DNA of 64,000 bases from Halichondria panicea (taxonomy: Eukaryota > Porifera > Demospongiae > Suberitida > Halichondriidae), in assembly GCF_963675165.1 (NCBI RefSeq), contig NC_087378.1, positions 398,562-462,561 on the forward strand. The letters are read 5' to 3'. The notes below the pieces were generated by a model. It was given only the letters and a program-made list of their open reading frames with translations. It made no database searches and was not told the DNA's origin. Every line of letters begins with the position of its first letter. Positions within the stretch are counted from its first letter, which is position 1. This document shows, piece after piece, positions 1 through 64,000 of the stretch. A program made the translations under genes and the position numbers.

Positions 1-4915
<4,915 letters not shown>

Positions 4916-5092
4916 CTTGCTTACACCAATTAGTGGCTTGTCTCCTGCACAATAGAGTCTAAGAAATGACAAGAAATGACAGCAAGCTCTTTTTATAACC
5001 TGTGCATTCCTTTCATGTATGCATCATACCAAACTTGTGACATTGCAGTATATTATCATAACAAGTCTGTGTAATATAGCATCATAATTGAT

Positions 5093-5534
5093 ATGGAATC
5101 CTTATACCCATTACAGAAATCTTGTCAACTTGCAAATATTGACAGCTATGTGCATCAAGCTGACAAGGTGCTTCGAAAGTGTGTCTCAAGGCAATTCAAG
5201 ATGCATGCTCCAGGTTATAGCATTTATAATTATGACAACAATAATTATACTGCATAGAAAATTATTACTAGTGTGGACTCCCGTATATGTAGTATTGTAT
5301 GCATGGTTGAACAACTGTAAAGATGAAATTTCTATAGGTGGAGCCATCTCCCGGGAAGATAGAGCCAAGTTAGCCAAAGATACCAATAATGTCCGTAAGA
5401 AGATTTTGGAGGAGCTGAGAAATGGTGGAATGTGTGGCAGTCAACTGGACCCCAGTGCAATAGGGCACCCACTAGAGGACAAGTTTAAAGAATTAGTTGA
5501 TGGATACTTTACCAAACTGTTAACTGAACATTAA
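5093..5534 (+). CDS. Small two-exon gene, function unknown (105 aa)
   Basis: Exon 1 5093-5213 (ATG; ends in phase 1 before GTTATA) joins exon 2 5338-5534 (acceptor TTTCTATAG, stop TAA) in one frame of 106 codons. The predicted protein is short and largely helical-looking, with many Lys/Arg/Glu residues, no signal peptide and no membrane segment; it contains YVHQADKVLRKC near residue 20 and a Gly-Gly at the splice junction. I do not recognise a family. It starts 178 bp from the FAAL-PKS start on the opposite strand, following the head-to-head pattern of the rest of the window, and ends 234 bp from the EFCAB10-like stop. Exon structure and phase agreement support a real gene, but there is no homology support. 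Confidence 0.55.
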
Positions 5535-5768
5535 TTAGGTGGTCACCACAATAATTATTTGTTTAGTAGTACTGTAATTTATAGTATCTATGGTGGTGCA
5601 ATGTTATTAACACAAAGACATAACTTGTTAATAATTGTATATATAATTATACACACATGCAGTGGACTGAATCTCAGATATAATTATAATTATATTAATA
5701 ATAGCCACAACTTAACGTATACGGGGCGTACTTCCGCTACATATATAGTGCAGTGAGAAAGTAACGTT

Positions 5769-6218
5769 CTAATTGTCAACAAAAGTAGCAGATGAATTCC
5801 TAAGAGCTACTTTAACTTCTGTCACAAATGTCTCTTGACTGATTCTGTTGAACGCTGCTCCTGCCGGGGTTTGGTTGAACTTTCTCACTCCAAGATTTCC
5901 CATAGCTTGCAAGTACTTGTCATGTGAGATATGTCCCTTGCGTGTGATGTCTAACATCCCAAACACCGACTCGAGATTTGATTCATCAAAGAGTGAGGGA
6001 GGGTCGACTTGGTCCGGGTCTTGTTTTGCTTTTTGGAGTTGTTCGATGTAGTCTTTCATGAATTGTTTCAGATTATCTGGTCTCTCATATACGAGCACGG
6101 ATGTCATGTTCTCAAACAGTTCCATTATCTTGTTCTCTTTCAAGTACTCGGCTGCTGCTTGGCTGTGCAGCTCAGCACTGTCAATGTCCTCACTTGCTAA
6201 ACTGAATGGTGGCTCCAT
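5769..6218 (-). CDS. EFCAB10: EF-hand calcium-binding domain protein 10-like
   Basis: Single coding exon of 149 residues. Residues about 20-65 (AAAEYLKENKIMELFENMT followed by ERPDNLKQFMKDYI) look like the RIIa/DPY-30-type dimerisation helix pair typical of EFCAB10 and many ciliary proteins. The second half resembles a degenerate EF-hand pair, with DITRKGHISHDKYLQAMG as the clearest loop-like stretch; acidic loop ligands are incomplete, so calcium binding is doubtful. Length matches the vertebrate family. A conserved ciliary role is inferred from family knowledge and from an RFX-like X-box plus a forkhead site in the shared promoter with the gene at 6485. Confidence 0.7.
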   Translation of the reverse strand: MEPPFSLASEDIDSAELHSQAAAEYLKENKIMELFENMTSVLVYERPDNLKQFMKDYIEQLQKAKQDPDQVDPPSLFDESNLESVFGMLDITRKGHISHDKYLQAMGNLGVRKFNQTPAGAAFNRISQETFVTEVKVALRNSSATFVDN

Positions 6219-6360
6219 TTCTGCATGTGTGAGAGAGATGTGTGACTAGCTACACTTAGCATACTTGCCACTTACCAATTCTATGTCTTTGTCTAGTATT
6301 AAACTAGAGTCTTGACAGTACTAGTACAGCTTACAGAGCTCCTTGATCCTCCTTTGATCA

Positions 6361-6387
6361 TGTAAACAAGCTAGTATCCATGGCAAC
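6361..6387. promoter_or_regulatory. Forkhead (FOXJ1-like) site plus RFX X-box-like site
   Basis: TGTAAACA at 6361-6368 is a canonical forkhead core, and GTATCCATGGCAAC at 6374-6387 matches 12 of 14 positions of the palindromic RFX X-box GTTGCCATGGCAAC, including a perfect GGCAAC half site. They sit about 145 bp upstream of the EFCAB10-like ATG and about 100 bp upstream of the gene at 6485. RFX and FOXJ1 are the established regulators of animal ciliary genes. Binding itself is inferred. Confidence 0.55.
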
Positions 6388-6484
6388 TATGCTACACGCA
6401 ATCTAACTGAGCTGTCAGTATGCAATTGCAAGTAGACTCTTATACGATTTATCCACTGTACTGGCCGGACCATAGCTGAAGATC

Positions 6485-7181
6485 ATGTCTGTTTCTCTCC
6501 CACCAATGGATGTAAACAAGGTAGCTACAGTAGATCTAGCTAACAGCTAGGGTAATTGGCTTGCTTGCTAAACTAGTAAACTAGTGAAATTGTTATTATA
6601 ATTATTATAGCAATCCTTGTTTTCTGCAGAGCACTGTGAAGTACAACCTCTTCTCAAAGCATGACAATCGGCACACACTGCAACATTGTGGGGAGTACTT
6701 TGGTCAGGGACTGGGTAAGAGAATAGACAAGGGCTCGGTACGCAATCAGCATCGCTCTGACAACCATGCCTCCTGGGGAAGTAGCCCGACATACTCGTCC
6801 ACCTACAGACAATGTTACAGTACAGACTCGAGCTTGATTAAGCACAAGAGATCACTATCAGCTACACCGTCCTCTTCGTTTGAGACTAACGAGTCATTGC
6901 TGTACAAGTTCGACGTCCTCACAAAGCCTAACTTCAGACGCTACCCACACGAACATTCTCCTGATAACCTCGTTAGCATCAAATCCGAGGACCTAGTATC
7001 AACTACATACAGTGAACAGAAACTACTGTCTAGGGCGGAGTCAGCTGACGGAGGAACTGTGCGCCACTCGAGAGATCGTCAGCATCGAGCCCGTTCTTAC
7101 ACCACCCCCCTCTATGTGCTAGCGGCTACACAACAACCTTTCCAAGGACACACCCCCTGGAAGTATTCGTACAAACAATGA
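6485..7181 (+). CDS. Unrecognised protein, possible ciliary gene (195 aa)
   Basis: Exon 1 6485-6520 encodes 12 residues (starting MSVSLPP) and is followed by GTAGCT; exon 2 6630-7181 follows TTTTCTGCAG and continues in phase 0 to a TGA. The protein is rich in Ser, Tyr, His and Arg, has no membrane segment or signal peptide, no recognisable enzyme motif, and ends with a Tyr/Trp-rich tail (PWKYSYKQ). Low-complexity, Tyr/Pro-punctuated short proteins of this kind are common among axonemal microtubule-associated proteins, and it shares a 266 bp promoter containing RFX- and forkhead-like sites with an EFCAB10-like gene. The ciliary assignment is inference from context only. Confidence 0.6.
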
Positions 7182-7374
7182 CTTGTTGTATTGCACTTAG
7201 AATTTATTTTTCAGAATTATAAATATCTTTGTGTTAATTTTTTGCCATGAATTTTTCAATGTACAAGACATCTCAACAAATTAATGAAAAGGTATCTCAT
7301 CAGAAAAGTATTATTAATTAAACATAAAAAAGCAGTGTTCTGTATACAGGTTAGGTAAGTATCTATGGTAACAG

Positions 7375-8362
7375 TTACTGGTTCTTAAATTCCTCATCCA
7401 TACACTTGGCAATGGTACTCAACTGTGTGAATGATGTACCCTCGTAGATTTGTCCTGTGCAAAAAAATCATAGTAAAGACACAACCACCACTGCTGCATG
7501 AGCTGTACACACACACACACACACACTTACAACTATGCATCCATACACACCACTGCTGATGAGCTGTACACACACACACACAGTAATGACAACTATGCAT
7601 CCATACACACCACCACTGCTGCATGAGCTGTACACACACACACACACACTTACAACTATGCATCCATACACACCACCACTGCTGCATGAGCTGTACACAC
7701 ACACACACACAGTAATGACAACTACACATGTACATGACTATACACCATGTACGCATCTATACACACAGCATCCATTTAACCACTAATCACAGGATGTACA
7801 CTCACACACTCACCAATTTTGGCGTCTCTGAAGAACTTCTCTATGGGGTACTCCTTGGTGAAGCCCACTCCAGCCACCATCTCCACACACCGCGATGCCA
7901 CTCTGTTGGCAACCTACAATAACATAAACACCAATGTCAGCTTTGTAGGGGCAATAAAGAACTTCAATATAAACACACAACAATTAAGACTCCCTGAAAG
8001 CTATGGAATGCATGTTTCCCCAAACTAAAAGTTATAGCCATTCAAATTTAAGAACAAGCCTTAACATACAGTTGAAGGCATTCACACAAAGTATAGCTAT
8101 TCACCTCAGAGGAGAAGTACTTTGCCATGGCTGCCTCCTTGACGTATGGCATTCCTTGTTCGTGCATCCTTGCTGTGTTGTACACCATTACACTGGCAAC
8201 CTCAATGTCAGTGGCCAGCTGTGCCCTCATGTGCTGCATGGCCTGGAAGTCGGCAATCTTCTGACCAAACGCCTCTCTCTCGTGGAGATAAGGGATGACA
8301 GCGTTCAGTGCACCCTTGGCCAATCCTATCATCTGTGTGTGGTGTGTGTGTGTGTGAGGGGG

Positions 8363-8399
<37 letters not shown>

Positions 8400-8402
8400 G
8401 GG

Positions 8403-8493
<91 letters not shown>

Positions 8494-10732
8494 TGTGTGT
8501 GGGGGGGGGGGTAATCATGAGGCTAGTTGACACTGTAACTGTTAAGAGGGGGTTGAGTTTGATGAAAGCTAGTGGTTCAAATATCTTACTTGAGCTCCAA
8601 TGCCAATTCTTCCCATGTTGAGGGTTTCTATGGCGTACTTGTAGCCTTTCCCAAGTTCTCCTATCACCTGTGACTCGTGTACCTGGAGGGGAGAGGCGGG
8701 CATCATACTCAATACTCGATACTCTAGCTATAATAATTATTATAATTATAAACATTTTAGGTATTCTAAATCTTAATTAGAGGGCTCAAATGCATCTTGT
8801 CAGTGAGATCCTAACTCAAGTTATAAAGTTGGAAAAATCCCCTATAACAATAACCCATACTTTTTCTCTGAGAATGGGACATTTCAATCCAAGAGCAATC
8901 ACTGATTTAAACACATCATTTAAACACATCACTAATATAAATAGCCTATATCGTTGTGCACAGAATCACTGACACAGGTACAGGAAAGTCACCTTGACAT
9001 TCTCCAGGAAGACAGGACAGGTGGAGGATGCTCGTATGCCCAGTTTGTCCTCTTTCTTGCCCACAGTCAAACCTTCACTGTCTTTGTCCACCACAAATGT
9101 CGTGATGCCCTTGTAACCCTGAGCAATAAACATACTGATTGACATACTTAGCGTCATGTTGTAATGATACAAGCTGGAATGCTTGCATACAGTAATCGCA
9201 ATGAGTGTAAAAATGTTAGTCTCTAGAGTAAGAATATTAATTTTTGTTGGAATAGTTTTAGGGTCAAAGGTGGAGGGTGTGAAAACACTTACATGTATGT
9301 ACTGACCTTATTGAAGTCGATATTGGCCATGACCATAAAGACACCTGCATGCTCTGCGTTGGTGATCCACGCTTTTTGTCCGTTCAATATCCAGTACCCC
9401 CCTTCCTTCTTAGCACTGGTCTTGAGGGCAAAGGCATCTGTCCCACAGCTAGGCTCAGAGAGACAGTAACTACCAACCTGGAGGGAAGAGAGGGTAACAA
9501 TCACGCCAAGCAGCATCAAGATGAGGACGCAAATACTTTGTTTCTGATTCGCTGTGGCTAAGCGCTAAGTTCAATGTCTTATTTGGAACACTGAATAATG
9601 GTAAATGCAGATTATTGATCATAGGAAGCCTATACAGACATTACACAAGGCTTTGATCACACACTGATTCAGAAAAAGAAAAAAATTCAAAAGTAAACTA
9701 CTCACCATTTCAGTGGTTAGTTTGGGCAGGTATTTGTTCTTGAGGTCCTCGCTGCCCCAACGCAGGAACAGCTCAGAGACAAGTGTGTTCTGTACATCAC
9801 ACAGTACGCTCACAGAGGGATCCACTTTAGCCAGCTCCTCGATTGCCAGTATGGAGGAGAAGAAAGTGGAGCCTGCACCGCCGTACTTAGGATCCACTTC
9901 AATGCACATCAACTAGAGGGGGGGGGGGTACATCAATGTATTAGCATAGGTGATACTGGACGGTCTAAAACCAAAGAAAGGGCCAATCAAATTCCCAATT
10001 TCAGGAAAACAAGTGAGTATAGTGTTTGGTCTGAAAAGCTATACAAATCCAATAAAGAGTCTATTGGAGCCTATATACTGAATACATCTTTTTTAGATAC
10101 TTTACACTCAAATTACTTCCCCTCATTATTATTATTAGTAGATTGTATTACATCATCTATTGGGTAGTGTGCATGCGGCTCACTCCATGCTCAAAGAGTC
10201 CATTGATGATGCTTTTGTCCATCTCAGATCGTTGATCCATCTCCCTAACCAGCGGCTGAATCTTCTCACGAGCAAAACGGGCAACTAGGGAAGGAATATC
10301 AGCTGGTGAATACTCTATATATAGCTGAAACCTATCCTATCCTGACTGGGTATAAATCTAGACAGGACATAATAGAATATGAGCTAATTTAGAGCAAGGG
10401 GTCACCACTGAACATCACCAGTAGCCATAATTATATCAAGGTGCATGTATAATTTTATTGATCTAGCCGCAAAACAAGTTTGGGGGTGATTATAATCATG
10501 GTTGCTTTACGAGACTACTAATGACATCGCACCAGTTTCCTTCATCATCTTCTCCTCATCAGACAGGACTGTGACAGGGTGACCTCCACCAAAGCTCCTT
10601 GCAACCAGGGGACTGAGAGCAGCTCGAGAGAGTAGTGGGTTCAGCCATGAGCCCACACATCTAGTCTGTGCAATGATACAAGAGTTACACAGGGCCTCAG
10701 TGAGTACCACCTACCAGTGTACTGGCAGCCAT
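7375..10732 (-). CDS. ACADSB: Short/branched-chain acyl-CoA dehydrogenase, mitochondrial
   Basis: Ten exons: 10732-10715, 10665-10533, 10284-10184, 9912-9706, 9477-9307, 9118-8993, 8682-8590, 8332-8105, 7913-7814 and 7454-7375, giving 418 residues (human about 432) with consistent phases. A short Arg/Ser-rich N-terminus fits a mitochondrial transit peptide. Seen: [11 protein letters not shown], the [12 protein letters not shown] flavin/substrate motif, [29 protein letters not shown], and IYEGTS, whose Glu is the position used as catalytic base in several acyl-CoA dehydrogenases. The enzyme uses FAD to desaturate 2-methylbutyryl-CoA and related acyl-CoAs in isoleucine breakdown, passing electrons to ETF. 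Match to SBCAD is clear from the order and spacing of motifs. It is the only gene before the dynactin duplication in tandem with its neighbour (HSPA9). Confidence 0.93.
7486..7720. repeat. Minisatellite, about four units of 60-64 bp
   Basis: Each unit contains CTGCTGCATGAGCTGTACAC, a short CA run, then TGACAACTATGCATCCATAC or the TTACAACTATG variant. It lies in the last intron of ACADSB. Units differ mainly in CA length. Open frames across it are repeat artefacts. Confidence 0.9.
8338..8512. repeat. (TG)n microsatellite forming the ACADSB exon 8 splice acceptor
   Basis: TG tract with two GAGGGGGCATG interruptions and a terminal G run. On the coding strand it is CA repeat running directly into CACACAG at the acceptor of exon 8 (exon begins at 8332). 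Confidence 0.95.
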
Positions 10733-11027
10733 TCTGGAGTGCACGTCTTGGACTGGAATCTAGCTAGCTAGCTCTCAGTGCAGTGGATCTGGGTTGATCA
10801 GCAAGAGTTCTTTATTTGAGAATTGACCTTGACCTTGGGGCTTTAGTATATGTGCTTTGTCTCGAGGTTATAACCTCGAGATAACTTATACACTGAGGAT
10901 TTTATCATATCAAAAACTGGGCATCAGCAATAATTTAATTTAATACAAAAACACAAAAGACATTAGAATGGAAAAGTCCCATTAGAATGGAGAGGTCTCT
11001 ATTAGCAAGAGTTGAGTGAATTTGACC

Positions 11028-14986
<3,959 letters not shown>

Positions 14987-15275
14987 CGTTGCTTCTTCTG
15001 AGGTAGATAGGTACGTGGTTTCAGAGGAGGTTGGATTTGCAGCCACGTGGAACTGTGCTGTGGACATGCGCGTTGTGTTGTGGGGGTGGGCTCATCTATC
15101 ACCCACGCAAGTGTATAATTATTGTCATTTTGAATCACATCCGTTGAGGTGGTCATGATGATTTTTTGAGGTCATATAATACAGCCCAAAGCCTACAGCT
15201 TCATAGAACCAGCTAGAATAGATACTAGTTTCTACACTGCAGTATCATCTACCATATGCATCTTTGCCAATCACT

Positions 15276-21851
<6,576 letters not shown>

Positions 21852-22165
21852 GAGATGAACTTTCCATATTCTTGCACAATAACTATAATTCCATCCATTC
21901 ATAAAAATTAATTTTTTTATTCAGACTTTTTTATATTGTACGATCCCCAATAATAATTTATCATAATTTTCTTCACTTTTAAAGTTTGTGACTTGGTCCA
22001 CTGGAGCGTCCAAAACTGGTGTACATGTATGCAATAAAAAATAAGATTGATTTTCATTTGCATGATAGACATACATGTAGCTATACAAAAAAATGCAGTT
22101 AATTAAAAAAAATATACGAATTAATAAATAATTTTACAAAATGCTGATGAAGTCAATAGTATTGA
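21852..22165. other. Convergent intergenic region, Delta/FLAD1
   Basis: AT-rich 314 bp between the Delta stop and the FLAD1 stop on the opposite strand. It contains an AATAAA at 22033. No gene seen. Confidence 0.7.
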
Positions 22166-25107
22166 CTACCTAGTTCTTCCAGCCCTCTCCAAGCCCTCGT
22201 CACTGAGCATGTAGGCAGGGAGGTAGTCGCAAAGGTCAGAGTTCAAAGCTTTAGGATTGTTAATAAGAAGGGCTGGATTGGGTAGCGTGTCCTGGACTCC
22301 ATCTAGTGAAGTGTACCTGTGTGTGTGTGTGTGTGTGGGTGTGTGGGGGGAGGTGTGTGAATAAACTAGCAGTGCACACACACACACTGACATCAGTATG
22401 AGGTAGCTATATCCTGCCTATAGACACACCCAGACGGTACTGTACATCACTCACCCTCTGTCATATAGCTTGCAGTAGGGCACTCGAAACAACTTCAGGA
22501 ACTGCCACACATCACTATAAGACCAGTCCTGTAGGTGAGGGGGTGAGGGGGTGAGGGGGGGGGGGTGAAACATTAGAGTAAGTATATTAGGGTTATAGTT
22601 ACCAGTATACAGTGGACCCTCATGTACTCTGGCCAGCTGCTATCAGTTGGGGAGAAGGGCACCAGTTTGTCTGAAAAATTTACAATGTAGTCAGAGAAGT
22701 ATAGCCTAACATTCCTTACAGTATGATTTAAGCACACACAAACACACACACACAATAGGTGTAGAGGGCTGTAGCATGCACTAAGCATACCTGAGTGTGG
22801 GTCAGTGGACCGAGTGCCCATACACACGGCCTTCAGGTGAGGGTGGGAGGACTTGAGCTCAGACAGTGCATCTCTAATACTGCCCTTGATACGAATCACA
22901 TCAAGCCCATACCTAAACATGATGTACAAGGAAGTATACAGGAAATGTTGATAAGAGAATAAACAGAAACAAGAATATTGATATGCAGTTATCAACTCAG
23001 GGGACAGACAGTAGATGCAAACACAGTGGGGTATATAGCCTAGGAGATGGGCATGTGTGTATGTACCTGAGAGAACTCTCCTCCACAAACGTCTCTGTTT
23101 CCTTAAAAGTCGTGTGATCCACAAACAGTACCTGCAACTTGCCCTCAGAGAAGTTATGGTTTCTCCTGAGAGATATTGGCATGGCTGACAGTGTGCATGC
23201 AGGTGGGTGGGATACCTACCTCTCTAAGATTGCATGCAGAAGGTAGAGGATCACTGTACAGTCCTTACCACCATTGAACGCTACACATATCTCGTTGAAA
23301 CTGTACGAGTAGGAAAATAATAAGTTAACAAACTTGTGCTTTGTTACTGAAGGCACACCACACTGTACCTGTACTTGTCCAAGAGGCTCTCTAGTATGGC
23401 TACTGACTTGTGCAGTCGCTGACAGAGTCTACCAACTAGAGTGAATTGATTGGAGGGCAATCGGTCAAACATCCACGATACCACCTTCCTGTGATCAGAA
23501 ATATAAAGAAACATCTCTGTCACTGCTGTGGTATAAACCCTGCTACTATATATGATCAAGAATTCAATTAAGAGAAGTGCTTATGTGATATTATTAAACA
23601 TTGTACCTCGACTCCATAAGAGAGGTGTCCGTGTGACTGTAGTTATCTTTGGCCGACATCATTACGTCTGCAATGGTGGGAACAGTAAATGTTACATGCT
23701 CATCGCTATTACCATGGCACTCACCCACTGGCAGTGAGAGCAGCAGTCTGGAGTATGCCTGCAAAAGGAAGGGAATGTAAGAGCTAATTTTATACTGAAG
23801 ATTGGTGCTGAAAAAATCTAACAACGGCTATAATTATACAGAATAACACGCACACTTTTCAGAATGGTTGAAGACGAAAGTTGTGAATTCATCATGAATG
23901 TATAACCCTGTATCTCTTACCTTGTCAACTTGTTCCCTATTGTCTGACTCGAAGGTGATCTTGACAAGATGGTTCATGGTTGAGGTGACGGAGACGTTGG
24001 GATAAGAGCCCAGCTGTACATCAGGGTACTCTGCCTGTACTCTGGTGAGGGGATCTGCTAACATGTCCTCATCACAGCTGAAGAAGAACTCTCGTAGGAA
24101 GAACCGAGTGTTACTGATGCTGTACAGGTCCTGGGGGGGGGGGACAAGGTTGGTCTTGGTGAGAGCATTACGCTCAGTATATGATAAGTACGATCTGGTA
24201 TTTATAAATAACACTGTGCATCAATGCAATAACACTGAGCACCAATCCAATAACATAATACCACAGGTAGCATGCTAGTTTCATTTTTAAGACCGTTTTC
24301 AAAGGGCTATAAAATATTTTCACGAACCTTGCAACTCTGAAATATTCCTCGGACCAAGCTTGGCACACCAGGATAGCAATGCACATTCCTGACCACCATT
24401 AGTAGAAAGAAGAAGTGTCCATTGTCGTCAGTTTGATTGTAGATCTTTGTTGATTTCGGTACCATTACCATCTTTTTCCAGCCAGAATCGGTGTCACTGA
24501 AGCTATCAATGCTGAGAGCTTGGAGGACCTCGGGATGTGGGTGGAGCTCCTCCCCAAACGCCATGCCAACCGCTATAGGGGGAAGCAATATGCTCAGACA
24601 ATATTCGTGCCAATTCACTCACACCGTACTAATGTTTAGGATGAATATCACTAACTGCATACACTTTAAGCCTAATAATTGTATAATGATTTCGCGGTAA
24701 TGACGTTATATATGAGAGTACACCAGATCACTCACCTTCCATAGTGACATCATCGTGTGTGGGCCCAATACCCCCTGTGGTGAACACGAAATCATAGAGG
24801 GGGGCCATTCTCTTCACCTCCTCTGCTATACCGGAGAGGTCATCAGCCACTACGCTTATCCGGCCCACACGCACACCCAGCTCCCACAGCTGCTGACACA
24901 GGTAGTGAGAGTTAATGTCCTGTACATGACCTTTCAGAACCTCATCTCCTATGACTGGACAAGGTTAAGGGTCATAGTGATATATTGTCATGATGATCCT
25001 ATATACTGGTAGGCAGTATTCAATAGTGATTATCTAGCTAGCTAGTGATACATTTCCTTACTGATTATCCCAGCAGTAACTTTACTTCTCTTGGGTTGCT
25101 CTGACAT
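22166..25107 (-). CDS. FLAD1: FAD synthase (molybdopterin-binding-like plus PAPS reductase-like)
   Basis: Thirteen exons: 25107-25062, 24954-24736, 24572-24328, 24130-23921, 23758-23725, 23667-23607, 23488-23369, 23300-23220, 23165-23067, 22912-22791, 22670-22603, 22528-22455 and 22316-22166, giving 509 residues in phase throughout. The N-terminal MoCF/MoaB-like domain has [16 protein letters not shown] and [13 protein letters not shown]; the C-terminal adenylyltransferase domain has [10 protein letters not shown] (P-loop of the PAPS reductase fold), a GTRSTDP-type loop, and [12 protein letters not shown] followed by [13 protein letters not shown]. It converts FMN and ATP to FAD, which the neighbouring acyl-CoA dehydrogenase needs, though no linkage is implied. 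It is divergent from the RasGEF gene across 415 bp. Confidence 0.94.
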
Positions 25108-25213
25108 TGTCCTGGAGTCGAGTATGATAATAATGCTAGCATGCAAGGGGCTAGGCTTACGTTATCAACTTCAGACTTTGGAAACCACGCCTTTTATTCC
25201 TTCTAGAAAGGCG

Positions 25214-25235
25214 TGACGTCATGCCTACCGGAAGT
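25214..25235. promoter_or_regulatory. CRE and ETS sites in the FLAD1/RasGEF divergent promoter
   Basis: TGACGTCA at 25214-25221 is a perfect CREB/ATF palindrome, and CCGGAAGT at 25228-25235 is an ETS/GABP core. Both are frequent in TATA-less bidirectional animal promoters. They lie between the ATGs at 25107 (-) and 25523 (+). Functional use is inferred. Confidence 0.55.
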
Positions 25236-25522
25236 GATTGCAGCGGAGATGATCAGCCCCACCCCTCTTCTGCAGTAACTGCTGAATCAGCAAACATAAC
25301 GCTATTCATTTGCCACCACCCACGTTGAGGTAGGCCCCTAGCAATTACAATTATCTCATAAAGTGGGCGGAGAGGCCACATCTAACACCTAAATCTGTAA
25401 ACAAGCCACTATATCTAGCTAGCTGAGCTGAAATATCCAATACAGTGCATGCTATTGACACACAAGAACTGGAGCATCTTTGCAGCAGCTGCAGGTACCA
25501 GCATAGACAAGTCTAGTCCAGC

Positions 25523-28500
25523 ATGGATGTGTCAGAGTTTACTTCCAAGGAGAGGAAGCAGGCAAGAAAACACTTGCTCAAGAAGATTGATGTCTACAAC
25601 AAGCAAGCAAAGAAAACAAGAGCCTCAGGCTCTTTCCCTATGACAAGTCCTTCAAAGGTAGTCTACCAGTAGCCTAAAATCAGTGTGTCTGGTATTGGTG
25701 GCTACATTCATGTTTGCTCGCAGGACCTTGTCTACAAAGGTGTTGTCAAAGTAACCTATGATCGTGGGTATGCCCTGCAAACAAAATCACTGCTGGTGGA
25801 GAATGTCACGACAACTTCTGAAGCCGTAGAGCAGCTGTTTGATGCACTGGGACTTAGGGGAAATCCCTCTGACTACGCCATGGAGGAGCACAACCTCATG
25901 ACAGGAGGTACGTTCATTGACTGATGTTTTGCATAACAATTTCGATTTTTCACTGAGTTACTGTAAATGTCTACGCACACCTTGTTAACTATAAAGCAAA
26001 TCATTAGGAGCACCATTTAAATCATGGCTTCAAGTGTTTTGCTATTCCCATTCTTGTACAGAGATTCGAGCTGTGGCTGGCTCAGAGTATCCGCTGAGCC
26101 TGCAACTCAACCATGGTCCTCACCAGGCAGCGATAGAACTGAGGCTGGTACAGGTGCGAGAGTCGCGGTCATCTGTCCCCATGGCCTCAGGGCGACGGAA
26201 GAGCAAGGTACGAGGTGGCAATGACTCAGATGAATCAGGATCCGATGGCAGTCCAAATATAATGCCCAAGGAAGAAGGTAGTACAGTGTACACTTGCATT
26301 TTATTACTAGAGTATATTGTACTAGTTAGTACACAAGAAAACACTGCTGTACTAACTAGTTGATCTTCTTTTATAAGCACATGTTCAAGACTGTAGGTGT
26401 TTAGAGTTATCCTAGCAATCGTATTGTGCCTACTTAACTTAATACCAACTCTTGCAGTGATCGACCATGGCATAGCTAGTGTGGAGTTGATCATGGAGGA
26501 AGCACTACAAGACATTCCTCCTCTTGTCCACGACATTCAAGAGAGACTCAAGAGTCTATCAGAAACTGTGGCTGTTGACGGAAAGCCTCGATCTGGCCTA
26601 CCCAGTAGAAGATTGCTCTGGGATATCCTCAAGCCTCTGGCATCTGCCGTGAGTTCCATCGATCTCTCCATTAATATATGTTTGTGGGCGTGCTTCTAAC
26701 TAGTATATTCCTGTAGCTGTATTTCTCAGCTACAGTTGCTCAATATTTGTTTTTGCAATAGCTACAATAGTGTTTGTTTATGTAAATGAGTAGTTGTTGT
26801 CAGCATGGGGGAGTAAGTTAGTTGAAATTCCTCAGTGGAGTACAAATAGTTTCTTTCGTAGATTCATTGCAATGAACACTCCATCTGACAGAAATTCATA
26901 GTCTACATTGTTTATTTTAGACCACACTGAATTGAGTCTACTAGTTGCTAATATTCATCTGCATCACTAAAATTAATTGATTTTTATCTCCAGTTGGTGA
27001 AGGACATTCGCCGGCTGGTAGACAACGGAGAGTTCCTTGCCAACAGACACTGTGGGTCACCTGTTGTCAAGCTGGTTGCTACGCTCATCCTGGAACTAAT
27101 CACTGATCATAGTAGAGAGGTATAATATATTTTTAGCTCCAAGATTTTAAGAGCAAGAAGCAAAAATCTGGGCCAGTCCGGGAGTCGAACCCGGGACCTC
27201 TCGCACCCTAAGCGAGAATCATGCCACTAGACCAACTGGCCAGTTGTGTTTAGTTGCTACAAATGTCAAGACTAATCTGACTTGATTGCCTTGTTGATTC
27301 TACGACGTTTGGCCAGGCCCACACCTGAAAGGCTTTGTTTTGACTACCTCCATCAACAACCGTAGCAGAGTACGCAGTATTCTCTGTAAACTGTCAGGTG
27401 GTGTGGCCAGTTGGTCTAGGGGCATGATTCTCGCTTTGGGTGCGAGAGGTCCCGGGTTCGAATCCCGGACTGGCCCATTTTTTCTCTCCTGCATAAATAT
27501 TGCCTCTATTTAATTGCATTCCATTGATAACACGACTATTGTTTCTATTCTTTTGCAGCTGGTCACTGTGACAAAGCAAATGTGCGGTCTTCGAGGTGCA
27601 CAGAAGATGGATTTCAACATCTCTGTGTCATGCTTCATTCAGCAGATTACATACATCTCCAAACTTGTCAGCAAATGCAACGACAGCCTCCGCTCCATGG
27701 CCCTCACCGGCCACCTGCTCGAGGTGACCTCTCCAGACAATTTCCAGAAGGAGAATATTCATGTGAGCTCTAGATATAACTTTAGCCAGTATTCCATACG
27801 CTTGGACTTTGATGGAATGTATCGTTGATGACGTAATAGTATGCACTAGGAAACAATTTTTTATGTTGAAGTTGTATAAGTTTTCAAAACCCATTTTCTC
27901 AGGCTGAGTCATACTTCACTGGGTCTGGTAGTGTGTCTGGTGTACTGCTGTTTGGAGTGGTGTCGGCTTATCTGGGGCTGATCAGAGCAGCCTACGAGGA
28001 AAAGTACGAGTTTCTTGCTAGCTTGGCCACTAACATGCTACGCAGTGCACAGAGAGCCTTGGAGACCATCCAGAAAACTGACGAGTAAGTTATTATTTGC
28101 ATCGCTAACTAGATATAATAACTTTAAAGTTTGATATTGAAATATTTTTGCTTAAGCACTACGATTCGCCATTCAATTATGATCTTGTTCTTTTGGTAAA
28201 ATAATGGTTGTCAGTTGAGTTTCTGTGTCCTTCACATTAGGTACAGTATGCTCCACCTGCACCCTCTTAAGAGTCGAGTCAAAGACATGGAGCTCAAGTT
28301 GAAAGTTTCTATGGACAACCTCATACAAAGAGTGAAGGTGGCTTCTTCATCACGACCTCCTCCAGGTAGCCACAATACTATAGTCTGTAGTTAGAATGCA
28401 AACTGTGTTTTATTATACCAATTATGATTATACTGATTCAATAGTTGTCGAATTCATTTTAAATACAACTGTGTACATACTGTGCTGTTTCCCTTCTTCC

Positions 28501-31500
28501 CATAGATGCTGCTCCAGAAATGCTTCTCTTTGGTCACTCACTGATAATGGCTACCCTGGATTTCCTCATGGTGGCCCAGTGTGCTTCCCTCGTTCACAAG
28601 GTGGTGGTGGGAGGCTGGGAGCTGCTGCAGTTGCCATGGGTACGCTCGTACACGGCTCACAATCACGATGGCAAGATGGATGGGGTGCCACTCTCGGCTC
28701 ACGTTGATCGACTTAGCTCTCTTGGCTCTGACTCTACAAGCAGCCAGAGCACTGGAGGGGACTCCAGTGTTTACTACCAAAGGTAATAATTATATACATT
28801 TGCAGCTCAGCTAGAAATTACATACGTACAGGGAATCAAAGCTCCAATAATATAGACTGCCACAATATATAGGACAACCTTTTCAGTATAGTCGCATGAC
28901 ACCACCTTTTTAGACAGCCTCAAATAAACACTTATTTTAGAACTGTACTTCACATTTGTTTGCCTGCTCCACTGTACAGAGCACCTCAAGTGGGTTCTCC
29001 TGAGAAGTACAGTGGTGAGAGGAAGTCTCGTATCCGTGGCACTCAGCTGGAGAGGGAGAGAGGGGACGGGATGGACGCAGCTGACATGGAAGCGTCAGAA
29101 CACAAACTGAGCTTCAGCAACCTGGTGGGCATGCAGGCTGGGCATTTGGAGTCTTTCTACGAATCTGAGAACAAGAACAGCACTGAAGTACAGAGAGTAC
29201 GGAGTGAAATGTACGTCTCAATAGTTTAGTCATAAGCTGTTGCTCTGAGGGAGTTAGCTGCATCGTTAAATTGATCGTATTTTGTTTGTTATAGTGTATC
29301 TATGGCTGTTGTTTGATCACCTGTAAAGCTGTATTACATAATTATATTGTGTACATTAACGATTATTTCATCTCCCCTCCCCCCACCTCTCAGATCTATG
29401 AATCCCCCGGTGTCCTACACCACCTCTCCTCCTGTGACGGATGCAGAGGATGACCTAGAGAGCCACCGGAGCACTATAGTGAGCACCAGCACGGTGGGGC
29501 AGAGGAAGCAAGGCCCTTCAAACTTTGAGCTGGAGAGCTCGCAATACATGGGCATCGATGCTGTCAAGAAACTGAGGAGTCACTATACCATCAATAAAGT
29601 AAGTTTGATACTTTTATTTCTAAAGCTCTGTATGTAAGAATTAATATGTCTATAATATTAATACAATTTACAGATAATAGCGCGGGCTGCTGAATCTCTG
29701 TTGCTAGCGGTTACACAGAAGGTACACATAACTAACCATTATTTGTCTGATTGTATAACGTACACTGTATGTACATTGACACACAGTTTGCGTGCTCACA
29801 CGTGATTGTTTATTCCTTCAGATCAACTTGTTGTCTTCTGTGTGTCAGAAGGGAGACAAAGATAAGTACAGTAGCACAGTGGATGCTATCATCGTGGCAG
29901 CCAAACAAATCAGAGAAGAACTGTCGGCAATGGAAGTCGACATACTTGTCAGTGAGACAATGGCTCAACTACTGGAGAGGACAAGACAACAGATGAACAG
30001 TGCTGTGAGGGAGGTTCAGCTGTCTGCTCTCATGGCTTCAAGTAAGAGCTACAGGCACCGCACAATTATTTCTCCTACAAAATATTCATGTCTATACTTT
30101 ATAGGCTCAGTGGCTCCGGAAAGTGCTGGTATGAAGTTGATGGCGTCTGCAGGCCACCTCAAGGATGTTTGCTCCAAAACAGTACGTAAAAATTCTGGTT
30201 CTTACTTATTAAAAGAATCTTGAGATTACAAGCTAGTTTAAAAGTTTTCTGTAGGTCTAACTGTGCTGCCTGATCTCAGACTGTACATGTAAAAGTTTTT
30301 TGCGAGCCAATTTGATTTTGGATCCTATAACCATGGCTACTGAATGCATTTTGAATTTTGACCTTCCAACTCAATTGTACAAAGTTACCCCCATGCACGT
30401 ACGTTGCTCTCACAGATAGCCGACGCTCTGAGCAAGGTTGGTGAGCACAAGAAAGCCGTGGAACAAGCCGAAAAGATTGAGCAAGAATTTGTAAGTTTGA
30501 TGACTGGACAGAGCCATGACCACACCCCCGAGAGACGAGGCAGTGAGGACAGAAACGATCGAAGGAAGTTTACTTCTCCCTCAAAACTGGCTCTGGTAAG
30601 CGTTGGCAATTTTTTTTTGGGAGTATTGCAATTACACATTTTTGGCTACTCTTCATTAAATAGCTATACATAAAATGTTGTTGGATTTGTCTCTTAGACC
30701 ACTACTTAACCTTCATCAGCACTACTATATTACTGTTAGTTTAGGAGATTGTCTGAACATACCCCCTCCCTGTGTAGGTTGGAGAGTCTGATTCGGACGG
30801 ACTGGTGTTTGAGCAGAGTACAGTTGTGAGTGGTCACTTGTGTATACGTTAGCGGTGTGTATAATGGATTGTTTGTGTTAATTGTCAGGGTGGTGGGAGA
30901 GGGTGGGCGGCTAAAGAGTCACCTCGGGTGATTGGCGGTACAGTACAACAGCTGGTAGAGAGACTCACATATCACAGAGTGATCGGTATGTTGGAAATAC
31001 AACTCTACAATTAATATTTCAGCATAATTATCTTAATTACTATTCTCACAGATTCTGAGTTCACTGAAGTGTTCATGCTCACGTTCTATTCCTTCATGAC
31101 TCCTCACCATCTTATGAGCGCCCTCGTCAAAAGGTACCCTCCTTGACTAGCCTCTTACATAGCTAGTGATAGCTACTCTATTGATTGCAGGTACAACATC
31201 CAGCCTTCAGAGGAGCTGTCCTCTTGGGAGATGGAGACGTTTGAGACAGACATTGCCATCCCAGTTAGGCTCAGGTAAGTGCAATTAAATGTATAACCGT
31301 AACAGGGAATTTTGGCCCTCGTACTTATTCGTAAAAAAACTTGTATACTAGCTCAGTAAAAGCTTGTGTACGGCTTGTAGCAGAACAAGATTAGTGACTG
31401 TGGGTGCTCAAGAGTTACACTATAATACCTTTTACAATCTCCTCGGTACATGTGCATCACCTGTCCCCCCTCTCTCTCTAGAGTGATCCAGGCCGTGAGA

Positions 31501-33422
31501 ATGTGGATCACCTCCAGCTTTGAGGACTTCAAAAATGATGACCTCTCTGCTAAACTGAGGGAGTTCATCAAACAAGTGCAGAGGTATGCCACCCCCTCCG
31601 TGACAACAGTGGAGCCATAATATATAGGGGGAGCAGCCTCTTCTTACTCGTTCATAGATACTTTCTTTTGTACAAATTGGTGCCATAAAATATTTACCAT
31701 TTTACGGAGTTTGTCCTTCATTCTGATATTCCTTTCAATGAGGTTCCTCTTCATTTCCTAGCGACTGTACTATCCGTGTTTGTGTTTGATTCTTGCAGAA
31801 GCATGTCATCGTGTGCGAGACAGCTGTTCACACTCCATGAGAAGAACTTGAAGTATGGGCCAGTGCACATTCAAACGAAGCCCCGAGGGCAGGCCCCCAC
31901 TCCCCTCGTTCCCATGAGCCTGTCAACGGGAGAGAACTTTGTAAGTCACAAAGCCACAGCCCATAACATAGTGCATCCTTTTAGCCTTGTAGTAACGTAA
32001 CATAGCTAGCTACATGCCCTCTCCATTGTCTTGCACGATGTCAGAAAATGTTACTAAAAAAGTAATTTTCGATTGTAGGATTTGCTCGATGTGAACACTT
32101 TGGAACTGGCCAGACAGCTGACGTTAATCTACTCCAAACTGCTGAGGCAGATCACGGTAGGACCCCTCCCCTTTGTTCGTACACCACTGTATATTCTAAT
32201 CCACCTCACAGCCGAGTGAGCTACTGAGCTTGGGCTGGACCAATGAGGCCAGGTTCCATTTTGTACCACACATCAGAAAATTTCAGAAAATCTCCGAAAA
32301 TGTACGTATTGAAATTTTTCATATAGATAACATGTACAAAGTAATGTGCAGCTGTCGGAGGTGGTGTGCCGAGAGGTACTGGGAGAGACGATGGACGAAG
32401 ACCAAGCGTCAGTACTTTCCTACTTTATACAGACCGCTAAAGTGAGTGTTTTGTGTTCCTAGCTATCTTCTCATAGCTACGAGGTCTCGCTTTGTCTACA
32501 GAGTTGTCTCGACATGAAGAACTACGAAGCTGTCTTTGCGTTAGTGAAAGCTCTGGAGTTACAGAGAAACCGAAGCTCTTGGCAGGTAAGCTGATAGATA
32601 TAGCCTGACCTTGCAATTGTCTGAAATGGGTCTGTTTTGATAGCAAACAGAGTGCTCATGACATGAGTTAGGATTGTTCATTGATGAACTTTGTATCTAC
32701 TAAATGATATTTCTGAAAATAATTGTTTTGGGTATTTTTCCTTCAAGATATGGAATGTTGTACTAGCTCATTGGTGGTGTAAGCATTACTGATACACTCT
32801 CTTAGCTTGTGACTGATCACCTGACCAAGATGTACGAGGAGTTGAAGGACATAGCCTCACCAGCCATCAACTACCATCGCTATCGTCAAGAGATACGAAT
32901 TATCCACCAAGCACCTTGTATACCACGACTAGGTACGTCCTCACCTGCCACATTATATCACTATAATTATAGCTCTGTACATGTAATAGTCTTTTTAGTT
33001 TTTTCTATGCCGATCAGATTTGATACTGAGTGATTTGGAAGGGCTAGACAAAGACCATCTTGAGTACCACTCCGAGGGAAATGATGTCATCAACTTCCAC
33101 AGATGCCGTCAGTTTGCTAAAGTCATACACATAGTGCAACAGTACCAGAGCTCTCCGTACAACTTACACCAGATAGAGGTGAGTAAGATAACTACTGTGA
33201 CAGGAGATATTGTAGTTAGGCTTCGAGACTCGTGTACTGTATATACGTACGTGTAGAACATGCTGTACCATATTGTATCAGAGCCATGCTATTGAACGAG
33301 AGATTAACAGGTTTTTATTGCGTGTACAGGTCATGCAGCATTATCTCGAGAACCTTCAGAATACACTGACTGATGAAGAACTGGACAAACTATCTACTAA
33401 AGTAGAAGCTTTTGTAATATGA
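25523..33422 (+). CDS. Ras-family guanine nucleotide exchange factor, RA-REM-CDC25
   Basis: I can trace 28 exons from ATG 25523 to TGA 33420-33422, adding to 1,293 codons with every phase consistent: 25523-25657, 25724-25907, 26062-26277, 26458-26648, 26994-27119, 27559-27762, 27903-28084, 28241-28365, 28506-28782, 28980-29210, 29394-29598, 29674-29721, 29822-30041, 30105-30181, 30416-30595, 30778-30825, 30889-30985, 31052-31133, 31191-31274, 31482-31583, 31799-31940, 32079-32156, 32212-32301, 32352-32441, 32502-32585, 32806-32932, 33018-33178, 33330-33422. Exons 2-3 encode a ubiquitin-fold RA-like domain; exons 4-15 a long helical middle without a family I can name; exons 17-21 the REM/RasGEFN module (DSEFTEVFMLTFYSFM); exons 22-28 the CDC25 catalytic domain (ARQLTLIYSKLLRQI, then LILSDLEGLDKDHLEY, NFHRCRQFAKVI). 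GTPase target unknown: Rap or Ras are both possible. Confidence 0.88.
27170..27241 (-). tRNA. tRNA-Pro (AGG)
   Basis: A 72-nt cloverleaf on the minus strand inside a RasGEF intron. Acceptor arms GGCCAGT/ACTGGCC pair fully, the anticodon loop is TTAGGGT (anticodon AGG) within a CTCGC/GCGAG stem, and the B box GGTTCGACTCC is intact. A run of five T follows the 3' end, as expected for Pol III termination. Confidence 0.95.
27405..27476 (+). tRNA. tRNA-Pro (TGG)
   Basis: A 72-nt cloverleaf on the plus strand, 163 bp from and divergent to the AGG gene. Same acceptor stem, anticodon loop TTTGGGT (anticodon TGG), B box GGTTCGAATCC, followed by a T run. The two genes differ at only a few positions. 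Confidence 0.95.
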
Positions 33423-33641
33423 TTGTCTCCGTTATATAGCATTTTTTATTCCATTCCATCCACCTATTTTTGTAGATTTTTAGACACAGGTTCATAATTA
33501 TATACATTTTCCTTGTAACAACCATGATTATTTATTTCTAGAATATGAAAATAATAATGACTGAAAATACAATAATTATGGTAAAGCGAATATTAACGAC
33601 AAAACAACAAAGGTAACTACAATAACACATGACAGAAGCAT
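33423..33641. other. Convergent intergenic region, RasGEF/MRPS14
   Basis: 219 bp AT-rich sequence with no gene or repeat recognised. Confidence 0.6.
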
Positions 33642-34067
33642 TCACCATGACGATCTAGTGAGTCCAGATATGTGTCCGAAATCAGCCAGTTCCCTGAACT
33701 TCATCCTGCACAGTCCGTACTCCCTCAGGACACCACGCCCCCTTCCTGTCAACACACACCTGTTGCGTACTCTCGTCACACTTGCATCCCGGGGATGAGC
33801 AGCTAGTTCATCACGAGCCTTTTCTTGGACCACTTCCGGTAATAGTTTGTTTTTGATAATGGCTCGTAATCGAAGCCTCTCTCCTTCGTACTCAGCGACA
33901 CACTTTCTTCGATGCTTGTCTCTTCGTACCATCTTCTGAAAGTCGAACACAGAGCTAGTTGAGATACATTTGGAGTTGAGGACTGTTCCTAGGGTTGGAT
34001 AATGGCTCGAGAGCGGCGAGACCCTCAAGAGATAGCAGGCAGACTGCTTGAGAGGTGCCACAAACAT
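33642..34067 (-). CDS. MRPS14: Mitochondrial ribosomal protein S14 (uS14m)
   Basis: Single coding exon. From the ATG at 34067 the protein has 141 residues: an N-terminal presequence-like region (MFVAPLKQSACYLLRVS) and, after an internal MVRRDKHRRK, the conserved S14 body with RNRCVLTGRGRGVLREYGL and a C-terminus GHISGLTRSSW close to the universal S14 ending. It binds small-subunit rRNA in the mitoribosome. The zinc CxxC pattern is absent, as usual for mitochondrial S14. Initiation at the internal Met is possible but would remove the presequence. Confidence 0.95.
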   Translation of the reverse strand: MFVAPLKQSACYLLRVSPLSSHYPTLGTVLNSKCISTSSVFDFQKMVRRDKHRRKCVAEYEGERLRLRAIIKNKLLPEVVQEKARDELAAHPRDASVTRVRNRCVLTGRGRGVLREYGLCRMKFRELADFGHISGLTRSSW

Positions 34068-34269
34068 TGTCTTTTCATACAAAAAATCTTAGGAAGAGCA
34101 CATGTAAAATTGGGTACTGATCGCTACTGATATTGGTAGTCAATTGCATCTTTCTTGCAAAACAGCACATGTGAGAGAAGGAGAGGATATCTAAAGAGTG
34201 GGTTTATACATCAGTACTAGTACTGGCAGGTGTTCACCTTTGCTCCACCTCTTGTCCACAGGTGCAGCC

Positions 34270-37163
34270 ATGGCTGAGTACAGTGAGGGGAGCAGTGATG
34301 ACGAGTATGAGACCATGACGACTGGCCAACTCCTAGCAAAGCTGGAGGAGGTGGATACATTATGCATGCATATTGAACATAATTAATTTAAGTTGTTGCT
34401 ATTAGCGTTTACTATAATAACACTGGGTACAAGCCAACAGCTGTGATATACATGGTTACGCACTGTGCCTTGCTGCAGGCTTGGGTAAACGAGAAGTTCT
34501 CTCCAGAGTTGCTCTATCACAAGACAGAGATTATTGACTGTATAGAGGAGCAGTTTGAACAAGCCGTAGGTCCCATACTTGCTCAGTGTATTCACTCAAT
34601 GCCCCTCCACTACAGGAGTCCAGTATAGGCAGAGCACCAAAGGGCGACTTTGTGTCCAGTATTCACAAGTTTGAGGTATGTATTTGTGCTACTACCTTGT
34701 GCCCTCAGCTGAACTTTATTACTGTATTCAGATCGAGAGGATCAAGTTTGTCTTGTGTAGTTATTTGAGAACCAGACTACAAAAGGTAGGTTGACTAAAA
34801 TTATATTATTAGTACTCTCCTCTAATTAAATTAAGGTTTTAACCGCGATAATTATTCCTGGAGCTGTACTTAATTAAAAGAACTATTTCAGGTATAGCCT
34901 TGTAATTGCTATAATTGCTATAATTGCTATAATTGCCACAGCAGATAATTATTTTCCTTAATGACAGTATGTATTTGCAGATAGAGAAACATGTGGTGCA
35001 CATCCTCGAGTGTGAGGCTGCTCTGGGCTCTGGCAGTGAGTCCCGTCTCTCGGGGGAGGAGCTAGAGTACGCCAAGGAGTTCGTCGACAATATGGACACT
35101 CACTTGAACTCTCTGGTCCTCCAGCACATGCCAGCCAACTTCCAGAAGATGGACAGGAAGAAAGCAGGTTTGTGTCTTGGGTTGCAGTACTGCTTTGAAC
35201 TTATTACCTTTATTAGCAATGTTTCTAATGCAAGTGTATAGTACAGCTGAAGTTAGGGTGTGTCCGTTCCAACCATGGTAGAATGTGATGTTCATCCTTT
35301 ATAATGTGCTGTGTTGTGGACTATTGAATTCCATTTGGAAAGTACAGGAAATTGTGTGCATGTCACTGGAAGAGAGCTTATAATTAGTCTGTAAGCCCGC
35401 TATCATTCATGCACTCCTGCCGCTATGAATAATAGCTACAGACTTATTAACCCCTTGAACTAAACTTTAGGAGTGCCACACCCCTCTATAAATATTGTTA
35501 GTACCTGACAGTGACCCTTCTTATCACAGGCTATGCACATGTGATGGCCTATGAGGCACATGTGCTGCCTCTATCTGTGGAGTACAATCTGACATGTGGG
35601 CTGTGCATTGACCCACGTTAATTATGTCGGTATTCTCTTAATATTAATTTGTGCAAACAACATGTTCATGTAAATGGTGCTATAACACTCACTGCATGCC
35701 ATGATCTCCCCATGTGCCCTGGGCATGTTCTGTACTGTGCTGAAGTATGTTTTGTACATGTGCTGCATTAATTCTGTACGCGTGTGCATTCTGTACGCGT
35801 GTGCATTAATTGTGATTGTATTCATTGTATTGGATTTCAGTTTGTCTTTTTATATCGTAAGTTAGCCATGCATAACTCATGCGTTGATTTCCAATGAAAT
35901 GTGTGTTTTAGCATAGCAGCAAATTGATACTGCAATTTTACTTAACCCACTCCCCCCCCTCCACACACACACACACACACACACCCACACACACACACAC
36001 ATACACACACAGTTGTGAGGCCCAATCTGGACAGCTATGTGTTTGTGAAGGCAGTGGAGCCTGTCAATGGAGTGGCAGTGGACCCAGAGTAAGTGCATTC
36101 ATAGCTTAAGACTTTATACTATTCAGTTGTTATGGAAACTTGACCTTATAATGAAAGGTGTTTCTACACCTGTTCGTGCATGCGTGCATGTATAGACTGA
36201 CCACATTTTGGATAACTTTGGTGAATTTATTGGACTCACTTCTTGTCTTGTTTGGCCACTGTCTCAGTGGGTCCCTGAAGCATTGTATGGGGACATGACC
36301 TGTGGTGTCTATAGAAGCCAGGGCGCTGATGTGCTTGGTTGAGTGTTGTGGTCAAAATGTAATATTAGCTCCAATCATATGCATCCTGTTTTTCATAGTT
36401 TCTGTTAGCTGTATGTACTTAGAAAATGTACCCCAAACTGTTAGCAAATTAGCAACGGGATTGTCACTTGGTTTATGATCTCTTTGAGGTGATCTGAGAG
36501 AGGTGCTCAGCTATAATCAGATAAACTTTTTTGTGTTTTGTACTAAGACATGTCAGCTTATAGCTAGGCTCATGGGCACCATAAGTGTGTGTTTGATTGA
36601 AGGGTATATATACAAAAGGTATTGGGTGGTGGGAAGTCACATGTGTGGTTCTTAACTTATTGTTTCCATAGCTTCCATTGTTTGGTACACTGTATCAGCT
36701 GTTGTATGTATTGTATGTATGTATCAGTACCACTTGACCTTGCAGTGTAAAGTTCACCAGGGTTTAATGAGTTCCATAAGCAGTATTGCTAAGTATAGGA
36801 TCATGTGTTTATTGTTTTAATAGGAATGCATGCTTCACTGTCTGTCCCGGCACCGTGTGCTGTTTAAATCTTATGTGGCTTCATAGTAATTATTGATGCC
36901 TGAATGTCATAGCCTGTTTGGACATAGCCTATTTGGGAGGTGGTTACATTTTATAGTATACTTGTTAAAGTGGGCACATTATCTAGCAGCACAACTAATG
37001 ATGCATATAAAGATGCTGTACAGCAATATTATTGTATTTCTGTCACTGCAGGGAGGATGGAGCTGACAGGGACTCTGTGGACTTGTCTCCTGGCAACCAG
37101 TACATATTACGCTACAGACCCGTCTCCTCATTGGTCCATTCGGGAGCTGTAAAACTGATCTGA
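34270..37163 (+). CDS. GINS4: GINS complex subunit Sld5
   Basis: Seven exons: 34270-34350, 34479-34565, 34616-34675, 34732-34785, 34981-35167, 36013-36088 and 37052-37163, 218 residues (human 223). An acidic N-terminus (SSDDEYETM) precedes AWVNEKFSPELL, ERIKFVLCSYLRTRLQKIEK, LVLQHMPANFQKMD and the C-terminal B domain with PNLDSYVFVKA and HSGAVKLI, all characteristic of Sld5. GINS with MCM2-7 and CDC45 forms the replicative helicase. Exon 6 uses an acceptor formed directly by a CA tract. The gene starts 202 bp from divergent MRPS14. Confidence 0.96.
35961..36012. repeat. Poly-C/(CA)n tract forming the Sld5 exon 6 acceptor
   Basis: A CCCCCCCC run at about 35951 and a CA tract end in ACACACAG at 36012, directly before exon 6. 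Confidence 0.85.
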
Positions 37164-38051
37164 CATTTTACTCCTTCAATTAATGCTCATGTATGTACCC
37201 ACCTAATGTTATTTCAACCTTTATTATGCCCTTTCTATGTTTGCTTTTCATGTGATTGTGCCAAATTTTCAGTTATTCCTAATGTGATGAAAACATCTTG
37301 TTGATGCTCATTCGGTTTGCATGTTGCATGTTGCATGTTGCATGCAATGGTTGAAAAGGTTATAAAATGCTGCAAGTTTTAAAAGCTTATATAATTTGTA
37401 CTGCAGTCTGTACTTAAGTCATTTAGGAAGGATGCTAGGCCAGGAGAATAATTGGAAGGTCAACTGATTCTTCCTGTCAGCTCTTTATTATTCCTACACC
37501 CACATGTAGTCATTGGCTACTTCCCCTTCTATTGTCCCATTTCACCATGCAATGCAACTTCATTAAGAAGATGAATTCTGTTCACCTTTCTGAGTTTATT
37601 TACAGCTGTACAAACATTACCTTTTATAGTTTAAGGTATAATAAAATTAATATTACAGTGGGTTAAAAGTGCAACAGCATTAATGTAGCAGAGTAACAAG
37701 ACCTCTCTAATTGCAAGAGGCAAATCCCATGGTATTTGCCACCTCTTGCCAGTGCTTGTTGCCAGTGCTATTAATCTCGCTTCAACACTAAGTCTTCTTA
37801 TGGATTAAAAGAATGCATTTACCATGAAGACCACTATAGCTAGGCAAGGTTAAGTATGGGTTCCCATGCCAATTAGATTAAGTCCACATGTTGACAGTTG
37901 TTAAAAATAAAATTCAGAAAATCATTTCAGAGGGACAATTATAGTGAATGCAATTATGAATAGTGAATATAGAAATGATTTGGTAAAGTTGAGTTAGTTG
38001 ACTTCTAGGTACATAAAAGACACAAAGGAGGGATAGTGACAAATATCACAG
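37164..38051. other. Convergent intergenic region, Sld5/PPP1R3
   Basis: 888 bp without a gene. A short GTTGCAT triplication lies near 37320. Nothing else recognised; it should hold both 3' UTRs. Confidence 0.6.
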
Positions 38052-39074
38052 CTACTCTGAAAAAACGGTGTAATTTTTACCACGATTATTGTCCCAAAAT
38101 TCTTGTCCACCAGTTTTGTATTGAATACAGAATATAACGTCGTCACCGTTGATTGGGAGCTCAAACGTGAACCTGTCCGTAGCTCCGTCGTTAGCACAAA
38201 ATACTGCCTTAGTATCGTGACTAGATCTCCAATTATCATGAGTCCATCTTATAACAATGTCCTTATCGTACGAGAGATTTGCAACACGTACAGTTCCTTG
38301 TAACGATCTTGATTCTTCGCGAACGTTGTCCAATACCACACACTGTTTGTTGACCCGATGAAAAAAGTCCGGTTCCAGACTAGGTTGAGTGAACTCGAGC
38401 CTGTGTCTGTGTGTTGGGGGGGAGGGTGGGGAGTTCAGCCGCTTGAGGATTGGAGACGTTTGACATTTGAGAATTGTGTTTCGTGTTGTATTGATGGTCA
38501 GTTCGGAAAGTTTGGTCGAGCTTTTTGGAGGACTTTTGTCAGGGCTTTCTGAAGATGTTGTCAAACGTTTTGCATATTTCTGTCCACCAGTGGCTAAGCG
38601 TACACCTGCCGAGAGGTCATCGGAGTACGGAACAATTTTGTTTGCTGTGTAAGAGGAGTCTTGCTTGGATAGTTCGTAGACAGCTTTTATGAGAGGAAGT
38701 CCTTGAGAGTCGGCAAATCGAACGCTTTTTGCTTTCCTCAACGGTATGAGAGCAGTCGTGCGAGTGTAGTCTTCTCTGAGAACATTTGGAACAGATCTGC
38801 TCTTTGTTAGAGGTGCTCTCGATGGCTGTGTATTGTAGAGGTCTCCACTTAAATAGTTGAATCCACCAGTAGGGCTTGTACTCATTAGCTCTAGCTCTGC
38901 TGCCAAGCTTTCCAAAGTGAAACGAGGAGTTACAATGCTGTCTGAATAAGGGGCAGTCAGTGTAGGGCTGTTTCCTACCGACCCAGTTTCAGAGTTTCTT
39001 CTTCCGAATGGAGTGAAACGGCTGAACGTCGAACGAGGAAGAGTATCTACCATTGCCATGTCTGCTTCACTCAT
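38052..39074 (-). CDS. Protein phosphatase 1 glycogen-targeting regulatory subunit (PPP1R3 family)
   Basis: Single coding exon of 340 residues. KSVRFAD at about residue 116 is the RVxF-type docking motif for the PP1 catalytic subunit. The C-terminal third is a CBM21 carbohydrate-binding domain: GTVRVANLSYDKDIVIRWTH, DRFTFELPI, IQYKTGGQEFWDNNRGKNY, with the WDNNxGxNY glycogen-binding signature intact. Such subunits bring PP1 to glycogen to activate glycogen synthase and inhibit phosphorylase. The vertebrate family has several members (R3A-R3G), and I cannot assign orthology; the absence of a membrane anchor excludes the R3A type. The N-terminal half is Ser/Thr-rich and probably disordered. Confidence 0.92.
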   Translation of the reverse strand: MSEADMAMVDTLPRSTFSRFTPFGRRNSETGSVGNSPTLTAPYSDSIVTPRFTLESLAAELELMSTSPTGGFNYLSGDLYNTQPSRAPLTKSRSVPNVLREDYTRTTALIPLRKAKSVRFADSQGLPLIKAVYELSKQDSSYTANKIVPYSDDLSAGVRLATGGQKYAKRLTTSSESPDKSPPKSSTKLSELTINTTRNTILKCQTSPILKRLNSPPSPPTHRHRLEFTQPSLEPDFFHRVNKQCVVLDNVREESRSLQGTVRVANLSYDKDIVIRWTHDNWRSSHDTKAVFCANDGATDRFTFELPINGDDVIFCIQYKTGGQEFWDNNRGKNYTVFSE

Positions 39075-39662
39075 GTGTTTGCGGTAGATCTTCCCGTAGT
39101 AAACACCAACTTTTGTAAATTGAGATAGTCAAAGAACCTCTTTGGTCTCTAGCTATAACTAAAAACTGGCTGCTTTGCACGGGCTAGGCAACACTTTCTC
39201 GCATGGACATCAGGCGGAGCAAACAGGGCTGCTAATAACATGTGGACCTCAGAATTTTTGTCTCCACACATTATATTGCCACGCAGGAAGTGCATGTTGT
39301 TCACATGCAGCTGCAGGAAATTAATGAAGGCGTATAAACACATTCAGACACGCCCACTTTTTCACACCGCTAGTTGGGCGTGACAAAACTCTGGGATTGG
39401 TCACGCCCATTATTTTAAAGCCATGTGCATTGCTTGAAGCCGGCCGAGGCTGATTGGGTCTGCGTAGCTGTGCCTTGCAGTAGGTGAAGGATTGTCCATC
39501 TCTGCAAAATACTGAAGAGTGGTAAGTCTTTTGTAACCAAGTTATCTCCCCTCAATTTAATTTAATTATGTACATAAACAAATTAAATACAGACACACCC
39601 CTCACACGTACCCCTCTTCGTACACACATTTCACAGCGTCCAAGTTCCTCCCAAGATAAAAG
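39075..39662. promoter_or_regulatory. Divergent promoter region, PPP1R3/SLC35A
   Basis: 588 bp between opposed start codons. It includes an inverted GGGCGTGAC (39376-39384) / GTCACGCCC (39400-39408) pair flanking an ATTGG (reverse CCAAT) at 39396-39400. No TATA box is obvious. Promoter function is inferred from position. Confidence 0.5.
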
Positions 39663-42600
39663 ATGGTGAGCAATACTACGATGAAGTATGCGAGTCTGAT
39701 CGTACTGGTCATTCAAAATACGGCCCTCGTTTTAACCCTCCGATACTCACGCAGAGGCAGTGAGGGGGTTCCCCTGTACACAGTGTCTACGGCAGTCGTT
39801 ATGACAGAGCTCACAAAGTTCATTATCTCAATATGTGGACTGTTGTACAAAAGTAACAGCCTCAATAAAACGCTTAACATGCTCTACGACGGGATTTTTG
39901 AGAATCTAAGTGATACACTCAAGTTATCGGTTCCCGCCGTTCTCTACACAATCCAAAACAACCTCTTGTACGTTGCTCTGAGCAACCTGGATGCTGCTAC
40001 TTTTCAGGTATGATGAATAATTTACATAATACATTTTTTTTATGGTTAATCACTTATATGTATTCTAATTACTTGAGCTTATAAGGAGACCACCGTTGCT
40101 ACTATACTTGAGGCGTGGTTAAGTTTTAGTTTATACATTGTTCTACAAGGGTGAGGTTGAGTGGGGGTTACCAGCAGATAACAATATAAGTGCGCATTCA
40201 TCCTATCTGATCCATAAATGATACAATACCAGTTGTAAAGCAGCTGCACCCTCTGTCTGCATACATCCATGATGACCATCCCCACCCCCCTTGCAGGTGA
40301 CGTACCAGCTGAAGATCCTCACCACTGCCCTCTTCTCGGTCCTCCTACTCAACAGGAAGCTCAACAGCCTCAAGTGGGCCTCACTTGTCATTCTTATGTT
40401 TGCAGTAGCCCTGGTGCAGGTGAGACTGGCTTGCTCACAGCTACACACAGTGTTTGGGGCTCATAGATAGAAAAAAGAGAGCCCATAAATAATTCTTTCT
40501 TCTATCTTATGGTTAGATACCATAAAGTCTGTATGTCAGCATTGCTGTATCTCAGTATTACTGGTGTTTATACCACATTATCATGTTTTCCTAATGTTGT
40601 ATGGGTTGTGGTTATGTTTTTGTCTGAGGTTTTCACATATCCATACATCTGGCTAATTGCTGAGCAACCCGTTATCTCCCAGTTTCCCTCTTGCTTTCTA
40701 CCAGAATTGTAATAATAATTCTGAGAATAGTTTCTCAATTTCACTAATAACATTACAGAGTTCATACTTCATAAGTTCCTACTTAATCATTCCCATAATA
40801 TTGGAGCTTAGACTATAATTTTCCCACCCACCTATACACTCTGACTCACTTCCATCCCCACACACATTGCACTCCTATCCCTTACCCCCCCCCCCCACAC
40901 ACACACACACAGTGGCCGAGTGGTGATAGTGCTAGAGATGAAGACCCTGGTGAGCAGTCATCATCGCCTGTCATCGGAGTGGGGGCCATCCTCCTGGCCT
41001 GTGTCTCCAGTGGGTTCTCTGGGGTCTATATTGAGAAGATACTCAAACAGTCCCAGACCTCCATGTGGATCAGGAACATTCAACTCTGTGAGAGCTCAGC
41101 TCACAATATCATTGACTTCTTATAATAGCAATTAAGTGTATTGCACTGGGAATTCAGTCTCACTACTACTAACTTCCTACGTAACATTATATATAGTCCA
41201 ACTAGTATACAATGCGTGTATTATTTAGTATGAGCTTACGGGTTAGCTACGGTGTACATGTATTAATTACATGGAGTTGCCATGTTAATGTTCATTAGTA
41301 GGTTTCATTATTGTGTCTTTCCCTTCAGCTTTGATGAGCCTGTTTATTGGCCTGTTTGGAGTCTTCCTCAGCGACTGGAGTGCAGTGTCAGAGAGAGGAT
41401 TCTTCTATGGCTACTCTAGTGTCGTGGTCACTGTGGTTATTCTACAGGTGGGTAGTCACTAGTCTCTTCTCTGGCAGAGCCTAGCTGTATGTGCGTGTAT
41501 TTGTTGTCACAATTATGTTTCTGGCTAGGTAGTCCGATATTGAGTTGGATTAAGGAGACCACTAGACTAGGAGTGTTGTAAACAAATGAAGTGTATAGTC
41601 TCTCACAGGAGCACATGTCAGTCACAGGAACACGTGTCAGTTACGTGACCCTGTCTCTCATAATCTTACTATTCAACGCTATTGTAGTGTTACCAATATT
41701 GTATGGGAGTCATGTAAACGTATAGCTGTTATGGATTAATGCTGTATTGGATGGTATGTGAGATTGGTAACTCTATCCTTATGGGTTGTCTGCTGTCTCA
41801 TAATACACAAGCGTTCTTGATGGCCGTACATGTACAGTGCCTGTGGCCGCACATATACAGTGCCTGTGTATTTTGTTATGAATTTTGCTTCTTGGCGCCT
41901 AGCTACTAAAGGTTTGTAGGTTGTATATGCACCAGGTTTGACTTTATTCTGTCCTACAAGTCATAGCAGGTGGTATGTTTTTGTTTCGTGGTTAGACAGC
42001 CCTTAGACCAATGCTGAATTGTAGGGCTTTTATTTTCATAATCAAAAAATTGAAGCTATATATAGTGTTAATTTATTACCGTTCAAGTTCTGCATCTGTT
42101 GGTACGTAGTTATGTAGGTTATAAGAGCACTAAGTCTTGGTACTGTGTATCATTATTATGACTACTCACTCAATACTTATAATAATCATGGATGTGTGTT
42201 ACACGGCACTTTGTAGCTAATTATGAGACTAATTAAGTTATTAATTGATATTAAGTTGTAGTTTTCAAAATTACATGTACCCCCCCCCCCCCCACACATT
42301 CACACACACAGGCTGTGGGGGGTCTGATAGTGGCCGCAGTAATGAAATATGCCGACAACATCCTCAAAGGATTTGCCACCTCCCTCTCCATCGTCCTCTC
42401 CTCTTTTGTCTCTTACTTCTTTCTCTCTGACTTTCATCCCACTTGGTGAGTTGCTCCTACCATAATTGTTTTTAGCTATAATAGCTGCACATGTTGGGCT
42501 TACTGTGAGAGAGATGCCTTACGTTATAAACATAGACTTGTCTGGTAGAAGCGTTGCATCCTGGTTACAGCTTTTTTACTGTTGTACAGAAAGCCCCTAT

Positions 42601-43021
42601 TAAAAAGCAAGCCATGAAATGCCACCCACTTGTGGAGAGCAGTGTCACCCATGCTCAGGATTCAACAGTGTGTTGACATCCCTTTGCAATTAAGATCAGT
42701 ACATTTTATGTTTTCGTTGAATCCTTGTGTGTGTTCAGTCAGCTTTGCATGCTGTGTACATGTGCCGTGTACATGTGCTGTGTACATGTGCTGAGTGCAT
42801 GCCAGCCACTAACAAGGATCAAGTATTGTATAATACTAGTCTATATAAAACTGTTCATATTAACCTACTACATACTCCCGTACAGGTTCTTTGTGATGGG
42901 GGCCACCTTTGTATTGCTGGCAACATTCTTGTATGGTAAGCCTCAGCCTCGAACTGACACCTCGCCAATGGCTGATCAAACTGGACATGTTGTCAAAACA
43001 AATGTTGTTAAAATTTCTTAG
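39663..43021 (+). CDS. SLC35A: UDP-sugar (UDP-GlcNAc/UDP-Gal) Golgi transporter
   Basis: Six exons: 39663-40007, 40297-40419, 40913-41087, 41329-41447, 42312-42445 and 42886-43021, 343 residues in phase. It is a multi-spanning membrane protein with the family blocks [67 protein letters not shown] and [16 protein letters not shown]. These match SLC35A2/A3 (UDP-galactose and UDP-N-acetylglucosamine antiporters); the sequence does not decide between them. Acceptors of exons 3 and 5 are both poly-C plus CA-repeat tracts. Divergent from the PPP1R3 gene. Confidence 0.94.
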
Positions 43022-43486
43022 CTTTACAGACAGACAATAGCTATATTATTTATTTCTATTCCTAATTTTTAAGGAGAATTCACCCCTTCCCATGCATCAT
43101 GTGTAGGCATTATTCATTGTACATGCTTGTCATAATGTCATCCCCTAATAATCGTTTAACTAAACAAGTTGGCAGGGCGATATACCAAGAACTGTATCTT
43201 AATAATAGTAATTAATTATCATTATTATCAATCTGCCTTAATAATAGTAATTAATTATCAATCTACCCAGCGAGGTGCCACACCCAGATTCAGCTTAAAG
43301 GGGAATGGGATTTTCCCTAGTCCCTGCCATATCTACAATGTAGTTGGGGAGGTTATCACTTATACGTTACCCCAACTACTGACAGGTTACTCCACACTGT
43401 TGTATATATATATATTATAGGTACGTACACCAACAATAAATAGCTACTGTAACAATGTTGACACAAGTTAGCTGAAGCTTTGTCTA
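43022..43486. other. Convergent intergenic region, SLC35A/GST
   Basis: 465 bp with no gene. AATAATAGTAATTAATTATC occurs twice (about 43200 and 43242) as a short direct repeat. Confidence 0.6.
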
Positions 43487-45490
43487 TTAGGAGAATTTTG
43501 TATCTCTGTTGTGAGGTGCGTTGAAGTCAATGTCTGGGCCAATGGCCACTATTCCGTGGGGATTAATCTGCAGGTGACTCTCCTGGTAATGAAAAAGAAA
43601 ACATGATACAATAGAACATTTTACAGGTAACACAGTGCAAAAGAGCTCTGCTCTGCTATAAACCGCATGTTCAACTCCACAGTCTACATGTAGTGTATAT
43701 ACAAAACTAAACACTAAAACTCTATAGATCTGCTGCATATTTGACCCTATAAGCATTCACCCGGTGAGTTACTGTACCTGATAGTGGTGCTCGATGTGGT
43801 GTCGGTTGGTGGTATCCCCGAACCCCCTAGTCTGATAGAGGTCACGGAGGTAGTCCCACAGGTGAGGGTAGTCCATTATTCGCTTCTTATTGCACTACAA
43901 GGGTAAGAAAGTGTTCACAACGATCAAAACTGTTAGAGCAAAAAATTGGTTTAAGATTGCTTCTTTATTAGGTATGTATGAATGTAGCAATTCTTGTATG
44001 TACAGACAATGACTAGCGTATCAATAACTACAATGGTAAGAAAGTGTCCACAACAAATTAAAAGCTACTGGAGCAAAAAACTGATTCAGGAAATTGATAC
44101 GGATTACCACCTGTATAATTATACAGACAATGCCCAGCCTTATAAATCAAAATTAATGAGCCACTATTTAGGGCACCTAGCCTAATTATAACTAGGAATC
44201 AGTGGCGGATCCAGTGCAGGGCACAAGGGGCACGTGCCCCCCCTTTCTGACCAGCTCGAATAAAACTAGCACAAGAAGTGGGTGTGGCTTAGAGCAGCAA
44301 TCAATTATTGCAGCATGCAGAACAGCAGACGATCTCTAGTTGTAGACTTTTGAAGCTAAAGAGCAAAATGATTCCATCCATTTCTGCTATCTCCTGCTAC
44401 TATGTATGTCATACTGTCATCAATCAATCCATGATCAGAAAAGCTACACTGATTGGGCTTTAAAAAAACTGTTGACCTTTTTTTAGTAAACATTTTCTCC
44501 AAACTGCCCCCCCCTTTTCAAAATTCCTGGATCCGCCCCGGGAATGGTAATGTAGACGAGAATTCACCTTAAAATGGCCGACATAGACACAGTCAAAGCG
44601 TGCCAGTGTTGTGTAGAGTCTGACATCAGCCTCAGTGAGGGTGGAGCCAGTGAGATAACGACGAGTGGACAGTACCTCCTCCACACGATCGAGAGCAGCA
44701 AACACCTCACACACGGCCTTGTCATAGGCTTCTTGTTTGGTGGCAAAACCAGCTCGATACACGCCATTGTTGATGTCCCTAAATGGGGGAGGGTTTGATC
44801 AACGCTATATACATCTCTCAACACTTCTCTGTACAAGTAAGCAGCTATATTATAATTATATAATAATAATTATAATTATTATTATATTATTACAGACCTG
44901 TATGAATAAATAGTTTATGTAACATACTTGTAAATCCATTCGTTAACCTCCTCAATCTCCTTCCTCAGCTCCTGGGGGTAAAGGTCAATGGCACGCTGCT
45001 CATCAGTCTCACAGAAATCGTTAAACTCTGAGTTGAGAATTCGAAGTATTTCAGATGACTCATTATTGACGACGGTCTTCGTCTTCTTGTCCCAGAGCAC
45101 AGGGACAGTGAACCTCCCCTCGTACTCAGCGTTGGCAAGGAAGTAGATTTCCCTGAGATGCTCGAACCCATTCACAGTGTCTGGAGTAGCATCTTTGACA
45201 GCAGGGTTGAATCTCCACCCCTTCTCCCCCATGTGATAGTCGACAACATCCATGGTGATGCATTTAGTGAGACCTTTCAGTGATCGTGCAATAATAGTTC
45301 TATGTGCCCACGGACAAGCGTATGAGACGTAGAGGTGGTATCGACCACTCTCTGGGGGGAAGCCACTGCTACCATCTTTAGTGATCCAGTTTCGGAATGA
45401 GCTCGGTTTTCGGACAAATTCCCCTTTCGCATTTGCCCATTTCAATATTTCAGTGCCTTTTTTTGCTTCTGCCATCTTTGATTCGGCCAT
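43487..45490 (-). CDS. Glutathionyl-hydroquinone reductase (Xi-class/ECM4-like GST)
   Basis: Four exons: 45490-44928, 44778-44568, 43894-43778 and 43582-43487, 328 residues. YACPWAHRT at about residue 55 contains the catalytic Cys of the CPWAHR signature; downstream come VPVLWDKK, VNNESSEILRILN, the GVYRAGFA segment, LTEADVRLYTTLARFD and a C-terminal Tyr-rich helix with the TTNRHHIEHHYQ stretch typical of the family. These enzymes reduce glutathionylated hydroquinones using a Cys mechanism. Length matches bacterial and fungal YqjG/ECM4 homologues. The intron between exons 2 and 3 holds a MITE. It shares a 313 bp promoter with DCTN1. Confidence 0.93.
44200..44545. mobile_element. MITE with CAGTGGCGGATCCAG termini
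   Basis: Starts CAGTGGCGGATCCAG and ends in CCTGGATCCGCCCCGG, imperfect terminal inverted repeats about 345 bp apart, with poly-C-rich subterminal segments. No open frame of note. A degenerate relative (end GATCCGCCACTG) is at about 56170-56322. Confidence 0.7.
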
Positions 45491-45803
45491 GTCTGCAACA
45501 ACTTGTTTAATACTTGTCTTGATGGAGGAGCACTTTTATTGAGCAGCACTGTACAGTGCACAGTCCTCTGTGCATGATTTGTGACGTAGGCAGTCAGTGC
45601 AGTTGGGTACGGGTGGAGCTGGTCTCCTCGATAATAGCCGCAGTTATGGCACCTTCTGGAAATGATCATTAACCTAACAAATGAATTATTTCTACCAAAA
45701 TCAGTGAATATTTTAATATTTCTTAATTATAAACAACCACTTTTACTGTGTTTAGAGTTTAATAAAGTATCCAACCAACTATAGCTAGCTAGCTCTAGCT
45801 ACA

Positions 45804-48800
45804 ATGGCTGAAGGATCGGGAACGGAGTTTAAAGTGGGCATGAGGGTCACAGTCAAGGACAAGGGCTATGCTGGGACCATCAGGTGAGGCCAAGAATGCT
45901 CACCATTGTAAATATGGCATGTATGGAATATCTGTGTTATCTCCTATAATCTATACGTGTACCTGACGATGATGGGTACGTTTATAACTCATACTAATAT
46001 CGACTGTGGTATAGGTTTCTAGTGTAGCCAGATGAGGGGGTTTAGTATTATATTCACTGTTTCCCCCCCCCCCCAGGTATGTTGGCGTAACCAAGTTTGC
46101 CCCTGGCAAGTGGGTGGGGGTGGAGCTGGACGAGCCTAAGGGCAAGAACAACGGAGCACTCCAGGGAAAGACATACTTCATGGCCAGAGACAACTACGGA
46201 ATATTTGTCAGGCAGAACCAGATTCTGGTAAGAGAATTTGTTATTCGAGCTCTTTTTAAATTCTCAGCTGGAGGGGTTGTATCAGTGACCTAGTTATCAA
46301 TTGGTTGAGGTGCCAAGTTTTTTCTCTGGCTATAGTTTATAACTGTGTGTAACTTGCTGTCATGACCCTTTACCCACTCTTCAGGCCATACCCAGTGTGA
46401 ATGCTCCTGGGGGCTCTGGGGCACAGTTGAAGAGGCCACTATCTGGCAAGAAGTCCCCCCAGCCCTCTCCTCCAAGATCTGTCCGTCCATCCAAAGAGTC
46501 CCCTCTCCTCGCGTCCCAAGAGGGGCGGAGGAAGACACTCGAGGCTGGCACTGCTAAGAAGGGCAAGAGTGGATCCAGTAGCGGGTCACAGACACCAGAG
46601 CCAACACCTGTGAGTAGTGCGTAGGGTGGTGTGTGTGTGGGTGGTGTGTGTGTGTGTGAGTGATGTGTGTGTGGGTAGTGGGTAGATTGTGGATTTTGAG
46701 AAGCATCGTTTGAAATGTAATGTGTTACTAATATTTAGCTATCTTGTTGTTTCTCCTCCCCTGCAGAAGTTTGCTCCAGAGCCTGCCGCCGTGCCTAATG
46801 AGGTCACTGATCTCCAGCAGAGACTGGCCATCTTACAGGGCAAGAGAGCCGAGGACAAAACCAAGATCAAGGAACTCGAGAAGTACAAGGCCCAGTTCAA
46901 CCAGGTCGGCTAGAATATGGTAGCAGCACATTTTAAATGGTGGCCCAGTGTCAGTTAAGATCGTAATGTGAATGAACAAGCCTATGCAGATTATTGCACG
47001 TGCTTTGTTTTTCATCTTCCATAGATGATGGAGTACAAGCAGAGGTGGAGTGAGTCACAGACAGAGCTGCAGCAGCTACTCAAACTGGCTAAAAAGGTTT
47101 GTGTCCCTCACTGTCTAGATGTGACCATACACACACACACACCCACCTACACCACACACACACCCACACACACACTGTGCAGGAGGCCCGAGAGTGGCAG
47201 CTGGCCAAGGAGAAGGCAGAGGAGGAGTTGGGGGATTTATCTGATGCCGTGGAGATGGCAACTCTTGACAAAGAAATGGCCGAAGAAAGGGTGAGAAATA
47301 GCCACTTATAGTTGTGAGGTTCATAGCTAGTCTAATAGGCAGCACTTGAGTACATGTATGACAAGACCAAACCTTAGCCATAACTGATTGTTTTGAACTA
47401 AAGCGTTACAGTATCGTATTGTTTTGCTCGATCTCTTCAGACTGAGAGCCTCGAGTCAGAGAATGAGGCACTAAAGGAGAAGGTAGAGGAGCTGACCATT
47501 GACCTGGAGATTATCAAGCAGGAGATCAGTGAGAGTGGCGTAGAGGGAGCAGCTGCCAACGCTCAGTTCAAGCAGATAGAGCAGCAGAACTCAAGACTCA
47601 AGGATGCTCTCGTTAGGTGTGTGGATATAATATATCTGCCATAACTAGAGTTAGGAATTACATGTATATCCGGTAATAAATGCATTCCAAAGCTCTCTAA
47701 GCGACTCCAAGTTCCAAGTTTATGGGCTTTCAACTGAAAATTGGCTAAATCAAAAATATTGGCATACCTAATTATACATGTACTGTATGTCCTCACAACT
47801 CCTGGTACTACAGAATGCATGTTTTATCATGTGCTTCTAGTCTTAAGTTCAAGTTATAGTTTATGAATAATTGATAATGTAGCTTACTTGTACATATGAT
47901 TGTACATGTCTAGTGGCCCAACGTGCTGACCTAATACATGTATGTTGCTGTCTCCACTGTCACAGGCTTCGAGACCTGTCAGCCCAGGACAAGCTAGAGC
48001 ACCAGCGAGTGGTCAAGGACTTGGAGAAGAATGCGTCAGAGCTGAACCAACTCAAAGAGGACAGAGATAAGATAGCGAAGGAACTGCAGGTCAGAGCAGC
48101 ATACGTAACGTTGAGTGCTCATAACTTGAGTTAGGATTGTGTTTTTTCACAATTAAAAGTAGCCCTTTGAACTGTGCGTCTTGTGTTTAGATCAATGATT
48201 TGCTCTTAAATCCATTCTCAAAGAAAAGGCTTTGTCTCTTTTGGTGACCTAAACATTTGCAGTTGTAGTTGTGTATTACAAGTTTGTCACAAACTGCTAG
48301 AATGACAGCTACCGTCAGTACAACATAACCCCACCCCCTGTAGGAATCTGATGAGATCATTGACGAGCTCAAGGAACAGGTGGACATTGCCCTAGGCGCT
48401 GAGGAGATGGTGGAGAAACTGACTGACACTAACCTCGAGTTAGAAGAGCAACTGAACACGCTCACAGACACGGTGGCCGACCTCGAGGCCCTCAGGGACT
48501 TGAGTGAGGAGCAGGAAGAGCTGCGGATGGAAGTGGAGCATGAACTGAGGGAGGAGCTAGACCTCAGCCTCAACAGCACTAGACAGGTACACAGGTGGGG
48601 GGGAGAGGGGAGGGGGGGGGTCACTAGAGAGGAAACTTTAATTTGCTGGCATGCCAATACATTGCAAAATAATGCTTCGTTCTCGAGTTTACGCCTAGTT
48701 TTGTTGTTTTACTTGGAATTCTACTCTTTCTATTACTGTACATTCACACATGTGTACTGTGTATCTTGCAAATGTTGTTTGGTCTTTCGCTCCTAGTGAA

Positions 48801-49894
48801 TTGTGTACCATTATTAATGGACCACCTTACAATGTATGTAAGCTAGCTCACAGTTTACCAGCCTTTACTATAATTATAGGGACTCTTTCTGTCTTCTACT
48901 GCACTTGCAAATATTTCACACGCCAGGTGGAGCGCAAACTTGATGCAGCCCAAGAGACCATAATTGATCAGCAACAGACGATTGAGAAGTTTCGAGAGCT
49001 GGTCCACAATCTCCAGTCTGATCTGACTGACCTGCGAGAGCGTGGGGAGAGGGCTGGGGACAGTGGGAGCAGTGGGACGGACACTCAGAAGGTCATGAAC
49101 CTCAACGTGCAACTCAAGTCTGCCATCAAGGCACAAGCGAGGGTGAGTGTGCATGTGCTACTGTATCTACTAGGCTATAGTACTGGGGGAGGGCACTATT
49201 TGAAGTGTGAATTAAGGTATACAGTTGTTGTTTTTTACTCTTCTGAGAGTGTATTTTCTGTTCCTCGAGTGTTTTGGTTGTTTCTCTTCAGACGATTGAC
49301 TTTGAGTTGCGTAAGCTGGACGCACAACAAGCAGCTGAGCATATCGACCTTCTCAACTCCTTCATGCCCAACTCATTCCTCGTCAGCGGAGGTACGTTGT
49401 AGGTAGCAGCTGTAATACATTAGTACCACTAGTAGCCACTACCCGACATGCTTACAGTCTTATAGGAGGGATGTCGTTGTACACATACATAGTTAAGGAC
49501 ACAGCATACGTAGTGTAAGGGTTGGCACAATTTCCAGTTTTGTGGTAGCAGCATTGTTCTGATACCACCAACAGTTGTTTTAAAATCCACCAGTTTGATT
49601 TTCGTACGGTAGCAGCATTAATTGTACCACCAACAGTTATTACCATTTCAACCACCCCCCTCCCCCCAGGGGACTATGATGCCCTGTTGGTGCTCATGCT
49701 TCTCCCTCGACTGACCTTCAAGGCGGACATGCTCAAGGATCAGCTGAGACAACAACATAAACTGGACGAGGCTCTCGGATCATTGAGCACCCTCACACCC
49801 CAGCAAGCAGACCAGTTGACCTTTGTACTGGCACTGGTGTACAAGCTGAGCACACTGCAGCTGCTCGTGGCTCGGGCAACAAGGTGAGACAGTG

Positions 49895-49927
<33 letters not shown>

Positions 49928-52900
49928 AACACCTAAAAATGTAAAAAAAAGTTTCCCTAAAATAAACCTCCACTGTAAAGCCTCGTATTCACACAATGTT
50001 GCCACATTGACTTCAGCTGTGCAAGTTAGTGATTATGTGTACAAATAAGTATGCCTTTACTCTTGTCTATACTTTTGTAGGATTCTGAATGAGTGTGATG
50101 TGGGGCTGTATCGTGGAGTGGGCGGGGTCAGAGATGACCTCAACATCCACGAGAAGGCTCTGGACATTCTCATAGAGCTCCTCAAGAAGGAACAGGTGAG
50201 AAGAGGGGCGTGGCCAGGAGAGGGGCGTGGCCAGGAGAGGGCTATAATTATACTATAATATCTTGTAACCTCTCTCAGTGCATGTATTCGTACTATACAG
50301 TACATATGCGTGCCACTGTGTGTGTCTGTGTTCTAAAGGTGACCTCTGTGTCTTGTGTCCACAGCTGGATGAGAGTGTACCACTGCACGGACTGGACAAA
50401 GCCATCACTCACTTCGAGGTATGCTCAACACCCAAAATACAATTTTAGTTTTATCAAGATTTTGGCCTGATATTCTAGATAATTATTAATTAGTACAGCA
50501 ACTCCCCTGGCACAAAGTAGCATTGATATCTGTAGGCAAAACTGTTGAATGAATATTTTCTTTGCCGTGTACAGAACCTCCTCACTACACGGCTACAATA
50601 CGAGACCCCCCTCAGCTGTGGGAAGTCAGAGGACCTCCTGTCTAGAATGAGTGTCCTCTCCTCTGGTTGTGACTTCCTCTCTATTGAGCTGCTTCGTCTG
50701 AGGGGGTTGGGGCAAGAGGGCGGAGTCTGGGTCACTCAAATCAAAGAGATGGAGAGCTTTAACAATGATCTCAGACAAGCTTGCAGGAAGGTATACTTGT
50801 GTGTGTGGGGTGTGTGTGTGTGTGTGTTGTGTGTGGGTGTGAATGGGAGTTTTGTAGGATATGGAGTTACTTTAATTTTCCAATTTTCACTTAAACCTGC
50901 TCTAAATCTAAAAACTTGGTTATTTCTCCCAGATTCGCCGCAAGGTACCTGCCTCTAACTCTCGTCGCATGTTGAGGTACGACAGCACAGTGAGTGAGAC
51001 TCTGAACAAGACAGGGCAGAGACAGCTGGTCCTCATTGATGCTTTCAAGGCACTCCACCTCAAGGCCAGTCAGAAGGCTAACAGTCTCACTGGTGCGTTA
51101 CCTGTACTATACGATAAATACTAGGTGATCAAATAAAAAAAGCTTTTATATCTGTTACAAGTTCTAGATTAAATACACCTTTCGTAGTCATAATAATTGA
51201 TTGCAGGCTCTGAGAAACTAACGAGTGGTGAATTGGAGGGGCTTACTCGTGAGGTGGTGACCAGTGGAGCTCTGTTGGAGTTTAGCATTGAGGGGAAGGA
51301 CGCTAAGGAGCAGCTGCGTGCTAACATGACCACCAACGCCACCTCTCTCGATGGATTCCTCGTCTCTTTAGGGGAGGGGATTTACGACACACAGGCCACT
51401 AAGTCTAAGGTGTGTTTAATGTGTCACATGACATTCACATGACTAATAAGTAGTAGTCTTTTGCTAACTTGTTGTACCTCGTCTGACCAGAAGCCCCACC
51501 CCCTTGCGTAAGATTAAGCCAAACTAAAAAACAAGGCCCTGCCCGGATTCGAACCGGTGATACTAGAAGCCACAGAGCCTGGTATATTATACTGTGTGAT
51601 ATATTGCACTGTGTTTGCAGCCCGAGGCTCCGGCTGTTGTGAGGGCTAGAGCTGTGAAGGCGGAGCTTAGCGATGTAGAGGGGCTGGGCTTTAAGCTGGA
51701 GGAGAGACGGAAGGACATCATGGAGCTTAAAAAAGCTCTCAAAATGAAGGTTAGTGGAGTAGTGGTCATTATCTCCGTCTGTACTCTAACCTTATACATG
51801 TACATGTAGTTAATTTCGTAACAGTACATGTACCCACTCCCTCCCCCCCCTCCTACACACATGCATTACTTTATTAACCCTTTGTTTCCCCGGCACAGGG
51901 CCAGGAGCTGAGCGAGGCTGGAGTGAAGATAGGGTTACTGGAGAAGAAGGTGGAGTCGGCTGATGGCGAGTGTGATAAGAAAGTGGGTGTGGAGAGGGAG
52001 GAGCAAGACAGGTTGCGGAGGGTCATGGATGAGCAAGAAAGGTGGGGCTTGTATATACACTAGTGTGCCAGTGGTCACAGACACAGAACAGAAGAGTGTA
52101 GCTATAGCCTTTGTTTTTTCTCTGAAATTAGCCTGTTTTGGGGGGTAACTTTGACTGCCTATGACTTGAGTTAGGATTGTCCAATATCACAACTAAAATA
52201 TGCATTTAGTAGCTCTTTGATAGAGCTTCAAGATGGTATATTTAGATCAATGATTGCTTTCGGGCCCAAGCCTTCCATTTTTGAAGAATAAGTATGGGCT
52301 ATTGTTATGCATTTTAAACCCACCCCTCCAGAAAGTTCAACAAGACCATTGAGATCTTGCAAGGAGACATAGAGGCTCTTGAAAATGATAAGACATCGCT
52401 GGAGAAAAAAGTCGAGGTTCAGTCGAAACGAGGCATCTTATCGGACATTACGGTTGCCGGGAGACGCACCCTCGGGGGTAGGGGAAGTCCCTACTCGAGT
52501 CCATTCAGCAGCCCAAACATGCCACATCGTGACAGTAGTGGGAGTGTGAGGAGTGGAGGAAGTGAGGCTGTAACTGTTGACAACACGCTACAGACACCGC
52601 TCCTCTTGTCGAGGGTAAGTGTGGAATCTATCTAGATAGTTAATGAGCTGGCTTGAAGTATAATTATTATATTTCCCCTACAGATAGAGTCTTTGAAGAA
52701 AGCTCTCGGCTTCTCCCAGCATGACAACTTCAAGCTCAAAGCACAGATAGCCAAGGTAAGTGCATGCAGCTGCTTGTATATTGCTACACTGCAATCCCCT
52801 CTCTCTCCATAGGCTCAGCTCAACTCTCTGCCTCCATTGCACGTGCCTAAGAGGCTGATTCACAAGAGGAAAGAGGAAGATGACAAAGATGGAGACAATC

Positions 52901-54028
52901 AGACCGATCATGAGAAGTCTGTACTCAAACGAACAGCTGCCCTCATTGAGGTTAGAAAGTATAATTATGAGTACTAGAGTCGACTCTCTAACTAGAGTTT
53001 TGGTAGTCCCAATTCAATTATTTTTTACGAAAGCTTATAAGGAGCTCTTTCAGATGGTATGCTCAAATCAAATTTGGAACGGGCCATAATTTCTCATTTT
53101 CCGAAAAAGACCACGGAATTTTGTCAAAAAACAGGCCCAAATAGACTTTCAATTTTAACACATCATCTGCAAAGCCTCTCTCTAAGCTTTCGGAAAATCA
53201 TAAAATTAACGTTATTGAACCAACGGAACTAAAGTCATGGTTGTTCAAAGATGCTTCACTTAACGTTAGCTGACATTACTAATTTGCTGCTACGAGTGTA
53301 CATGTACGTACAGTAGTGACCTGTACTTTGTTTCCACAGGATATAAAGAGGTTCTCGTTGCCCAAAGTCATCTCTCTAGACGTTGGTGTCCCTGCCGACA
53401 AGAAGCCTTCACCGAGGGAACAGCTATCTAATCAGGTTGCCAACATCTTTGAAATGCAACGTCAAGCTCAGCAGGTTAGCTACATGCAGTCAGACTAGCC
53501 GTCTTTATAAGTGTTAATTCTTATTGTCCCGACCCAGCTCAAGGAAGATGTGACTAGACTGATAGCCAGTAACTACCCTGGTGGCGTCATCTCTACACAG
53601 CTGGCTTCTTTCACCTCCCCACAATTTGCAAAGGTGTGTGCACTAGTAGCATATGTTAGTGTTATCAGGAGCATTATTAGCAAGAAAGCACCACTAGCTA
53701 GAGCAACCACACCACCAATCACAGCTTTAGTGCATGATAATAATCGAACTGCACACATTTTTAGTAGCATTGATTGTGGAATTTAGTCATGAACCACTGG
53801 CAGTCTACACATTGTTATTATTCTTTTTCTCTCACAAACAACTGTTTGTATTATGACCATTTTTTAACCTTTCTGTAGGCCCTGAATGAATCTACCCAGC
53901 CGTCTGTCCTGGCCGCTCGACTGAAGCTCCCACTACCCCCCGGGCAGCGGCAGTCATGTGGGGGGTCTCATCGCGTTGTGGTCAGTCCAGCTCAGTTCTC
54001 TCTGTTGCACTCCAGCGTGATCAGCTGA
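45804..54028 (+). CDS. DCTN1: Dynactin subunit 1 (p150Glued)
   Basis: Twenty-five exons, 1,247 codons, all phases consistent: 45804-45883, 46077-46227, 46385-46609, 46767-46904, 47025-47096, 47183-47290, 47441-47616, 47966-48089, 48344-48586, 48927-49142, 49292-49391, 49670-49883, 50081-50195, 50365-50418, 50575-50790, 50933-51092, 51207-51409, 51621-51749, 51899-52041, 52332-52614, 52684-52755, 52813-52950, 53340-53474, 53538-53633, 53879-54028. Exons 1-2 encode the CAP-Gly domain (GYAGTIRYVG, KNNG in place of KNDG), exon 3 the basic Ser/Pro-rich region, exons 4-10 coiled coil 1, exons 11-17 the globular intercoil domain ([20 protein letters not shown]), exons 18-20 coiled coil 2, exons 21-25 the C-terminus ending SSVIS, close to human RLIS. 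It links dynein to microtubules and the Arp1 filament. Length matches human (about 1,278). Confidence 0.97.
51541..51590 (-). pseudogene. tRNA-like relic in DCTN1 intron 17
   Basis: On the minus strand, ACCGGTTCGAATCCGGGCAG is a perfect T arm and B box, but the anticodon arm is missing. The equivalent intron of the duplicated copy (about 62480-62550) keeps a longer form with a degraded T arm. It is a decayed tRNA or a tRNA-derived SINE fragment. Confidence 0.5.
52990..53260. mobile_element. Foldback element in DCTN1 intron 22
   Basis: Related to the element in HSPA9 (11992-12300): shares GGGCCATAATTTCTCATTTT and the right arm ending AACTAAAGTCATGG. Arms are more diverged here. The duplicated copy is at about 63785-64000. 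Confidence 0.6.
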
Positions 54029-54687
54029 CTGTGAACAGATGTGTAGTGTTAAATTGAACATAATTATTGTTATAATTTATTATGAACAAAAACTTCCTAA
54101 TTTGTGGGCGCATAGATATTCTTATATCATTGTAAATAATATATAGTATAATTATTGTATCTACATAATAGTTAGACACTGTTTAGGAAGTTTCTACATG
54201 ATTTAGAAGCCCAAAGGGCTGGTTGTAGTATCCCGAACGCAGTGAGGGTTCTACTAGCCCTGAGGACTTCTAAATCATGTGGAAACTTCCTAAACAGTGT
54301 CTAAGCATTTTAGATCATAGCAACCATGAGTATTTAGCCAATCAGATTTGAATGTTCTTATCTAATCTTTGCTACATGATTTTCTAAGTGAAGTACATGA
54401 TTTTCTATTGAAGTACATGATTTTCTAAATTGGATAGAACATTTCTTCTAACCAATCAGATTGCAGTATTTATGACAAACATGATCTAATGCCTAATTAG
54501 ATAACATTGTTGGAATCATTGTAGTCATGTCATGTGAATAATTTGTCTGCACTAGCTTAAAACACATGGAAGTTGCTTGTGCAACTAAAGCTGTGCATGT
54601 AGCTAGCATATAGCTACTCCATGCATTGTTTCTGCTCTTATTGGACTGACTTGACTTTCTGAAGTTTAAGTTGCAATTGATTGCACA
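54029..54687. other. Intergenic region upstream of the chimeric gene
   Basis: 659 bp holding the hairpin element and, at about 54375-54435, three tandem GAAGTACATGATTTTCT-like units; AACCAATCAGATT near 54460 could act as a CCAAT box. No coding exon seen. Confidence 0.6.
54174..54303. repeat. Hairpin element between DCTN1 and the chimera
   Basis: Inverted arms AGACACTGTTTAGGAAG... and ...CTTCCTAAACAGTGTCT of about 36 bp surround a 55 bp loop that contains a second, shorter inverted pair (GGGCTGGTTGTAG / CTACTAGCCC). Probably a small foldback element; it lies in the possible promoter of the chimeric gene. Confidence 0.8.
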
Positions 54688-57600
54688 ATGATTGTCCTGT
54701 GGTTGATGTGGACCTCACTGTCCCTTGGATCAGGAGTGGAGATCACCCTCACACAAGACAGCATCCTCTGTCCAACAGTTGCTGCTGCTGGTCGGTTCTG
54801 CTCCACTCTGAATGATCAAATCTCGTCAACTGAACTAATTCCGGACAATTCTGTCATCAATTTCATGCCAGGCACTCACAAGTTTTTCAATACCAGTGGA
54901 ATAAATGCTTTTATCATTGAAGACGTGCACAATATCACTCTCGCCGGAATTGGTGGGTTTTGCGAAATTGTGTGTGAGGACCGAATGATTTTCATGTTCA
55001 TGAATGTAACCAATTTAACTATTTCAAACTTGAGTTTTGTGAGCTGTGGTGGGCCGATTCCATGTGATATTATACGAACTTTACAAGCTTCCGAATCCTT
55101 TTTCTCTGTATCTGACTTCCCCTACATAACACTGTTTCTAAATGACATTGAAAACCTCCAATTACTGAGTGTGAATGTGACTGGATATGGTCGCAATATA
55201 GATCTAATGGGGAACTCTAAATTCCGATTCAATAATTTCAATTTCCAGAAGAGGGGGTGCTCCATTCCCGAGTCGTATGGTCAACTCACATGTGCCGGTG
55301 GAGGGTTCGCTATAGGGTACACTGACACACCCACTTGTGAGGTTGCTAGGGATATGCAAACATTGGACATTGTCTCTAGTTATAAACGACGAAGCATTGA
55401 TAATGTAGCCTACTTGTACATATTTTTTACATGTCTAGCGGCCCTTATAACGTGCCGAGAATTATGTTGCTGTCTCCACTGTCACAAGCTCCGAGACCTG
55501 TCAGCCCAGGACAAGCTAGAGCACCAGCGAGTGGTCAAGGACTTGGAGAAGAATGCATCAGAGCTGAACCAACTCAAGGAGGACAGAGATAAGATGGCAA
55601 AGGAACTGCAGGTTAGGATTGTGCATTTGCATTTTGTAGCTAGCCCTTTGAAATACATGTACCTATCTAATAATGTGTGTTAAATCAGTGATTGCTTTCA
55701 GATTGTAAAGAAAACTTATTGGTTATTTTTTTCAAAATCGACCTGTTTTGAGTAAAATAACAGCTACCTTCATGACCACCCCCTGCAGGAATTTGTTGAG
55801 ATCATGGACAAGCTTAAGGAACAGGTGGACATTGCCCTGGGCGCTGAAGAAATGGTGGAGAAGCTGACTGACACTAACCTTGAGTTAGAGGAGCAACTGA
55901 ACACGCTCACAGACACGGTGGCTGACCTCGAGGCCCTCAGGGACTTGAGTGAGGAACAAGAAGAGCTGCAGATGGAAGTGGAGCATGAACTGAGGGAGGA
56001 GCTAGACCTTAGCCTCAACAGCACTAGACAGGTACACAGTTGGTGACTAGAGAGGAAACTTCCCATTTCTAGCCTGAAGTGTTCATAATGCTAAGCCTAG
56101 TTGTCTGTGCAGTTTCAGTGACTATGAAGGCTAAAAACTCTCCAGCGTAGTGCATGCAGATTGCTTATGAAAAGTGATGACCTTTTTTTAGGAACAAATT
56201 CGGAGTGCGCATGCTCACTGTTTTGAAGGAGTGACAACCTTTTTTTTAGGTAAAATATCAGTCCTTTATCCGCTCAGAGCCCTGGAATCCCCCTTTCAAG
56301 AATCCTAGATCCGCCACTGAATTGTGTACAGCTGTTTGCATAGACCTTGTAAAATACTAAATCAGCTCACTGCATTACCACAAAACCACCATACTACATG
56401 TTGTTTGCATAGTCCTAAGCAATATTAAATGGGTACTTTTTGAGGGCTCCAAAAATGGCTAATCTGCGGAGACCCTCAAAAATTACCCGCTGTAAGGTTG
56501 TATCAATATTATAGTAAATGCTCTCACAATCTACTCTTGGTGGTATGGAAACTCACATACAAATTATGGTAAGGATCTGAAGTGGAGAATGGGCTGGGAC
56601 TAGCTTGCATATACCAGCAGATATAATATACATGTAGCTACTAATCTGTCCACTAAATGTATGGAAAGCAGTGTGAAGGCTGAAGAAACTGCTAGTACAA
56701 AGTACCTCAGATCACAAAAGACTGATAGTTTAAGCCTGCTGCTTATACGAGAAATGTGAAATGTCTTGTTGGTCAAACCGATATACCACAGTGAGCGAGT
56801 CAGCCATCTGCAGGTTCCTTAGCGTAACAATTTTTCGTTCAGGATGCAAGTCTCAGCACAAGGTGTTGGTAGACCATTCTCCACATCAAATCCTCTCCGG
56901 TTCTATTAGTTTCCATAGTCTAGTTCTAGAAGCCATCATTGCTCTTCTTATTATAACTATACTACATGCATGTACATGTATTTATACTATTTGTTTGCAT
57001 AGCAATATTGTATGGTGGTTTTGTGGTAGGTATGATTTAGCAAAGTCTATGCAAACAGCTGTATCTGGGTCAACCATTATGACCACCTTATGTAAGCTCA
57101 CAATCTACTAGCTTTCACTTCTATACCATTATTAATGGACCATCTTACAATGTATGTAAGACCACAATCCACCAGCCTTCAATAACTATTGTAATTTTAG
57201 TGAGCCTTCCTCTGACTGCACTCGCAAATATTTCACACGCCAGGTGGAGAGAAAACTTAATGCAGCCCAAGAGATCATAATTGATCAGCAACAGACGATT
57301 AAGAAGTTTCGGGAGCTGGTCCACAATCTCCAGTCTGATCTGACTGACCTGCGAGAGTGTGGGGAGAGGGCTAGGGACAGTGGGAGCAGTGGGACGGACA
57401 CTCAGAAGGTCATGAACCTCAACGTGCAACATGTAGGGTACTATTTTTGTTTTGCATTTTCTGTTACTCAAGTGTTTTGGTTGTTTCTTTAGACGATTGA
57501 CTTTGAGTTGCGTAAGCTGGACGCACAACAAGCAGCTGAACATATCGACCTTCTCAACTCCTTCATGCCCAACTTATTCCTCGTCAGCGGAGGTACGTTG

Positions 57601-60600
57601 TAGGTAGCAGCTGTAATACATTAGTACCATTAAAGGCCACTACCCGACATGCTTACAGTCTTATAGGAGGGATGTCATTGTACACATACATAGTTAAGGA
57701 CACAGCATAGATAGAGGAGGGGACCGGGTTGTATAGCACCACAATTTCCAAAATCCACCAGTTTGATTTTTGTATGGTAGCAGCATTAGGTGTTTTGATA
57801 CCACCAACAGTTATTGCCATTTCAACCACCCCCCTCCCCTAGGGGACTATGATGCCCTGTTGGTGCTCATGCTTCTCCCTCGACTGACCTTCAAGGCCGA
57901 TATGCTCAAAGATCAGCTGAGACAACAACACAAACTGGACGAGGCTCTTGGATCATTGAGCACACTCACACCCCAGCAAGCAGACCAGTTGACCTTTGTA
58001 CTGGCACTGGTGTACAAGCTCAGCACACTGCAGCTGCTTGTGGCTCGGGCAACAAGGTGAGACAGTGCGTGTGTGTGCGTGTACAACACCCATAATGTAT
58101 ATGCCCTAAAGTATAGTAAGCCTCCATTGTAAAGCCTTAACACAGCTTTGCCACATTGATTTCAGCTGTAGCATATAGATAAGAAGGGAGAGGGATTGAA
58201 AACGCTATGTAAAGAGCATTGATGATCCGCGTTTTGGTCAATTTTTTCTTCTTTATTTCCTCCAGCCTATGTTTCTAGCTAGTACTCGGTTATAAACTAA
58301 CAATCTAATTGGGCTGCAAGTTTTCTGCAGTTGAAACAAAAATGTATATTGTCATGAGACAACTACGTCGAGCAAGTCCTCCGTTTCACACATTTACTCA
58401 TCAGGCAGGGAGGAGCAGGTCCTCTCCCCAGGCCTGATCGATCTGGGGTAGGTCTTCTGTTTCACATTATACCTTCCACTCCAAACAGGGGGTTGCACGT
58501 CCTCTCCCCTTGGTCCATCCAGGGCCTGGGGCACAGCGTAAGTTGCGATGCACGCTCGGCATTGGCGCAGTTTTCCCACCACCCCTGAGTAAGGCTCCGA
58601 GCCTTTAGAAAGCATATAGATGCCAATCACTTTGCAAACCCCCGGAAGAGGCCTACGCTAACAGCATAGCCCTTGCATGGCTGGCATAGTATTCTCACAG
58701 TGCATGATTTAGCAATACAATGCAGTGCACCTGTTAACAAATTTCCTGCTGTGTTGGCGGGGTGGCTGGAAGTGAAACACAGATCAACAGACATGCATAA
58801 CACAGAAGTTATTGTGCGCACATGCTCCGTTTCCAATCCCCCTCCCTTTATCTCTGTGGCTAAAAGGGCACAAGTTATAGTAATTATGTGTACAAATAAT
58901 AATAATGCCTTTACTCTATAGTCTAGCTATTATTCTTTGTTCATTGATAATCTGTTGTGTTGTAGGATTCTGAATGAGTGTGATGTGGGGCTGTATCGTG
59001 GAGTGGGCGGGGTCAGAGATGACCTCAACATCCACGAGAAGGCTCTGGACATTCTCATAGAGCTCCTCAAGAAGGAACAGGTGAGGAGAGGGGCATGGCT
59101 ATGAGAATGGGAGTGGCCAGGAGAGGGAGGTGGTGGCCATTGTCATGAAACCCTCTAAGTCTCTTAGTTGGGCGGAGCTCAATCCTGGACGCTCACGTAG
59201 CGTCCAGGATTGCATGAGCTCTGCCCAACTAAAGTAGTCTCACACCCAGCCCCGATTAATAAATAGGTCTGGAGAACTTCCTATATCAGAGTTGTGCACC
59301 ACCCAAGTGGTGATAATAAACAGTGCCGGGTCATAAATCCATAGTTGATGACCACAGTTTTTTTTATCTATGAACATTTTGATGCACAAGCAAATAGGAC
59401 AGACAAGTGTAGCTAAAGAGCTAATAATGAAGTCTGAAAAATTATAAATGTTTTGATAGACGTGATTTATATTTGAGCTACTAGATGGAATAAGCAAAAC
59501 AATTCTAGTGACAGTGCTTTGTTTGCAGCTACTGCTAGCTTTAGTGTTCAAAGTGGTTTGGGCATTATGAGACAGGGGGGGTATTATGAGACAGGAGGGG
59601 GGTATTATGAGACAGGGGGGTATTATGAGACAGGGGGGATATTATGAGACAGGGGGGGTATTATGAGACAGGGGGGGATGTTATGAGACAGGGGGGATAT
59701 TATGAGACAGGAGGGGGTATTATGAGACAGGGGGGATATTATGAGACAGGGGGGATATTATGAGACAGGAGGGGGGGGGTATTATAAGACACCATTGCAA
59801 TTTAACGCTAATTGGCATATAGAACTTATTCTGTCACAGTTATTCCTGTTTTAACAGATACCTAGTGATTTGGCACCCACTCAATTAAAATGTTTTCTCC
59901 AATTAAATTCTGTACTTAATTAATTGATTGCGGTATCTCTGTCAACACAAGCATACAACTCCAAATTTTGGGGGAAAAATACTAGCGAGGTAAGTGCTAT
60001 TACTACATTTTCAGTTTGACCTCTGAGATCATGTTTTTGCTTTCTGTAAAAAGTCCACGAGCAGTTCTGCTGCTAAACATCTCATATCATAGGTACTATA
60101 GGTACACAAGCATGAAAAAACGCTCTGTGTACCTCTAGCTACTTCACGACAATCAAGATTATATTTTCTCAAAATGGTACTCACCATCAGGAGGCATAAT
60201 TATGTTTAAGTGTTAGAGGGGTCTTTAAGAAGCATGTATTGGACACAATAAGTTTCCCGGGTTTTTTGCGGGAGTTTTAGAAGCGAAACACAGAATTTCA
60301 GAGCCACTACGTAGACTTCAATCTTCAATATACAAGCATCACGTGAACCGCTTCCATTGCCAATCCCTCTCTCTTCAATCTATGGTCTCAGTTGCATCTA
60401 GCTTAACTTCTTTTCCTTCTTTTTGCCTCGAAATGACCGCAGCGGTTAACACGCCAACAAATCCTTGGCGTGTGAATACAACTCATTGATAGGAATTTCT
60501 CCATACCCTTTTTTCGACCTAGCGTTCCAATAAGGGCTGGTGTGAGACTACAGTGCATCAGCCCATGTACCGTATTTAAGTTGACGTATATATAGAACAG

Positions 60601-63600
60601 TACAGTAACATACATATAGATATAGCCACTGTGTGTGTGTGTGTGTGTGCGTGTGTGTGTTCTAAAGGTGACCTCTGTGTCTTGTACATGTGTCCACAGC
60701 TGGATGAGAGTGTACCACTATATGGACTGGACAAAGCCATCACTCACTTCGAGGTATGCTCATTAATTGCCCTGGCCAACACACCCAAAATGCAACTTTA
60801 TAGTTATATGTCAAAATTAGTACATTTTGGCCTGTCACAGATCTTTGATTAAGCTACATGATATATATTTTTATACCACACTTACGTCACCATTAATTCA
60901 TCTCATTGGTCAACAGCTGTAGAAGAATAACATACAACCCTGGGCATGCACAGTTTTCTAGGTGTTTTTCAATTGTTCAAGAAAGTAAGCAAACAGAAAA
61001 GAGCCATGCTTGACGGTACTAAGACTCCAAAGCGACGGCAGAATCACGGAAGCTGCTCTCCAACAAGATGGTTAATTAAGCCTCCATCGGTTAATGGGTA
61101 TGGTTAAAAACATTTTTGCCAAGAAGAGCTTGCAACTGCAGCAAGGGACGTCAAATGCACAACGCTTGGACCAAAGAAGCTCCTGAGCATCTGCAGGAGT
61201 CGACGTGTTGCTTAACTAGCTCTTGACGGCTACAAAATCCCGGCATAGTCTTGCTCTTTTTGCAGTAGTATACATTGTGGATTGAATTGTTGCTAGAGGG
61301 AGATCCTTTTATAGTACTGCTGCGGTCACGTGGTATAAGTCAGATATGCCACACCTACTCGAAGATATGCACTCGGCCTGTATATCCTCCTCATAGGTGT
61401 GGTATATCCTATACTAATTCCCCTCCCCTACAAAAGTGGCTGAATGTAAAATGTACTGAATATTTTGTCAGAATCTCCTCACGACACGGCTACATTACGA
61501 GACCCCCCTCAGCCGTGGGAACTCAGAGGACCTCTTGTCTAGAATGAGTGTCCTCTCCTCCGGCTGTGACTTCCTCTCTATTGAGCTGCTCTGTCTGAGG
61601 AGGGCGGGGCAAGAAGGCGGAGTCTGGGCCACTCAAATCAAAGAGATGGAGAGCTTTAACAATGACCTCAGACAAGCTTGCAGGAAGGTATACTTGTGTG
61701 TGTGTATGTGTGGGGGGGGGGAGGGGTGCGAATGGGAGTTTGTAGGGTAGGGATTTATTAGTTATCACTTTTTAAAAGTACTAGCTGCTCTAAAAACTTG
61801 GTTGTAATACCATGTAACTATGACTACCCATCCTCCCAGATTCGCCGCAAGGTACCTGCCTCTAACTCTCGTCGCATGTTGAGGTATGACAGCACAGTGA
61901 GTGAGACTCTGAACAAAACAGGGCAGAGACAGCTGGTCCTCATTGACGCCTTCAAGGCACTCCACCTCAAGGCCAGCCAGAAGGCTAACAGTCTCACTGG
62001 TGCGTTGCATAATAATACTAATATTCTACTCTAGATGATCAAATGGAAAGAAGCTTTCATCAATTACAAGTGTTCTAGATTAAATACATGTATCATAATT
62101 ATAGTATCCTCTTTTATTCGTAGTCATAACAATAATAATTAATATTGATTGCAGGCTCTGAGAAACTAACGAGTGGTGAATTGGAGGGGCTTACTCGTGA
62201 GGTGGTGACCAGTGGAGCTCTGTTAGAGTTTAGCATTGAGGGGAAGGACGCTAAGGAGCAGCTGCGTGCTAACATGACCACCAACGCCACCTCTCTCGAT
62301 GAATTCCTCGTCTCTTTAGGGGAGGGGATATACGACACACAGGCCACTAAGTCTAAGGTACATTGTGTGTTCAATGTGTCACATGACATTCACATGACTA
62401 ATAAGTGGTAGTCTCTTGCTAACTTGTCATACCTCCTCTGACCAGAAGCCCCACCCCTTTGCGTAAGCAAACTAAAAAAAAAGGCCTAACCAGATTTAAA
62501 CCGGTGATACTAGACAGGAACTAAGAACTAAGCCAACAGAGCCTGATACATTGTATGCAGCCCGAGGCTCCGGCTGTTGTGAAGGCTAAAGCTGTGAAGG
62601 CGGAGCTTAGCGATGTAGAGGGGCTGGGTTTTAAGCTGGTGGAGAGACGGAAGGACATCATGGAGCTCAAGAAGGCTCTCAAAAGGAAGGTTAGTGGAGT
62701 AGGTACTTATTTCCGTTGGAACTTTAATCCATAACGTCAGTTTCATAACAGTATATATACCCACTCCCCCCCCCCCCACACATACATTACTTTATTAATC
62801 CTTCCCCGGCATAGGGCCAGGAGCTGAGCGAGGCTGGAGTGAAGATAGGGTTACTGGAGAAGAAGGTGAAGTCGGCTGATGGCAAGTGTGATAAGCAAGT
62901 GGGTGTGGAGAGGGAGGAGCAAGACAGGTTGCGGAGGGTCATGGATGAGCAGAAAAGGTGGGGCTTGTGTATACGCTATAGTTTGCAATCTTCTTTCAGT
63001 TGTTTTCTTCGAAATTAACCTGTTTTGGGGGGTAACTTTGACTGCCCATAACTTGAGCTGGGATTGTCCAATATCACAAATAGAATGTGCATTTAGTAGC
63101 TCTTTGATAGAGCTACAAGATGGTGTGTTTAGGTTAATTGATTACCAAATCTTCCATTTTTAAAGAAAAAGCATTATTATGGATTATTCCCACCCTTCCA
63201 GGAAGTTCAACAAGACTATTGAGGTCCTTGAAAATGACAAGACATCGCTAGAGAAGAAAGTCGAGGTTCAGTCAAAACGGGGTGCCTTATTGGACATTAC
63301 GATTGCCGGGAGACTCACCCTTGAGGGTAAGGGAAGTCCCTACTCGAGTCCGTTCAGCAGCCCAAACATGCCACAGACACCACTCCTCCTGTCAAGGGTA
63401 AGTATTGAACCTCTCTAGATAGTTAATGAGCTGGCTTAAAATATTATTTTCCTCCTGCAGATAGAGTCTTTGAAGAAAGCTCTCGGCTTCTCCCAACATG
63501 ACAACTTCAAGCTCAAAGCTCAGATAGCCAAGGTAAGTGCAGCTGCTTGTTTATGTATTGTAACCACTTAATTAGTTACACTGCCTCCACCTTCATTCCC

Positions 63601-63760
63601 CTCCACCCTTCTCTCTCTATAGGCTCAGCTCAACTCTCTGCCTCCATTGCACTTGCCTAAGAGGCTGATTCACAAGAGGAGAGAGGAGGATGACAAAGAT
63701 GGAGACAATCAGACCGATCAAGAGAAGTCCGTACTCAAACGAACAGCTGCCCTCATTGAG
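54688..63760 (+). CDS. Chimeric gene: secreted beta-helix-like domain fused to dynactin p150 copy (3' end outside window)
   Basis: Exon 1 54688-55611 (308 codons) is one open frame. It encodes a signal peptide (MIVLWLMWTSLSLGSG), about 215 residues of a Cys- and Asn-rich, parallel beta-helix/pectin-lyase-like ectodomain, a hydrophobic segment (VAYLYIFFTCLAALITC), a Cys cluster, then dynactin coiled coil from LRDLSAQDK. Further exons match DCTN1 exons 9-22: 55789-56031, 57244-57432, 57493-57592, 57843-58056, 58966-59080, 60700-60753, 61472-61687, 61840-61999, 62155-62357, 62561-62689, 62815-62957, 63202-63397, 63461-63532, 63623-63760. Total 1,032 codons so far with no stop and no frameshift. 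CAP-Gly and basic regions are absent. The intron-derived part is 55396-55486. Transcription is unproven; an unexpressed but recent duplicate is the main alternative. Confidence 0.72.
56170..56322. mobile_element. Degenerate MITE fragment
   Basis: Ends CTAGATCCGCCACTG and contains GACCTTTTTTTAGG, like the inner part and terminus of the element at 44200-44545. Left end unclear. Confidence 0.45.
56328..57063. mobile_element. Inverted-repeat element, about 735 bp
   Basis: Left terminus TACAGCTGTTTGCATAGACC and right terminus GTCTATGCAAACAGCTGTA are imperfect inverted repeats extending about 70 bp, including CCACAAAACCACCATAC and its complement. No transposase frame seen. Inserted in the copy's intron after dynactin exon 9. 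Confidence 0.75.
58057..58965. other. Enlarged intron in the chimeric gene
   Basis: 909 bp against 197 bp in the parent. The extra sequence includes two similar GGTCTTCTGTTTCACA / AAGTCCTCCGTTTCACA segments near 58375 and 58450. No element class recognised. Confidence 0.55.
59165..59232. repeat. Near-perfect 68 bp palindrome
   Basis: TAGTTGGGC...ATCCTGGACGCT, a CACGT centre, then AGCGTCCAGGAT...GCCCAACTA. It abuts the left end of the inverted-repeat element at 59234. Confidence 0.85.
59234..60552. mobile_element. Inverted-repeat DNA element, about 1.3 kb, non-autonomous
   Basis: Left end GTAGTCTCACACCCAGCCCC and right end GGCTGGTGTGAGACTAC are inverted; weaker similarity extends inward (GAACTTCCTAT / ATAGGAATTTCT). 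It carries a G-rich minisatellite and no transposase frame. It accounts for most of the 1.6 kb intron between copy exons 13 and 14 (parent intron 169 bp). Confidence 0.65.
59571..59788 (+). repeat. G-rich minisatellite (TATTATGAGACAGGGGGG)n
   Basis: About 11-12 units of 18-22 bp, each TATTATGAGACAG followed by a G run of varying length and occasionally an A. Not CRISPR-like: no unique spacers, eukaryotic context. Confidence 0.95.
60872..61400. mobile_element. Probable inverted-repeat insertion
   Basis: TATACCACACTTACG at the left and AGGTGTGGTATA at the right are short inverted ends, with a further GCCACACCTA inside. It enlarges the intron between copy exons 14 and 15 (718 bp against 156 bp). 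Ends are tentative. Confidence 0.4.
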
Positions 63761-64000
63761 GTTAGAAAATATTAAAGTACTAGAGTTGGCTCTGTAACTA
63801 GAGTTCTGGTGGTTTAAATTCAATGATTTTATGAAAGCTTAGAAGGAGCTCTTTCAGATGGTATGCTCAAATCTCAAATTTGGAACGGGCCATAATTTCT
63901 CATTTTCCAAAAAAGACCAATGAGCCCATGGAATTTTGTCAAAATGAACAGGCCCAAAATATACCTTTATTTTAACACCTGAAAAGCCTCTCTCTAAGCT

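What the first reader, a model, noticed from the sequence alone, without database searches (positions are those of the whole stretch)
54688..63760. Chimeric gene: signal peptide and beta-helix ectodomain joined in frame to dynactin p150
A 924-nt open frame begins with a signal peptide and a beta-helix-like extracellular module and ends in the DCTN1 coiled coil, then continues through 14 more dynactin exons with all phases kept. The result is a predicted membrane-anchored p150 lacking the CAP-Gly domain, immediately downstream of the intact parent. I know of no described protein with this arrangement. If expressed, its cytoplasmic part could compete with or recruit dynactin at a membrane (inference). 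Vertebrate p135 also lacks CAP-Gly, but by alternative splicing.
Basis: partly seen in the sequence, partly recalled or inferred. Interest (0 to 1): 0.88.

Follow-up and report, generated by a model that had tools for sequence, protein, structure and literature searches.

The report
Chimeric dynactin gene from tandem duplication
A duplication joined the front of a cell-surface protein gene to the back two-thirds of a motor-protein partner gene (dynactin p150), and the joined gene has kept an open reading frame, with its possible membrane-spanning piece made from former intron DNA.

Summary
From 54688 an 18-exon open frame (14 exons after the first in the window, 3 beyond it) encodes 1158 residues: signal-like start, part of a beta-helix ectodomain, a hydrophobic stretch, then dynactin p150 from CC1B to the C-terminus. 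The intact donor of the ectodomain starts 1.1 kb past the window, so the order is dynactin / chimera / donor: one tandem duplication with breakpoints in a dynactin intron and in a coding exon of the neighbour. The hydrophobic stretch is former intron. A public contig whose sequence differs from this assembly carries the same join, so an assembly error is very unlikely. Introns of the two copies differ by 101 indels, 83 not multiples of three; the copy's exons have only in-frame ones, and change in the dynactin part is far below neutral expectation; the ectodomain part shows no such constraint. The copy was therefore kept as coding. Transcription, membrane insertion and function are untested; a soluble product from an internal start is the main rival. 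The mode of origin is known (Drosophila Sdic); this protein architecture was not seen in the papers searched.

The parts
54688..55375 (+). 5' part of chimera: signal-like start and first ~229 residues of a beta-helix ectodomain, copied from neighbour gene B (intact at L009:1195-3110 + 3246-5304, just outside the window)
55376..55488 (+). former dynactin intron now coding (residues 230-267), including hydrophobic stretch VAYLYIFFTCLAALITC; last base is first base of old exon g
   Evidence: aligned to the parent intron end; parental acceptor cacag|G is cacaaG here; the parent sequence has stops in the chimera's frame (read)
55489..55611 (+). dynactin exon g (start of CC1B), fused in frame; holds a new in-frame ATG at 55594 (residue 303)
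   Evidence: 119 of 124 nt of exon g identical to parent; ATG
55789..56031 (+). dynactin exon h
   Evidence: GT-AG, 93.4% identity
57244..57432 (+). dynactin exon i, 27 nt shorter; old donor lost, new donor CAT|gtaggg keeps the phase
57493..57592 (+). dynactin exon j
57843..58056 (+). dynactin exon k
58966..59080 (+). dynactin exon l (100% identical to parent)
60700..60753 (+). dynactin exon m
61472..61687 (+). dynactin exon n
61840..61999 (+). dynactin exon o
62155..62357 (+). dynactin exon p
62561..62689 (+). dynactin exon q
62815..62957 (+). dynactin exon r
63202..63397 (+). dynactin exon s with in-frame deletions of 21 nt (seven residues of CC2) and 66 nt
63461..63532 (+). dynactin exon t
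63623..63760 (+). dynactin exon u; exons v, w, x follow at L009:209-343, 407-502, 736-885
45804..54028 (+). intact parent dynactin p150 gene: 25 exons, CAP-Gly at the N-terminus
   Evidence: Pfam CAP_GLY 7.3e-24 and Dynactin 1.9e-61
47851..55375 (+). first copy of the tandemly duplicated unit (dynactin intron to B codon ~229); second copy is 55376 to about L009:1915
   Evidence: start placed by eye within about 20 bases
54160..54480 (+). MITE-like inverted-repeat element between the parent's 3' end and the chimera's ATG, absent upstream of intact B

Best explanation
One tandem duplication of about 7.5 kb, with breakpoints in a dynactin p150 intron and in a coding exon of the neighbouring beta-helix/multi-TM gene (B), left intact dynactin upstream, intact B downstream and a B-front/dynactin-back chimera between them (shown by sequence comparison). 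At the join the old splice acceptor is gone and one continuous frame runs through about 38 codons of former intron (shown as the present state; the order of changes is inferred). The chimera has been kept as a protein-coding gene (supported statistically). It most likely makes, from a copy of B's promoter, a type I membrane protein: signal peptide, truncated beta-helix outside, intron-derived membrane segment, and in the cytosol p150 from CC1B to the C-terminus, without CAP-Gly, basic region or CC1A (inferred). With CC1A gone, CC1B should be exposed for dynein intermediate chain and LIS1, so the product would tether or titrate dynein-dynactin at a membrane, possibly as a heterodimer with normal p150 (inferred).
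For: Gene order and matches. Complete model, 18 exons, GT-AG throughout, no internal stop. Same join in a public contig, 107 of 107 residues identical from residue 225 on. Indels: introns and 3' flank 101 (83 not multiples of 3) in 2454 aligned bases; dynactin exons 3 (27, 21, 66 nt) in 18 exons; B part 4 gaps (6, 9, 3, 15 nt). All 7 exon gaps are multiples of 3. Dynactin part dN/dS 0.195; 44 changed codons on both branches against means of 102 and 105 for a neutral copy branch alone (minimum 73 and 78 in two sets of 1000 runs). Expected new stops there 5, seen 0 (P 0.008). The join is at about human residue 377 and CC1B as modelled at 391-543 is retained. A CC1A/CC1B hairpin is described as autoinhibitory in PMC7615804 (passages). 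B upstream sequence is recognisable before the chimera's ATG (75.6% identity over 209 columns).
Against: No transcript or protein data. TM evidence is weak: no helix in the AlphaFold model there, and 29 of 235 open 38-codon stretches of the parent's introns are about as hydrophobic (KD 1.9 or more). The B part shows no amino-acid constraint: 28 changed codons against 27.3 for a neutral copy branch, dN/dS 0.47, and its lack of stops is uninformative (1.17 expected, P of none 0.32). Changes in the dynactin part are only slightly rarer at sites where parent and human agree (9 of 242) than elsewhere (21 of 404), and the chimera looks faster than the parent: human agrees with the parent at 9 and with the chimera at 2 of 30 comparable differences. 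A run of 171 columns without mismatch (P 0.012) suggests local gene conversion. Exon i lost nine residues at about human 559-566, the beginning of the ICD. The intron indel rate may exceed that of exons for reasons of base composition.
Confidence: 0.6

Rival explanations
1. The copy is coding, but its product starts at the new internal ATG (residue 303, 55594) and is a soluble p150 lacking CAP-Gly and CC1A; the ectodomain part is only 5' leader.
For: The parent has ATA at this place and the chimera ATG, in context aagATGg; P0001 also has Met. The dynactin exons are constrained but the B part is not at the amino-acid level.
Against: The four gaps in the B part are all multiples of three, three of them on the chimera's side by comparison with B, P0001 and the family consensus (by inspection), which is not expected of a leader. 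The first ATG (54688) has A at -3 and opens the same frame.
Confidence: 0.17
2. A decaying copy: coding for most of its history, now losing function.
For: Changes at sites shared by parent and human p150 (S595L, C742R, R766C in human numbering), faster evolution than the parent, loss of part of exon i; transposon-like insertion upstream.
Against: No stop or frameshift in 18 exons and all splice sites present, including a replaced donor; the first exon is also open in P0001, which covers no other exon.
Confidence: 0.14
3. The product is not anchored: the hydrophobic stretch fails to stop transfer, or splicing (for example from 55039 to the shifted acceptor at 55487-55488, both in phase 0) removes it, giving a lumenal or secreted protein.
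For: Weak TM prediction; GTGAGC at 55039 and the AG at 55487-55488 are in phase by my count.
Against: That donor has T at -1; P0001 has Asn where the chimera's donor-like codon gives Ser, so that haplotype probably lacks it; a lumenal p150 gives no reason for p150-like constraint.
Confidence: 0.06
4. False tandem duplication made by joining two haplotypes in assembly.
For: A haplotype misjoin would give this order of pieces.
Against: A public contig with the identical join but 26 of 326 aligned positions different upstream, so not a copy of this assembly (inference; its sample is not named); 11% intron divergence, 101 indels, introns up to 1.4 kb longer; copy-specific splice changes.
Confidence: 0.03

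Closest known systems
Drosophila Sdic (AnnX-Cdic chimera; PMC3395120, passages read)
   Same: Chimera lying between its two intact parents, one of them a dynein-machinery subunit (dynein intermediate chain); new 5' exon with a novel N-terminus after mutations, deletions and insertions; a transposable element inserted upstream
   Different: Sdic coding sequence comes from one parent only (the other gave promoter material) and is repeated four times, with product found in the sperm tail; here both parents contribute coding sequence, plus a signal-like start and putative TM, single copy, expression unknown
Chimeric genes from tandem duplications in Drosophila yakuba (PMC5460883, abstract read)
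   Same: Tandem duplication creates chimeric gene structures with new regulation
   Different: Studied there by RNA-seq in a population sample; no RNA data here, and this copy has diverged (dS about 0.12)
Shortened dynactin 1 isoforms: p135 (named only in the listing; its lack of CAP-Gly is recalled) and DCTN1B (PMC5574551, abstract and one section)
   Same: p150 products with weakened or missing N-terminal microtubule-binding parts
   Different: Isoforms of one gene, DCTN1B lacking only the K-rich domain; that they keep CC1A and are soluble is recalled. Here a separate gene lacks CC1A and has a signal-like start and putative TM
Duplicated dynactin1 genes in Brachycera, ray-finned fish, some nematodes, Rhizopus and Mucor (PMC3583065, 12 of 25 passages)
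   Same: Second dynactin1 gene in one lineage
   Different: The words fusion and transmembrane do not occur in that paper's main text

Membership tests
Dynactin subunit 1 (p150Glued) | Dynactin domain (Pfam PF12455, ICD) | tested here: met
   first 806 residues of chimera given: 5.7e-51 over residues 418-689
Dynactin subunit 1 (p150Glued) | N-terminal CAP-Gly domain | tested here: not met
   no match in chimera, parent 7.3e-24
Dynactin subunit 1 (p150Glued) | CC1B with intermediate chain, LIS1 and motor sites | tested here: met
   human 391-543 covered; 7 substitutions against parent within the three sites (sites); binding itself not tested
Dynactin subunit 1 (p150Glued) | Assembly into the dynactin shoulder | not testable with these tools
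   C-terminal region retained apart from 7- and 22-residue deletions
Tandem-duplication junction chimera | Intact parents on both sides, chimera between, both breakpoints inside genes | tested here: met
Beta-helix / multi-TM family of gene B | Beta-helix N-terminal region | tested here: met
   sequence matches to family members; model and structural second look
Beta-helix / multi-TM family of gene B | Signal peptide | tested here: inconclusive
   only hydropathy was computed (residues 1-19, KD 1.43); no signal-peptide program was run
Beta-helix / multi-TM family of gene B | C-terminal multi-TM domain (8 TM-like stretches in intact B, residues 888-1228) | tested here: not met
   present in B; that part of B is not in the chimera
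Type I membrane protein | Stop-transfer TM segment | tested here: inconclusive
   KD19 1.92; no helix in the model

The most novel reading that the evidence does not exclude
A selected, membrane-anchored dynactin arm: a new gene whose TM segment arose from an intron, and which carries CC1B without its CC1A inhibitor, so that a surface or endomembrane protein permanently offers a dynein-LIS1 docking arm without a separate adaptor.
Probability: 0.33. Interest if true: 0.76.

Novelty: new variant of a known kind. Interest (0 to 1): 0.56.

Why it matters
If translated as read, it is a natural experiment in wiring the dynein-dynactin machine directly to a membrane protein, with the CC1A inhibitory half removed at a domain boundary, and an example of a membrane segment born from an intron. 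It also parallels Sdic, so chimeras of dynein-machinery genes by local duplication would have arisen in two distant animals. Both parents and the chimera lie intact side by side, which makes the history readable.

Tried and rejected
Assembly artefact: considered first; put at 0.03 because a public contig carries the join. That contig is 1615 bases, and its protein is a mosaic: of 38 alignment columns (gap columns included, residues 17-229) where chimera and intact B differ, 13 agree with the chimera and 25 with B, in blocks. This may be gene conversion, another haplotype, or a mixed assembly in the B part; it cannot make the join.

A third dynactin copy: not found with a 673-residue query (exon g to part of exon s). 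All 22 matches at E 1e-5 or better (27 candidates scored) fall in the two copies on contig C2 (first try, not answered, repeated unchanged).

Parent exons spliced to the copy's exon g as alternative 3' ends: unlikely, because the acceptor AG of exon g is lost in the copy.

Amino-acid selection on the ectodomain: tested, not shown.

Selection for a TM from an intron: of 1850 overlapping 38-codon stretches of the parent's introns 235 are open, and 29 of those 235 reach KD 1.9, so hydrophobicity alone is weak evidence.

The same fusion elsewhere: one search of 5.8 billion proteins returned one protein at E 0.001 or better among 1616 candidates. No other sponge genome could be searched. The third protein search was not used, because hits are clustered at 90% and parent and chimera exons could merge.

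Rows dropped: BLAST pieces under 60 columns or out of order were left out; the 'intron' class there includes the 3' flank to 54170; the 7-base exon insertion listed I took for an alignment edge at the exon i deletion and did not count; the 27- and 66-nt deletions are not listed there and come. In one search gap columns were ignored in runs. In one search exon w of the copy was missed by a search bound; corrected. In one search, 14 of 44 differences had no human residue.

Literature for this architecture: the listings (titles, starts of abstracts) showed none; each lists at most 12 papers, and only open-licence PMC papers are held.

Full report
OBSERVATION. The frame 54670-55683 is open and 54688-55611 can serve as a first exon. 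Models with splice sites give 25 parent exons (45804-54028) and 18 chimera exons (54688 to L009:885). The chimera encodes 1158 residues with one stop, at the native dynactin end. The parent has CAP-Gly and Dynactin domains.

ORIGIN. A search of the animal's own genome with the fused exon gave 19 matches: three strong ones on contig C2 (itself, the parent dynactin exon, and an 87%-identical match to residues 1-232 about 1.1 kb beyond the window) and 16 weak ones (25-34% identity) to other family members. The third strong match is gene B: two exons, 1324 residues, with 8 TM-like stretches near the C-terminus. The comparison is that of one tandem duplication: 47870-55375 is repeated as 55396-65853 in extended coordinates. 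The order intact dynactin, B-front/dynactin-back, intact B follows directly. With a 673-residue p150 query, all 22 matches in the genome fall in these two copies.

THE JOIN. B similarity ends at 55375; intron similarity runs from about 55377 by eye. Residues 230-267 are former intron. The parent has stops in the chimera's frame there (read), so, if the parent's intron is the older state, the frame was opened by substitutions and indels after the duplication. The old acceptor cacag|G became cacaaG, so the intron end can no longer be removed at its old site. The hydrophobic stretch lies wholly in this part.

IS IT REAL. A search of 5.8 billion proteins with the fused exon returned one protein at E 0.001 or better among 1616 candidates: P0001, 324 residues from a 1615-base ENA contig, crossing the join. 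It aligns at 300 of 326 positions; from residue 225 to 331 it is identical, 107 of 107. Upstream it is a mosaic of chimera-like and B-like blocks. So a different sequence record, probably another haplotype, has the fusion with an open first exon; it covers no later exon.

IS IT MAINTAINED. Between parent and copy, introns and 3' flank differ at 11.0% of 2454 aligned bases with 101 indels, 83 not multiples of three; exons differ at 4.4% of 2686. The exons carry three deletions (27, 21, 66 nt), all in frame. The 27-nt one removed a donor, and a new donor keeps the phase. The 21-nt one removes seven residues at human 1019-1025, in CC2 (988-1088 is called its C-terminal half in PMC7615804), so a heptad register could be kept (inference). 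The B part has gaps of 6, 9, 3 and 15 nt, all in frame. If half the intron indels fell on the copy and exons mutated alike, about 45 frameshifts would be expected in its dynactin exons (my arithmetic); none is seen. dN/dS is 0.195 in the dynactin part and 0.47 in the B part. In simulation a neutral copy branch alone gives means of 102 and 105 changed codons (minimum 73 and 78 in two sets of 1000); 44 are seen on both branches. For the B part 28 are seen against 27.3, so no constraint is shown there. Against a clean story: changes are only slightly rarer at residues where parent and human agree (9 of 242 against 21 of 404), human agrees with the parent 9 times and the chimera twice, and one run of 171 columns without mismatch points to local gene conversion (P 0.012).

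ANATOMY. The dynactin part starts at about human residue 377. In PMC7615804 (passages read) constructs take CC1A as 214-354 and CC1B as 350-547; CC1B sites are LIS1 420-455, intermediate chain 458-478 and dynein motor 480-521, and the CC1A/CC1B hairpin is described as autoinhibitory. The chimera keeps the modelled CC1B, most of the ICD (nine residues at its beginning are deleted), CC2 and the C-terminus, and loses CAP-Gly, the basic region and CC1A. Substitutions within the three sites number 3, 1 and 3. In PMC5574551 (abstract and one section) a CC1 fragment binds dynein at nanomolar affinity and lowers its time on microtubules. This suggests, by inference, that the chimera would titrate or tether dynein. 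The ectodomain piece is modelled with strands at pLDDT 91-94 in residues 51-120 and resembles beta-helix sugar enzymes on a second look (fold names recalled), though Foldseek alone gave no match at E 0.001. The TM stretch has KD19 1.92 but is not modelled as a helix.

RIVALS. A new ATG at residue 303 in a good context allows a soluble short product. The in-frame gaps of the B part argue for translation from the first ATG. A decaying copy, a lumenal product and an assembly error are ranked lower in the Rival explanations section.

COMPARISON. The mode of origin is known: Sdic lies between its intact parents Cdic and AnnX, with a refashioned N-terminus and a transposable element upstream (PMC3395120, passages). 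Here a MITE-like element of about 320 bp also sits upstream of the chimera. Duplicated dynactin1 genes are known in several lineages (PMC3583065, passages). No paper with a membrane-anchored or ectodomain-fused p150 appeared in the listings, which cover open-licence PMC only.

VERDICT. The gene structure and its origin are firm; maintenance as coding is well supported for the dynactin part and, by its in-frame gaps only, for the ectodomain part; a membrane-anchored p150 is the most natural reading of the frame but unproven.

Noticed in passing
window 54160-54480: About 320-bp inverted-repeat (MITE-like) element: 40 places at 96-100% identity over nearly the whole length, this one included, and two more at 93 and 88% (only 40 of 839 candidates scored), so probably recently active.
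   Followed up: partly
L009:1195-5304, L011, L012: Gene B belongs to a very large family of about 1300-residue proteins (beta-helix, cysteine-rich part, multi-TM domain), several with a single open frame of about 1300 codons. 1408 homologues in one capped search, none named among the 120 listed. It looks like an undescribed receptor family.
   Followed up: partly
P0001: The public version of the fusion is a block mosaic of chimera-like and B-like ectodomain sequence, suggesting gene conversion between the chimera and B.
   Followed up: partly
window 53531-53701: 171 aligned columns without mismatch between parent and copy, spanning exon w and flanking intron.
   Followed up: partly
window 59560-59774: 19-bp G-rich tandem repeat (11 copies) inside a 1.6-kb intron of the chimera that is 169 bp in the parent.
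   Followed up: no
window 44460-45535, minus strand, and 39660-43021, plus strand: Open frames that resemble a glutathione S-transferase and a nucleotide-sugar transporter (names from memory, frames).
   Followed up: no
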